Positions 1 to 64,000 of a stretch of DNA of 64,000 nt are shown here, piece by piece. Source of the stretch: Aphrocallistes beatrix. Lineage: Eukaryota; Porifera; Hexactinellida; Sceptrulophora; Aphrocallistidae. Positions within the stretch are counted from its first letter, which is position 1; every line of letters begins with the position of its first letter. The stretch lies in NCBI GenBank assembly GCA_963281255.1, contig OY725504.1, positions 3,038,001 to 3,102,000 of the forward strand, in the 5' to 3' direction. The notes beneath the pieces are model-generated. The model saw only the letters and a list, made by a program, of their open reading frames with translations, had not been told where the DNA came from and ran no database searches. The translations under genes and the position numbers were made by a program.

Positions 1-128
1 AATGTATATGTATATACTCTTCTTTTAAGTGCTGATATTCTGATATGAGAGAAATTGTATTGTTTGATATGTGTAGGGCATTTCTGGAGGCAATGTTTTG
101 CTGACATATGACATGAATTTTCTTAATT
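1..128 (+). pseudogene. 3' end remnant of a Rab-like gene copy
   Basis: The first ~128 bases closely match, as reverse complement, the 3' end and 3' flank of the Rab-like CaaX gene at 28750-28880 (shared stretches around TACTCTTCTTTTAAGTGC and ATTGTATTGTTTGATAT). A further Rab-like copy or retained 3' flank therefore probably lies just outside the left edge, on the + strand. No coding part of it is inside the window. It could also be a dispersed repeat that both loci carry. Confidence 0.4.
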
Positions 129-140
129 CCCTTCTCTTCT

Positions 141-225
141 AAATATTTTCGGTTAATAGGGTTCTTCCCTTAATCGGGACAAAAGTCCTCTGGCCGATGT
201 GACCCTATTAAGCGGAGTAAACTGT
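141..225. repeat. Half copy of a TA-flanked MITE (CAGTCGACTCC family)
   Basis: This matches the right half of the ~188-bp elements at 3323-3510, 4809-4995 and 54836-55023, including the CCCTATTAAGCGGAGT terminal motif. The left half is missing, so it is a truncated copy. Confidence 0.7.
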
Positions 226-395
226 GTTTAGGCTTCAGTAGTAGCTAAAAACTGCAATTATAATATCATTTTCTTTCTGATTGTAAAAATGATTCAGGAT
301 TGCAGACGTTAATCTATGGCAGATATATGTGTTAAAAGTATATTTTGCATTTCGAGATAGATCACTTCATCATTAATTTATTAAGTTAACATGTT
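226..395. repeat. Half copy of the foldback element family
   Basis: The stretch GGCTTCAGTAGTAGCTAA, then GCAGACGTTAATCTA, then GAGATAGATCACTTCATC, follows the same order as the right arm of the 548-bp foldback at 23213-23760. It represents one diverged arm. It directly follows the truncated MITE at 141-225. Confidence 0.65.
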
Positions 396-477
396 TCATA
401 TAGAAGTATGCAAATGTAAACTAAATATCCTTACTATTAAAACTCGATTAATGTATATTTATTTATTTATTTATATA

Positions 478-1051
478 CAGTGGAACCTCCATAATCCGAC
501 ATTCAATGGGAGACGAAAAAAATGTCGGATTATCGAATAACCTCCATAATCCGACATTTGTGGAAAATCAGCAAAATGTCGGATTAATAACCTCCACAAT
601 CCGACAATATTTGACAGGCGAATAATTTGTCTGATCAAAGAGGTAAAATAACCTCCATAATCCGACATTATTTGAAAGAAGAATAATTTGTCGGATTATG
701 GAGGTAAAATAACCTCCACAATCCGACATTTTTTGATAGACGAATAATTTGTCGGATTATGGAGGTAAAATAACCTCCACAATCCGACATTTTTTGATAG
801 ACGAATAATTTGTCGGATTATGGAAGTAAAATAACCTCCATAATCCGACATTATTTGATAGACGAAAAAATTGTCGGATTATACAGGTCGAATTTGCATT
901 ACTGGAAAATCATTAAATTGTCGGATTCCGGAATAGCGAGGTGTCTGATTATAGAGGTTGTTTTCTATAGAAAAACGATCCGTGAACAGAAATAATGTCG
1001 GTTTAGAGAAATGTCGGATTACAGAGGTGTCGGATTACGGAGGTTCCACTG
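478..1051. mobile_element. Pogo/Tigger-type non-autonomous element with internal palindrome array
   Basis: The element is flanked by TA at 476-477 and 1052-1053. Its ends are inverted: CAGTGGAACCTCCATAATCC on the left and the complement ending GGAGGTTCCACTG on the right. The interior is about six tandem ~60-bp units, each itself a palindrome that repeats the terminal motif (AACCTCCATAATCCGACA ... TGTCGGATTATGGAGGT). No transposase is encoded. The TA duplication and CAGTNGAACCTC-like ends are typical of pogo/Tigger elements. Short open frames inside it are artefacts of the repeats. Confidence 0.85.
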
Positions 1052-2383
1052 TATAATGTCAACTCATCATGGAATTATGACGTCATTGTCACATTTTTAA
1101 AAGTTAAGCAACACAGTTATTCGGGCATAACTCAGCCATTATAGGAGATAGCAGGCTGAAATTTTAATAGAATATGTATACTAACATATCTCACATATGA
1201 TGCAACTATTATCAAAAAATGATGACTCATCACTTTGTTATGACGTCATCATTACTCATCAAAATTTGGTGATTTTTCGAGTGATATCGATTATAAAACT
1301 AAGATGGACATATTTAGAGATGATATCTCCCTTATAATTAACCAATGTCACCTCCAGGCGACCGAAGGGAGCCTCCGGCGGACGTGTCCGCCAGCCGCGC
1401 AGCGCAAGCAAGCGATGCGCGCTTGTATCAATGAAAACAGATGTTGATCATTAAGCGTCATGACATTGAATTAATCTTGTGAAATCACCAAGACGTGCTT
1501 TCTATAATTCAGAATGATTCCTATTTTGTTAAAAGATTTGAGAACGAAGTTGCAGTTCTTCAGAAAGATACTGCAAAGTAGAACAGTCACTGTTATAAAT
1601 GGTTAGTTTGCCGAATTGTATAGTTGCCTATTTCTAAAATAAAAATCTCTAACATTGTTTGTTATTTTAATTTGCTATTTTTGTTTGAATAAGTTTGTCC
1701 TGTTCCTACAATGATACAATCAGTGAAGGATTAATCGGGATGCCGAAGGAGCCCTGGCTCCCGGACTCGCGGCTTTACCAAGTACTTTGTAAGATGTAAA
1801 ATTGAAAATTATCGAATTATTTATATACGTTTTACAACCAATACCGTTGGATTTTTTTAAGGGCTAGAGCTGGTGGTTAAAATTTATGAATTTGGCCATC
1901 CAGCCTCACAGACTCTTATTCCGCATCTGTTAAAACACAAAAAATTGCTAATGCGCAGAGCGACGAACGAAATCTTTGATTTGCTCTTATGAGGTGCGTA
2001 GTATAAGAAGTAGCTTATTTATTAACTGACCTGAAACTTTGGAATGACGACACCTTTTCTAACATCACAGCATATGAAGAAACTAAGCGGGCGAAACAAA
2101 CTTTCGTCCCCCTGCTTTACAGCTGGGGAGGGGGGCAATCGCCCCACCAGGATCGACGCCCTTGGCTACATCATCTGAAGAGAGTTGGAAGTGGTAGGAC
2201 AATAATGATAGCCACCTTCGTATGGTTAATTCTCCTTCTAATCTTACTAATTCAGATGTATCAGTTTACTCTGAAAATAATATGATTGTATGCCCAACCA
2301 ATTTTGCTTATAAAATAGTTGGACTATCCAATACAGTAATTACTTGAAGAAAAATCTAATCATATCTAAGTCCAAAAGTCGAT
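1052..2383. other. Intergenic; contains a repeat with a GC-rich palindromic tail
   Basis: No gene is visible. About 1070-1295 has TGACGTCAT-containing sequence that recurs near 33100-33180. About 1357-1425 is a GC-rich block with CAGCCGCGCAGCGCAAG, almost repeated at 33282-33345. Together they look like a dispersed non-autonomous repeat, its middle segment inverted between the two copies. The rest is plain AT-rich DNA. Confidence 0.6.
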
Positions 2384-3028
2384 ATGACTTACTTCGTCAG
2401 ACCACTTGTACTAAGTTACTATGCGTCTGAATCTGATAAAATAGTTCCTGAAGAAGGGCCTTTCTATCTGGATGACAGTGATGAAGAACATGAAGCTCTG
2501 CCTGAAAAGATTCCCGTCTACACCACCCCAACATGGCTTGGGGAGGGAACTCATGAACTGCGTAAGATGCATCATAATAAAGGATTTGTGATCTACCCGC
2601 GTACTGCGAACGAAGAAGAGACGAAAGAGCCACTCCACAATCACCATCGACCCACGGAACATCCATACGAACTAGAATGGGACGAGTTCGTAGGCGCTGT
2701 ATCGCGTACTACCGAGTTAGTCGAGGATCGAATGGATCGACTCCTGAAAATGGGTGTAAAACCGATTCGTCGCGAGATGGCCGAGTTATATGGCCTCTAC
2801 AAGCAAGTTGTGATCGGCGACAATTACGAAGAGAGGCCTGACTGGGAGGAAGAGCCGGAAGAGCGGTACCGCTGGGAATGCTGGTTCTGTCAGAAGAATT
2901 TATTCAAGGCCGATGCTGAACGTCGATTCGTGATGATGGCGAACTTCCTGCTCAAGAAATACACCGGCTGGAATGCTCCTCCCATCCTGCCTAGCGAGGA
3001 GAAGAAGAGAGTCATGTCTGCTTTCTAA
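2384..3028 (+). CDS. Divergent acyl-CoA-binding-protein-like protein
   Basis: A 214-residue protein with an ATG start at 2384. The first ~95 residues are acidic and not recognised. From about residue 100 the sequence follows the ACBP fold: a helix with FVGAV, then AELYGLYKQVVIGD, then RPDW, YRWECW and a final helix rich in basic residues. ACBP (about 86 residues) binds the CoA head group of acyl-CoA through conserved tyrosines and lysines. The YxxYK motif is kept, whereas the canonical Lys before the WxxW segment is Arg and the last helix has Phe where Tyr is usual. Seen: motif order and spacing. Inferred: acyl-CoA or a related ligand may be bound in the cytosol. The N-terminal extension, full of D/E, is unusual for the family. 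No neighbouring gene suggests a pathway. Confidence 0.55.
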   Translation: MTYFVRPLVLSYYASESDKIVPEEGPFYLDDSDEEHEALPEKIPVYTTPTWLGEGTHELRKMHHNKGFVIYPRTANEEETKEPLHNHHRPTEHPYELEWDEFVGAVSRTTELVEDRMDRLLKMGVKPIRREMAELYGLYKQVVIGDNYEERPDWEEEPEERYRWECWFCQKNLFKADAERRFVMMANFLLKKYTGWNAPPILPSEEKKRVMSAF

Positions 3029-3322
3029 CTAGGTTGAGTGACTTGACAGTTTTAGTATACTTTTGTTAATGCCGCTCTGTGTGAAAGGATATTAATATGC
3101 TTAATCTGGTATTTCTAGACGTGCCAATCAGGGTATTATACAGCCTCCAGAGATACGCTCCTAGTCTCAAACCCATAAATTTCTATATGCCTAAATCGAT
3201 AGATAACTTTATAGTAGTATAGACTAAATTGGGTAATATTCTAAATTTCACGCTCCTAAACACTTTGGGCTTAAAATCATAAGCTTAAAGGAGCGTCTCA
3301 CGCTCCTAGATAATATAAAATA
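3029..3322. other. Intergenic stretch downstream of the ACBP-like gene
   Basis: No gene seen. Contains a short imperfect repeat of TTTCACGCTCCTA-type sequence around 3150-3310. Confidence 0.5.
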
Positions 3323-3510
3323 CAGTCGACTCCACTTAATAGGGCCACATCGGTCAGAGGACATTTTGCCCCGATTAAGCGGAGAACCCTATTAACCGAA
3401 AATATTTTGTATTAGCTTCTATGTGTGAGAGCTATTCTGGTCCTGCCAAAAGTGGCCCGATTAAGCGGCTGACCCGATTAAACAGTGGCCCTATTAAGCG
3501 GAGTCAACTG
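3323..3510. mobile_element. 188-bp TA-flanked MITE, copy 1
   Basis: Flanked by TA at 3321-3322 and 3511-3512. Ends are inverted repeats (CAGTCGACTCCACTTAAT on the left, ATTAAGCGGAGTCAACTG on the right). Nearly identical full copies lie at 4809-4995 and 54836-55023. Non-coding; probably mobilised by a Tc1/mariner/pogo-class transposase given the TA target. Confidence 0.9.
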
Positions 3511-4480
3511 TATTATTCCTCTGATGCCGATATATTTGCCAAATTTATTCCATAATATATTATAGTAGAGTGCCAGATCAAATCTAAGAACATTAACTGT
3601 GATGAAATAGTAAGTTGAGTAGACTCAGAGTTCAACCATCGAGATAATCATCCTATATATTGTCAGCTATATCAGTGGTTGCCAAACGGGCTGAAATCTC
3701 CCCCTATAGGGAGGCGGTAATCTTGTTCAGGATTGAAGATTACAAAGGACAACCCGTTCGGGGGAGAGAAGACAGTGACTAGAGTTGTGGCTGTAGCCGT
3801 TCTCTAATTCTGTGCTCGATGTTTTCAATTCAATAGGCGATACCATGCTAGCTAGACTGAGAGTAGAATTATCTGAAGAGAAACATCTGTGAAGGTAATT
3901 TACTTGCACAAATCGGTTTATCCTAAATGAAGCCACGGTTTCCATTAGACGTTACGCAACCCTAAATGCTACCAGATGTAGTAAAAGTTTCATATCAATA
4001 TTCAACATCAAATTAAAACAGAAAAAAATTGTGTCTTGTATATTTAACATTTGTTGAAAAATGGAACAACACATCTATGTATTATTCAGCAATTAAGTCT
4101 GCCAATATTCCCACTAACAACTTCAAATTTATTCTTTTTCGGGAAATACAAAACTTTTTCTGCCATTCTTTTATCTGAAATATTTATAATTTTGATCGAT
4201 TATTCACAATTGAAATTATTCCTGCTATTTTTGTTTCATAACTATCAGATTTTTCTGTTAAAATAACCTTAAAACGCTTAGAGGGAACACTGGACTTGCC
4301 CGGTACTGGAACACGAATTTCGAATTCCTAAATGTATCCAAAATGAATGGCGACAAACCTTTGCCTGTATCCTTCCCAATGCAATGATGAAATGTCATTT
4401 GAAAAATGTGCTAGTACTTCAACTTATGTGATGGCGGAGAGTTTGAATTAGCTAGGGTTTTTGAGACCTGATAATGGATA
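3511..4480. other. Intergenic; possible hAT end
   Basis: No convincing gene. About 3672 has CAGTGGTTGCCAAACGG, which resembles a hAT terminal inverted repeat, but no matching right end was found. Short AT-rich open frames at 3727-3945 and 4051-4266 show no family features. Confidence 0.4.
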
Positions 4481-4754
4481 CAGTAGAACTTCAGTTATCC
4501 GAACCCCTTGGTTGACCAAACCAAAATATAATAAATGTATAAATGATGCATCCTGAGTTGATAATTGAAATTATTACACTGCCATCATTTTATATACTAT
4601 TGATGATACCTACATAAGCTAATAAGTATTTTATCCATATTTATCATCATGACTACTTAGTACTACTGACCAACTTTTCTATATAATCACATAACAACTT
4701 CAGTTATCCGAACCCCCGCGGTCCCAACCCGTTCGGATAACTGACGTCCTACTG
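4481..4754. mobile_element. 274-bp TA-flanked MITE (CAGTAGAACTTC family)
   Basis: The left end CAGTAGAACTTCAGTTATCC and right end GGATAACTGACGTCCTACTG are inverted repeats flanked by TA (4479-4480 and 4755-4756). The interior holds another copy of the TTCAGTTATCCGAACCCC motif. Pogo/Tigger-like non-autonomous element. Confidence 0.85.
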
Positions 4755-4808
4755 TATTTCTATAATTGGATGCTAAACAGATAATTCTTTCATCGTTGTA
4801 AGTACATA

Positions 4809-4995
4809 CAGTCGACTCCCTTAATAGGGTCACTGGTTAATCGGGTCAACCGCTTAATCGGGCCACTTTTGGCAGGACCGGAATAGCTCTCACACATGGA
4901 AGCTAATACAAAACATTTTCGGTTAATAGGGTTCTCCGCTTAATCGGGGTAATATGTCCTCTGACCGATGTGGCCCTATTAAGCGGAGTCGACTG
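4809..4995. mobile_element. 187-bp TA-flanked MITE, copy 2
   Basis: Same family as 3323-3510 but in the opposite orientation. Flanked by TA at 4807-4808 and 4996-4997. Confidence 0.9.
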
Positions 4996-5660
4996 TAATT
5001 AAAATTAAGGAATTTTTATTGTTGTGCAATAGCAAATCATTTTCAATACTGTCTATCAGTTAAGGTGGAATTTGAGACCAGTTACTGCAATATTACTGGA
5101 TATCACGGGAAATTACCATCCAGGTAGTAGCATGTACAGAATCATGTTGACACCCAATCTCATCCTATTCCTACTTAGTATATACGATGTATCTTCAGAT
5201 ATCTGAGACCGTCATAGTCTAAACACAACGTATTGTAGTGTAGGCAGGACCTAGAAAATCTTTTAATTAAAAATATAACTAAATCTTACTAAGTGGTTTC
5301 AGCTAAATTTAGATATAATACACTGTAATGTTATCTAATACGTCGAGATAATTCACTTGGTATGTACACGTAGTAGAAACTAGGGATCTATGGCAAATAA
5401 ACTAAAAACTCCTTTAATATGTAGCATACAATTCTCCAAGGATTTTATTTAAGGTTGAGATCTTGGTGTAACTCAGCTTGACCGTGGTGTTAACCACCGA
5501 AAAATATGAACCTAGCAATCTGTCAAAAAAATCGAGATCCAAACCGTGGTGTAATTTCACACCAAGATCCCCTTAAAAGCATGCAATTGTCTATTGGCAC
5601 CACTTCCCCATGGCTAGGAATCTAGGACTCTGCCAGATGGTCTCTTCCCCTTCACTGTTA
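4996..5660. other. Intergenic, no gene seen
   Basis: AT-rich. About 5455-5575 has a loose inverted pair (GATCTTGGTGTAA ... TCACACCAAGATCCC) enclosing ~100 bp, possibly another small MITE. Confidence 0.4.
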
Positions 5661-6197
5661 CCTGCCAACTTGATCCATGATAAAAGTGGGACGCTGCGTT
5701 GAATCTCGCGAGACATGGTGGGACACGGAAAGGGTAATCAGACATTTCGTCGCAGGATATTTCGTCCTCTGAACATTAGTTACCGGGCAATGTGTAGCGT
5801 AATTTTCGTCTCTGTTTCACGGGAATTTCGCCTTATTAATCAGACTAAAATAAACGGGTACTAACGAGTAAGGAACAGAAGTTGAGGCTTTTGGGGTGGA
5901 GTATGCTTGAAAAAAAGGGTGAAAATGAGGGATTTTGATTGAGAAATAAGAGTTGCGAAAGGGGTATTTCTGGAAAGTTCCGCTACCCGTTGTCCGGTAA
6001 CTAATGTTCAGAGGACAAAATGTCCAGCGACGAAGTGTCCGCCATTCCGCCGAAAGTACTATACATAGAGTCAAAAAAATGCGAAGACATGATGGTAAAA
6101 ATTTCATGAAAAACGGGACACTCGTAAAAATTAGCTCAGTTGAAGAGTAAAAATATCGGGACGTCCCGCTAAAAACGGAACGGTTGACACCTATGGA
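5661..6197. mobile_element. hAT-like MITE (GCCAAC...GGGAC family) interrupted by another MITE
   Basis: The left part (5661-5735) begins CCTGCCAACTTGATCC and carries the GCGGGAC-type motifs. The right part (about 6048-6197) resumes at GTACTATACATAGAGT and runs to GGGACGTCCCGC and the end. Both parts match the uninterrupted copy at 53498-53710. The element at 5739-6042 sits between them, so this is a nested insertion. Confidence 0.7.
5739..6042. mobile_element. 304-bp MITE with ~45-bp terminal inverted repeats, nested
   Basis: The left end has GACATTTCGTCGCAGGAT followed by CCTCTGAACATTAGTTACC. The right end is its complement, GGTAACTAATGTTCAGAGG then GCGACGAAGTGTC. It interrupts the MITE at 5661-6197. 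The interior has no conserved protein. Confidence 0.8.
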
Positions 6198-6392
6198 CTC
6201 GAACCATGTCCCACAAAATCACAAAATTAACAAACCAAATAGAACACATATAAATTCATAAATAAAATACAAGAGGTAAAAATGAGTGAAATTTCAATCA
6301 TAAAATGCTGAATATATACAAATACAGTTCTAAAAACGCTACTAAATTGTTCATAGAATCCAATCATAAAAAAGTAGACCGAAATAGAAACA

Positions 6393-7916
6393 CTAATCTG
6401 CATCGACACTCTTAGTATTGGGGTCAACGCTGTTGGTGGTAACTTCGTATTCCTGGCGGGCCGTCATGGCGGAACGCATGATTTCTAACTTCTGTTTCTC
6501 AAACGTAGCTTCCTCGATGACTTCTTCAAAGAAGCCAATCAATCCCTTTATATCTGTGTCTAGCTCCAGGTCGATATTAATCCCTCTCTCCTTCAGAGCT
6601 CTGTCTAGACGCTTGACAGCTGCTTCCGCCTGTCTCAGTCGCTTGTCACTCATTATGCGACTCTTGTGCTCGCTGATGTATTTGGTCTCCGCTCGCAGTT
6701 TGTCGTCTGACAGCCCCTTGATGTGCGTCTCTAGCTCTGTGTACTGCATGCGGTAGCTCTCAGCTTCACTCTGCAGCTTGGAAGCTTCGTGAATCTGAAG
6801 AGATAGCTCGCGCTCCATCTTACATTTGCCCGCACTTATCTCCTGGGAACGCGCCTCCAGTTCTGTCAGGTCCTGATTCAGTAACTCCGTCTTCTTCACC
6901 AGCTCGTCTTTCTCCGTTATGAGCACTTTCGAAATTTCTACATTCTTCTGCAGCTGTAGTTCAGACTCATCTTTCTCCTGCTGCAACTGCTCTAACATGT
7001 TGTGCATCTTTCCTTTATCCTCATTCAGTTGGGATCTCTCATTGTCTAAAGACTTTACTCGCTTCATCGCTTCTTCCAGCTCAGTTTCAGTCACGTCCTT
7101 CTCAGTTCGGAACTGCCTCGCTTGCTCCACTAGATTCGCTTTCTCCTCGCTTAGCCGCTTGGAGAGCTCCTCCATCTCTTTCTTACTCTCCCTCTCTCCA
7201 GCCAGCGTCTCCACCTCTCTGTCTAGCTTCTCAATGAACTTCTGTTTGTCTTCAATCAGCTCTTGCGTTTGTTGGGTGAATTCTTGTATCATTTTGGATC
7301 CCAGTGCGCTATTCTTCCACGTGACCCGACTGCTGGCCTGCAAAAACTCGACCCACATGTCCTGCGCTTTCTTGTCGCTGGCGGCTACCACCACGGCCCC
7401 CCCGTAGAAGTTGGCATGCATGATCGTGATGGAGTGACGGTGGCCTGGCACTTCAATTTTATTCACTGTACATCCGCCCAGAGGAATGACACCTTTCGGG
7501 TGGATGTTGAAGAGGTTACTCTTCTCGAAGCTTCTCCCTTCAGTTTCAGAATAGTATAGCAGGAAACCTTCCTTTATGACGAAGAATCTCCGTTGCCAGC
7601 GTTTGGATTTGTGTCCAAAAGGCTGTTTGTATAAATAACCTGAAAATTGGATTTTTGCGTCGATGTTAAAAGATTCGTCATCACCCCCGACGAATAGATT
7701 TTTTGTCGCAGATAGTGAACTGTCAGTTTTCGAGCGAGACAACTCATCGATATCAGCACTGCTCTTGCTCTTCTGTCTCGCGAATTCTCCACGTTCCTTT
7801 TTATCGCTGTCCTTTCCTTCCGAACTTGCGATATCCATCTCTATTTTAATTGGAGAGCTTTCTTCACACTTTACTAAGTCTGCTCCATTCGCCGAATTCT
7901 CTATCTCCTCTGCCAT
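6393..7916 (-). CDS. PLEKHD1-like: PH and coiled-coil protein, PLEKHD1-like
   Basis: 507 residues from the ATG at 7916 (MAEEIEN). An in-frame ATG ten codons upstream at 7946 is possible but less likely. Residues 1-90 are acidic/serine-rich and probably disordered. A pleckstrin homology domain spans about 92-196: it opens GYLYKQPFGHKSKRWQRRFF, contains FVIKEGFLLYY and ends with the invariant tryptophan in DMWVEFL. From about 210 to 495 a continuous coiled coil follows, rich in E, K, L and Q. Domain order and length match vertebrate PLEKHD1 (about 506 residues), a poorly characterised intracellular protein. The PH domain may bind phosphoinositides and the coil may oligomerise; both are inferred from the fold. 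The gene is a single exon here. Confidence 0.85.
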   Translation of the reverse strand: MAEEIENSANGADLVKCEESSPIKIEMDIASSEGKDSDKKERGEFARQKSKSSADIDELSRSKTDSSLSATKNLFVGGDDESFNIDAKIQFSGYLYKQPFGHKSKRWQRRFFVIKEGFLLYYSETEGRSFEKSNLFNIHPKGVIPLGGCTVNKIEVPGHRHSITIMHANFYGGAVVVAASDKKAQDMWVEFLQASSRVTWKNSALGSKMIQEFTQQTQELIEDKQKFIEKLDREVETLAGERESKKEMEELSKRLSEEKANLVEQARQFRTEKDVTETELEEAMKRVKSLDNERSQLNEDKGKMHNMLEQLQQEKDESELQLQKNVEISKVLITEKDELVKKTELLNQDLTELEARSQEISAGKCKMERELSLQIHEASKLQSEAESYRMQYTELETHIKGLSDDKLRAETKYISEHKSRIMSDKRLRQAEAAVKRLDRALKERGINIDLELDTDIKGLIGFFEEVIEEATFEKQKLEIMRSAMTARQEYEVTTNSVDPNTKSVDAD

Positions 7917-8566
7917 AATCAATCTCAGTTCAATGATACTACACAATACAAAATGAAGTTAATTATAAATTATGTATCTAATTATTTAGTGGCTAGAATT
8001 ACAATCGCTAATTCAACAAAGTCTTTCTTTTATAGGATTAACTATAATTAAAACGTAAATGCCGAATCATATATTTCGCTCAGACGATGGCATTAATAAT
8101 GCAACGTATGCTTTTGCATGGATCTAATATCTAATTTAGCTGAAATGCTTCATAGACAGACACTCAACGAGAGGACATTAGCATACATGCCAACTGTCAC
8201 ATTTTAAAAAATGAAATTTCCTCATTTTTCCCCGATTTTTGTGAGCCAATGTATAATACTTGTATATTGCGTCCCGCGAAATTCAACGACGCGCCCGCTT
8301 TTATCATGACTCAAGTTGGCATGTATGCATTGGAATACATATTGGAGAATTTAAATCAGATTGAAAATTCAATTACTTCACCACTTTTTAGAATTATTCA
8401 ACATAGGACTTAGTACCTAATCTGTAAATATTGAACTAAATGACTTCGTGAAAACTAAAAGTATGTTTTCAATTGTAGTGAAGATGTGACTACCATTTAC
8501 CAATTACTAAACCCATTTACTAATTTACTAAAATAACTAAATGAAACCCATTTACTAAAATAACTG
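7917..8566. other. Upstream region of the PLEKHD1-like gene
   Basis: Presumed promoter area; no defined element recognised. About 8184-8332 is a diverged copy of the GCCAAC-ended hAT-like MITE, running ATACATGCCAACTG to AGTTGGCATGTAT. Its 8-bp flanks, ACATTAGC and GCATTGGA, partly agree. Confidence 0.5.
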
Positions 8567-10448
8567 CAGCGGCCGTATTCACTAAGAACTTAAGACCGAT
8601 CTTAAGATCGATCTTAGTGCTTAAGTCTTAAGTTCGATCTTAAGTCGTATTCACTAAGAATGGTATTCACTAAGATTTAAGTTCGATCTTAAGACCGAAC
8701 TTAAGACCGAACTTTAAGCAACCTAGGGAGGTGTCTTAAGTATTGGAATTGATTCGATTTTCACTAATTACTCCATAAATGTTGTTCAAACTTACTTCTA
8801 TCGAACATTTAATCTACCTTGATTGATATTAGACTTCAAATAAAATTTAAATATTTTAAAAACATTTCTCCTTATTGTGTGTAACATCGCAACATGTATC
8901 ACATGCTATATTCGTGGCAAATTCTTTTTGGATTTGTATGAATAAACAAACATACATTCTTTGATCATATAATCATTCTAATATGCACAATTATAGAGAC
9001 AGGCTTTATATATTGATTCACATGACTGATAATAATCACTTTGATCCTATTTTCCTATTCACAATGATTTTTTCAGTCTCTGACGTTTCAATCTATAATA
9101 GTCCCTCTGCTCTTCATCAACCTGCTGTAATGGAAGTAAGTCTGCAGCCTTCAAGAGTTCGACCGAATCATCTTGCTCATCAACAGTTCGCCTTCTCTTC
9201 CGACTTTTCTTTGATGGCTTACGAGTATATATTGTCGGGATTTCAACTTCTGGAGACTCTAAAATTGGAGTATCTTCAAATTCAACAGGACCTGCAGCTG
9301 ATACTGTTGATGCTATTGGAATTTCATTGTTCTCAGCTGGAATTTGAAAAAGATCAGCAGCACCTGTAATTCCGCTAAAAGCAAGGGTGTTTTGAAACAT
9401 CTCTGTTACCGAGTCAGAAATACTTCTATCTGCTGATATAATTGCATGTCCTCGTCTTCTACCTGTCCAGCAGTGTTTGTACCCCTCCAGTCTTTCTGGC
9501 TTCCTGTTTTTGTCAGCAGAATTCCTGAGCCTCTCAAAATCTCACCTGCTGATTCAATTTCATTAATGAGACTGCACTCTTCTTCTCTGGTCCAATTTGC
9601 TTTGCGGGATTTGTCCATTTGGTTTGGTATTGTTAATGCAAGTACTCAGCAGCAATTTATATACACGGGAGGACGCCGACTTACCATAACCACTAATGAC
9701 ACCAATTATTTTCGTAACACCAAATGACGCAGAAATTTTACCGTCGATAGAGTTCAATTTATTGTACTTCTCATATCCAGTGTTTATACTTTGTTTTAGA
9801 GAGGTTTTCATGTTACAATATATAAAGACACGTCGTTTATATGTTTTGTTTGATATAATATTATGAATCCATGAGGTATAACTTGTGCTCTTTGATAGCT
9901 CTTCCTTTGATATTGACTAGTGTAGAATAATTATAGATTACATGCATAAAACATTGAATTTTCATAATAGAATTCAAAGTTAAAACAAAGATTTCACCAC
10001 AGATATGTAAGAGACTCACTAGCAGGCATTCCAGACGGTACAACTACATAGATAGAAGCTATGTCTTACAGGAGTGGGTTAATCAATCTTCTTTGCTCCT
10101 AATATTGACATTAATTGCCCCAATTTTGAACAAAAAGAAGAAATATAGTTTATTTTCACTAGATCAATAATAAATGACCACTTACCATTACAAATATTAT
10201 AGTTCAGTTTTGTATTTGATTAGTATAATGCTATTTTCTAATCATACTAACCCTAACGTTATTTCTAAGTTCTATCTTAAGATCGATCTTAACTAAGATC
10301 GATCTTAAGATCGATCTTAATTCTTAGTGAATACCTCTAAGTTCGATCTTAAGATCGATCTTAACTAAGATCGATCTTAAGACTTAAGATCGATCTTAAG
10401 ACTTAAGATCGATCTTAGTGCTTAAGATCTTAGTGAATACGGCTGCTG
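8567..10448. mobile_element. 1.9-kb non-autonomous DNA transposon with palindromic subterminal arrays
   Basis: The ends form an inverted repeat: CAGCGGCCGTATTCACTAAG at 8567 and CTTAGTGAATACGGCTGCTG ending at 10448. Inside each end (8582-8720 and 10265-10440) lie arrays of the palindrome AAGATCGATCTTAAG and its variants, which can form extensive hairpins. The interior holds a Myb/SANT-like relic at 9059-9618 but no recognisable transposase. A Myb/SANT-like protein is the usual partner of PIF/Harbinger transposases, so I infer a Harbinger-derived element. No clean target duplication was found. Confidence 0.7.
9059..9618 (-). pseudogene. Myb/SANT-like DNA-binding protein relic of the transposon
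   Basis: The ATG at 9618 opens a 70-residue frame that begins MDKSRKANWTREEECSLINE, the first helix of a Myb/SANT-like domain with its Trp and acidic helix. The frame ends at 9406. A 113-residue frame in a different phase continues at 9400-9059, with a basic stretch (KPSKKSRKRRR) followed by a Leu/Gln-rich tail. The phase change means a frameshift or a very short intron. In Harbinger-type elements such proteins bind the transposon ends and carry the transposase into the nucleus. It lies inside the element at 8567-10448, so it belongs to the transposon rather than to the host. Confidence 0.5.
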
Positions 10449-10556
10449 AATTCGATTACTTAATTCATTTAATTAAAGATTAGGCATATGATTCTGTAAA
10501 CTGTGTATAGAATGCCTGCATTTTAGGATTTATGATTATGCACAAATAGTATACTC

Positions 10557-10740
10557 ATACATTGCAACCGTCCCGTTTTTGGTGGGACGTCCCACTTTTC
10601 TCACTTTTTTTTATTGACATAATTTTCACGAGGTGTCCCGTTTTACATTAAATTTCCCCATATGTCCCACGTTTTTGGATTCCATGCATACGTACTTTTC
10701 CGCATCCTGATTTTATCATGGCTCAAATAGGCATGCGTTT
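10557..10740. repeat. Diverged hAT-like MITE copy (GCCAAC family)
   Basis: Starts ATACATTGCAACCGTCCCG and ends near GGCTCAAATAGGCATGCG. It carries the internal GGGACGTCCCAC motif of the family. Confidence 0.7.
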
Positions 10741-10940
10741 ATTTGTATATCGATGATCTTTTTAAAAAAAACATGAACCATGCTTGATCCAATATCGGTC
10801 AAATAAAGTAATTTTATTCATACAGATTTAGCACTCAAATCCATGGAATTATTTAATTGATATTCTCAAAATTACCAGTCACTGCCTCTGTACTTTAGAT
10901 ACTGGTTGATTTTCCGTAACTTGTGGCACATTACAAATCC

Positions 10941-11381
10941 ATGCATGCCAACTTGAGCAATGATAAAGGCGGGACGCAGCTTTGAATTTCGCGGGATATG
11001 GCGGGACGCAATAGAAAAGTAATATACATACATACTTGCCAACTGTCCCGTTTTTGGCGGGACGTCCCGCTTTTTTCACTCTTCTATTGAGCTATTTTTA
11101 CGAGTGTCCCGCTTTTACATGAAATTTCCCCATTATGTCCAGCTTTTTTAATTCTATGTATAGTACATTTCTATTGCGTCCCGCCATGTCCCGCCAAATT
11201 CAACGCTGAGTCCCGCTTTTATCATGGCTCAGGTTGGCATGTATATACATAGAGTAAAAAAAAGCTGGACATAATGGAGAAATTTCTTGTAAGAACGGGA
11301 CACTCGTGAAAATTAGCTCAATAGAAGAATGAAAACAGCGAGACGTCCCGCCAAAAACGGGACAGTTGACCCGTTGGCATG
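10941..11381. mobile_element. hAT-like MITE split by a second copy of the same family
   Basis: The outer copy starts ATGCATGCCAACTTGAG at 10941 and resumes after 11244 with ATACATAGAGTAAAA, ending GTTGGCATGTATAC near 11381. The breakpoint falls at the internal site that reads ACTATACATAGAATT in the intact copy at 53498-53710. The intruding copy is 11032-11244. Confidence 0.8.
11032..11244. mobile_element. 213-bp hAT-like MITE, nested copy
   Basis: Begins ATACTTGCCAACTGTCCC and ends AGGTTGGCATGTAT, so its ends are short inverted repeats. Flanks ATACATAC (11024-11031) and ATACATAG (11245-11252) match at 7 of 8 positions, as expected of an 8-bp hAT target duplication. It lies in the opposite orientation to the outer copy it interrupts. 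Confidence 0.8.
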
Positions 11382-11460
11382 TATACAAATCAAATATATT
11401 ATACACTTTTCCTTACCCTCTATCACAGATATGATAGGATGTTCACCTCAGAGAGACATA

Positions 11461-11550
11461 TACCGCCTTTCCGGCACGTTTATTTTTTTCCATGGACGTT
11501 AAACCCCGGTGCATATTCGATCTCTGGCATTTATTCGGGGAAAGACGGTA
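11461..11550. repeat. Short inverted-repeat element (TACCGTCTTTCC family)
   Basis: Starts TACCGCCTTTCCGGCA and ends TATTCGGGGAAAGACGGTA. The same ends enclose a longer element at 60090-60352. About 11720-11815, just before the next gene, holds a further degraded inverted pair (TAACGGCCACCC ... GGTCGTTATAACAG). Confidence 0.6.
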
Positions 11551-11829
11551 TATACAGGATTCCATTGTATAGTTTCAAGTCACGACTTCAGTTCTATTCT
11601 CTCCTTTCACCTGTTCTAAATCCATCCATTAAGTGTCTGATTAGCTTATAGTAGAAAATGTAAATTGAATTGATAAATCCTGTTTACTTCTAACAAAATT
11701 TCCCACCTAATACATTGAAACTATAACGGCCACCCAAGGGGGGCTAAAAATGACCGCTATGCACATGTGGCCATTATATAGAGTGGTCGTTATAACAGAT
11801 TCTCCGCTGTATTATTTTTTATTACTAGC

Positions 11830-14800
11830 ATGAAGAAGCAAAAAGGCCGTTTTGATGCTGTCAGAAGGTTCGTCAGTAAAACTCCTCAAGAAGACAATCC
11901 GTCATTCATCAGCCCTGACCTCAAAGGTCCTGCTCTCATTAGAAAAAAAGAAAAAGAGAAAGCAATACTTGCACTTCCTTCTAAGTATCGCCCTTATAAA
12001 TCAGCCTCCCCTCCCAGTTCTCCTAAATCATCCCCTTTTTCCTTTTCTTCTAAGCCAGCACCCCCTCCCATTTCTTCTAAGCCAGCACCCCCTCCCATTT
12101 GGTCTAAACCTAAGTCAAAAAAACCCAGCTCAAACAGAACACCCAAGAAGACCAAAGAACACTACGAAGATTACAACTACGATGATTACGTTCATGGATA
12201 CAAAGGTAAGGGAGTAAAGGAAAGTGTGGAATCTGAAATTTTGGAGGCATCAACAAAAGAGACATATCTAACTGAATCTGTTAGCGATGGTGAACCTTTA
12301 ACCAATGAAGATTTTGTCGTCCCAAACAAAGCAACTCGAATGATGATGAAACAGATCTCCATTGATAATAATGAATTGTATAAAGAGAAAGAAACTCCAA
12401 ATAGACGGTCTACGTTACTAAAGAAGAAAACTGCGTTTAATATGCTTGAACGTACACCTCCTCAGCTCAACATCCCCTACAACCTGGACCTGGGAGAGAA
12501 CAAACCTGACAGGGGGCTAGCCTATGTTGTCTCATTCCAGTGGTTAGGAGTAGACGCAGAGAGAGAACTGAGAATTTTGATAGGAGTTCTTCGCACCCTC
12601 AAATTCAAGGTAGAGACCGCAATGTCCATTACGAAGCAGTGTTTCCTAGACATGAAGAACAACTGGGTGGAACAACTCGTACACAATAAATACTCTTCAT
12701 TCCTTGTCATTATTATCGGCTCCAGCGACTCAGAGCAGAATTTCATGGCCATTGATAACACCATGGTGTCTCGAGATGAGGTACTGCATGAGCTAGATGC
12801 TAACATCCCTCATGCTATCCCAAAACTTTTCATCTTCAACTCCCTCGTTCCTACCCACCTAGGCACCGTCTCAACCATCCCAAAGAACACGTTATACATT
12901 CACACCTTCCTGGATGTGCGTGTTACCGGGGTGAAAGAGAGGTTGGGGCACCCTCTTCTAGCCAGTCTGCAGGAGATTCTTCGTACGAAAGGGTGTAAGG
13001 AAGAACTTCAGGAAATGATCCGTCGAGCTAAACACACCTGTCTCTCTACCTTCACTAATTACAAAGCTATCAGCATACGCCAACAGTCTACCCTGATTCG
13101 ACCTTTATTCCTGATTCCAGCGGAAGTGAAGAAGGAGAGTAGCAGTGCGCTCGCGTGTTACTACTCAGTAGAACAAGCTTACCCAGTTCGTAGCGTGGAG
13201 GCGCATGGACTCGCGGTGATCGGTATTATTGAAGATATCGGCTGGACGCAAGCTGCAAAATTCCAGAAATCAACACGCTCCACCTACAACAATCTTAAAA
13301 CAGGTCTTGAGATGTTAAATCTTAAAGTGCATACACTCGAGTTACCAAGCAAAATGGACTACAAAAATAAACTCTTGAAAACTGTCAGGCAGAAACAAAC
13401 AGAATCAGATGTGATATTTATAATTATTATGGGCACTTGTGTGAATGAGAAGCATTTTAAATTCCGTGTGAATCCTGAAAGCATTCTGATGGTAGCAGAG
13501 ATAATAGAAGATCTTCAAAACGTTGCTCCAGACAGGCCGAAGCTCTTGTTCATCAGTCAACTCCTCCACTTGGATTCTAGGATGAAAAGCGGAGACATGA
13601 CTAAAGCGAACAAAATGCAGGACGAAAAGGTGCCATACATTCACAATTCATTCATTTTACACGCCAAGAATAAGTCAACAAACTCGATCGAAGGAACCTT
13701 TTTAGGCTCATTTACCGACGTGATTCAGTCCAAATTCCGCAAGTTAGAGTTCACTAAGGTGATCGCGAACATGCGCTTAGTAGCAGCAGAGAAAAACCTT
13801 CTTCCTCACTTCTTGGAGCTGAACAACCTAGAAAGTCCGTTGTATATGCTACCGGAAGAGCTCAAGATATCGGCTGAGCTCTTGTCCCGGGGGGAAGAAT
13901 TCGCTGGATTGTACCAAGAGGCATTAGACGATGGTCTGGAGTTGCTGCGCTTCTACAGACTGATGGTGGTTGGACCAGAGGGGGTGGGAAAGACTTCGTT
14001 GCTGCGAGCTCTAACTGGGAAACCCTTCAAAACGAATCAGGCCAGCACTCCTTTTATAGACAAGTTCGACGTACAAATCCATAAAATCAATAAGAACTGG
14101 GAACAGAATGAAGATCTAAATGCGTACGCGGATCGCTTGCTCGATACGAAAGAGCAAATGGCAGTGAATTACGTCGTTGGTAAGTTGAAGGAGAATAAAC
14201 GGAAGGAATCTAACAGTGATCTCTTCGGACAAGATGTGTGTCCATTGGACTTTGTCGAGTTCTGCTTAGAGGACCAATGCGAAGATGATGATGATAAAAC
14301 TCCGAATGTAGCGGACCCTAAACCGACTGAGAAAGTTAGCGAGGCGAGTGCTACGTCACTGTGGAGCCAGAAAGACCCTGGGATCACGAAGCTAGAAGAG
14401 GCAGCAGATGATACGGGACTAAATTCTAGTTTTACTGAGCTGACTGAACTAACTGAAAACAGGGAGAGTAAAATTGAGGAGAAAGAAGCTAATATTGAAT
14501 CAAATATTATCTCAAAAGAAGTTCCTATCCCCCCTCCTCCTCTTCCTTCTAACCCCAATCTAGATTTCTTGAGTTCCGGAAATTCGATGGAGTTAACGCC
14601 AATAGTTGGACCTGAGAATAAAGAGTTTGAAAAAAACAATGTTTTTCTCGAGGCAAAGATCCCTGTATCTATCCCCGATCCCCCACCAGACCTTGACTCG
14701 AATAGGTTTGTTACTAATAGGTTAAGTATCCCTGACCCACCCCCTGAGATCCCCTCAACTTTTCAGCAGACCTATATCCCCAGTAAATCAGAAGATCCGT

Positions 14801-17703
14801 CAGATGACGTAGTGATGCAAGAGAGACTTGATTTGAAGGAGAATCTAATCGATATCCCGATCAATAAGATATTCTCAACTCTTAATGAGAATGAGGAATC
14901 TCGTAAAGTTGAGCACCCAGACTTTCTAACTGCTTGGGATTTTGCTGGTCAGAATTACCTCTACTGTTTTCACTCTCTTTTTCTGTCCCCACGTGCCATC
15001 TATCTCCTCCTCATCGACCTTGCAGTTGAGGACTTGAATGAACCCATCAACATCCGAGAGGAGAGAAAGGACAGATTGTCACAACGCTCTATTTCCGGTG
15101 TACCTAAGACCTATTTGGAAGCAGTTGAGTTTTGGTTGAATGCGATATACTCTGTAGCCCGAATGCCTCTCTCAGAACATTACTCGCGACATTCTAAAAT
15201 TGTATTCGTATTTTCACGAGCTGACAAATGTGTTGATCCCGTCGCGAGAGCAACTAAACACTTCGAAACTATTCAAGACTATATGATAGGGAGGAGCAAT
15301 GCCTTCTCTTTAGTACATCTTAATATCAATGAACCCATAGTGCTGAGTTGTAAGCCAGGTAGTCCCTATCTTAAAAACGTCGCAAAGATTAAGGATTTAC
15401 TCGAAGAAATATCAGACACTGTCGCTTTCAGACAGGAGATTCCAATTCGCTGGCTAGAACTCGCCCGCTCAATCCTACACGAAGTGAGTCCCTTTATTAG
15501 CCATCGGAGACTTGAGTTGTTGTGTGAGAAACACGGATGCACAAAAGACTTCGAACCGCTGATCTCTCTCTTCCACGACATCGGGTTCTTTTTCTATCAG
15601 AAAGGAATTGTGATTCGAGATATCCAAACTTTTCTTAACATCATTTATCACGTGATCTCCCCACAGTACGGCGACAAGATATTAGCTAAAGCAAAAGAGT
15701 ATGACAAGGCCTTTTTAAAGCAGGATCTTCTCGATTGCCAAAACGCCGGTCGTATTACTAGCAAGCTCCTCAATCAAATTCTTCTGCTAGATGACGATAT
15801 ATCGCATGTACGCGAGGAGGTTATTCAGTTGTTACTCACGTATGGAGTTATCATAGATTCCCAAGCTGAAGTGAAACATCCTTTCTACTACGTTCCATAC
15901 CTCATGACTGGTAACCTGGGAGAATTACAAGCTCTGGATGAAGATATAAATACTGATTCAAGGGTTTCTGTTGATGCAAGGTCAAGTCAGACCTATTACC
16001 TTTACTTCCCAGACGGGTTTATTCCTGCGGCCGTGTATTTCAGTTTACTAAGCCAGTGTTTGAAGTTCAACAAGTTGAAAGGACAGCCTCAGCCATTACT
16101 CGGGTTCGACTGTGCACGTTTCCAGTTATCCCATGACCACTCGTTCATCCTCGATTTCTGCTCCAACAAGTCGTATATTCGTATTCTATTCAACAGCAGC
16201 CTAACCCATTCTTACCACCTGACAGAACGTCTCAACTTCCTGCACTTCATTCAGACACACGTTTCAGAGATACAAGGAAACATCATCCCCTGTGGAAACG
16301 CGGCTAAAATCGCAGTTGAGTGTAGATGTTGTGAGCTTTACAAGTCAACCAAACTCATTCAGCCCTGTGTGTTCCTAGACCAACTTCTCTCCACTGCTAT
16401 TGGCTACAGAACCTCATGGTGCCACACCTCGCAGAAGTACGAGGAATGGAATCACCTTTTCATTGACAATGATTTCTACTACGAGATGCTACAGAGAGAG
16501 TTTGATAGCGATGATTTGAGTCGGTTTATTTTTGAGAATTTGAATGTGTTTGAAGAGCATATAAACATTATGACTCTGTCAAGGCAGCTGTACTTTGCTG
16601 GTCTTTTTACCGCGAATGACCTCTCTATGCTCTTGTCAAAAGATAAGAATGAGTCTATGACGGCAGAGAGCATTCTCGCTCAGCTGCTACACCAGTCGAA
16701 TAACTGGGCTTTCAGATTTTATCTGTGCTTACAGAGAGAGACTACTCACTCGGGGCATCTGTTCCTTGTCCAGTTTATCGATGCCTTTCTCTTCAAGAAG
16801 CGAGCTGAACAGCGGACGCTTTCTGTTGATAGTACCTCAGAAGAAAAACGCAAGCGATTCGCTGATTTGGGTTCCAGTTTAATGCCATCTGATTTCGAAG
16901 ATGATTTCGACCGTTACAAAATGAATTCGAATCCGCATGGTGTTGCGATGATTATCAACGTAGAGAAATTCCAAGACGATCCTGCCATGACTCGGAGAGG
17001 TTCACATCATGATTTTATCAAGCTGAGAGAGACCTTTGAAGAACTTCAGTATGTGGTGTTAGGATTCGAGGATCTGACACGGAAGCAGTTTAAGAAGCAG
17101 TTGATTAACGTGCGTAAGATGGACCATGCCAAATACGATTCTTTCATCTGCGTTATTATGTCACATGGAGACGAGAGTGATAATGTTGTTACACATGATA
17201 AGCAGAAAATCAGCAAAGAAGAAATAATCAACGAATTTAGTCCTGACTATTGTCCAGGATTGACTAAGAAGCCGAAACTTTTCATTTTCCAAGCATGTAG
17301 AGGGTCGAAAAACGAAGGATTTACAGCTGCTCTCCCAGACATTGATGAGGTTCATTCGGAGCAGTTGGGAGGATTTGAAGGGAACACTGTCACAGATGAA
17401 CTATACTTGAATCCAAGTATTCAAGCTTCCATACAAAAACCTTATGAAAAATCTATCACAGTTCATCACCTGAGTGATACATTCATTGGCAATTCAACTG
17501 TACATAATTACGTCTCATATCGCGACCCTTCAAAAGGATCTATGTTCATCCAATCTTTCTGTAAAGTTGTACAGTACACACGTTATGAAGAGTTCCAGCA
17601 CATCATGAATGAAGTGCGCAGGCGCGTGTCAATGCTGTCGAAAAAGTATGTTCAGTGTACTGAAGATATTAACCACCTCACCGCCAAGCTGTATTTCTTC
17701 TAG
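11830..17703 (+). CDS. Caspase / Roc-COR GTPase fusion with two degenerate caspase-like folds
   Basis: 1957 residues in one exon, ATG at 11830. Order: disordered basic/proline-rich head (1-210, with SSKPAPPPI repeated); degenerate caspase-like fold A (about 225-400); fold B (about 455-660); Roc GTPase (P-loop GPEGVGKTS 715-723, G3 DFAGQ 1037-1041, G4 SRADK 1129-1133); COR-like region (about 1190-1670); and a true caspase domain (1698-1957). The caspase has the catalytic His in SHGD (His1779), Cys in QACRG (Cys1823), and substrate-pocket arginines in TRRGS and VSYRD. In folds A and B the SHG and QACRG positions read GSS/NSLVP and GTC/SQLLH, so both are predicted dead. The Roc domain has a ~300-residue acidic, PPP-rich insertion between P-loop and G3. 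Roco proteins are dimeric GTP switches and caspases are Asp-specific proteases activated by proximity. I infer a GTP-controlled death or immune protease in the cytosol. I know no standard family with this order. Confidence 0.9.
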   Translation: MKKQKGRFDAVRRFVSKTPQEDNPSFISPDLKGPALIRKKEKEKAILALPSKYRPYKSASPPSSPKSSPFSFSSKPAPPPISSKPAPPPIWSKPKSKKPSSNRTPKKTKEHYEDYNYDDYVHGYKGKGVKESVESEILEASTKETYLTESVSDGEPLTNEDFVVPNKATRMMMKQISIDNNELYKEKETPNRRSTLLKKKTAFNMLERTPPQLNIPYNLDLGENKPDRGLAYVVSFQWLGVDAERELRILIGVLRTLKFKVETAMSITKQCFLDMKNNWVEQLVHNKYSSFLVIIIGSSDSEQNFMAIDNTMVSRDEVLHELDANIPHAIPKLFIFNSLVPTHLGTVSTIPKNTLYIHTFLDVRVTGVKERLGHPLLASLQEILRTKGCKEELQEMIRRAKHTCLSTFTNYKAISIRQQSTLIRPLFLIPAEVKKESSSALACYYSVEQAYPVRSVEAHGLAVIGIIEDIGWTQAAKFQKSTRSTYNNLKTGLEMLNLKVHTLELPSKMDYKNKLLKTVRQKQTESDVIFIIIMGTCVNEKHFKFRVNPESILMVAEIIEDLQNVAPDRPKLLFISQLLHLDSRMKSGDMTKANKMQDEKVPYIHNSFILHAKNKSTNSIEGTFLGSFTDVIQSKFRKLEFTKVIANMRLVAAEKNLLPHFLELNNLESPLYMLPEELKISAELLSRGEEFAGLYQEALDDGLELLRFYRLMVVGPEGVGKTSLLRALTGKPFKTNQASTPFIDKFDVQIHKINKNWEQNEDLNAYADRLLDTKEQMAVNYVVGKLKENKRKESNSDLFGQDVCPLDFVEFCLEDQCEDDDDKTPNVADPKPTEKVSEASATSLWSQKDPGITKLEEAADDTGLNSSFTELTELTENRESKIEEKEANIESNIISKEVPIPPPPLPSNPNLDFLSSGNSMELTPIVGPENKEFEKNNVFLEAKIPVSIPDPPPDLDSNRFVTNRLSIPDPPPEIPSTFQQTYIPSKSEDPSDDVVMQERLDLKENLIDIPINKIFSTLNENEESRKVEHPDFLTAWDFAGQNYLYCFHSLFLSPRAIYLLLIDLAVEDLNEPINIREERKDRLSQRSISGVPKTYLEAVEFWLNAIYSVARMPLSEHYSRHSKIVFVFSRADKCVDPVARATKHFETIQDYMIGRSNAFSLVHLNINEPIVLSCKPGSPYLKNVAKIKDLLEEISDTVAFRQEIPIRWLELARSILHEVSPFISHRRLELLCEKHGCTKDFEPLISLFHDIGFFFYQKGIVIRDIQTFLNIIYHVISPQYGDKILAKAKEYDKAFLKQDLLDCQNAGRITSKLLNQILLLDDDISHVREEVIQLLLTYGVIIDSQAEVKHPFYYVPYLMTGNLGELQALDEDINTDSRVSVDARSSQTYYLYFPDGFIPAAVYFSLLSQCLKFNKLKGQPQPLLGFDCARFQLSHDHSFILDFCSNKSYIRILFNSSLTHSYHLTERLNFLHFIQTHVSEIQGNIIPCGNAAKIAVECRCCELYKSTKLIQPCVFLDQLLSTAIGYRTSWCHTSQKYEEWNHLFIDNDFYYEMLQREFDSDDLSRFIFENLNVFEEHINIMTLSRQLYFAGLFTANDLSMLLSKDKNESMTAESILAQLLHQSNNWAFRFYLCLQRETTHSGHLFLVQFIDAFLFKKRAEQRTLSVDSTSEEKRKRFADLGSSLMPSDFEDDFDRYKMNSNPHGVAMIINVEKFQDDPAMTRRGSHHDFIKLRETFEELQYVVLGFEDLTRKQFKKQLINVRKMDHAKYDSFICVIMSHGDESDNVVTHDKQKISKEEIINEFSPDYCPGLTKKPKLFIFQACRGSKNEGFTAALPDIDEVHSEQLGGFEGNTVTDELYLNPSIQASIQKPYEKSITVHHLSDTFIGNSTVHNYVSYRDPSKGSMFIQSFCKVVQYTRYEEFQHIMNEVRRRVSMLSKKYVQCTEDINHLTAKLYFF

Positions 17704-17723
17704 ATGACGGGTTTCGAGGGTTA

Positions 17724-17729
17724 AATAAA
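17724..17729 (+). promoter_or_regulatory. Polyadenylation signal AATAAA
   Basis: A canonical AATAAA lies 21 bases after the stop codon of the caspase/Roc-COR gene and is the likely 3'-end signal. Confidence 0.6.
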
Positions 17730-18711
17730 TCTATGTTTCAGATATACTAATATATTTATATTTATTTATTGAATTACGTTTGCATGATATATCTGGTAAA
17801 TACAAGTATTTCTTACCGGAGTTTATAAATAGCTTTACCTAGAGACTTGAACATGTAGACGAGGTAATTTGAGATTGTATATTAAAATTGTGATTATTTA
17901 TTGATATATTGTATTTGTGTATGTGATATGCTTGCTGGTATCCGACCGTAATTCCTTCTCTAGAAAGAGTTTAGGTGGTAATGATTTGAAATTTTTTCTG
18001 AGGACGGTGCAGTATATAGGGATTTGGACCTAGCCTTTCGATTCTCAAAGTTTGCTAAATCATTATGATTATGCAACATGTGATTTTATTATTTTGATAA
18101 CAACTAGAAAAATATTTAAAATAGCTATTTTCCATATTTATACCTATGTAAAATCTATTTCACACTCAATTAAATCGGACTTTTCGATTTAATTGAGAGT
18201 GAAATAGGTTTTAGATGAGGCCACTACGCTGATTTATTGTAGTTTAAATTTTAGACTCGTTATCATCACCTTATAATGTTTAAAAGATTAATATCTTACG
18301 AATGGTAAGAAGGGAAATAAAACTGACGTGATGAAACAACAAAAATCTAAAATCCTTTTAAAAATTTATCTCAGGTTTATCATTGAACAAATTATTAGCA
18401 GATAAAATGTGGTAACTCACTCCCATCCCATATTTGAGGTGCTTTTTCTTTTCTATAATGTTAAATTGAATATTTTTTGTTTCTGTGATAATATTGAGAC
18501 CTTTTTAAATATTTACAAAACTACAGTTTTTATTGGTATTTGGGGACAACCTCCGAAGATCCGGCACAAGCGCTGCTCCAAAAGTGTCGCATTTCTGAGA
18601 TTTACCTGTAATCATCTCAAGAACTTTATCAATAGCAAAGGTAGATTGTGACGTCATCTAAAACCTATTTCACTAATACGTTCGGACTTGGCCTCGCTGA
18701 TATATTTAGAA
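17730..18711. other. Intergenic with a hairpin and outer inverted repeat
   Basis: No gene. Bases 18151-18177 and 18185-18211 form a ~27-bp hairpin (CTCAATTAAATCG / CGATTTAATTGAG) with a 7-base loop. The outer part of the right arm (GTGAAATAGGTTTTAGATGA, 18200-18219) recurs inverted at 18653-18672. A 450-bp MITE bounded by these repeats is likely. Its right end lies only 40 bases from the next start codon. Confidence 0.65.
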
Positions 18712-19614
18712 ATGGCTTCTCGATTTCCCGAAATCGCAATTGCTGAAGACTCAGCAGAAACTGAACTTAACTACACATTTGATCACTTGATTGCATGCGC
18801 CAATAAGGGTAGAGCTTCTGGTGACCTGTGGCATCCCCATGGTGTCGCTATAGAGCCAACCACAAACCGTATATATGTCGCTGAGGGAGGTGTAGCGGAT
18901 GGTTTCGCAAGGGTGTCAGTATTTTCAGAGTCCGGCGAGTACCTAAACAGCTACACTCACGAACACATGGTATCATTATGGGGCATTGCCATTTGGCGGG
19001 ACAACGTGTATGTGACGGACTGGAGGGTACATGCTGTGTTCCGTTTAAAGACGGAGTCTGAATTCCGTATAGTGGCTGAGTTTGGAAGCAGAGGGTCTGG
19101 AATGGGACAGTTTAATGATCCTCGCCAACTCTCCATCTCTGCCAACGGAGATGTCTACATTGCTGATAGAGGCAATGACAGAATTCAAATTCTAGATAGC
19201 TCCTTAAATCCAATTAGAGAAGTAACACATCCATCCATCTATAGACCTTGGGATGTAGCATTAACAAATGAAGAGCTATGCGTGCTTGATTCCAGTGTCT
19301 CCTCATCTGTCCACATCTTCACTCATACAGGAAAGAAGATTCGCTCTTTAACTTTATGCAATGATGTAATACCACTGAGATATTACTTTTTCTGTCTCGA
19401 TTCTAATAATAGATTAGTTATCAGTGATTTTGTCATGAACCAAATTAAGTTTTTCTCTTTGAATGAGGGTACTCTCCTGCACACTCTAGGGGAAAAAGGC
19501 TCTCAAGCTGGAAAATTTAATCTTCCTACTGGATTAGCTCCCATTTCAAACCACAAGTTAGTTACTCTGTCATGGAGTGATAATAACAGACTTCAAATAT
19601 TTTCTCCATTCTAA
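18712..19614 (+). CDS. NHL-repeat beta-propeller protein (no N-terminal coiled coil)
   Basis: 300 residues from the ATG at 18712 (MASRFPEIA); the frame stays open a few codons upstream without another ATG. Six NHL-type blades are visible, for example WHPHGVAIEPTTNRIYVAE, LWGIAIWRDNVYVTDWRV, FNDPRQLSISANGDVYIAD and FNLPTGLAPISNHKLVTLS. NHL domains are six-bladed propellers that bind RNA or proteins, and in TRIM proteins they form the recognition end. This gene differs from the three minus-strand NHL paralogues (26751, 58693 and 60463) in lacking their ENVPPPH coiled-coil head and in being only distantly similar. The function is unknown. An unrecognised upstream exon is possible. Confidence 0.85.
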   Translation: MASRFPEIAIAEDSAETELNYTFDHLIACANKGRASGDLWHPHGVAIEPTTNRIYVAEGGVADGFARVSVFSESGEYLNSYTHEHMVSLWGIAIWRDNVYVTDWRVHAVFRLKTESEFRIVAEFGSRGSGMGQFNDPRQLSISANGDVYIADRGNDRIQILDSSLNPIREVTHPSIYRPWDVALTNEELCVLDSSVSSSVHIFTHTGKKIRSLTLCNDVIPLRYYFFCLDSNNRLVISDFVMNQIKFFSLNEGTLLHTLGEKGSQAGKFNLPTGLAPISNHKLVTLSWSDNNRLQIFSPF

Positions 19615-20449
19615 ATCCATGGTTCATGCTATGCTATTACATTTTGAATTCTGAAAACATGTACGCTAGTAGAGGCAGCCATATCATATTCTCTATTATT
19701 CGAATTCATTTATTCATTATGATGCTATTTTTTTTATTAATTGCTATATAGTCACAATTCTTTGTCTCTAGTAAAATTCATTAGGGCTAGATCGTTTCCT
19801 TGTAAACCATAAACACAACCAGAGGTGTGAAAAATATATACCGTATATACTCGAATCGCAGCCTGCCCTCGATCGCCCCCCAAAGATGCTGCTGTATTTT
19901 TTGTTAGTCCTTAGAATGAATATTAACGGTCAATTGTTCCCTTCATTTCTTGATTCACTCGTACGGTTATATTCATTGAAAAGTCTCTTATATCGGATAA
20001 GTGTGCTAATTTCTCACTTCGATACCAATAACAATATCGTTTTAAAATTATTTAAACTTATTTTATTAATATTATTTACTGCACTATCTCAATTGTGCAA
20101 GTCCATAATTGCCACTGAATGCCACCATTCAAAACTAACCCTCAAACATGTTAACCTATTAAACAAAGCTTGTCTTCATAATAACCTAGCCTAAATATTA
20201 TTTTAATTGGATACAAAATGGGATCCAATTATCACCCGATACTATTCGAGGATATACATACTGTATACGAAGATTAAATATGTAATTAAAAATTATTGCT
20301 TTGAAACTAGCATTGCAGTGATTCCAATCATGGATTCATGGATTTGTCTAGGAATTTGGCGGATTTTTGTAAATTATAATCAAAGGATTGAACTAGGAAG
20401 GCTGTTAGCTAAAATCATTTTACAGCCAATATAACGACTCTAGTTGATA
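19615..20449. other. Intergenic, possible MITE
   Basis: No gene supported. ACCGTATATACTCGAATCG near 19840 and the loosely complementary ATTCGAGGATATACATAC near 20243 may bound a ~420-bp element. Open frames between them are AT-rich and featureless. Confidence 0.35.
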
Positions 20450-20827
20450 ATGTTAAAATTAGCCTCGCTTACTTTTTTCGTTCGTAATCTGCAACAGGCG
20501 TCTAAATTCTATCAGAAAGGACTGCAGTTAACTCATATCTCACAAGATGATAATCACATTCTGCTGCGGAATCCACGAACTGGCATCTTTCTAGGTCTCC
20601 AACAGTCAACTCAAGAGAGCCAACTCTCCACTAGCTACTCTCCTATCATCAATTTTGAAATGGAGTCTGGACTAAATGAGACGATCTACAAACTTATTGA
20701 AATGGGCGCCAATCTAGATGGACACGTGTTGTACGAAGTTCATGGAAACAGTGCCACTCTCAGGACTCCTGATGGACACATGATCGGACTCTATGAAGCT
20801 AATCCTGATATCTCAATAACTACATAA
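20450..20827 (+). CDS. VOC superfamily (glyoxalase-like) protein
   Basis: 125 residues, ATG at 20450 (MLKLASLTFF). The chain shows the two beta-alpha-beta-beta-beta modules of the vicinal-oxygen-chelate fold: FFVRNLQQASKFYQKGLQL, then ILLRNPRTGIFLGLQ, then INFEMESGLNETIYKLIEMGA, and finally ATLRTPDGHMIGLYEAN. VOC enzymes use a divalent metal for isomerisation, dioxygenation or group transfer. The usual final-strand metal Glu may be the one in GLYEAN. The first module lacks the usual His, so full metal binding is uncertain and no substrate can be named. It is a compact single-exon gene 0.8 kb downstream of the NHL gene. Confidence 0.75.
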   Translation: MLKLASLTFFVRNLQQASKFYQKGLQLTHISQDDNHILLRNPRTGIFLGLQQSTQESQLSTSYSPIINFEMESGLNETIYKLIEMGANLDGHVLYEVHGNSATLRTPDGHMIGLYEANPDISITT

Positions 20828-21291
20828 CGTTTCATCTCCTGTTCTTTAAATGTATGATAAGATAAAGTTTAGGGGCAGAATTCAACTTTTTTTAAGTTGA
20901 CCAGGATAAAAACATCGAATCCGACAAAATGTGTTTGTTCCGTGAATTCTCTATAAAGCACCTTTGAAATGTGCAAATTTAGTCGATATTATTACCTGCA
21001 AATACAATTATCTATGCCACTCGATTTACAATGGAACCTTTCGGATTTACGAAAAACATTGGAACTAATTAAAAAGATCATTTCTGGGCAGTCATACTTG
21101 GTAAAGTTATGAAGTAAGAGGTGTCAAAATATGAATATATACTTTACTGGGGGCTCAACAATACAGAAAAATAAAAGATCAAGTAGACTAAATCATAACA
21201 TAAGCAAGCAAATTCATACAGGTATGAAAGTATAGCATAAACAATATCTAGGAGGGACTAGTAACACATGTACATATAAATGGTGTAACCT
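20828..21291. other. Intergenic; contains one arm of a long-distance inverted repeat
   Basis: Bases 21001-21147 recur as a diverged reverse complement at 24939-25090, immediately after the assembly gap. No gene seen. Confidence 0.65.
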
Positions 21292-22356
21292 TCAATGATT
21301 AAATTCTGATTCAAGCATAGTATTTGCTTGTTTTGTAAGTCGAGTTATTTTGGCTGAGATTCTGCTCTCCTGGATTAGAGTTTCAATTTCTGAACAAATT
21401 TTGAGAATAGTGTTTATGATAATCTTAAAATCGTTGATTTCTTGACTCTTAACTATTGCTACGTTTGTCCTTAACTGGACCCTTGAGACAGAATTCAACT
21501 TTTTATTCAAGTTCGTCTTTAGTTGGATAATTCTTAGACATTGTTCCTGATACGAATCGAGAGAAACCGTTAATTCATTCGTATTTTCTTCCAGTTCTGT
21601 TTTTTCTTCTTCTTTGGCAAGGATGTCATTTTGTCGTTGAAGAATGAGCACGTTTAAATTTGAAATAATGTTTTTCAGAGAACTTACGTACGAGTCATCT
21701 TCATGGCATTTTTCTTCTAGTGATGTTATTGCGGATTCTAAGCTAGCTAAACTCGAACTTTTCTCACCAAATGGCAATAGACTTATCAATGAATATACCC
21801 TGCTTAGAATTCCTGTGTGGTAAGCATTTATCTTTTTTCTTTGCAGGTCTAGATCTTTTTTGGTTTCTTTAATACTTTTTTCTAGCTCTTCTTTCTCCTC
21901 TTCGTTCTTTTTAAGATCATGTTTTAACTTTTCTACAGTTGCTTCTTCTTCCTTGATGCCTTGATAAAGCTTTTCAATTTCTTGAATATTCCCATTTTTT
22001 GTTGCTTCCAAGTTGGTTAAATCTTCTTTAACTAATTGAATAATATCATCCAAATTGTCTTCAGCCTGCCTGAAAAATGACTCAACGGAACTAGCCTTTC
22101 TTTGCAAATTATTTAATCCGAAATTCAATAGAAACCTTTTTTTTCCAAATAATTTCTGTAGAAGTTTTTTCATTCCAATTAAGCCTTCTTCGAAATTGTT
22201 TATCAGATAATTTGCCAAGTCTACTTTTTCATTAAGATGTTCACATTTGGTGTAGATAATTGATCCTTCCCTAATGCTACTAGCACGTGACATGCTGAAT
22301 GGTGAATTCAATGTATTGATATTGGATATGATGGAGATACTATCTATTTCGGCCAT
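21292..22356 (-). CDS. Coiled-coil protein with a central hydrophobic segment
   Basis: 354 residues, ATG at 22356, single exon. Residues 1-60 are mixed. Two long coiled coils (about 75-185 and 205-350; E/K/L/Q/N-rich heptads) flank a short hydrophobic stretch near 185-200 (GILSRVYSLISLLPFG). No catalytic motif is visible. Two long helical arms around a short hydrophobic hairpin recall alpha-helical membrane-inserting proteins, but generic scaffold or motor-associated coils look the same, so I assign no function. It is convergent to the VOC gene. Confidence 0.65.
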   Translation of the reverse strand: MAEIDSISIISNINTLNSPFSMSRASSIREGSIIYTKCEHLNEKVDLANYLINNFEEGLIGMKKLLQKLFGKKRFLLNFGLNNLQRKASSVESFFRQAEDNLDDIIQLVKEDLTNLEATKNGNIQEIEKLYQGIKEEEATVEKLKHDLKKNEEEKEELEKSIKETKKDLDLQRKKINAYHTGILSRVYSLISLLPFGEKSSSLASLESAITSLEEKCHEDDSYVSSLKNIISNLNVLILQRQNDILAKEEEKTELEENTNELTVSLDSYQEQCLRIIQLKTNLNKKLNSVSRVQLRTNVAIVKSQEINDFKIIINTILKICSEIETLIQESRISAKITRLTKQANTMLESEFNH

Positions 22357-23212
22357 AGTTGGGTTGAAACCTATAGTATGGATCTAGTAATTAAGTTTGC
22401 TAACAAGAGTTATTTTTTGTCGCCTAATTCACCAATATCTAAATATCTAGCCATAATTTCTAGACAGTCATTCCTAAATATAAAATAATTTACTTAAAAA
22501 ACTTCAAAATATATTACTCATGTGTTCAGCTACCACAGATTTTTAAGGGCAACATGCCCAGTATTCCCCCCTCATGATTGATCTGTTTATAGTATCGAGT
22601 GCGCTCACTTTCTTAAAGAATATCCCATCGATCTCTCAGAATTTAGAAGTTTTGACAATGACTATACTTAACCAACAATAATTAATACTTATGCAAACAC
22701 ATCACGTGAATGACTAGGTATAGCCGAAGTAATATTTTGTCCAATTGATTTCATAGCCTAAGCTACAAGAAAATACAGACAAAACCCCCGATTATTTTGT
22801 AATGGAGTTTCTACTAATAAAACAATGTGTTAGTGACAAAAAAACAGAGGATAAAAAAATATTAAAAAATTCGACTGTATTCAATATTTTTATATTATTT
22901 GAACTAACAAACCTCTTTCCACAGGAATAGCAATAGTTTATTCTGTCTCAGCTAGCTCAGTTGGTGTGAGATTTATTCGTAACTTTGTGTTGATGTTCCA
23001 TTTTGTGTCTTGTAGTATTTATATTCACTCTGATACATTACTCAATATTAGATTAGCTTAGAGATTATTTTCTATAATCTCTACTAATTGCATAAAATCA
23101 GCATATGTTGTCGTTGGCACATCTGGTTTACGTCGGATCTAGCTTTTTTAATTCATCATTTCAATCTAATAATTAGCATACTTCTATATGGCGCATATTG
23201 AAATATGCTAAC
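22357..23212. other. Intergenic, no gene seen
   Basis: AT-rich. About 22947 has a tRNA box-A-like TAGCTCAGTTGGTGTG but no box B or cloverleaf. Confidence 0.4.
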
Positions 23213-23760
23213 TTTATAAATTATATGATGAAGTGATCTATCTCGTAATGCAAAATATGCTAATCAAATCTATCTACCTAGATTAACGTCTGCAATCTCG
23301 GATCATTTTTGACACTCCGAAAGAAAGTGATATTATTATTAGTGCAGTTTTTAGGTTTTACTGAAGCCTGAATATATGCTAGAGGGGTTGTGTCTAGATT
23401 TACAAAAGTAATATAATACGATTATAAAACCAAGTAGCCATCAGTGGGGCTTATATATATATATACAAACATTAAGAGTTTAATTGTAAGGATGATGAAG
23501 TGATCTATCTCGTAATAAAGCCGACCACCGGTGGCTACTTGGCTTTATAATCGTATTATAATTACTTTTGTAAATCTAGACACAACCCCTCTAGCATATA
23601 TTCAGGCTTCAGTAGTACCTAAAAACTGCACTAAAAATAATATCAGTTTCTTTCGGAGTGTCAAAAATGATCCGAGATTGCAGACGTTAATCTAGGTAGA
23701 TAGATTTGATTAGTATATTTTGCATTACGAGATAGATCACTTCATCATATAATTTATAAA
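23213..23760. mobile_element. 548-bp foldback (long inverted repeat) element
   Basis: Left arm 23213-23440 starts TTTATAAATTATATGATG and right arm 23531-23760 is its reverse complement, ending CATCATATAATTTATAAA. The arms are ~228 bp and nearly identical, separated by a ~90-bp loop. The loop holds one more copy of the terminal GATGAAGTGATCTATCTCG motif. Single-arm relatives lie at 226-395 and 26062-26260. No coding capacity. Confidence 0.9.
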
Positions 23761-24036
23761 CAGCGGTGTTTTGCCAAAAATAGAAGTGGGGGGGGGCGCT
23801 TCCTTCCCGTAAAAATGTTTTTTCGTGAAACTTTAATCCCCTGATGGTATAGAAATGGTGATAATAAGAAAGAGAAAAAGAATATGGTTAGTTTAAAATG
23901 GCAACAATTGATTTGAATTTGTTATGCTACGTAATACATTCTAAGGCTAAAATTAAAATGGTAGTCAGCATGAGGTAAGGAGCGCCCCCCCAAGCGAAAA
24001 AAGTGGGGGGGCAGCGCCCCCCCCCAAACACCATTG
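23761..24036. other. Spacer between foldback and minisatellite
   Basis: Holds two G/C-runs (GTGGGGGGGGGCGCTTCC near 23788, GCAGCGCCCCCCCCC near 24011), possibly hAT-like ends. No gene. Confidence 0.4.
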
Positions 24037-24420
24037 GTTATAACTCCAGTTATAACACCAGTTATAACTCCAGTTATAACACCTGTTATAACACCAGATA
24101 TAACTCCAGTTATAACACCAGTTATAACTCCAGTTATAACTCCAGTTATAACACCAGTTATAACACCAGATATAACTCCAGTTATAACACCAGTTATAAC
24201 TCCAGTTATAACACCAGTTATAACTCCAGTTATAACACCAGTTATAACTCCAGTTATAACTCCAGTTATAACACCAGTTATAACACCAGTTATAACTCCA
24301 GTTATAGCACCAGTTCTAACTCCAGTTCTAACTCCAGGTATAACTCCAGTTATAACTCCAGTTATAACTCCAGTTATAGCACCAGTTATAACTCCAGTTA
24401 TAACTCTTGTTATAACACCA
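24037..24420. repeat. 12-bp minisatellite with palindromic core GTTATAAC
   Basis: About 32 tandem 12-bp units alternate GTTATAACTCCA and GTTATAACACCA, with a few point variants (GTTATAGC, GTTCTAAC, GATATAAC). Since 12 is a multiple of three, frames stay open on both strands; these are not genes. Confidence 0.95.
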
Positions 24421-24738
24421 TTATCAAAGCCGTAACGAGAAATGATCGCCCTCTGGTTAAGGAGCAAAAACTGCGCCCTTACGATGTATTTACTCTTTGG
24501 GGCATTGGAATGAGATTACAATATTTGCATTCCTTAATTAACTGTATGCACGTACTCATATGCTATGAATCCTATGCTATGATTTTTCATCAATATATTA
24601 CTAAGTTGTTGATATCCTGAATTGTATATGTAATCTGAAGTACTCATAATATATATTGTGAAAGAAGTTTGTTGAAGTAGTCTCTTCCGATTTGAGGACG
24701 GTTTTTAGACTTTTCTTTTATATTTCTTCTATTTTCAG

Positions 24739-24938
24739 NNNNNNNNNNNNNNNNNNNNNNNNNNNNNNNNNNNNNNNNNNNNNNNNNNNNNNNNNNNNNN
24801 NNNNNNNNNNNNNNNNNNNNNNNNNNNNNNNNNNNNNNNNNNNNNNNNNNNNNNNNNNNNNNNNNNNNNNNNNNNNNNNNNNNNNNNNNNNNNNNNNNNN
24901 NNNNNNNNNNNNNNNNNNNNNNNNNNNNNNNNNNNNNN
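24739..24938. other. Assembly gap (200 N)
   Basis: Exactly 200 unknown bases, probably a fixed-size scaffold gap. Its right edge coincides with the start of the inverted repeat arm at 24939. Confidence 0.99.
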
Positions 24939-25090
24939 GTAAAGTATACATTCATATTTTGACACCTCTTACTCTATAACTAAGTTTACAAAGTATGACT
25001 GCCCAGAAATGAATTTTTTAATTAGTTCCAAGGTTTTTCGTAAATCCAAAGTTCCATTGTAAATCGAGCGAAATAGATAATTGTATTTAT
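24939..25090. repeat. Inverted partner of 21001-21147
   Basis: GTAAAGTATACATTCATATTTTGACACC and following bases are the reverse complement, with scattered mismatches, of the segment ending at 21147. Confidence 0.75.
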
Positions 25091-26061
25091 TGTATTGTCT
25101 TCAAAAGCTTGAATAGATTTCTAATACTTCGCTGTACAATTCCTAATTAGGAACTAGTGTTATAAATCCGACATAGAATATTGAATAAACGATGAACAGT
25201 TAGGAATGGTGGAAACTTCGTCAAAACATCTAATGGTCGACACCATTTTGTGTTTAAATAGATATGAATAAAAATTCGTTGATCTCTGGTGTTTCAAACT
25301 GCAGTTCACCGTCCTAATCTATGCACACAAACGCTTCCTTATGAGGCAGGATTCTTCGTAAATCTTAACCTAAAATGCATGAAATCGTAATATTGACTGA
25401 AAAATATATAAAACATATAATAAAAATGTCGGTCGACAGACCGATAGTACAGCTGCAGTAAGTGACTCGAAGGAACGTGAAATATGAATATCGGAATACA
25501 TCGGGAAATACTCATTTTAGAGCATTCTAAGTGTCTGTGAAATCTACACACTGAAATACCCTATATTAGCCTTTGAGTGCCCGTTTTTTTAGCTTAAAAT
25601 AAGTTTTTTAAGTGTGAAAATGTGTATATATCAATGTTAATAACCTAAAATATTCACATTATTACTTTCAAAGTCGAAAATCGGATTCTATTTATTGAAA
25701 GACCCATACTGGTCTTTGAGATCTCACTTATATCTTTAAACAAACTTTGCAGTGGAGGTGATGAGATTTTGCGAAAAAATGTTGACAGTGCACACCTATA
25801 CCATAAAGGGATCCTACATAAATTTGGTAAAATCGGACTGTTAGATTTCGCAGGAGCGCGCGTACGGACTTACATACCATACTCTGAACAACTAAAGCGA
25901 GACAGCGTGTTTTTTAAGATGAGCGTTTGGAATCCTGGGATCCCGATGCATTTTCTCCAGAATTGTAATCCCATGATCAGATTAAATCCTGAGAATTCGG
26001 AAAAGACCCCCCAAAACCCAGAAAACCTCATGCTTATTTATTACACAACTTAATAAATTAA
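25091..26061. repeat. Intergenic with a dispersed repeat copy
   Basis: Bases about 25590-25900 carry a repeat with TTAAAATAAGTTTTTTAAG, AATCGGATTCTA and GATGAGATTTTGCGAAAAA, then ACTGTTAGATTTCGCAG. Relatives lie at about 31340-31460, 34080-34440 (inverted), 49840-49985 and 55080-55275. The open frame at 25769-26053 lies inside this repeat and is not supported as a gene. Confidence 0.6.
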
Positions 26062-26400
26062 ATAATGAAGTGATCTATCACTTAATCCAAAATATACTTA
26101 ACAAATCTATCTACCTAGATTAACGTCTGCATCTCTTGAACCATTTTTTACAATTCGATTGAAAATGAAATTATTATTAGTGCAGTTTTACTTTTTAGCT
26201 ACTACTGAATCTTAAATATATGCTAGGGGGTTGTGTCTGGATTTACAAAAGCCATGAGCTTGGTAGCAAACTAAGCTATCAAATTTAATTAAGTGCTGGT
26301 CTATTTATATCGAATATTTAGAATTTGATGGCTATTAGTCACCAGAAAAAATAAAATGGTGGTTAAGATTGCCACCACAATAATTTGATTTTGTCGATAC
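26062..26400. repeat. Single arm of the foldback family, then a second small repeat
   Basis: 26062-26250 resembles the left arm at 23221-23410. 26255-26400 resembles 37790-37930 (TCTATTTATAT, TTAGAATTTGATGGCTATTAG, AAAATGGTGGTTAAGAT), a small inverted-repeat element. Confidence 0.65.
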
Positions 26401-26750
26401 TGGTGTGGGCATTAAAATATATTTTGTTTTCCCAATAAAAAATATCTTTAAATGTTATGTTATTATACGTTTTACACATGTTTCAGTCGAATTGGAGTAG
26501 AACTCGGATAAGATGTATCCCTCCGGGAAGCGGAAAAAAGTACATACTAACAGAGTTGATATTACTTAGGAATCTATACGTATATTAAATTAATTTTGGT
26601 TCAGAGAAATAAGTACGTACTAAGCCGAAGTACGTCTTCTATTAGTTATCCCGAGTACGTTCTAACTGAGATATACTGCAACATAGGTTTGTAGTAGAAT
26701 ATATACTCCATTGCAGTAAAGATAAAGTAGGTAGGCAATACTATACTAAA

Positions 26751-27953
26751 TCAAAATATTTTAAGACTATTTTTTGACACTACAATAAGTTTGCCACTTT
26801 TCGTCGTTGTGAGTCCAAATGGAGAGCTAAGCTGACCTTCCCCTAATGTGCATAGTAGTTTTCCTTCTTCATTGTAAACTTGGACTAAATTCTTATCATA
26901 ATTGGAGACAAGAATGTTATTCACTCGATCGAGACAAAAGAAGTAAGCCATAGTTATTGGTTGAGGTTCGACTGAAATGATCGATTTGAGATATTTTCCT
27001 TGCAAAGTCAATAGATGGATACGATAAGGAGAAATATGAGACAGAATTAGCATGTTGTCATCAGTAAATAGAACAGCTTGTGGAGATAGTATTGTTTTAT
27101 GCTGAACAAATCGTTTGAAATTAAGAATATCATCAAGAACGGATATTCTATTATTATCATCTTCTGCTACATAGATGTCACCATCTGGTCCTATAGCTAG
27201 TGACATAGGATCATTAAATTCACCTTTCCCTGAACCTTGTTTCCCTACCTTCCTCATTAAATGATGAGTATTTAGATTAAATTGAAAAATCGCACACTGA
27301 TTCCAGTCTGTTACATAAATACTATCTTTGTGTAGCAATATACCCCATGGCCTAGCTAATTCATTATTTCCAAACTCATTGGTGAACTTTCCAGTTATAG
27401 ATAGAATTCTAACACGTGAATTCAACATATCACAGACATAAATTAATTGAGTTTCTTCATCGAATTCAATGCCTCTTGGTTCATTGAACTCATCCTTTTC
27501 TTTAATTTGCTTCCCTACTGTTAGAATAGGGGCAACCATTTCTGAGTAATTCAGTAACTTATAATCTACTTTGACTAACTCACCCAATGTACTGAGTTTG
27601 TTTTCCAATTCTTTACTCTGCCATTCAAATTTTATGGAGTAGTTAGCAGCCGAGGTATGCAAGTTTCGTATTTTCTCTTCAATTTTGTTTAAAAACTCCT
27701 GTTGCATCTTCTTCAAGTCAATCTCTTTGATTGTCTCAATGTTCCCTTTAGTAGATTTCAGATTTTGTTTTGCCTTATCTCTGTTAAAAAGGAGAGTGTC
27801 GTATTCTTCACGGAATTCAGATAATTGTGTGAGGAGTGTTCGTTTACGTTCTCTCACAACATTAACAATTCGCTCATATCTGTTTTCGATGTCAACAGCT
27901 ATTGCATCAAATGGATGAGGTGGTGGTACATTCTCATAGATTAGAGTGGCCAT
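26751..27953 (-). CDS. TRIM-like NHL protein, paralogue 1 (coiled coil + six-bladed NHL)
   Basis: 400 residues, ATG at 27953. The head (ENVPPPHPFDAIAVDIENR) leads into a coiled coil of about residues 15-110 with VRERKRTLLTQLSEFREEY. A six-blade NHL propeller follows from about 150: EPRGIEFDEETQLIYVCD, RPWGILLHKDSIYVTD, NDPMSLAIGPDGDIYVAED and three less regular blades, ending LIVVSKNSLKIF. The layout equals the C-terminal part of TRIM/LIN-41-like proteins, but no RING or B-box is present, so it is not expected to be a ubiquitin ligase by itself. Two paralogues on the same strand lie at 58693 and 60463. The coil probably dimerises and the propeller binds RNA or protein; both are inferred. Confidence 0.88.
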   Translation of the reverse strand: MATLIYENVPPPHPFDAIAVDIENRYERIVNVVRERKRTLLTQLSEFREEYDTLLFNRDKAKQNLKSTKGNIETIKEIDLKKMQQEFLNKIEEKIRNLHTSAANYSIKFEWQSKELENKLSTLGELVKVDYKLLNYSEMVAPILTVGKQIKEKDEFNEPRGIEFDEETQLIYVCDMLNSRVRILSITGKFTNEFGNNELARPWGILLHKDSIYVTDWNQCAIFQFNLNTHHLMRKVGKQGSGKGEFNDPMSLAIGPDGDIYVAEDDNNRISVLDDILNFKRFVQHKTILSPQAVLFTDDNMLILSHISPYRIHLLTLQGKYLKSIISVEPQPITMAYFFCLDRVNNILVSNYDKNLVQVYNEEGKLLCTLGEGQLSSPFGLTTTKSGKLIVVSKNSLKIF

Positions 27954-28750
27954 TTGTAGAAATTAGAGAATAAAATCCAAACGTTTCATTTATACATGAA
28001 TGGTATTTGCATATACATAAAAGAAAATATATGTGCGTAACTGAAACCCTAGTACAGAATAGATAATACTGTAATATTAGTGTAATTACTTTTAGGCATA
28101 GTTTGATACTCAAATTGGAATCCCAATTAAAGAAGTATACCTTTAAGTTAATTTCCATAGGCGGGATTGAAGGGGAAAATTTCGAAGAAGCAAACATTAA
28201 ATACGCATATTTTCACAGAACTTTGTCTTATATCATCTCACACTTATGGTTCTCCCGAAAAATCCGTTATGAAGAAATACGCTAGCCGGTTATTTCAGAA
28301 GCTGGCCACTTACATACAAGTATAGTCAGCAAACTAAAAAGCGATCCCAAAGGATTTGGCACTGGTCAAAAACTGTTAAGTAAGAATGGATGGACGGGCT
28401 TTGTACACTGTCTATGCCACAATGTCATCTATGATAGAGCTGAACTTTTTAACAAAATGATAAATATAATTTTTTCCTTATTTACTTTATAAAGGGAAAT
28501 TTGACTAGAATGTAAGGGCAGGAAACGTAATAAAAATGTTGGACCAGGGATAGATTATAAGTACGTACATTGAGTTAATGCAAAACCTTATTTCAAGGTA
28601 GAGCTTGGGAATGTATTAACATTATATCAAGCTAAACAAATCCGTTCTCTAAAGTATGATAATTCTTTACTTTGTTTCCCAATATTTAGGATAATTTTTT
28701 GCTTTTCTGACCTGTTTTAAACACACATTTAAGCATTATTTTTTATATGG
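27954..28750. other. Intergenic, no gene seen
   Basis: AT-rich spacer upstream of NHL paralogue 1 and downstream of the Rab-like gene. No element recognised. Confidence 0.4.
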
Positions 28751-28876
28751 GAATTAGGAAAATTCAAGATCATGCCCATTTCAACAAAATATTGCCCCCA
28801 GAAACGCCCGACAAATATCAAACAATACAATTTTCCTCATATCAGAATATCAGCACTTAAAAGAAGAGTATATACA

Positions 28877-30158
28877 TTATATGAGAATACACTTGTGTCG
28901 ATGTGGAATCATTACAGCTCTTTGCTGTTTAGATTTTTTAAATTTCAGATTCCCATCACCAGCAAGTTTATCCTTCAATAGCATACTGACAAGTGTAACG
29001 AATATATATTCCACTTGAAGATGATCAGAAACGTTGACTTCATAGTACGGTACATTAACTTCATCTGCCCATGCTTTGGCTCTGTCATAACTTACTTCTC
29101 TCTCTCATTCTTCAAATCGTTATTAATGCCTAAGAGAATGATCTTAATATTCTCTTGAGCATATTTCTTCGCATTTTCGAAATAAACTGGTAGACAATCT
29201 ATTAATAAAAATAATGTTAAAACAAACTATCTTTATCAAATACAGTGCCCGGACAAAAGTATTCGACCACCACAGAAACCTCCATACAAATAGTATTAAA
29301 GTGGATCTGTACATAAAGGAATATGTACTCAAACTGTTAGAAATACTCTATTTTTGATTTCTAATTCCTAATCTACACATTCTAATTACTCATAATTGAG
29401 ATCCTCAACTCAATTAGTAACTCCCAAAATTATAAATATCTACCTTTGATACTTGATGCTACTTGTCCCGAGTCACAGCCATTATATATGATGGCGATTA
29501 GTGACACAAAGTGGCAGAGGTTGATAATTTTCTACATGAGAATTAGTATTTGTATTGAAAGTTTCAAAAATTAGTAATTCGGATGTGTAGTTTACGAATC
29601 TGAAATCAAAAATAGAATACCTCTTCTGTTTGATTACATATTCCATTATGAATAGATCCACTTTAATACTATTTGTATGGAGGTTTTCGTGGTGGTCGAA
29701 TACTTTTGTCCGGGTAGTGTATATTTGAAAGAGACCGATAGTACAGCTCCAATATGAACCAACAAGGGTGTAAAATTACGCTTATAAAATGAGATAAAGT
29801 AATTAATTAGCACGATTTTCATGTTAATAATATATTTACTATCAACATACCAAAGCTTTCAGCATCACATATATTATAGACTGCAATCAATCCCATCGAC
29901 ATTGTATAACTAAATATAGTTATAGAGTGTAATCCTCGGTCAGCTCCAGTATCGAAAATTCGAATTCTTAAAAAAATTTCCATCCAAATGAATACTTTTC
30001 CCACGAAAATCAAACCCAATTGTTGGAATATAATCAGTTTTAGAGGAAACAAAGAGATCAGGAGAGATATATTGATCCACTAGACTTGATTTTCCAGTTT
30101 TAGGGGCTCCAACTACTGAAATTATGAAAGTATAGTCATAATCTTCAAAACGATCCAT
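28877..30158 (-). pseudogene. Rab/Ras-like small GTPase with CaaX tail, two exons, two frameshifts
   Basis: Exon 1 (30158-29851) begins MDRFEDYDYTFIISVVGAP and has a P-loop GAPKTGKS, switch I YIPTIGFDF and a G3-like DTGAD. The donor GTATGT follows AESFG. The intron (29850-29199) holds a Tc1-like MITE. Exon 2 (29198-28877) follows an acceptor TTATTAATAG and encodes a G4-like INND, SYDRAKAWADE, an EVNVSD G5-like segment and a terminal CILI, a CaaX prenylation box. The exon phases fit. There are two one-base disruptions: an extra T in a T7 run in exon 1, and a missing base before VSYDR in exon 2. Either this is a recent pseudogene or the assembly has indels. The DTGAD and INND deviations from DTAGQ and NKxD are seen in the sequence. 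Confidence 0.7.
29243..29719. mobile_element. 477-bp Tc1-like MITE within the Rab-like intron
   Basis: Ends CAGTGCCCGGACAAAAGT and ACTTTTGTCCGGGTAGTG are inverted repeats flanked by TA (29241-29242, 29720-29721). The inverted similarity continues about 60 bp inward (TCGACCACCA...; TATTAAAGTGGATC). Confidence 0.9.
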
Positions 30159-31660
30159 TGGCTAATAGCTGAACTTCTAATGACACAAAAACGCAAGTAA
30201 AAGAACAATTTAAAAATCCCACTTGTAGCTTTAGGGTCAGAGAAGTCTCCCGGATTTGTAGTACAATGACTTTATTTTCTATGATGAAACCCGGAAAAAT
30301 AATTGATGGCGTACAGTACTAAAGGAGCGTTGTTATCTGTCGTAATTCTTCTCCTATAATAAGTTAAATAGAGAAAATTTCAGAAAGTATATGGTAATAT
30401 GTAATATTTTAGTATATTAAACTATACTTGATACGTATTTGAAATTCATGTCTCCCATATTGAAATCATATTAAAGCTGTATTTCAGTGACATTATATAT
30501 GTAACTAGGTAAATTTGGAATTATGCAAAATTATGGCTTAGTCACGATAGTATTATGTACAGTGGCGGCTCCAGAGATTTTAATGTAGCGGGGAAACTTA
30601 AATTCGACCATTCTAGAGTTAGAAGACCAGCGTTAATGCAGGGCATAGCCAGAATTTTGGATTAGGGGGCTGAGCGAGCAAATGAGGGGTCTGGGGACTT
30701 GCCCTGGGAGTTGCCCCTCATAAAACTTTTAAATCTTAGACGCTGAATTATCGATTTATAGCATTCTAACCATCTATGAGGTAATAAATTCGATTTAATT
30801 TATCTTATTATTATTATTATTCATTTTGATGCATTAAAAAAGGACGATAATATTATACCATGAAATGCCATTATTTAGTATATGAGAGCATGAAAATCTA
30901 GAGAATTAAAAACGTCTTATAGGTTGATTATAACTATTTTGAAAAACCCTGCTCGAAATAATGTCTCTACGTATACAGATTACCTTTAAGCTATTAAGAG
31001 AGTTACACTAAAGTATCTAATTACAATACATACAACTAGTACTTATGATAAAAAATATGTTAATTAATGTTAATATACTTGTACTAGTATATATAAATGT
31101 ATGTATGTTTTTGATTGAGGAATTGTCTGTCTTAGGAAACTGATACATACAAACTTTGACTCGTAGTGTTATATAAACAATTGTTGTAAGTAATGAGACT
31201 AATATTTCGATCTCAGATTCTAGTTAATACAGCTCTAGGCCTGTCACGAAAAATTGGTTCGGGGAGACACTTACATGGCTTAAACCGGAAATGACGCAAC
31301 ACATTCCTGTGGCAAGCGTGGGATATACTTTAAAATCCAGAAGTGATGAGATTTTGCGAAAAATGTTGATTGTGTACATCTACACCATAATGATATCCTA
31401 CTACATGTGAAATTTGGTAAAATTCGGACTGTTAGATTTCGCAGTAGCGCGCGATCAGATATAAATTCATACATACATATGAATGGACGAGATACTCTGT
31501 CCATGCCATAAGGGCATTGCCCTATAGGAGCTGCACTAAAAATTGACAGCCGAAACTGGTCTCTCGGACCATTTTGGGCGTGACAAGCCAGCTGACCAAT
31601 CAAATTCGTTTACTTTATAATGCAAATACATTGGAACGCGCTTCGCTTGTTTGCGCTGAC
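30159..31660. other. Intergenic with repeat fragments
   Basis: CAGTGGCGGCTCCAGAG at 30561 resembles a hAT end, but no partner was found. 31340-31460 is a copy of the GATGAGATTTTGCG repeat. No gene supported. Confidence 0.45.
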
Positions 31661-31779
31661 TAATTGCACATGTAATTACACATGTAATTGCACATGTAAT
31701 TACACATGTAATTACACGTGTAATTACACATGTAATTACACATGTAATTACACATGTAATTACACATGTAATTACACGT
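31661..31779. repeat. 12-bp minisatellite of alternating palindromes (TAATTA/ACATGT)
   Basis: About ten units of CACATGTAATTA. Each unit joins two self-complementary hexamers, so the whole array can fold on itself. Confidence 0.95.
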
Positions 31780-31879
31780 TTTCCACTTACCCACTACTCC
31801 GTAAATGCAGGTCGTTTTCATTTCCTATTTCTTTCAATACTCGACTGTAAGAAAAATGCTGGTTAGCTTTCATTTTTTC

Positions 31880-32396
31880 GAAATCTGATTCCTTCTCCAC
31901 TCATCCATAGTTCAAAATACTGCTGAAGTGTTCCGTCAAAATCAAACATTTTTTTGCCACAAGTATGGAAATAGTTAGAGACTAGGTTATCTTTAGGGTT
32001 TCTAAAGCAATAGATATATTTCACTTTAGGATTCTTAGGAATTAGTTGATGGGGTAGATGCGTTTTTAGGATGCGAGGATCTGCTAATGCTGAAATTCAC
32101 TCTTAATAGTTTGTTTTATACCCTTCAATTGCATTTCAGAAACCTCCTCATCATCATCCATAGGCACATCTATGAATGGAGATTGTGTGAAGAACGAATC
32201 CTTCACCAGTCACCATGATGAGCAGGATATGCTGCAACCACGTGGTCCCGGATCTGGGATAGGTGCAGAGGAGTATATCGCTGTCTCTTAGAGAGAACTC
32301 GGTGGTTAGGTCTGTTATCCATTGTGAAGTCGTAAAGGGAGGAAAGACCATTCTATTACAAAACAGATATTGTGGGAGTGGTGATGATTTAGCCAT
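31880..32396 (-). pseudogene. Cytosolic-type sulfotransferase pseudogene, truncated
   Basis: The ATG at 32396 opens MAKSSPLPQYLF and reaches TYPRSGTTWLQHIL, the 5'-phosphosulfate-binding loop that grips the PAPS donor. The continuation changes frame twice: QSPFIDVPMDDDEE in a second phase, then SALADPRILKTHLPHQLIP and YIYCFRNPKDNLVSNYF (3'-phosphate-binding region) in a third. The sequence stops after FELWMSGEG, so the C-terminal third of a ~290-residue sulfotransferase is absent. Two phase changes plus a truncation indicate a pseudogene. A very short intron (GTATAA...TTTCAG) could explain the second change but not the first. The 12-bp minisatellite at 31661-31779 lies beyond the truncated end. 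Confidence 0.75.
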
Positions 32397-32769
32397 TGTC
32401 TACAGTCACGTATATGTTATTGACATGTAAGCTGCAAGAAATACTTCAATAAGCTGAATCTCATTAAGATTGGGAGGTACTTCTTTAATCATTAATTAAT
32501 ATATTTACATTTGCAAATACATAACAGTATTAAGCAATTCAAATTTTGAAATTTTTCAAACTATTCATTATACTACTGTATATGTATTTTGCATATTCTC
32601 TAAGTGAACACTTCAATCATCAGTCTGTGTCTATACTCTATACGTATCTCATACTCGAAGATTTTTAGCATTGATTATTTGAGAATGGAAATTTGTATGC
32701 CATATTTTGAGACCAGTACAGATTTGAACCGTGTACATATTGCTTGGTTGTACTTTCGATTGACCGAGT
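32397..32769. other. Spacer, no gene seen
   Basis: AT-rich region between the sulfotransferase pseudogene and the next minisatellite. Confidence 0.4.
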
Positions 32770-33038
32770 CGTGTAGCTACACGTGTAGCTACATATGTAG
32801 CTACACATGTAGCAACATGTGTAGCAACACGTGTAGCAACATGTGTAGCAACACGTGTAGCAACACGTGTAGCAACATGTGTAGCAACATGTGTAGCAAC
32901 ATGTGTAGCAACATGTGTAGCAACATGTGTAGCAACATGTGTAGCAACATGTGTAGCAACACGTGTAGCAACATGTGTAGCAACATGTGTAGCAATACGT
33001 GTAGCAACATGTGTAGCAACACGTGTAGCTACACGTGC
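32770..33038. repeat. 12-bp minisatellite GTGTAGCAACAT/ACACGT
   Basis: About 22 units. The first two and the last contain the palindrome TGTAGCTACA, while the middle ones read GTAGCAACATGT or GTAGCAACACGT. The ancestral unit was probably fully palindromic. Open frames on both strands (repeating CSNM or HVAT) are artefacts. Confidence 0.95.
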
Positions 33039-33098
33039 AATATCTTTCAAATCAAAACCTGTAACATCTAACATCTCTGAATGTGTCTATCCTATTGT

Positions 33099-33345
33099 TA
33101 TAATTGATATCACTCGAAAAATCACAAATTTGTCAATTTTTAAAAATTATGATGACGTCATAACGGAGTGATGAGTCACCATTTTAAAAATGGGAGTTGT
33201 GTCATATTTGTAAGCCTTCTATAAGCCTTCTAGCACCCTGAGTTACAGTTGAAAACTGAAAAAGCGCCTAAAAACTGAAAAAGCGCACGCTTGCAGACAC
33301 TGCGTGTCCGCAAGCCGCGCAGCGCAAGCAAGCGAAGCGCGCTTG
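33099..33345. repeat. Dispersed repeat with GC-rich palindromic tail
   Basis: Related to 1070-1425: ATTGATATCACTCGAAAAA, TGATGACGTCATAA, then the tail CGCAAGCCGCGCAGCGCAAG with CAAGC/GCTTG stem potential, ending GCGCGCTTGTA. A Helitron-like 3' hairpin is one possibility, but not shown. Confidence 0.55.
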
Positions 33346-33409
33346 TAAGATATACGTATATATTAATCAAGTATAATAATAAAGACTACTACCATTACTA
33401 TCAACATAC

Positions 33410-33683
33410 CAAAGCTTTCTGCATCATATACATCATAGATTGCAATAAACCCCCTCGACTTTTGATAAAACGGTATAGTTATATCGAGCATTCGTGTATG
33501 TCTAGGTATATCGAAAATGTTAATTTTTAAAAATAATCCATCTAAATAAATCTTTTTCGTACTAAGATCACATCTAAAGATATCAGGAGAGATAAATTGT
33601 TTCACTAGAAATGATTTGCCAGTTCTAGGAGCTCCAATTACTTCTATCGTGAAAGTATAATCAAAATGTTGCTTACAATTCAT
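33410..33683 (-). pseudogene. Rab-like GTPase exon 1, second copy, switch I deleted
   Basis: ATG at 33683, MNCKQHFDYTFTIEVIGAP. The P-loop GAPRTGKS is intact, but the segment after SPDIF goes straight to the LDG strand, removing the switch I TIGFDF present in the 30158 copy. G3 reads DIPRH. The exon ends at the same splice donor (AESFG|GTATGT). No second exon follows downstream, so the copy is incomplete. Confidence 0.7.
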
Positions 33684-33721
33684 TGACTAGAATTAAAATA
33701 TTCAGACAGAATCAAAATGCG

Positions 33722-33885
33722 AATATACATTCCACTTGATGATGATCAGAAACTGACTTCATAGTACGGTACATTAACTTCATCTGCCCATGCTTTGGCT
33801 CTGTCATAACTTACTCTCACTCTCTCATTCATCAAATCATTTTCTTCGCATTTGAAACAAACTGGTGGACAATCTATTAATAAAA
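33722..33885 (-). pseudogene. Orphan Rab-like exon 2
   Basis: Closely matches exon 2 of the 28877-30158 gene: acceptor TTATTAATAG, then a shortened start, then SYDRAKAWADEV and VPYYEV. It lies upstream of the exon 1 at 33683 on the minus strand, so it belonged to a third, now headless, tandem copy. An internal deletion removes the KIILLG strand. Confidence 0.65.
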
Positions 33886-34883
33886 ATAGTGTTTAAAAAC
33901 TTTTTATCGAATATATTTCAAAAAATTCGGTAGACAAACCGATAGTGTAGCTCAATATAACACAAACAGGGGTGTAAGATCACGCTTATACACATGAATA
34001 AAGTAATTCATTATTTTATAATTATCCTTGAGTTGACACACTACAGTCCATTAATTAGTGCAGCTCCTGTAGGGAGATGCCCTTGTGGCATGAACGGAGT
34101 ACGTATATCTTCCGTCCGTATGTAAGTCCGTACGCGCGCTACTGCGAAATCTAACAGTCCGATTATTACCAAATTTCACATTTAGGATCTCTTTAAGGAT
34201 TAGATGTGCACCGTCAACATTTTTTCGCAAAATTTCATTACTTCCGGTTTTTATAAGTATATAGTATTCATATTTTAACACCACCACTGCAAAACTTTGT
34301 TTAAAGATATAAGTAAGATCTCAACGACTAATGTGCGGTATTTCATCACTAGAATGATCTAAATGAGTATTTCCCGGTGTATTCCGATTTCACATTTCAT
34401 TAACCATCGAGTCACTTCCTGGAACTGCACTATCGATCTGTCGACCGACAATCTTTTGTGTCTCAGTCGCATAATAGGTAAATAACAAGGTTGTATTATT
34501 GAAATTATGGTTTATTCACGATAGTATTATGTGTATGCAAGAAAGAGTAAATTCCAACAGGCCTCGACAAAATCACACTCAACCCGGGCAAAATCTAGAC
34601 TTGTATATTTAGAAAAGTTTCATAGATTGGCTAAAATTACACTGAAAAACTCTACTATATGGGATATTTTCTCTATACAGATAACCCTAGTTATTAAGAG
34701 AGATACTATATTAAAAGTATCTAATTACAATACATACAACTAGTAGTTATGTGAAAACTACTGTGTTAATTCAGTTGAATTTACAACTATTTGTATCTGT
34801 ATATGTATGTACGTTATTGATTGAGGAATTAATCAATCGTGGAAAGCTCATACATACAAACTTTCGTAGTGTTATGTATGTAT
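33886..34883. other. Intergenic with inverted copy of the GATGAGATTTTGCG repeat
   Basis: 34080-34440 is the repeat in reverse orientation (GCGCTACTGCGAAATC, TTTTTTCGCAAAATTTC). Other sequence resembles 31000-31200 (ACTAGTAGTTATG; GTATGTACGTTATTGATTG). No gene. Confidence 0.5.
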
Positions 34884-35098
34884 GTATACTCTCCCTGGAC
34901 AAGAGTATTTGAATGGAATGTTCTTTCCCATTCAATTTATAATAAAATGTGTCATTCTTGAAGGAAAACCAAACTGCTTACGGGATTCTATTATTTGATC
35001 TTTCAGAATAGACGCAACAGAATCTTATTTCCCGTTCAATTAGTACTAATTGAATGGGAAATAACACTCTGCTCAAACACTGTCCCAGTGAGTAGATA
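34884..35098. mobile_element. ~215-bp MITE with a central hairpin
   Basis: ACTCTCCCTGGACAAGAG near 34888 and its loose complement CACTGTCCCAGTGAGTAG near 35078 suggest Tc1-like ends. Inside, 35027-35065 is a near-perfect palindrome (TTTCCCGTTCAATTAGTA / TACTAATTGAATGGGAAA). It lies just upstream of the next gene. Confidence 0.6.
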
Positions 35099-35164
35099 CA
35101 TTCAAATATTTAAATCTAAAATAATTAATAGGATAGGCTAGTTTTCGAGTTGAAGGAAGCTGAT

Positions 35165-37489
35165 ATGAGCTTTCAGCCGGAAGAAGATGTAAATTCAGTT
35201 ATTCACAGTCACCATCATTCCTTAAATACAGTAAATGCACCTGCACACCCTTCTGGAAAATCCCTGTTTTCAGGTTCAAGAAATTCACACCAATCACTAC
35301 AATCAAACAAGAGCTCCTCTATCCAACAAGATTCTGGACTACCAATTTCAAATATACATTTACCAGCCTCAAGCTTTGACCCACAGAATTCAGGTTATGA
35401 CTTACCTCCTCCAGACCACGACACGCCATCTCCAGAACTTGACACCCAATATCCAGAGGATGACTCTGCATATCCAGACTACGGCACTCAATATCCAGAT
35501 TATAACGCTCAATATCAGGAATATTTAACTAAATGTCAGGATGATGACACTCAATATCAAGACGATAATAATAATATCGCTCAAATTCCAGATGATGACA
35601 CTCAATATCTATTTGGTGATACTCCAAGTCCAATCTGTGACTTACTAAAACCAACTACGTTACCAAATACCTCACAAAAATCAGATTTTATTTCGCCAAA
35701 TACGGGATTTGTACCCTCACATACATTAGATTACGGAGAGTCAGCTACAAAATTTTCCCCACAAAATTCAGATTTTATTTCGCCAAGTTTTGGAGCTGTA
35801 CCCTCACAGACATTTGATTACGGCGTGTCAACTCCAAATTTTAGCCCACAAACTCAGAAATTTTCCCCACAAAAATCAGACTTTGTTTCGCCAAGTTTGG
35901 GATTTGCATCCTCACAGACATTAGACTACGGCGTTTCAACTACAAACTTTGTCCCACAAACTCAGAAAATTTCCTCACAAAAACCAGAACTTCATCACTC
36001 TTATGCCAATCATAGCCCAGCAACTCCAAACCTTCCTCCATATAGCCCATACTTTGGTCAACAATCTCCAAGGCATCCATCACAAACATTAGGCTTTGCC
36101 TCACCACCTCAGCTACCTCTACCACAAACCTTCGGCTTCTCTCTACCACCTCAACAGCATCCATTACAAACCTCGGTCCGTCCTCCGCCAATTCCAAGTC
36201 CTCATGTAAAAAAGGGAACTGTTGCCCCATCTCAATACTACGGCCCAAATTTGAAAAAATCAATAAAAACATCAACAAATACAGATACAACTACACAATA
36301 TATCGATCCACTAATTTCAAATTCAGTCAGAGACAATCAATTTCTTAAGCCAATCGGAGATTCTGATTGTATCGATGTTATGGTGCTAGCAGCTAAAACA
36401 GGAAAATGGGATACAGTATGGCGCATACTCGATGAAAAACCGCACATTGTCAATTGCATTCCGAAGGAGAGAGCATGGTCTGCTCTTCATCAAGCTGCTT
36501 ACCATAATAATGAGAATGCAGTGCGTATCCTGTTAAAATATCCAGATTGTGATCCTGAGATAAGAACAAAGCAGGATAGAACTGGAAAGTTTGGACCAAG
36601 TAAAGCGCCTATGGACCTAACTAAATCTCAGGCAGTCAAAGCAATGCTAACGACTAAAATTCAACAAAATAATTCAATGTTTCATTCCAACTCACCAAAA
36701 CCGACTTTAATTCAAATGAGTGAATTTGGGAAACCGATGGGACGCTGCATTTATTTGACCTTGGATTGCTGCAAAGGATTTTTGATTCCGAAGGAAAGTC
36801 GAGTCAGCGATATCAGCATTAACTCACTGCCTCAAGTCATGAAGCTAGTGTTTTCGTTCATAAATTGTCTAGACTATTGGATTCTGGCAAAAGATAACGT
36901 GAGTTTAACACTTCAGCAATATTCCATCGAATTGGGCAACCTACTCTGGACAGGAGATATAAGTAAAAGCAAAGGAGCAGAGAGTAGACAACTCAATTCA
37001 GATAGAAAAACTTTGTTTTTCATCCGTGCGATTAAACTGTACACTGGAGAACGTAAGAAATTACACAAAACAGTGAATGATATGCTCCGAAATCAAGCGC
37101 ATAAACCAACGAGTCTTGAGCTGAGTTTAGGACCTTATGCACTACTGTTGAACTCGATTCTGATGGAGTGGAATGAACTGAAACCCTATCAAGGAACAAC
37201 GTATAGGGCATGCCAACTGAGTGCAGAAGAGGCAGTGACATACTTTCCTGGACAGCAGTTTGCATGGCTGAGCTTCTCTTCTAGCTCCAAAATCCAAAGA
37301 GAGCCATGCAACTATCTGTTTATTATCGACAACAGATTTAGTGCGAAATGGGCTCCACGGGAGATAATGCATTATTCGGAATTTCCGAGTGAACAGGAAT
37401 GTTTGTATGCGTTTGGAGCAAAGTTTAGAGTGACATCGGTCGATAAACTTGCGAAAAAAATATGTCTTATACTAATTGATAATAATTGA
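35165..37489 (+). CDS. Disordered-ankyrin-ADP-ribosyltransferase protein
   Basis: 774 residues from the ATG at 35165 (MSFQPEEDV), single exon. Residues 1-400 are low-complexity and rich in P, Q, S, D and Y, with YPDY/QYQ-type repeats and FSPQ/SDFISP repeats. Residues about 405-490 form two or three ankyrin-like repeats (AWSALHQAAYHNNENAVRIL). The C-terminal ~240 residues fit an arginine-type ADP-ribosyltransferase (R-S-ExE class): Arg681 in TTYRA, Ser705 in the FSSSS strand, and Glu743-Gln-Glu745 in the SEQECLYAFGAKF loop. All three signature elements are present, so NAD-dependent transfer is plausible. The domain is preceded by LGPYALLLNSILMEW, the helix usual before the Arg strand. No signal peptide is seen, so it is probably intracellular. 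Substrate unknown. Animal ecto-ARTs normally lack an ankyrin/disordered head. Confidence 0.8.
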   Translation: MSFQPEEDVNSVIHSHHHSLNTVNAPAHPSGKSLFSGSRNSHQSLQSNKSSSIQQDSGLPISNIHLPASSFDPQNSGYDLPPPDHDTPSPELDTQYPEDDSAYPDYGTQYPDYNAQYQEYLTKCQDDDTQYQDDNNNIAQIPDDDTQYLFGDTPSPICDLLKPTTLPNTSQKSDFISPNTGFVPSHTLDYGESATKFSPQNSDFISPSFGAVPSQTFDYGVSTPNFSPQTQKFSPQKSDFVSPSLGFASSQTLDYGVSTTNFVPQTQKISSQKPELHHSYANHSPATPNLPPYSPYFGQQSPRHPSQTLGFASPPQLPLPQTFGFSLPPQQHPLQTSVRPPPIPSPHVKKGTVAPSQYYGPNLKKSIKTSTNTDTTTQYIDPLISNSVRDNQFLKPIGDSDCIDVMVLAAKTGKWDTVWRILDEKPHIVNCIPKERAWSALHQAAYHNNENAVRILLKYPDCDPEIRTKQDRTGKFGPSKAPMDLTKSQAVKAMLTTKIQQNNSMFHSNSPKPTLIQMSEFGKPMGRCIYLTLDCCKGFLIPKESRVSDISINSLPQVMKLVFSFINCLDYWILAKDNVSLTLQQYSIELGNLLWTGDISKSKGAESRQLNSDRKTLFFIRAIKLYTGERKKLHKTVNDMLRNQAHKPTSLELSLGPYALLLNSILMEWNELKPYQGTTYRACQLSAEEAVTYFPGQQFAWLSFSSSSKIQREPCNYLFIIDNRFSAKWAPREIMHYSEFPSEQECLYAFGAKFRVTSVDKLAKKICLILIDNN

Positions 37490-38257
37490 ACACTCTTTAG
37501 GACATTTATATAAACATACTATTTATGAAGTTTTGACTTTGTTAGGGGTGTAGCCAGTGACATTTTTGTATTTTTAGTAAATCAAAACTTGATTGTTCTC
37601 AATTGAATGTTTACAAATACTATTAATATATACCTAAGTAGGCGTTGGTATATACGTATACTATTAATTAATAATCTCCGGGTTTACCAGGAATGTGTTG
37701 GGTCATTTCAGCTTTAAGCCATTTTGGGCGGGGAAGCCATACAAATGTGGGGTCCGTAATATAAATGGAAAAGAGCCCAGGTGTATTTGAATTAATCTCG
37801 ATTTTAGTGGTGGTTAACTAAGCCACAAAATTCCATCAAATATGAGTCTATTTATATAGTGTATTTAGAATTTGGTGGCTCTTAGCCACCAGAAAAAGTA
37901 AAATGGTGGTTAAGATAGCCACCACCAAATGTCGAGCACTGTAAGTATAAATAATGGGGAATATATCCCACATAAATATCCGAATATGTCGAACAAAATT
38001 TTTTCCAGCAAGATGAAACAAGAAAAATGACATTTATGGGAATGAAGCCCAAAACTGGGTTGAAAGGAGGCTTATAGGGTAATGGAATAAAAATAATCAC
38101 ATGCTTATATGGTAAATAAAATATGTAGTACGTACTAGTATACAAATTCATAGAGAAATTATAGAGCTGTTAGAATACAAACTTATCATACACGAATGAA
38201 GGGGAAGAGCCACAAGAACAAAATAATACACAAGTTTAGTTTTTACACTGGGTTAGA
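37490..38257. other. Intergenic; small inverted-repeat element
   Basis: About 37805-37927 is a MITE-like copy (AGTGGTGGTTAACTAAGCC ... GTGGTTAAGATAGCCACC) related to 26255-26400. No gene. Confidence 0.55.
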
Positions 38258-41200
38258 TTAGGCTGTAGTAGTAGAGGTAGCCTGCTTATCGGTTTGAAGG
38301 TGAGAAATTATCTCATGAAGTTTTGTTATTTGTGTATCCATTATTTCTTCACGCTTCGACTTAGATTCTTCGCGGCCTTTTTCAATTAGTTCCTTGAGAT
38401 CTTTTATTTCGCCTTTTATTTGAGCTATTCCTTTCGTCTTTTCCTCCTCCATGCAGATTTGATTTTGCTTCAAGTCCTCAAAAAGCACATTGTTATCCTT
38501 TTCAATTCGTTCAGAGTAGAACTTGAGGTAACCATTCCATTCCTCAATCGGAACAGACACGGTTTCAACCATTATACGCCTGAGAGCTTTACTGAAGAAC
38601 CATTTCAGGATGAAAGCGATGTTGGAATGCTGTTCATATCTTAGTGCTAACTCAGCTTTATAGTCAATAATATCTTTATCACTGTTAACATCTGAGTAGG
38701 TTTGTGAGAGCTGTGCGATGAAGATATTCAAAAGTACGACTATAATTCCGAATGCGAATACCAGGTAGAAGAGGGAGAAGATAACATGAACCTGGTATAT
38801 CTCTAACTCAAAGTTAGAAGGACCGCCTCCAAGTAGGAAGAGAACGCCTGACAGTAGAGGGGTGATGATGGAGTAGACAGAGTCGTAATCACTGCTCAAC
38901 CATAGAGAGGCTGAGCACTGACCTTCAGGAGTTTTGGCTAAACTAATTTGGTTGAATCTTCGTGAAATTAAGTGTGCTCCGCCCGCATACCCGATTAGTA
39001 TTAGGAATATTATCAGCATAAACCTAGGCACGTCTTTCTTAAGGACTTTGAAAATGGTTTCAATGTATATCCCGAGTGTAGGGAATATTTTGGTGTACTT
39101 GAAGAATTTAAAAGTGAAAGAGATGAAAGTGAGTGCAGCTAGCGTCCAATGCATCTGACTAGCTTCTGGAGATCGGATGTAGTAGAGTATCACTCGTGAC
39201 GTGTACAACATGAGGAGAAAAATGACACTAACCAATTCGAGGATGCTGTAAGATGACGTGATATGCTCATATACTGCTCTGAGAAGATGCTTGCAATAAT
39301 TCCGATCAAACTTGTACAGCAAATAATAGGTTTTCTGTGGAAGTTCGATTAATACAGTTAATACGAGGCTGAACAAGTACCCCTCTCTATTCTCGAGTCC
39401 ATAATATTGAACAGTATTGGGATTTCGGTATGCGAGCTTACGCGAGACACTCGGTAAATTCTTCAAATATTCCCATTTCCCGATCACTTCGATCGTCTCA
39501 TTCGACATGTAGAGAAGTGTCACCACAATGATATAAACCTCAAGCAATAAGCGCACGATATCTGAAGGTGACTGATAGTAGAAGAGTGAATCATCACAGT
39601 GATGGGATGCTAAGAGCAAAGCAAACACCATTGGAATGTAGAAAAGTAAGTAGAGCAAAAGCATGAGGGAGTACCACCATTTATACAGCCTGATCTTAGC
39701 GTCGATTGCAAACTTGAGGAGAGGGTGGTATTTGGTGCGGTTGGTACGTGAGGTGTACATCTTATGCCAGAGCGGTGAGAGAAAATAGTTGAAGATGGCG
39801 AAATCGGGATAATCTCCTTCCTCATTCGAGTCCATTATCTTCGTGGACATGACGGCCCTGTTAGCATCACATATGACCATTTTATCTAGGATGTTAATCA
39901 GTGTGCTGTTGTCCTCTTCATCTGCGATTCGATGCACGACATCAGGACAGCACTCGAAGAACTCAGCATCACAAAGCTCCACGATCATGTTCACCGTTTC
40001 TATCTGCCCCTTTCCCCTTGCTAGCGTGATCGGTGAACGTCCTAATACATTACGACCGTTAATTATGATAGAAAATCCGTCCTGGTAATTCAGAGCCAAG
40101 TAGGGAAGAAGAAATCGAATGCAACGCATTGAGGTGGACTTGACCATAATGTGTACCAAGTTGTCTCCATGTAAATCTGTATAGAGGAATGTATCTAGGT
40201 GGAATTTGTACTTTTCCGTGCAAATCATTTGGAAGAATTCCACATAGTCAAGTTCAGCGGCCAACATTCCTGGAGTTAGGCCTGAGTAATCGCAGTCTAG
40301 AAGGGCTTCCAAATTAGGAGATTCCGGGTTTTTGATATCGATACGGTACGCCTCGTCTAGTATGGCTGTCAGCACCTCCAATTCTCTCCTACTGCTGATG
40401 GCATGGTGTAATGCACGCCTCCCATCTCGATCTAAAGCACACAAATCTGCATTCTTGCTTAACAGAAACTTAATTCGTGCTATGCTGCTCTGCCTGGCTG
40501 CATAGTGAATTACGGAACAGTTAGCTGTGGAATATATATCTGTGATCCTGAGTAATCTTTCGTCTAAAATCCTTGTAACGCTTTTCTCACTAATTCGATC
40601 ATTCGCCAATAGGAAGACGTATCCTTTAATATCTGCTCCTTCGTCAATTAGTTTGGTCGCGAACTCGACTTTTTCGGATTTTATCGATACTTCAATCGGG
40701 GTACCTCGTGCACTATTGATGTTAATATCGACACCGTTGCTGATCAGGATTTTTCCAATCTCAAAGTCGTTTTTCTCAGCCGCGATGTGCAATGGACTCA
40801 TATCATCAGTGTCTCGGCTGGTCAGCATTTCGTATCTCCTCGATGAATGCTGGGATTCCACTATTGCCTCAAAAAGCTCTCTTTGCTGATTGAAAACAGA
40901 GAAGTGGATGAGATGGCCACTTCTGTATGGATCGAGAGGTAGCATAACTTCATCATCCCAGAAGTTCAGCATGCAATGTAGGATATCTTTATCTTTAGTT
41001 AGCAAAATTGGCATTTCTTTTTTGTTATTCTTCCGCATGATCTCTTTGATACAGCGTTCCCTCCTGTAGGATAGCCCATAGCCTTTGTCCCTGGCATCTT
41101 TCTGAATAAAGAATAGTATTGTCTTCACATGCGAGAGGAGATCTTTCATGGCTGATAGATGGAGGGGTGTATCCCCACGGAAGTTTCCCAGGGTAAAAGG

Positions 41201-44200
41201 GGCTCCATTGCTCAACAAAATTTCAAGTAACCTTTCGCTTCGATTTGAATTAATCGCCAAATGTAGCGAGGTGTTCCCTTTCAGGTCTTTCTTGTACATT
41301 ACTTTATGCTCCATGTATTGTGTGGCATCATAGGATTTAACGGCTTTTGATAGGGCATTCAATAGCATTAGGTTAGATGGGGTTTCAGGATTTATGACGC
41401 ACGAGTGTATTACGGTATAACCATCACTTGGATGCAAACTTGTGAGGTCAACTCCTGCGTTGATTAATTGAATTGCAGCTGTTGTGTTACATTTCGTTAT
41501 GGCAAGATGTAACGCGGTTAATCCAGCTTTGTTCGTTGCATTCAACATTGCGGTTCTCCTTTTCCGACTCAAGTTTGATTGCATTTTTGCATTCAAGAGG
41601 CAATCGAGACTTTTCGAGGCAGCCTTATCATTTTTTGAGTTTATTATCATCAAATGAAGGATTGTATTTCCATTTCCGTCTTTCTGTGCAAAGTCTGCAC
41701 CGTATTTTATTAGCCTGATAAAGTTGTCCCATTTTTCTTCGATTGTGCATAATTTCAGAGGACTACAATCTAAATTGTCAGTAAAATCTATGATCTTCTT
41801 TCCTAGCAGATCTTCTTTATCCTTTTCATAATTTTCAACTTTTTGCAACAAATATTCAACAACGGGAATCGATGGATTGTAAATTAAATGATGGATAACT
41901 GTTTTTCCTGAATCGTCACGTTCTTCGAAGGGAAATTTGTAGTTTTCACACAAGAATTGCATCATTGACAACGTAGCACACTGACCTGCCAATTCTATGA
42001 GGGTTAAATCTTCGAGTTTATCAAATGGATTTATTTTATTAAGCTCTAGAAGACTTTCCAAAATCTCAGGACAATTTGACTTCAAAACTGATGAGATTAC
42101 AGTCTGTTGAATGCTGTCTTCGAAATCAGTATTTTTGTAGAATTTGACATCATTAAGTTGGGGAAGCGTAGAACAGATCATCTCATCTGAGTTTATTTTA
42201 TACCCGATTATATGTCCATATTGATCACCGTTATCAAAAACTCCAACACGAAGATGTTTATGCTCGGACAGACCATTCATGGCAACTGTTACAACTGAAC
42301 TGTCAGTGTCCTTGGGTAATACGAGTCTAGCTCCTTCACTAACCAGGTATTCAGCTGATTCTCTGTCAGAGAAGGAGATTGAGAGGTGCAATGCAGATAA
42401 ACCGGTTACATTGAGTTTATTTATTAGACTGAGGTAGTCATCCGTTTCTAAACTTGTTTTTATTTGTGGAATAATACTTTCGAGGATCTGTTTGTTATTG
42501 GCTGCATAATGAAGTACACTACGGCCTTGTTTGTCAAAAATTACAAACTCAGGATTGTGTTCCATTATTGCATTAATAGCTTCAAGTTTAGTGGATTCTA
42601 TGGCAAGCATGAGAGGATTTCTCCCTTCTTTATCTGAAGCATTTAAAATTGAAACCGTTCGTCCCAGTTCGTCGAATTGTTCTATCCCAACACCTTGAAT
42701 ATGTGAGAGAATTAGGGAAACATTTTCCAAATCTTTGTGAAATTTAGCTGCATAATGCAGTACCGTCATTCCTTGCTTATCTCTCGAATCGATACAGACA
42801 GAACTAGAGAGTAGTTGCTTCACAGCATGTGTATTCTGTAACTCAATGCTATAGTGTATACCAGACCTTCCCTTCTCGTCTTGTAAGCATAATAAGCGTC
42901 GAGCTCCATGATCACATCTTATTATTGGTTGTTCTCCATATACTTTGAATATTATATCGAAAATAGAGTTGGATTGCGTTTCAATTGCTGAATGTAACAG
43001 AGTTTGTCCGTTATTGTTTGTGAGTGCAAGGTCAATCTGGTAGCTCACAAGGTAAGTAACGATGTCATCATGTTCCAGACTAACTGCAAGATGTAGCGGA
43101 GTATTACCATGACGATCTTTCCTGTAAATGAAATCATTCTCTGCAGTTTTAGAATATTTCTCCTCAAAATTTAATATCTTTTCTACCACAATCATTCTCA
43201 TCGTTTGGTCAAGTTGTACTGCCAAATGGAAAATCGTTTCCCCATCTCCACCAACTGCATATAATTCTGCGTTGTTTTCTAGTAGCAACTCAACTATGTC
43301 AGGTGAACCTCTTAGTGTGGAGAGGTGAATAGGCTTGTGTTTTGCATGATTAGATCCATTAATTAATTGATATTTATCAGAGAGTTCGCTAATATGTTGA
43401 ATAATGGCAGTGATAATATCTTCAGTGGAAAGTTGTATGGCAATGTGCAGAGCTGTGTTTCCCTCTGAATCTTGAATGGACATATCTGGATTATGCTTGA
43501 GTATTCCATTCACATTTTGGATTTGGTTTTTGGTGATGGCTAGATGCAGAGCAGTGTCGCCATTAACATTTTTGTTGTTACAATAATCAGATGCATTCAA
43601 TAGTGAACATTCCAATAATGCCTTGGTGTATCCTACACTCCTTCCATTATTCACAATCAAATGTAAGAGCGTGTCCTCATGATTATCAGTGTAGTGTAAG
43701 TCTGAGTCAAAATTCTCTTCAAGAAGAATTTTGAAAGCTTCAAAATAATCTTTTTGGATAGTAAAATTCAAGAGAGTTCCAGAAAGTTTGTTAAATTCGT
43801 TAGGATGTTGATTCTTTGTTTGATCACATAAATATTTCAAAACTTCTTTGTTTTCATTTTCAGTAGCAAAATGGTGGATTGAATATCCTCTGTCATCTCT
43901 CTCTAAGTAAGAAAATCCATTTCTTTGAGACAGGAATTTCATTATTTCTAAAGATCCATTAGATGCAGCCAAGTGAGACAGTTTAATATTACGTTTGAAC
44001 TGAACTCGGTTGATAACCAATTCGAGAGGCTGGAATGAGTGACATGGAAGTATGAACCTTTTCAAGTCATCTTCAGTAACACTGACTATTTCAGTAACTG
44101 TATCCCCATTCTGTTTCTGAATTAAATATGACTCTTTCAGATTGGGCAAGTCTGAGAGTATCCATGTACTCGATTCCACTAATTCGAATCCGACAAAAAC

Positions 44201-47200
44201 AATAGGAACTGATTCGTCCTTCACTTTCATTTTAAATATGCGCAGAGGTACTTTAGCATGAGAGGAGTTCGTGTTACAAAATGTGATAGTTCCACTACTG
44301 AGATTAGCATTATACTCTAATAATTTCTCAATCGCGTTAACATTCCTAGACTGAATAGCAGAATAGAGAGGAGTGTATGATAGGGAATTCTGAAGGTTCA
44401 ATAATTCTGTTAGTTTTTCAGGACATTGAGTATTAACATGTTTAATTATGGCAGATAGACATTCAGTCGTTTTCGATTCTGCTGCATAATGTAAAGCACT
44501 GTTACCTAGATGATCTTGACAGGTGAGATCTAAAGAAGAATTCTGGAGAAGACATTCTAGAGCTTCAAGTTTCACGTTTACTACAGCATAGTGGAGAGGT
44601 GTTTGTTTATTTGAATCTCTTGAATTTAACAATTGTTCTCCTTTCCGTATAATAGAATTCATCATTTCAGTTTGTTTGCCGTGTTTGTCTTCTATCGTTA
44701 CAGCATAATGCAATAGACTGCTTCCATTTTCTCCTATCCCTTCTACTCCGATATCTGGCTCATTGAGAAATAAATTAATCTTCCCTTCATTCAGTGCATG
44801 GAATATCGGAGATAGTTTGGCATTGTTTGGTCTATTCATCAATTTTTTAGTTTGATCAATTTTGATTTCTAACTCTCTGAGATTGTGAATTATTTGTTTA
44901 AACAACTCTGGGTCTCCATTCTTGATTGCAATATGAAGTATGTTGTCTCCTTCCTTGGTAGTTAGATCATATTTACACGCTTTGATTCCTATTATTTTTT
45001 CATATGCTCCTTTATTTCTCGTTTTTACAGCTAGATGTAAAGGAGAACAACCAGTCTTATCTTGAAAGTTAATATAATCCTCTTTCTCCTCTAAATTGGA
45101 AAACAGGGTCAGTATTCTGTCAAGAAAATAAACATCCGGGTTTGTACATTTCAGAAAAAAATGGAAAATGGTTCCATCTCCCGGAATTCCGATAGTAGCA
45201 CCATAGTTAATCAACAAATCGAAGGAATTCTGCTTATTATCAACTATGGCTAGTTCCAATGCCGATAAACCTTTTTCATTCTTATAATTGATCACTTTTG
45301 CAACTGTATACACATAACTGAGAAACGATTTATCCCACTGCACAACCTGCTGCAATAACAAATCGAAAGTTTCTTGACATGGATTGTAAATCCCCAAGTG
45401 AATTGCCGTGGTAATATTCTCCTTAGATGAAAAATCAAATGCAAAATCCTTACAATTTATGAGGAAATTAAAAACTGCAGAAGTCGCATATTGTGAAGCG
45501 ATATTTGTCAATTGCTTTGCTTTACTTTTCATTGACTGATTTCTCAAATATTTTTCGATTATTTCAGTATTTTGACAAGAAACGATGTTTATTAAAGTGC
45601 GACGTGTATCTTGACATTTTGGAAAATCCTTTTGATATTTTGTTTTACTGAGTTCAGGAATATTTGAGAGTACATAGCCAATAGTCAACTTATACCCTAC
45701 CCAATCCTCAGCGATTAAAAGATCTTTATGAACTTTTGATAATATTGATTTTTGATTATTCTGTGCAGTAATTGTCAGAGTTAGTCCTCTTTTAATCAAT
45801 AGTTCGGCCCCTTTATCAAATTTAAATTGAATTGAAAAATGTAACAGTGAAAGATCGTCTTCTGTTAAATATCCTAGGAAAGTAGGTTCATAATCTAGGA
45901 GAGTTTGGAGAGCTAGCAGATTTTTGTGATGTATCGCGTGTAGAATTGGATGTCGAGGTAAACATTCCAAGAAGGGACTTGACAGTGCCGCTTTTTGTTT
46001 TAATTTCTTGAATAAAAGCTCAAACATCAAATCTCCGCATTGAATCGCATAATTTAGTAGAGTCATGTTAGGAAGATGTTGTTGTTCAGTATTTATTTCT
46101 AGATTAAGAAGCAATTCTAATACATTCGAATTTTTCTTCTCAAAAGCCAAATGTAAAGGAGTAAAATTATCTTTATTACGGGATTTAATAAATTCACTGC
46201 TAAGTTTCATTTCTTTAATTTTTAACAAAATGCTTTTGACTATGTGTAAATCTTCCCGTGAGACTGCGTAGTGGAGAATATTAGAAGTATTTAGTTCATA
46301 TTTGGCTGTAATATCACATTCTAATTGCAAGAGATAATCGACACAATTTACAGCCTTTTTGTTTACAGAGAGTAATAATGGAGTTTGCCCCTTTTTATTA
46401 CGCTTGTTAATTACATTATACACTACATCTTTTTCCTTGCAATCTTCAAAAATTAACTTTTCAAATATCCTGTTAAGAAAGAGATGTCCCCAATCGAGAG
46501 AAAGAGCTAGATGGAAAACATTATTCAGAGAATCTCTATCTTGATAAACTACCATATTAGTAATGGAACTAGGTAGCAATAACTCAAAAGCTTCTGTGTT
46601 ATTCAGTTCTATTGCTAGATAGAGTAAAGTTTCATTTTTTTTTAATAAGTCAGGACAAAACGGGATTTTAATAGATTTGTAATTATAGTCTTCGAGTTGG
46701 ATATTGAAAAAATCTACCAATTTGACACTGTCACGACAGAATTTCATGAGAAAATAAAAGAAATTGTGACTATCTGAATCAACACAGTCAACTTGTCCGC
46801 CAGCTTTAATTAATAATCTTGCAGCATCGAAGTGTTTAAGAGTCATGCTGAGTAAGAGAGGAGTAAGTCCGATGTACTTCTTTGTAATTGAATTTGAGGT
46901 AACACTAGGGTTGGACGGGACAAAGATAGGTTCATTAATGAAGTCAGGATGTTTGTCTTTAGTTATTGACAATATTTCATTAAAATATTCATGTCGGTAG
47001 AAGAAGACAGCTAGATGAAGTATGTTACAACCATGATTCTCAGAAATATCCAGATTGCAATACTTACTATCAATTAAGATTTTGATTCCTTCAACAAATT
47101 CAGTTTCGAAGCAGAGCATTAGGGGAGACTTACCTTGATAATTTTCTTCGTTTATTATGGAGCTTGATAAAGGCTGTTTTAGTAGAAAACAGAGTAACTC

Positions 47201-48516
47201 TATATTTTTCTTTTCAACTGCGATGTGGAATAGTGTGCTGTTAGATCTATTGTTAACGGTAATGAGATTTTCATATTGTTGAAAAACAAACTTTAATGGA
47301 GTAAGCATATTTCTCTTTATCATTAAATCCAAAGGAGTTAATTTGTCCAGATTCTCTGAATTCCACAATTGTAGGAAAAATTTTTCGGGGCAGTATTCAA
47401 GAATATATTTCACATTTTCTGATTTGTCTCCTAAAATAGCTGAATGTAGTATTGTGTCTTTAGCATCATTTATTACAGACCAAATTTTATCAGTTTTAAA
47501 CTTTTCAACTACAAATTCCAGGATTGGAGTAGACCAATGGTGAGCAATGTAGTTAATGACAGTTGAGCCTCCAGGGATTTTGGAATCATATTCAACATAT
47601 GTGGGAAAAAGTTTTTTTGCTATTTGATGACACGGGAATTGAAGCACCTGTAAAATCTGTATAAGTTTTAGAGGTTTAGTGAGTCGGTTAAAGTTGTCGG
47701 TTACTACTAATTGGCATATTGGATTCGTTTCAATTGAACAGCAGAGTCGATATGTTATATTATCCTGTTTGAAATACAATAAACTTACGATTATTCCTTC
47801 GGGGTTACTCTTCAAAGCACCAAAGAATATTTCATCTCCACCTTTCCATGTGAAGGTTCCATTTTTCTCTTTACGCAAGAGAGAAGCTCCTGAATTTATG
47901 AGCTGAGTCAGTATACATGCTTTTGGAATTGATTCCTTTCTTAATGAAGGCAAATTCGAATTCAAGTTGTAAGCTAATGGTACTGCTCCTTTTTTGTTTT
48001 CTTGGCAGATGAGATGTCTGTATTTATCTGATTCACCGACATAACGGATAATGTCGCATGCAACTTGTGGATAGAAGTTCATTATTGTGGTGTAGTGTAT
48101 CATTGTATTTCCATCTTCATCAGTAGTATCCCAGGAAATGCGGTGCAGATTTTTCCCACACAACTCCATAAAAGAAGAGTAATCTTTAGATTTTGAAGTT
48201 AAAACGAACATGAATAATTTTTCAATCGAGATGAATTTCCCAATACACTTAATCCAGTCCATTGATGTAGGAATGGGAATAGATTTCGAAAATGGTTTGA
48301 GAACTTTGGTACATATATCGTCAATTTTCTCAGAAGCATAATATACTATTTCCTTAACGTCGATAAATTTGATTGTAGCATCATCTATATGTATATGTAT
48401 GGAATCATATCGGATAGATTCACAGATGTCTCTTCCCTGTAATCCCACATAGAGAGTTTTATCCGTTTTACAAATAAATAGTTCACCTTCACTCAATATT
48501 TGTTCATGTAAATTCC
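38258..48516 (-). CDS. Giant ankyrin-repeat TRP (TRPA-like) channel, main exon
   Basis: About 3418 codons in one exon. There is no in-frame ATG near its start; the frame opens at a 3' splice site (TTTCTTTTAG before 48516), and a plausible first exon is at 50024-50081. Residues 1-2900 contain about fifty ankyrin-type motifs (TPLHLA/ALHLAI-like). Two non-ankyrin inserts interrupt them, near the GTITFCNTNSS and SSVVTVAMNG segments. From about 2930 come six transmembrane helices (first WYSLMLLLYLLFYIPM, last FGIIVVLLNIFIAQL), with a pore loop FLLGGGPSNFE between S5 and S6. A coiled coil of about 70 residues ends the chain. This is TRPA topology, but TRPA1 has ~17 ankyrins and ~1100 residues, so this protein is about three times longer. 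I infer a plasma-membrane cation channel, perhaps mechanically or chemically gated. Confidence 0.88.
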
Positions 48517-50023
48517 CTAAAAGAAACTTTCAATCAATTCACTGTAACAATGAGTTATGCTTAGTTCAGATAGCTACTCCTACTAATTATTCAATTTAGG
48601 TTTGTATAGTTTTGTAGAAATGTAAACTCGTGCATTTATCTACGTATCTGTAAATTTATCCTGATTGAAGCATGTTGAAAAATATTAACCACTGCCTGCT
48701 CACAGACAGGCGCGGCGCCAGGTTTATCGAACAGGGGGAGGCAGCCAATTTTATCAGGGGGAGGGGGGGGCTGTTTTTCATGTAATCATATCTAAATACA
48801 GAGCATTAGCAACCGTTACGGTGCAGAATTATATTCAACTTTATTTGCTACGGTTGACTCGGGTTCAACCGGACCACTTAAAGTCTGGTGGGCTTCGGAC
48901 CTGATATAACCATATTCAACTAAATCAAGAATTCGTATCATAGTAATTAACAAGTCAGAATACGCGTATGTGATTTGCTTACCCACAAACTTAGCGCTAG
49001 AATGTTGAAATCTTACCCCTCCGAACCAGAGGGGAACTGCCCCCCCTTCCCCCATCTGGCGCCGCGCCTGCTCACAGATGGACTAATAATAATTAGGATG
49101 GGGGATATAAACAACTAACATGCTCTAACGTCAATTAGTTGATTAACATACATGCTAAACGTCCTGTTTTTTGCACTTTTTCATTGAGGTAATTTTGACG
49201 AGTGTTCCGTTTATATATGCAATTTCTCCATTATGTCCGTTTTTTTAATTCCATGTATAATACTTTTCTATTGCGTCTAGTTATGTCTCGCGAAATTCAA
49301 CACTGTGTATGGATTAGCTCCTCATTGTATTTTCTAATGGAAGCTGCTACATTATTTTATAACGAGATTAGTGTTCTCCCTATATGGGTCCGGGGGTACA
49401 CCCTAGGCATAAAAAGAGGGAGGCATGCAATTCACACTCCCCATTCGGGGATTATTTCAACTCATATTCCTTTTTGATCAATCAAATCAGCAAATTAGCT
49501 TCAAAAGTATATTTGACGGGGATTACTCATCTAATAGTTACACAATACTGCTGGACGAAATTAATACATCTAGTTATATTCTTTTTCGCTCGCTGTACTC
49601 TCTCTATGATTAAAAATAGGACAACAGACACCCTTAAAATTAGAGAGAAACCTGGCTGGAATAATTTTATGCAAAAAAAAAGGAATTATTTCTACTTAGC
49701 ACGCGCTGCGTAAAATAGGAACTACTACCGCATTGACAAGTTTTATTTGCGACTTTTTGGATTCTACTAAGAGATTTTTAGCGATTGTCGTATATTTTTT
49801 GCCTCGATTGTTTTTATCTATTTGAAATACTTTAGATTAGCTTGAGATCTTCACTTCTAGCTTAAAATACTTTTTTAAAGGTGTGAAAATATGTATATAT
49901 ACACATACTACATATGTTATTAACTCTAAAATAGTAATATTAGCATTTTTAAAAGTGCAAAATCGGATTCTACACATTGAAATACTGCTTAAAATAAGAA
50001 TTTGTCGAATGTATACAACGAAC
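48517..50023 (-). other. Probable first intron of the ankyrin-TRP gene
   Basis: The 3' end is a good polypyrimidine acceptor (TTTCTTTTAG). The 5' end is GTTCGT, a weak but GT donor. It contains a hAT-type MITE with a perfect target duplication (48707-49070) and a GCCAAC-family MITE at about 49148-49310. Short open frames at 49202-49713 are not supported. Confidence 0.45.
48707..49070. mobile_element. 364-bp hAT-type MITE with perfect 8-bp target duplication
   Basis: Ends CAGGCGCGGCGCCAG and CTGGCGCCGCGCCTG are exact inverted repeats. Both flanks read CTCACAGA (48699-48706 and 49071-49078). Interior has G-runs and no intact protein. Confidence 0.95.
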
Positions 50024-50081
50024 CTGAATCAGTTCCAGTATCTCCAGGAGGTAAAAGGGGTGCTTCACCTCCAGTAGCCAT
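50024..50081 (-). CDS. Probable first coding exon of the ankyrin-TRP channel
   Basis: The ATG at 50081 encodes MATGGEAPLLPPGDTGTDS plus one base (G), then GTTCGT. The main exon begins with two bases (GG) before its in-frame codon AAT, so the phases join exactly. This is the only nearby ATG I found that gives a consistent join; it is a prediction, and a different upstream exon is possible. Confidence 0.45.
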
Positions 50082-50695
50082 AATTTGCGATAAAAAGAAA
50101 GAGAAATAAATCCAAGAGCCAATACAGTGCTTAAATACTGTTGCAATAGAGCCATTATGTCCTTCCAGTAGTTAAGACTAGTGCATAGGATCAAATATCC
50201 TCAACCATATAATATAGCATATAAATATGATATCATATTTGAAGTAAGTCTCATTCTACAATTAATATTTGCAGAAGTTAGCATAAGTTCTTCAGGATTT
50301 TTTCGATTCGTAATATTAGTTGATTTTGCATTAAACTATATTCAAATGGTAAGAACATGTTTATCCTACGAACCATTAGCATAATTATGAAATTTCTGTA
50401 ATAGTACTTGCCAATGTTAGCTGGGGCAATAATCAATTTATCCTAATTTTCCGAACTGATGAACTTATTTTAGGACAATCTGAAAGAAATACTAGTAACA
50501 GTATGTGTGATTTTTATTTATATCAAATTCACTTCAAAATCATTAGTTCAAGGAATGACAAATAATTATTTTCTTGACAAGACTCTATCTGTTTTCCAGT
50601 CCACAAAGGGGTTATAAAATTCTCCTTGAAGAGAGCTTGCATTCAAACTATACAACACTGACAATCATGAGGACACACGTTTGAATGGTGGCACA
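50082..50695. other. Upstream of the ankyrin-TRP gene; no gene seen
   Basis: AT-rich region between divergent loci. Likely includes the channel promoter; no defined motif recognised. Confidence 0.4.
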
Positions 50696-51790
50696 AAGAG
50701 AAGTGGCACTCCTGGCAGAACTGGAAGCTGGAATCATAGCTAAAATCCAAGAGCGAAGAGCTAGCTTGGAACAGCTGACAAAGAACAGAGATAACACGGA
50801 GAGAGAGAGAGAGAGTTGAATGTCAATAGACTGAACGCGTTCCTACAGACACAGCTTAAGAACATCGAAGAAGAAGAAATGGAGAAGATCCTTTCAGAAC
50901 AGATCTCGTTTCCTCTCGTATCGATCAGCTGTCAGATGGAAGAGATAGAGAGGACACTGAAAAATAAGTGTCGCATTATGAAACCACTCAAGCCATACGC
51001 TTGCAGGACTCTACCACTCTGGCATATATAGAGTTAGGAAAGGTACAGAAGAAGATCAACTATTCAACCCTTTAGCATCTGTATCGATCCCACCAGCCAG
51101 CTGATTCATGTAAGAGAATCTTTTAGAATACAAGTCTACACAAGTGAGGGGAAGCATTACTCAACTCTACACAATCCACTGATGAGGTATGGCTGTTATA
51201 TGAAGATACATATCTGACTAGATGGCACAATTCCTTCGCGACAATTTTCTCAAACTAAATAGAGAAGCAGAAATAATGAAATTTGTGACGCTCGACACTT
51301 TTATACACTTAAAGTCTATATAAAGATCGAATATCTACATTTGTGTCAAGAAGTCTCTAACAATACAGATATTTATTCTCAACCTCAAGCCTACTAAGAA
51401 GATTATTCTGAAGGCTATCTCATTTAAGGAAGGTACAACTCCTCGAGACATCATCCTGCACAAACAATAAATGTTTGTTCTATTCAACAACGGTGACAAT
51501 AACTCTCATCCAGATCCAATCAAAGTATTCAAGCTAAATAGTACCATCATACACTCCCTAGTAACAGGAAACAACTTTAAGTATGCTCTGTACTTCTGTC
51601 TAGATTCCTAAGAGAATATTCTGGTGAGCGATCATAGAGGTCACTGTATCAGAATATTCTCTCCAGATGGAATCCTGATACAGAAGATTGGTAGAAAGAG
51701 AGAGAAGGAAGCAGGAGAGATATGCTGCCCTAATGGTATATCAGTTTATCTCTACGATGATGACCTGTATCCCAACACGTACTCGGGTTA
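50696..51790 (+). pseudogene. TRIM-like NHL pseudogene
   Basis: The ATG at 50696 opens a coiled coil (MVAQREVALLAELEAG, then ERRASLEQLTKNRDN) that changes frame in a GAGAGAGAGAG run and resumes as LNAFLQTQLKNIEEEEMEK. Later NHL pieces are recognisable in changing frames: SICIDPTSQLIHVRESF near 51075 and ENILVSDHRGHCIRIFSPDG near 51612, the latter preceded by an in-frame stop in LYFCLDS*ENILVS. Multiple frameshifts and stops show it is dead. It has a different head from the ENVPPPH paralogues, so it came from another NHL subfamily. Confidence 0.75.
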
Positions 51791-51846
51791 ATACCTGTAC
51801 ACCTCTTCCATAGCCTGCAACCCCAGTATCCTCATCAGGTGTTTTC

Positions 51847-52462
51847 CTACCATCTTCTGACACGACGGCAACGTTCTTCTAGTAAAACGATTCGAGTCAC
51901 TATTGCTGTTGGTGTTTCCTTGTCCGAGTTCGCCAACTCCTGAAAATTTTGATTTCCTTGACCAAGGGGGATTCCTTTCTCAGCAAGCAAGGCTCTCACC
52001 CGTTTAATAAAAACACGGCACTCTCTCGCACTTACTTCTTCTGCATGACTGTCCAACCATTCTTGCATTATCCCTTGAGAGCAGGAGGAAGTTAGTAACA
52101 AGTAGCATACAAGGCATATTCAATGGTGACTTAGACTCTCTGCTGCACTAACCAAACCGTAAAAGAAATCGTCAATAAACATACCCGGCCCCAAGTCCTG
52201 CCTACACATTGAAATGCCTTACCACTTTCGAGAGGAAGATCTAATTCCTTGAATATCTCGAATGCTTCGTTCAGGTCAATGTCGTTCCTTGATGCTATCT
52301 GGGCAACCACTTTAACTTCCGCAGATCTCCGGCAAATGTGCACAAGCAATAAACTTTCTGAACCAATAATGGGGTGACTGCCGCCTTGAACAAAAATTCC
52401 CAATTTGAGAGCTGCTCTGATTGTAATATTGGAATCGACAAGTTTCCAAAAGGGTTAGCCAT
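51847..52462 (-). CDS. Unidentified small gene or gene fragment, possibly two exons
   Basis: Two adjacent open stretches have non-random, protein-like composition. The first (about 52450-52205) reads KLVDSNITIRAALKLGIF ... SRNDIDLNEAFEIFKELDLP and ends at a possible donor (GGTAAGG). The second (about 52075-51847) follows a possible acceptor (CTGCTCTCAAG) and reads IMQEWLDSHAEEVSARECRV ... RIVLLEERCRRVRRW. I do not recognise a family, and an in-frame start for the first part was not found. It could be a decayed host gene or transposon debris. Confidence 0.3.
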
Positions 52463-53497
52463 CTCATCTTTAGATCTTTTGTAAATTAATGTTGAGACGT
52501 AGAGTAAATGTTTAATAACAATACAAAGAAACGATAAATATAATACTTGTAGTTACGTTAGAATCAACTTAAATACTGATGCGATTGCCTATAACCAATC
52601 AATACACACAGACGCAAATCAGACTAATTATCTTTACAACTCCACTAGACTGCTCTATAACTAGACTCCAGATACACACATTACAGACTCCAAACAAGGA
52701 AAGTTGTAACTCATAATACAGTGGAAACCGGTTTTTTCTTACTATCTCAGAATCTTAATTATGTAAAAAATCCAAATCTATATTAATTTCCATCGGTTCT
52801 TCTTACTATCGTTTTTTTCATATTGTTTGAACCTGTAAAGAAATAGTTTCGGCTGTATGTGTTTATATATGTACAGTAAGTGATCATCATTATTTAGAAT
52901 TTCCTTTGGGTGAGTAATTAATACTCATTTATTTCAATTACTAACGTTGATCCATATCATAACACGTTTAACTATCATTATTCCATAGGTCCCAGCAGCT
53001 TGGACCAAGAGTGGAGATTGGTAGGGACCGTTTAACTGGGATACCTTATGGGAAACAGATTCTTACATACTCGTATGAGAATCATCAGTTAATGAGATAT
53101 AACCTCCACTCCATTCCACAATTTGCATCTTACATTTGACATCTCACACCATCAGTTATGTCCGCTAGTTTTCATTTTATCGTCCAACTCGTGTACAGAA
53201 TTGGGTGTTTAATAATGATATAGACGCCGAAGTGTGACTATTATTACTAATCACAATTAACCACCTTCTCGATATGTCACATCTCCGTATCTGTTGTGAG
53301 GCCTGAGTGAAACATTAGGAAATTGAGCTTGTCAGGTCAGATCATTACCAGATCACCTCGACTTGAATTAAAGTAACAAGAATTTCCAGGGCACCAGAAG
53401 TGTCCGAATTGAAATTCTAATTTCTGAAATATGGAATGAAACTGTTGAATTATCTCGATCTGAGAGTCAGACATCAAAGTTCTGAAGAGTGATGAGT
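52463..53497. other. Intergenic; possible Tigger end
   Basis: TACAGTGGAAACCGGTTTT at 52720 resembles a pogo/Tigger end, and CGGTTCTTCTTACTATCG recurs nearby, but the right end was not located. No gene. Confidence 0.4.
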
Positions 53498-53710
53498 ATA
53501 CATGCCAACCTGAGCCATGATAAAAGCGGGACTCAGCGTTGAATTTGGCGGGACATGGCGAGACGCAATAGAAATGTACTATACATAGAATTAAAAAAGC
53601 GGGACATAATGGGAAAATTTCATGTAAAAGCGGGACACTCGTAAAAATAGCTCAATAGAAGAGTGAAAAAAGCGGGACGTCCCGCCAAAAACGGGACAGT
53701 TGGCAAGTAT
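53498..53710. mobile_element. 213-bp hAT-like MITE, intact reference copy
   Basis: Starts ATACATGCCAACCTGAGCC and ends GACAGTTGGCAAGTAT. Flanks TGATGAGT and GGATGAGC share six of eight bases. Internal GGGACGTCCCGC palindrome. Other copies: 5661-6197, 8184-8332, 10557-10740, 10941-11381, 11032-11244 and about 49148-49310. Confidence 0.85.
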
Positions 53711-53914
53711 GGATGAGCAACTCGATGATTCAAGCTCAAAGGTTCTGCGGAAAGCCTTGCATATAATTATCCCATATACAAAAAATTTAGAATCAGACTC
53801 CAGAGTTCAAAGGATTAATAATTATTGTAAGTGTGGGACTAAGATATTAATTAATATATGTATAATTTCGAATAAAAATAATTCAGTGTTAAATTATCCA
53901 AACTAATAGCTATA
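53711..53914. other. Spacer, no gene seen
   Basis: AT-rich; the short open frame beginning inside the MITE end is not supported. Confidence 0.4.
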
Positions 53915-54795
53915 CTATTTCATCCTTCGAATGAATGAATTCCAGTGGGCAGTGCAGTTGTATCCAAACAGATCAGTATAATACGTATCTACTGAATACT
54001 GGTCTTCATGCTTCGTGAAAAAATCTCGAACTATATTCAACTTTTTATCACCGTGTAACGGTTCATAACTGCTTGAAATTGCTTTGTAGTAATCAACTCC
54101 CTCTCCAACCCATACTTTACCGTTTAGAAGAGGACAGGTGTCTTCTATTATGAAATAATCTCCTACCTTGAACTGTTCATGGAAATATTCTAGAACGTTA
54201 ATCAGGTTGCAATGGCAGTCTTCTATCATGAGTAATGGTCGTTTAATATTGGACATGAAGTTAGGTGTGAAAATGTTATCAATGTCATCAGCACTACCTG
54301 TGAGAAACTTCGTATTTCCTGATATGGCTCTGTCAACAACTTCATCTCCAAAGAAGAATCGATATCAAGTGAATAAATTCTGTAATCATCCAATGTTTTA
54401 CTCATTATGTCATCCATAAGCAGAGTAGAACCTCTGAGAAAAGTTCCTAACTCGATTATGGTTTGGGGTTTGACATCTTGTAACAGCTGAATGAGTGTCA
54501 TTTGGTCTATAGGTGTCTTCATCACGAAACTATCCCTATAGCGTGCAATGTATTTACCAGTTGCGAAGGCTTTTTGTGAAGGAATTTGATACACGCTGCG
54601 ATCTTCACGTTTTGAGATGGGTTGGAATCTAGCCGAGTGATTCAGCATTCTATTCCGATAGTCAGCAATTTCATATTTGATGGATTTATACGATCCAGTA
54701 TTATCAATGACCTCTGTTGAATTGGTAGAGAAGGAAGAATACAAGGAGGAAGTTCTTAAAACAGAACGAAACGTCCCCAATAATGAAAGCATCAT
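53915..54795 (-). pseudogene. CmcI-like SAM-dependent methyltransferase, one frameshift
   Basis: Start at tandem ATGs (54795/54792). A hydrophobic head (MMLSLLGTFRSVL) may be a membrane anchor. Then QTIIELGTFLRGSTLLM, the glycine loop that binds S-adenosylmethionine, and YRIYSLDID, the acidic residue after strand 2. Near 54345 a one-base change (in TTCTTTGG) switches the frame; the other phase continues NFMSNIKRPLLMIEDCHCN, GDYFIIEDTCP and a tail to 53915. The family (cephalosporin hydroxylase CmcI / rhamnosyl O-methyltransferase-like) methylates small molecules or sugars and uses a metal held by Asp/Glu residues such as those in IEDC and IEDT. Either a young pseudogene or a sequence indel. 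The MITE at 54836-55023 ends about 40 bp upstream of the ATG. Confidence 0.7.
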
Positions 54796-54835
54796 CAAGT
54801 AAGAAAACAAACTAAGACTAGAAATAAGCAAAATA

Positions 54836-55023
54836 CAGTCGACTCCGCTTAATAGGGCCACATCTGTCAGAGGACATTTTGGCCCGATTAAGCGGAGAAC
54901 CCTATTAACCGAAAATATTTTGTATTAGCTTCTAGGTGTGAGAGCTATTCTGGTCCTACCAAAAGTGGCCCGATTAAGCGGCTGACCCGATTAAACAGTG
55001 GCCCTATTAAGCGGAGTCAACTG
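54836..55023. mobile_element. 188-bp TA-flanked MITE, copy 3
   Basis: Flanked by TA (54834-54835 and 55024-55025). Nearly identical to 3323-3510. It sits in the immediate 5' flank of the methyltransferase gene. Confidence 0.92.
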
Positions 55024-55074
55024 TATATACATACTTGTAAGAAGAACATTCTGTGTGCTGCCTATACTATGAGC

Positions 55075-55640
55075 CTATTTTTTCGCAAAATATCATCACT
55101 TCCGGTTTTTATAAGTATATATTCATATTTTAAGACCACCACAGTAAAGCTTTGTTTAAAGATAAAGGTAAGCTCTCAACGACTAATGTAGGGTATTTCA
55201 CCATGTAGGATCCGATTTTCGCACTTTGAAAGTATTAATGTGAATATTTTATGAGCTATTAACATATTGATGGGGGTATCCCTAATTTCCCGGACGGGAC
55301 CATCCCAGAAAATCTAGAATTCAGATTTCTGGGACGGGACGAGTCAAAATGTCAATAAAAGATCGTCGATCGTAACCAAAGCAGAGTAATCCCTTACAAA
55401 GCAGTATCTTCACAAAATAGTGATAAAATGGTGCTACCTATGGAAATAGTGATAAAATGGTGCTACCTATGGAAATAGTGATGGAATCCCAAATTGTGAT
55501 TCGTATTTCCCGGAATTGCGAAACGTATTTCTGAAATTTATGCACTAAAAGGATATTCTGGCATTCGAAGGCCAGAGGATAGGGGAACATCTGGTCCAAC
55601 AGGAGGACTCCTGGCCCTAGGGTGAGGTGTTTGGACATAT
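55075..55640. other. Intergenic; copy of the GATGAGATTTTGCG repeat (inverted) and short tandem repeat
   Basis: 55080-55275 matches 34230-34330 and part of 25600-25700. About 55413-55480 holds two tandem copies of a 28-bp unit (AAATAGTGATAAAATGGTGC). Confidence 0.6.
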
Positions 55641-55649
55641 AGAGCTCAC

Positions 55650-55960
55650 TTATCAGGCAGATCGGTGGCAAAAGTGGTGAGGATGTGGATCACATTGGCA
55701 GCTTCAAAAAACCTAAATGTTTCGGTTTGTGTTCATAAAAGTTGGTGAAATTAGTCGACCTTGGTAAACAAGTTAGTTTCTTCTTCTTCTTTCCTCTGAA
55801 ATATGTTAAAGTATTTGATCAGCTGGAGAGCTTCCTCCGTTTTGGCGCGCTTACGGTTCGCAGTTTCCAGCTGATCTCCGAGTTGCACCACCTTAGCAGC
55901 CACCGTCTTCACTTTAGACTCCAGTCGTCCGTGTGTACGGCATGAGTCCTGCATAGTCAG
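55650..55960 (-). pseudogene. EXOC5-like: Exocyst Sec10/EXOC5 fragment
   Basis: The minus strand encodes a coiled-coil segment, LESKVKTVAAKVVQLGDQLE followed by LQLIKYFNIFQ, which I recognise as the conserved N-terminal coil of Sec10/EXOC5 (KVVQLGDQLE...LMKYFNEF). After a stop, EAANVIHILTTFATDLPDK in another phase corresponds to the next Sec10 segment. Sec10 is a subunit of the exocyst vesicle-tethering complex. Only ~100 residues remain, a stop and phase shift intervene, and a hAT element abuts the 5' side. It is best read as a pseudogene piece, although a small intron could join the two parts. Confidence 0.6.
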
Positions 55961-56698
55961 CATAGGCGGCGATCCTGGGGGGGCAATTGCCCCCCCAATA
56001 ATTTCTAGAGGGGGCGAAGGTGTCTTTTCGCCCCCCCAATAATATCTAAAGGAGGCGAGTACTTTTTGCCCCCAATATTTATTATCTACACCAACTACTT
56101 AGGAAAAGTGAAGTAATGTTAAGTAATGCACACTATTATTATATTATTGGTGTTAGGAGCCTTGAAGCTGAACTCATCAGTTTAGAAAATTTGAATGAAA
56201 ACACTGGCATAACCAGTGTACATGAAATAATTAAGCATGTGGGACAGAGTGAAATGAAAAATATGCTTCCTATGGTGTTAACTATGATAAAATATTAGTA
56301 TTTAGTTTGTCCTGCTTCAACTGCTAATGCAGAACGATCATTTAGTCATCTTCGACGATAAAGACTTACCTTCGTAGCACCATGACTCAAGCAAGGCTAA
56401 ATTCGCTGTTGATTTTATCAACATTAAAGAAGAACTTGATCTCCTTAATATGAAGAAATTATTGAAGGGATTTATAAGTCGAAATGAAGTGAGACAAAAT
56501 ATATTTGAAACTTCGATGTGAAGTTAAAATACTTCATATCTTGATCCTTGCTATATTTATAGTTACCATTATACATTAATAAACTCACATGTTACTTGAT
56601 ATACAATAATGATAGTGAATTAGTTATGTTAATCTCTGATGAAAAAAAAATCTCCCCCTCCCCCCCCCCCCAATAATTTGCTCAAATCGCCGCCTATG
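55961..56698. mobile_element. 738-bp hAT element remnant (MYM/hAT-C type)
   Basis: Ends CATAGGCGGCGAT and ATCGCCGCCTATG are inverted repeats. Flanks ATAGTCAG (55953-55960) and ATAATCAG (56699-56706) match at 7 of 8 positions, a hAT-type target duplication. Within, about 56310-56430 (+) encodes VCPASTANAERSFSHLRR and, in another frame, STMTQARLNSLLILSTL, the C-terminal dimerisation motif of hAT transposases. Most of the transposase is missing. G/C runs lie near both ends. Confidence 0.85.
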
Positions 56699-56943
56699 AT
56701 AATCAGAGACATCTGCCCCTAGGGATAGTATTTGGAATTTTGATGTGGTACCATTCCATATCGTTCCGAAGTATCCTCAGAAAAATAAAACTCATAGAAA
56801 AGATTTATTAAGCAAAAGTAAAATATAAAATATAAATAGTAAATACAAATTGACACTCAACATAATCAAGGCACTCACTCTAATAATCCATAAAAAAAAT
56901 AAATAAAGTGATATTCACATTAAAATCCCAATACACAGAATCC
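56699..56943. other. Spacer, no gene seen
   Basis: AT-rich 3' flank of the 7-TM gene, with AATAAA-type motifs on the minus strand. Confidence 0.4.
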
Positions 56944-57936
56944 CTAGTCCACTGGTTGCCTCTGGAACTGTAATAAGGCCTGCAAATCTGACACAATGTT
57001 ATATTTGTTCATAGCTTCCACCCTCCTGTACTCCAGTACTATGAATGCCAGGTAGCAGATTAGTGGGAGGAGGGAGAAAATGTTCAGCAGGTCGTATGGT
57101 GTTAAAAACCGCAGGAGACATACTGAATTGGTGAGGAAGTAGCCATTGATGAAGAAGACAGGAAACAAGTCTGTTATCTGTAGGACGAGGGCTATCGCTA
57201 GGATGAGTTTAGATGGGAGCTTAGGCCTAGCTTCTCGCTTGCTCTTGCAGATAACAGCTAGGCCTATAGCCAGCACCGTGCACAGCAATAACAGGAGGGA
57301 GCCTATGTATATAAGCAGCAGTATGCGTAGGACGGAATCTGGTCTGAATGGCATTATGAACGCTATGGACAGGAGAACCAGTGTCTGACAGAGGAATAAG
57401 GCTCTGCTCCAGTTTACGAAATAGTTGAGAATGTTCTTCAGTTTAGCTTTGAGCGAGTACGGCTGTATTGTCAGCCTGGAAATGATTGTTGTACGGAAAC
57501 GCCATTCATGGTCTAGCGCACCACACAGGGAGAAGTAAGTGAGTAGATGTAAGACTGTTAGCACGCAGTAGGCAGGGAGTCCGCTTGTAAGTGCATTGAA
57601 GGGGAGAAATAGCATGAGAGACAGGTGGAAACAGCTGTGCAGTGAGTAGAACAACACCCACCATATACTGGAGGTAGAGGGGGTGTACGACTTCTTACCT
57701 AACACCTTGACCGAGTTAAAACAGAATAGCAGGACAAGGGCTATCACAAAACATAGTAAAAAGTGGACCAGGGATAGGAAAAATGTAGTTGGCGCTTTCA
57801 ACTGGGATAATGGGACAGCATAGTGCTTCCAGGAGGTAGCATTGTCTGAGGGGTAGAGTTCTCCATCAGTAGAGTTACAGTAGTAGGCTATGCGGGTGAG
57901 GTTGCATTGTGAGAAGGTGTGAAATGCAGGCAACAT
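56944..57936 (-). CDS. Seven-transmembrane protein of unknown family
   Basis: 330 residues, ATG at 57936, single exon. A short N-terminal part with three N-glycosylation sequons (NLT, NST, NAT) and two nearby Cys is probably extracellular. Seven hydrophobic segments follow at roughly 49-73, 88-113, 118-141, 177-197, 200-230, 242-267 and 278-303, then a short cytosolic tail (EYRRVEAMNKYNIVSDLQ). There is no DRY, NPxxY or other standard rhodopsin-class signature. It could be a divergent receptor or a TMEM-type protein. GC content is visibly higher than in the flanks, as in the other real genes here. Confidence 0.7.
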   Translation of the reverse strand: MLPAFHTFSQCNLTRIAYYCNSTDGELYPSDNATSWKHYAVPLSQLKAPTTFFLSLVHFLLCFVIALVLLFCFNSVKVLGKKSYTPSTSSIWWVLFYSLHSCFHLSLMLFLPFNALTSGLPAYCVLTVLHLLTYFSLCGALDHEWRFRTTIISRLTIQPYSLKAKLKNILNYFVNWSRALFLCQTLVLLSIAFIMPFRPDSVLRILLLIYIGSLLLLLCTVLAIGLAVICKSKREARPKLPSKLILAIALVLQITDLFPVFFINGYFLTNSVCLLRFLTPYDLLNIFSLLPLICYLAFIVLEYRRVEAMNKYNIVSDLQALLQFQRQPVD

Positions 57937-58692
57937 TCTCTAGTACTGTTGATGACAGATAGAAAATAATAAAATTGTAGATTACATAAAATTATTTTAA
58001 CTTGGTCAATGAAGGGCAATATTTTTCTAGCGATAGCAGGGCTGTAGCCACCGGTCCGGTGGGTCCGGTTTCAACCAGATCACATTTGACAAATTAAAAT
58101 AGAAAATTATGCGTCTCTCTCTCTTGATACCGTATTTCTTCGAAAGTAGGCGGATCGCGCGAGTGAATATATATTTTTGGCCCAATTTACCACTGATAAA
58201 AAACTAATATTTCAGATACTTTTCAATTAATATTATTACACGAGTGATTAAATAAATGGGAATAGTTTGCTTAAAACCTTGTCTAAGGGGCAGCAAAAAG
58301 TTAACAAGCTTTAGGGGAGGGGATCATTCGAGGGCGGACTGTAATGCGAGTACATACGGCAGGCCCTTCAACCTGTAATCTAACTAAATCGTGTGATGGT
58401 TGGGGGCAAATCTTAGGATGTGGTATCACGAACAGTGGTTCTAAATCATGAGGTAATGGTGACTGATGGTTTCATGTAATGAGTCGTGAGATACATGACG
58501 AGATTGTGAGAATTGAGAGGCTTGTATGGTAATTTAGTCCACCCTTTCCTTCCCACTACTTACGCGCTTGTGAGTAGTTAACGGTATTAATAATAGTTTT
58601 CGCTAAACGTTAACAAAAATAGTATTTTATATACAAAACTTATATCCATAAAAAATTATTCAAAATTAACAATAAAGAGTTCTTGTCAAAGC
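57937..58692. other. Intergenic, possible hAT ends
   Basis: CAGTGGTTCTAAATCATG at 58433 resembles a hAT terminus. GTAGCCACCGGTCCGGTGG near 58033 is a short palindrome-bearing block. No gene. Confidence 0.4.
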
Positions 58693-59952
58693 TCAGAATA
58701 TCTGGAGTCCATGGTCTTGTTTTGACACTACGATGAGTCTACCACTTCTTGTCGCAGTTAGTCCATATGGCCAGTCTAACTGACCATTTCCTATTGTGTG
58801 AAGTAACTCTCCTTCTTCATTGTAAACTTGTACTAAGTTCTTGAATGTAATGCTGACTAGAATGTTATTCGCTCTGTCTAGGCAGAAGAACCAAGTCCAT
58901 GAAGATGATTCAATGGAAATAATAGATTTAAGATATTTTCCTTGTCGAGACAATAAATGGACACGATGGAGAGAATCAAAAGATAGAATTAGCATATTGC
59001 TCTCAGTGAATTGAACAGCTAGAGGAGATAGAATTGTTTTATGCTGAATAAATCGTTTGAAATTAAGACTAACATCAAGAACTGATATTATGTTATTATT
59101 CTCTTCTGCTACATACAGATCACCATCTAGTCCTATAGCTAGTGATCTAGGAGTTCTAAATTCACCTCCACCTGAACCTCTTTTCCCAACTTTCCTTATG
59201 AACTGATGAGTATCTATTTGAAATTGCAAAATAGCATGATCTATGTCTGTTACATAAATACTGTCTTTATGTAGCAATATACCCCATGGCTTAACCAATT
59301 CATTACCTCCAAACTCACTGATGAACTCTCCAGTCATTGATACAATTTTAATACGTGGATCACCCATATCACACACATAAATCAATTGAGTTCCTTCATC
59401 AAATGCAATACCTCTTGGATTATCAAACTCATCTTTCGCTTTCTTCCCTACAGCTACAACAGGGGTAACCATTTCCGAGTAATTCGGTAATTTATAATCC
59501 AATTTGATTAACTCACCCAATGTACTGAGTTTATTCTCCAATTCTCTACTCTCACATTCAAATTGGATGAAATAGTTAGCAGTAGAGATTCGTAATTTTC
59601 GTATTTTGTCTTCAATTTTGCTTAAGAACTCCTGCTGCATTGTCTTCAAGTCATTCTCTTTGATTGTCTCAATAGGCTCTTTAGTATATTTCAACTCTTG
59701 TTCTGTCTTGTCTCTGTTAGAAAGGAGAGTGTCGTATTCTTCACGGAATTCAGATAATTGTGTGAGGAGTGTTCGTTTACGTTCTCTCACAACATTCATA
59801 ATTCGCTCGTATCTGTTTTCAATGTCAAAAGCTATTGCATCAAATGGATGAGGTGGTGGTACATTATCAGGGAGTAGTTCTATTCTGCTATATCGAGTTA
59901 GATCAAGCTTAGAAGACTGAAACGTTGTATAAGTACAAGCTACGATGAGCAT
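58693..59952 (-). CDS. TRIM-like NHL protein, paralogue 2
   Basis: 419 residues from the ATG at 59952. The coiled-coil head (DNVPPPHPFDAIAFDIENR...RTLLTQLSEFREEY) and six NHL blades (DNPRGIAFDEGTQLIYVCD, KPWGILLHKDSIYVTD, RTPRSLAIGLDGDLYVAEE and three others, ending QDHGLQIF) match paralogues 1 and 3. Unlike them, the ancestral start (MATL in the others) is lost: a short deletion turns the equivalent site into SRIELLP. The frame then runs upstream to a new ATG, adding about 30 unrelated residues (MLIVACTYTTFQSSK). Either translation now starts there or the copy is impaired. Tandem with paralogue 3, same strand. Confidence 0.85.
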   Translation of the reverse strand: MLIVACTYTTFQSSKLDLTRYSRIELLPDNVPPPHPFDAIAFDIENRYERIMNVVRERKRTLLTQLSEFREEYDTLLSNRDKTEQELKYTKEPIETIKENDLKTMQQEFLSKIEDKIRKLRISTANYFIQFECESRELENKLSTLGELIKLDYKLPNYSEMVTPVVAVGKKAKDEFDNPRGIAFDEGTQLIYVCDMGDPRIKIVSMTGEFISEFGGNELVKPWGILLHKDSIYVTDIDHAILQFQIDTHQFIRKVGKRGSGGGEFRTPRSLAIGLDGDLYVAEENNNIISVLDVSLNFKRFIQHKTILSPLAVQFTESNMLILSFDSLHRVHLLSRQGKYLKSIISIESSSWTWFFCLDRANNILVSITFKNLVQVYNEEGELLHTIGNGQLDWPYGLTATRSGRLIVVSKQDHGLQIF

Positions 59953-60462
59953 ATATAGGAATTAAATGAGTATTCTACAAGTAGGGTTTTTATAGTAAAT
60001 ATTAAACACGTAGCTATACTTTCTCACACATCCCACAATCATCTCTCGTATGCATGCACCCCCGGTTGAGAACCACTGGGTTAACTAGTTACCGTCTTTC
60101 CGCGAATAAGCGCCAGGGGTTAGATAAGATGCGAACACTTTAAGGTTGGTAAACATTTGTTATAAATAGTTGTATTTATGAATACTCTTAGTGAATAGTA
60201 ATGAAATTGGAAATCGTTTATCTCTTCCAAAAGTGACTTTTTTCAATCGATACGGCGCTTTGAATTTTTGAGCTATGGGGGTTTTTAAACATTAAAAAAA
60301 CAAGTGTCGGGGGTTTGAGGTGCACGGGGCACTTATTCGGGGAAAGACGGTATATAAAAAAGTTTCACAAAAGTAACATATAATATAGAACTAAAATATA
60401 TAAATATAGAATTAACAATATTGATTTGCCATACTTTATATAAGTACATTGATATAAAAAGT
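59953..60462. other. Spacer between NHL paralogues with MITE
   Basis: 60047-60080 is a hAT-like end (CCGGTTGAGAACCACTGGG). 60090-60352 is a MITE with ends TACCGTCTTTCCGCGAATAA and TTATTCGGGGAAAGACGGTA, related to 11461-11550. Confidence 0.75.
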
Positions 60463-61668
60463 CTAGAATATTTGGAGTCCATGGCACTCATGATCTGACA
60501 CTACAATGAGTTTACCACTTCCGGTCATAGTTAGTCCAAACGGCCAGCCTAAACAACTCTCACCTATCTTATGAAGTAGCCTTCCTTCTCCATTGTAAAC
60601 TTGTACTGAATTCTTGTCACAAATACTAACTAAAATGTTTTTCGCTCTGTCGAGACAAAAGAACCAAGTCAATAACTGCGGTTCAATAGAAACGATTGAT
60701 TTGATATACTTTTCTTGCAAAGTCAATAAATGGACACGAAATGGAGAATTAGAAGACAAAATCAGCATGTTGCTATCAGTAAATTGAACATCCACAGGAG
60801 ATAGAATCATTTTATGCTTAATAAATCGTTTGAAAGTGAGATTATGAACAAGAACTGATATTCTATTATTTTCATCTTCTGCTACATACAGATCACCATC
60901 TGGTCCTACAGCCAGCGATCTAGGAATATTAAATTCACCTTTCCCTGTGCCGCGTTTCCCTACTTTCTTGATTAACTGATTGGTATTCAGATTAAATTGA
61001 AAAAGAGCGCGATCTCTGCAATCTGTTACATATACACTATTTTTGTATATTAAGATCCCCCATGGCTTAACTAATTTATCACTTCTAATCTCAGTGAGGA
61101 ACTCTCCAGTTATTGACACACTCTTTAACCGTGAATTCAATAAATCACACACATAGATTGTTTGAGTGCCTTCATCGAATGAAATACCTCTTGGACTATA
61201 GAACTCGTCTTTTCCCATCCCTCCCTTCCCTACAGCTACAGCAGGAGCAACCATTATTGAATAATTTGGTAGCCCCGAATCTACTTTGAGTAACTCACCC
61301 AATGTACTGAGTTTATATTCCAATTCTCTACTCTCACAGTCAAATTGGATGGAATAATTTGCTGTAGAGATTACTAAGTTTCGCATCTTTTTTTCAATTT
61401 CTAATAAGAACTTCTCTTGCATCTTCCTCAGGTCATTCTCTCTGATTCTCTCAATGTACTCTTTAGTAGATTTCAATTCTTGTTCGGTCTTGTCTCTGTT
61501 AGAAAGGAGAGTGTCGTATTCTTTACGGAATTCAGATAATTGTGTGAGGAGTGTTCGTTTACGTTCTCTCACAACATTCACAATTCGCTCGTATCTGTTT
61601 TCAATGTCAACAGCTATTGCATCAAATGAATGAGGTGGTGGTACATTCTCAGGGAGTAGAGTAGCCAT
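60463..61668 (-). CDS. TRIM-like NHL protein, paralogue 3
   Basis: 401 residues from the ATG at 61668 (MATLLPENVPPPH); the frame is open a few codons further without an ATG. Coiled-coil head about 15-115, then six NHL blades from about 150: YSPRGISFDEGTQTIYVCD, KPWGILIYKNSVYVTD, NIPRSLAVGPDGDLYVAED, LSPVDVQFTDSNMLILSS, WFFCLDRAKNILVSI and WPFGLTMTGSGKLIVVSD. No RING or B-box. Its 5' ~170 bp is almost identical to paralogues 1 and 2, whereas the propeller differs much more. It is the cleanest member of the trio. Confidence 0.88.
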   Translation of the reverse strand: MATLLPENVPPPHSFDAIAVDIENRYERIVNVVRERKRTLLTQLSEFRKEYDTLLSNRDKTEQELKSTKEYIERIRENDLRKMQEKFLLEIEKKMRNLVISTANYSIQFDCESRELEYKLSTLGELLKVDSGLPNYSIMVAPAVAVGKGGMGKDEFYSPRGISFDEGTQTIYVCDLLNSRLKSVSITGEFLTEIRSDKLVKPWGILIYKNSVYVTDCRDRALFQFNLNTNQLIKKVGKRGTGKGEFNIPRSLAVGPDGDLYVAEDENNRISVLVHNLTFKRFIKHKMILSPVDVQFTDSNMLILSSNSPFRVHLLTLQEKYIKSIVSIEPQLLTWFFCLDRAKNILVSICDKNSVQVYNGEGRLLHKIGESCLGWPFGLTMTGSGKLIVVSDHECHGLQIF

Positions 61669-62640
61669 TCTATTCTGTTCCAAATATAGTAGACAATTTC
61701 TTACATTGTATTTTATATATTGAAGTTACTGAGACCTAATCAGTTTCGAGTTACATCTTTAAATTGGTTGAGCGCATACTTATCTGGGTTTGTTAGCTAA
61801 TATATTGCTCTCTGAGATATTTCAACCAGACACATGCCTAGTAGTCATAGGAACTAATGACGACCCAATCTGACACACGGTTTGAAATCAATTATCGGAG
61901 CAAGCAATACACACTATCAAAAGGATCGATAAATTTCCAACAAATATCGAAAATGCTGGAATTGACCAAAATTGAGTGAAATAGAAAAAGTCTTAGAATT
62001 AAGTAGAGGTCGCAAGCCGTTTTTGAGTTTAGTTATCACAATTTCAAATATTCTACGAGTAGAATCTAGATTATTTCATTTCATTCCTTCCAGATTCCAA
62101 GGTTGTATTTAATTCGTATTTCTCAGGTGATTACTGATTACTGTAGTACGTAAATTAAATGTTATTTCTTGGTCGGTTAACAAGTCATCATCCCTAGTTA
62201 TTTTGAGAAACATGCTTTCCAGTATAGTTCAGGTAGACGCGGGCTATACGCTTGCTTGCTTTGGGTCGGGCCGAGAATTCAGGCCCGTTGCGACCCCTAG
62301 AATTTATAGTTAGGAGAGTTGCATCTAGCCACCCCTGAAAATATTTTACCCCTCTCTGATTAAACTAGAAGTGTAACTATTAAATATTTTATAGATGAAC
62401 TAAATTGCAACATTAATAATATAATAATAGCAATAAACACAAAGAATTGTAAACTAGGCTAATACAGATTGTAAGTTCTCTATACGACTAAATACTTACA
62501 ATAATTTTACGAAAATAGATATTAGTACTAAAATAGGCGGTAGCATTTGAGAGTAGATGAAAATAATTTACACTATCAATAGCCAATAAACACAGATCTT
62601 CACAAGAAAATAAATATGTGTGTGGATGTGAAGATTCGAA
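61669..62640. other. Intergenic, no gene seen
   Basis: AT-rich; separates the NHL tandem from the fascin exon. No repeat family recognised. Confidence 0.4.
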
Positions 62641-62794
62641 TCAGTACTCCCAGAGAGTTTTCATACTCACGACTCCTTTCTCTCCGGTGGCAGAGAAAAG
62701 TCCGTTGCTCTCTCCCACGATGTACTTTCCGTTGTTGGCTACAATGCACATACGGGTGTGCGCACGGAGTTCAAAGAAAAAGTCCTAGAATTGA
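62641..62794 (-). CDS. fascin-like: Terminal exon of a fascin gene
   Basis: After the acceptor TCAATTCTAG the frame reads DFFFELRAHTRMCIVANNGK, then YIVGESNGLFSATGEKG, and ends MKTLWEY before TGA. This is the last beta-trefoil strands of fascin: the NGKY...G..NG.L.A pattern and the C-terminal LWEY are characteristic. Fascin bundles actin filaments in filopodia and similar protrusions. Only the final 50 or so residues lie here. The remaining exons should lie on the minus strand at higher coordinates, beyond the mariner element that begins at 62984, which would therefore be intronic. It is interesting that this gene has introns while its neighbours mostly do not. Confidence 0.8.
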
Positions 62795-62983
62795 TGGGGA
62801 GAAATTAAATAATTGAAATTGGAGATTAGACATTGAGGCGTTTTCTATATATGTATACTTTTAAGATATGCTAAAATATGTTAAAAACTCAGGAGAAAAG
62901 CTTCGACAGGCCGGTGTCTTCCACTACTTGGGATGATGACACAATAATCCATTGTTCTGTCATCATACAACAATGTGGAAGTA

Positions 62984-64000
62984 CAAGGGTTGTCCCAAAA
63001 GTCTTAGACCGTTTAGAATTATCACTTTCATTATACGAGTCAAGTAGGCTTATAGTATATCAATTTGAAGCTTATTCAATTACGCTTCAGATTGACTACA
63101 GTAGAACTGTTCTAATTGCATAATTGAATTTCTATCTGAACTTGACCCAGCTTAAGTTTTCACTCTAATGGAACATTCTAGAGAAAGTATACGCAGTAAC
63201 ATTTGGTTTTTATTAAAACGCGGATATTCGCGCAGAGAGATCCTAGAAGAGATGCAGATCGTGTATGGGGATGAGTGCCCTAGCAGAAGCACTGTATACA
63301 GATGGGTTGAAAGGTTTGAGGATGGGTGGGATACCTTCGAGGACTCTGTCCGCACAGGACGTCCGAAAAGCTCCAGGCTCAAAGGTAACGTCGAACTAAT
63401 TGAGAGGATAATGGATGAAGACAGGCGTGTTACTATCAGGGAGTTAGAAGAGAGGGTAGGCATTCCAAAAACAACGATTCATAGAATTATTCGAGAAGAT
63501 TTGGAGATGAGTCGAGTTGTTGCGCGATGGGTGCCAAAACTCCTATCTGAAGAAAACAAACGAGAAAGGGTGAAATCTAGTCGCGAACTCCTTGCAGCCT
63601 GGAGGGGTGAGAAAAACTTCCTCGATCGCATTGTGACAGGGGATGAAACGTGGTTTCATTATTACGAACCGGAGACTAAATTTCAAAGCAGTCAATGGAA
63701 GCGGAAGCATGAACCAGTCCCTATCAAACCGAAGAGTGCGCCGTCCGCCGGTAAGCGGATGGCTACAGTATTCTGGGATATGCAGGGGATACTTTCCATT
63801 GACTGGCTCCCTGAGAAGACCACTATAAACAGTGATTATTATATCCAAGAACTTGAAGATTTGAGAGAGGCAATCAAGAGAAAGAGACGTGGGAAACTTA
63901 GCCGTGGAGTGTTACTCCAACATGATCATGCGAGACCGCATGTCAGCAAGCAAACGAAGGAGACCATTCATCGCTTGGGGTTTGAATGTGTTCCCCACCC
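62984..64000 (+). mobile_element. Mariner element, 5' part, cut by window edge
   Basis: The left terminal repeat begins CAAGGGTTGTCCCAAAAGTC after a TA (62982-62983). The transposase frame starts at 63168. The right end is outside the window. Confidence 0.88.
63168..64000 (+). CDS. Mariner transposase, open to the window end
   Basis: ATG at 63168, 277 residues without a stop before the edge. The N-terminal paired-like HTH region (MEHSRESIRSNIWFLLKRGY, then YRWVERFEDG) is followed by GRPK, a second HTH (VGIPKTTIHRII) and WVPKLLS, equivalent to the mariner WVPHxL linker. Catalytic Asp 1 is in IVTGDETWFHYY and Asp 2 in LLQHDHARPHVS (the family usually has DNARPH). The third Asp (D34D spacing) and the YSPDLAP motif would lie just past the edge; the window stops at VPHP, immediately before that motif. 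The uninterrupted frame suggests a recently active copy. It is a cut-and-paste enzyme that inserts at TA. Confidence 0.9.
   Translation, partial: MEHSRESIRSNIWFLLKRGYSRREILEEMQIVYGDECPSRSTVYRWVERFEDGWDTFEDSVRTGRPKSSRLKGNVELIERIMDEDRRVTIRELEERVGIPKTTIHRIIREDLEMSRVVARWVPKLLSEENKRERVKSSRELLAAWRGEKNFLDRIVTGDETWFHYYEPETKFQSSQWKRKHEPVPIKPKSAPSAGKRMATVFWDMQGILSIDWLPEKTTINSDYYIQELEDLREAIKRKRRGKLSRGVLLQHDHARPHVSKQTKETIHRLGFECVPH

Follow-up and report, generated by a model that had tools for sequence, protein, structure and literature searches.

The Apaf-1/caspase-9 and CED-4/CED-3 apoptosomes combine a nucleotide switch, a CARD and a CARD-type caspase, using at least two chains and an AAA-type ATPase. 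A caspase fold that is itself dead can also act in regulation, as in c-FLIP, which pairs with a live caspase and either activates or blocks it. Roc-COR switches are found in the Roco proteins, whose animal members, among them LRRK1, LRRK2, DAPK1 and MFHAS1, have a kinase, death or TIR domain as output.

In Aplysia, TIR proteins with Roc and COR have been described (PMC9334734). Bacterial LRR-Roc-COR proteins, the AP-GTPase conflict systems, present a C-terminal slot which, in the part of PMC8195603 devoted to them, is occupied by at least 24 alternative domains, caspase included. For one bacterial Roco protein, a mainly dimeric form has been described in the nucleotide-free and GDP-bound states and a monomeric form with GTP (PMC5714945). 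In amphioxus, TNFR-caspase and LRR-caspase fusions with the active-site motif present have been reported (PMC2575513).

Here, we describe a gene of the glass sponge Aphrocallistes beatrix in which a Roc-COR switch and a caspase lie on one chain. It belongs to a 64,000-nucleotide stretch of contig OY725504.1, called the window hereafter. Positions 11830-17703 of the forward strand form one unbroken frame, from ATG to TAG with no internal stops, whose 1957 residues are arranged as two dead caspase-like domains, Roc with an insert, COR, CARD and an intact caspase. The features are as follows:

11830..17703, + strand: whole open reading frame, 1957 aa; homologues are of similar full length
11830..12492, + strand: N-terminal tail, residues 1-221, low-complexity, Pro/Ser-rich and of variable length (sequence; row lengths)
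12493..13149, + strand: caspase-like domain 1, residues 222-440, with Ser/Leu at the catalytic His/Cys positions; boundaries our choice (Pfam, profile-profile comparison, model)
13162..13899, + strand: caspase-like domain 2, residues 445-690, with Thr/Leu at the catalytic positions; boundaries our choice (profile-profile comparison, model)
13945..14154, + strand: Roc first half, residues 706-775, P-loop GPEGVGKT at 715-722 (Pfam Roc; conserved columns)
14155..14913, + strand: insert within Roc, residues 776-1028, long and mostly disordered (low pLDDT; length comparison)
14917..15429, + strand: Roc second half, residues 1030-1200, WDFAGQ at 1036-1041 and FSRADK at 1128-1133 (Pfam Roc; conserved columns; fold)
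15436..16359, + strand: COR region, residues 1203-1510
16507..16824, + strand: CARD-like helical domain, residues 1560-1665, directly before the caspase (profile-profile comparison; helices, block-mean pLDDT 63-95)
16921..17700, + strand: caspase domain, residues 1698-1957, comprising a large and a small subunit, with H1779 and C1823 as catalytic residues (Pfam, PDB match, alignments)
17305..17478, + strand: inter-subunit linker, residues 1826-1883, with an (L/V)TDE motif at which the chain may cut itself (alignment)
17724..17729, + strand: AATAAA, a possible polyadenylation signal 20 bases past the TAG; AATAAA is common in AT-rich DNA

Part of the N-terminal tail is encoded by a 27-bp tandem repeat at 12044-12107. 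A sequence-only reading of this DNA had proposed a Roco switch and a caspase on a single chain, and the proposal stands, given one frame and a layout kept across datasets and in a paralogue family; we regard the Roc, COR and caspase anatomy of the 1957-aa protein as nearly certain. All the motifs named in that reading were found (P-loop 715-722, DFAGQ 1037-1041, SRADK 1129-1133, TRRGS 1721-1725, SHGD 1778-1781, QACRG 1821-1825, VSYRD 1895-1899), and its domain account was right for Roc, COR and caspase while omitting the N-terminal caspase-like pair (~222-690), the CARD (~1560-1665) and the disordered insert (~776-1028). In Pfam, the window protein has no match to NACHT or LRR, and none to NB-ARC at E<=1, its NTPase fold being Roc; matches to AAA and ABC families were, in our judgement, P-loop cross-matches and were set aside.

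Elsewhere in the window, a single frame of 3412 residues at 38258-48496 (- strand) contains many ankyrin repeats and ends in an ion-transport domain, resembling an ankyrin-type TRP channel, and NHL-repeat propellers occur in three frames, all on the - strand (26751-27953, 58693-59952 and 60463-61683). Tandem arrays of 12 bp lie at 24037-24424 (32 copies), 31661-31777 (10) and 32771-33037 (22), the first and last inside listed frames. A nearly constant unit of 16-17 bp, which reads GTGACCCGATTAAGCG or the complement of this, makes short tandem arrays at 3452-3501, 4820-4867 and 54965-55014, and these three sites are perhaps the ends of a mobile element.

A protein search with residues 690-1640 returned 30 proteins, the window's own included, of which 27 list both Roc and C14 and constitute our 27-row alignment; P0018, P0028 and P0030, which list no caspase, were left out. 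Over the alignment, identity to the window protein is 66% for five rows, 48% for one and between 28 and 36% for the other 20. Two of the proteins, P0002 and P0008, come from the glass sponge Oopsacas minuta and were deposited as caspase-3; P0042, obtained in a second search, is a third protein of that species, from which every Roc-caspase protein with an organism name thus comes. A second alignment of 45 rows represents 40 distinct genes, five rows being second records of the same genes, and omits P0018, P0028, P0030, P0033, P0034, P0044, L024, L025, L027 and L028 for lack of the Q-A/S-C motif or of the P-loop in the form searched for.

The genome to which the window belongs, 100.5 Mb in 28 contigs, holds at least 58 C14 matches and at least eight loci with a Roc P-loop and a caspase in one frame, namely the window gene, L017, L018, L019, L020, L021, L022 and L023. 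Twelve genome regions were checked, seven having P-loop and caspase in one frame and L026 having no matching frame, and the locus counts are lower bounds, 24 of 54 candidates having been scored in one search. Two more Roc-caspase loci (C7:524994-528012 and C17:447020-449637) have frames interrupted by introns or decay, and upstream exons are likely at L018, L020 and L021 because the first Met falls just before or after the P-loop. L017 (G000:C18:3315000-3323500), which shares a contig with the window gene at a distance of about 260 kb, has a single frame of 1739 residues that encodes NACHT (6.3e-10), Roc, CARD and caspase and comes close to a one-chain NLR-like caspase. The same gene appears in another record as P0035, which together with P0036-P0042 lists NACHT, Roc and caspase throughout and CARD in 7/8. 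Within this genome, 21 of the 58 caspase-domain matches lie within some 50 kb (G000:C17, ~338000-389000).

A search with a family profile returned 96 proteins. C14 is listed for 31 of them, none with an E above 1.7e-251; the 65 without it comprise the close relatives P0018, P0028, P0047 and P0048 and others that include, by name, proteins of corals, molluscs, Dictyostelium and bacteria. Scoring in this search was confined to the 7992 candidates with the most words in common, and it missed the known members P0031-P0036 and P0038-P0042, so that finding no further Roc-caspase proteins among the 96 is weak evidence for confinement to glass sponges. A caspase tree of 19 fused and 23 stand-alone rows requires one change, with weak support (59/93; found in 56% of the bootstrap trees). 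One locus is entered twice, as L028 and as L057; the stand-alone rows were selected from among the 58 C14 matches, and several of them have long branches. We do not claim a single origin of the fusion.

The C-terminal caspase covers positions 2-233 of the 233 in the Pfam Peptidase_C14 profile (E 2e-54, best stretch 1704-1955), and its closest solved relative in the PDB is caspase-3 (E 3.2e-32). R1722, H1779 and C1823 are invariant in all 27 aligned rows, partly by construction, as the rows were chosen for listing a caspase; this invariance, together with the five homologues at 66% identity, excludes chance as the source of the architecture. In the larger alignment, R1722 and Q1821 are kept in 45/45 rows and R1898 in 42, with gaps in the remaining three, and the Q-A/S-C motif was the entry condition for this set, making the 45/45 at Q1821 and C1823 again partly a matter of construction. 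We take R1722, Q1821 and R1898 to be caspase pocket positions. Judged by sequence, the domain has the large and small subunits and the catalytic His and Cys of a caspase, and the earlier view of a catalytically intact caspase is supported as far as these residues go. The (L/V)TDE motif occurs in the linker of 6/45 rows, those of the window and its five closest relatives. Self-processing at this site is uncertain, since the linker Asp is followed directly by Glu, a poor residue after a caspase cut.

Further caspase folds precede the Roc domain. Residues 1-689 match Pfam C14 over two stretches (E 3e-8), and in profile-profile comparisons domain 1 matches the C-terminal caspase (E 1.9e-8), while domain 2 matches both the caspase (E 1.6e-10) and domain 1 (E 2.6e-9); a predicted model and fold search of the pair likewise gave caspase folds. 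A His stands at the catalytic His position in 0/27 rows for domain 1 (3 gaps) and in 1/27 for domain 2 (P0012; 2 gaps), and no row of either domain has a Cys at the catalytic Cys position (0/27; 2 and 1 gaps), with a Cys two columns away or nearer in 3/27 rows for domain 1 and 0/27 for domain 2. The pair has the makings of pseudo-caspases, a caspase fold without catalytic Cys and His, and the presence of two such catalytically dead domains is very likely. The absence of catalysis is shared with c-FLIP (structure 3h13 in the fold search), from which the window protein differs in having two of these domains in tandem, fused to an active caspase through Roc-COR-CARD. In the model of 12493-13899, the dead domains may swap parts, a permuted caspase-2 aligning over 140-390 of the model and ordinary caspases over about 3-459.

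The Pfam Roc match (E 8.2e-11) is split over two stretches, and the insert varies from 80 to 373 residues between fixed columns of the 27 rows. G715, G720, K721, T722 and T740 are present in 45/45 rows (40 distinct genes), as is D1132, the base-recognition residue. This retention of P-loop and base-recognition residues argues for nucleotide binding. The switch motif is other than DFAGQ or DLAGQ in four of the 40 distinct genes (P0016, P0021, P0029 and L022). The Pfam COR-A match, made with a cut piece of the window protein, is weak (E 6.8e-4, 20 bits vs a cut-off of 35.3), though the predicted fold is clearly Roc-COR and upholds the COR-like region previously suggested to follow Roc. The protein thereby shows the marks of a Roco protein: a Roc with P-loop, DxxGQ and T/S-K/R-x-D, and a COR directly after it. 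It may bind GTP and form oligomers.

Pfam finds no CARD in the window's own segment taken as a single sequence, and a profile route was therefore used. The region in the window's subfamily matched that of the NACHT class, identified by Pfam as CARD, at a profile-profile E of 1.4e-6; none of four control regions scored better than 0.31. Pfam CARD matches occur in 4/27 homologues (best 0.0011), P0010 having a CARD at 1284-1353 and a caspase starting at 1402. Pfam scans of five NACHT-class and short-class proteins place a CARD above the curated cut-off in four (2.4e-7, 1.2e-7, 8.6e-7 and 7.6e-7) and list none for P0043. A mixed profile of nine segments, drawn from four rows of the window's wider class and five of the NACHT and short classes rather than from the window alone, retrieved from the PDB the CARDs of cIAP1 (0.0051), CED-3 (0.017) and Apaf-1 (0.08), the two best rows being designed proteins, one on template 1cy5 (listed as Apaf-1); 6/9 of its segments match Pfam CARD (best 2.3e-9). 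A Foldseek/VIA search with the Roc-COR-CARD model gave lists filled by Roc-COR and small GTPases; that no CARD chain is among the matches listed therefore has no bearing on the CARD. A CARD N-terminal to the caspase, the arrangement of CARD-type initiator caspases, is thus found by profile and not by single sequence, and we consider it probable, with good confidence, that a CARD precedes the caspase.

With LRRK1, LRRK2 and other animal Roco proteins, the window protein shares the Roc-COR fold and G-motifs, and it differs from them in having a caspase where they have kinase, death or TIR outputs; the Roc-containing P0030 carries, by Pfam, kinase, SH3, Roc, COR-A, death and TIR domains. Bacterial AP-GTPases have in common with it the Roc-COR switch and C-terminal caspase effector, but combine N-terminal LRRs with varied C-termini in the account given in part of PMC8195603, whereas the window family shares an animal-type caspase after a CARD and varies at the N-terminus; the window protein has no match to N-terminal LRRs. 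Apoptosomes share switch, CARD and caspase, the difference being a single chain and a Ras-type GTPase here. The likeness to NLR inflammasomes lies in the NACHT-Roc-CARD-caspase paralogue class, the window protein having Roc-COR as its platform. An analogy to a one-piece apoptosome or inflammasome, drawn earlier, gains from the CARD directly before the caspase and from the NACHT paralogues. The amphioxus fusions also place a receptor or sensor and a caspase in one animal protein, but no GTPase switch is mentioned for them, Roc, COR and GTPase having no whole-word occurrence in the text of PMC2575513. The window protein is a variant both of Roco proteins and of CARD caspases, to be filed under both.

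That the system is undescribed is not supported in that form, with bacterial LRR-Roc-COR-caspase proteins (PMC8195603, in the part on these systems) and amphioxus caspase fusions (PMC2575513) in print and a 66% homologue deposited as Oopsacas minuta caspase-3. Within the open-licence literature, as judged by titles and abstract beginnings, no account of an animal protein with Roc, COR, CARD and caspase on one chain was found, and caspase, apopto- and Roco have no occurrences in the main texts of two glass sponge genome papers (PMC10280926, PMC10282587).

We favour, with confidence somewhat above even, a large single-chain switch of the glass sponge that triggers cell death or an immune response. 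The order of switch, CARD and caspase suggests that assembly of chains brings the caspases together. The resting chain would be kept inactive by its N-terminal pair together with the nucleotide state of Roc-COR; a trigger would alter the Roc-COR state, COR and CARD would draw chains together, and the caspase domains tethered to them would dimerise and become active, perhaps cutting themselves in the linker, so that cell death or an immune response would be started. Activation would then be self-contained within one chain. Domain content and order, intact G-motifs and catalytic residues, and conservation across datasets are what the sequences establish; proteolysis, trigger and outcome are our extrapolation, and the outcome might instead be, for example, differentiation. 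GTP binding need not mean assembly, as GTP makes the bacterial Roco monomeric. The dead pair at the N-terminus might keep the chain switched off, might activate the caspase as c-FLIP does, or might serve as bait.

Two other arrangements of the same parts seem improbable to us, to a similar degree. The caspase might be constitutively tethered or scaffolded, with Roc-COR serving localisation or folding and no triggered death switch, a reading that agrees with the DxxGQ departures in 4/40 distinct genes; however, G715, K721, T722 and D1132 are kept in 45/45 rows, favouring nucleotide binding, and a CARD sits between switch and protease. The N-terminal pair might otherwise be the main controller, activating or blocking the live caspase by c-FLIP-like pairing while Roc-COR tunes the response, but other caspases match its fold equally well or better, so c-FLIP is not singled out, and loci of the NACHT and short classes keep Roc-COR-caspase without the pair, as read within the frame (the short class may have upstream exons).

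We consider it extremely unlikely that the frame is an artefact, be it of two adjacent genes merged in the reading, of a join made in assembly or of a retrocopy in decay. The two interrupted loci of the same genome would be in keeping with it, yet the layout recurs in P0002, which stems from the separate genome project on Oopsacas minuta, and in other datasets, at least eight loci of this genome have it in one frame, and single-exon genes are common in glass sponges: for Aphrocallistes, PMC10282587 gives 19,578 genes and, beside them, 12,409 transcripts with a single exon. We reject a merging of two genes on account of the recurrence of the long chain in Oopsacas minuta, in other datasets and at the eight or more loci here. 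It is also very unlikely that the protein is an ordinary Roco plus caspase, gained by transfer or convergence and falling within what is described for bacterial AP-GTPase systems. Caspase is indeed among the 24 or more C-terminal domains of those proteins (PMC8195603), but the protease here matches animal caspases, caspase-3 in particular, no LRR match was found, and the CARD and two dead caspase folds go unmentioned in section 15 of PMC8195603; moreover, the 96 proteins of the profile search, which also missed known family members, include no caspase-listing bacterial Roco.

Beyond the triggered single-chain switch that we prefer, a broader reading is offered tentatively and is on balance doubtful. 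In glass sponges, Roc-COR rather than an NLR or Apaf-1 ATPase would be the platform of a one-chain death machine, with the Roc-COR-CARD-caspase core constant and the N-terminus, swapped between dead pair, NACHT and none, acting as the sensor; the dead pair could be an integrated decoy for caspase inhibitors of parasites or viruses. PMC12909245 counts more than 100 NACHT proteins in each of 11 sponges, yet reports that bona fide NLRs, combining NACHT with LRR, are absent from the glass sponge Aphrocallistes vastus, and for this reason the Roc-caspase family might fill the NLR role.

If the single-chain switch works as proposed, sensing, assembly and cutting would be united in one protein, run by a GTPase and not by an ATPase. 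The family would provide a minimal, testable model of proximity activation, with an LRRK2-type switch tied directly to cell death, and the dead pair fused to a live caspase would be a natural test of pseudo-enzymes as regulators or bait. It would also show how an animal lineage in which no bona fide NLRs have been found could control its caspases.
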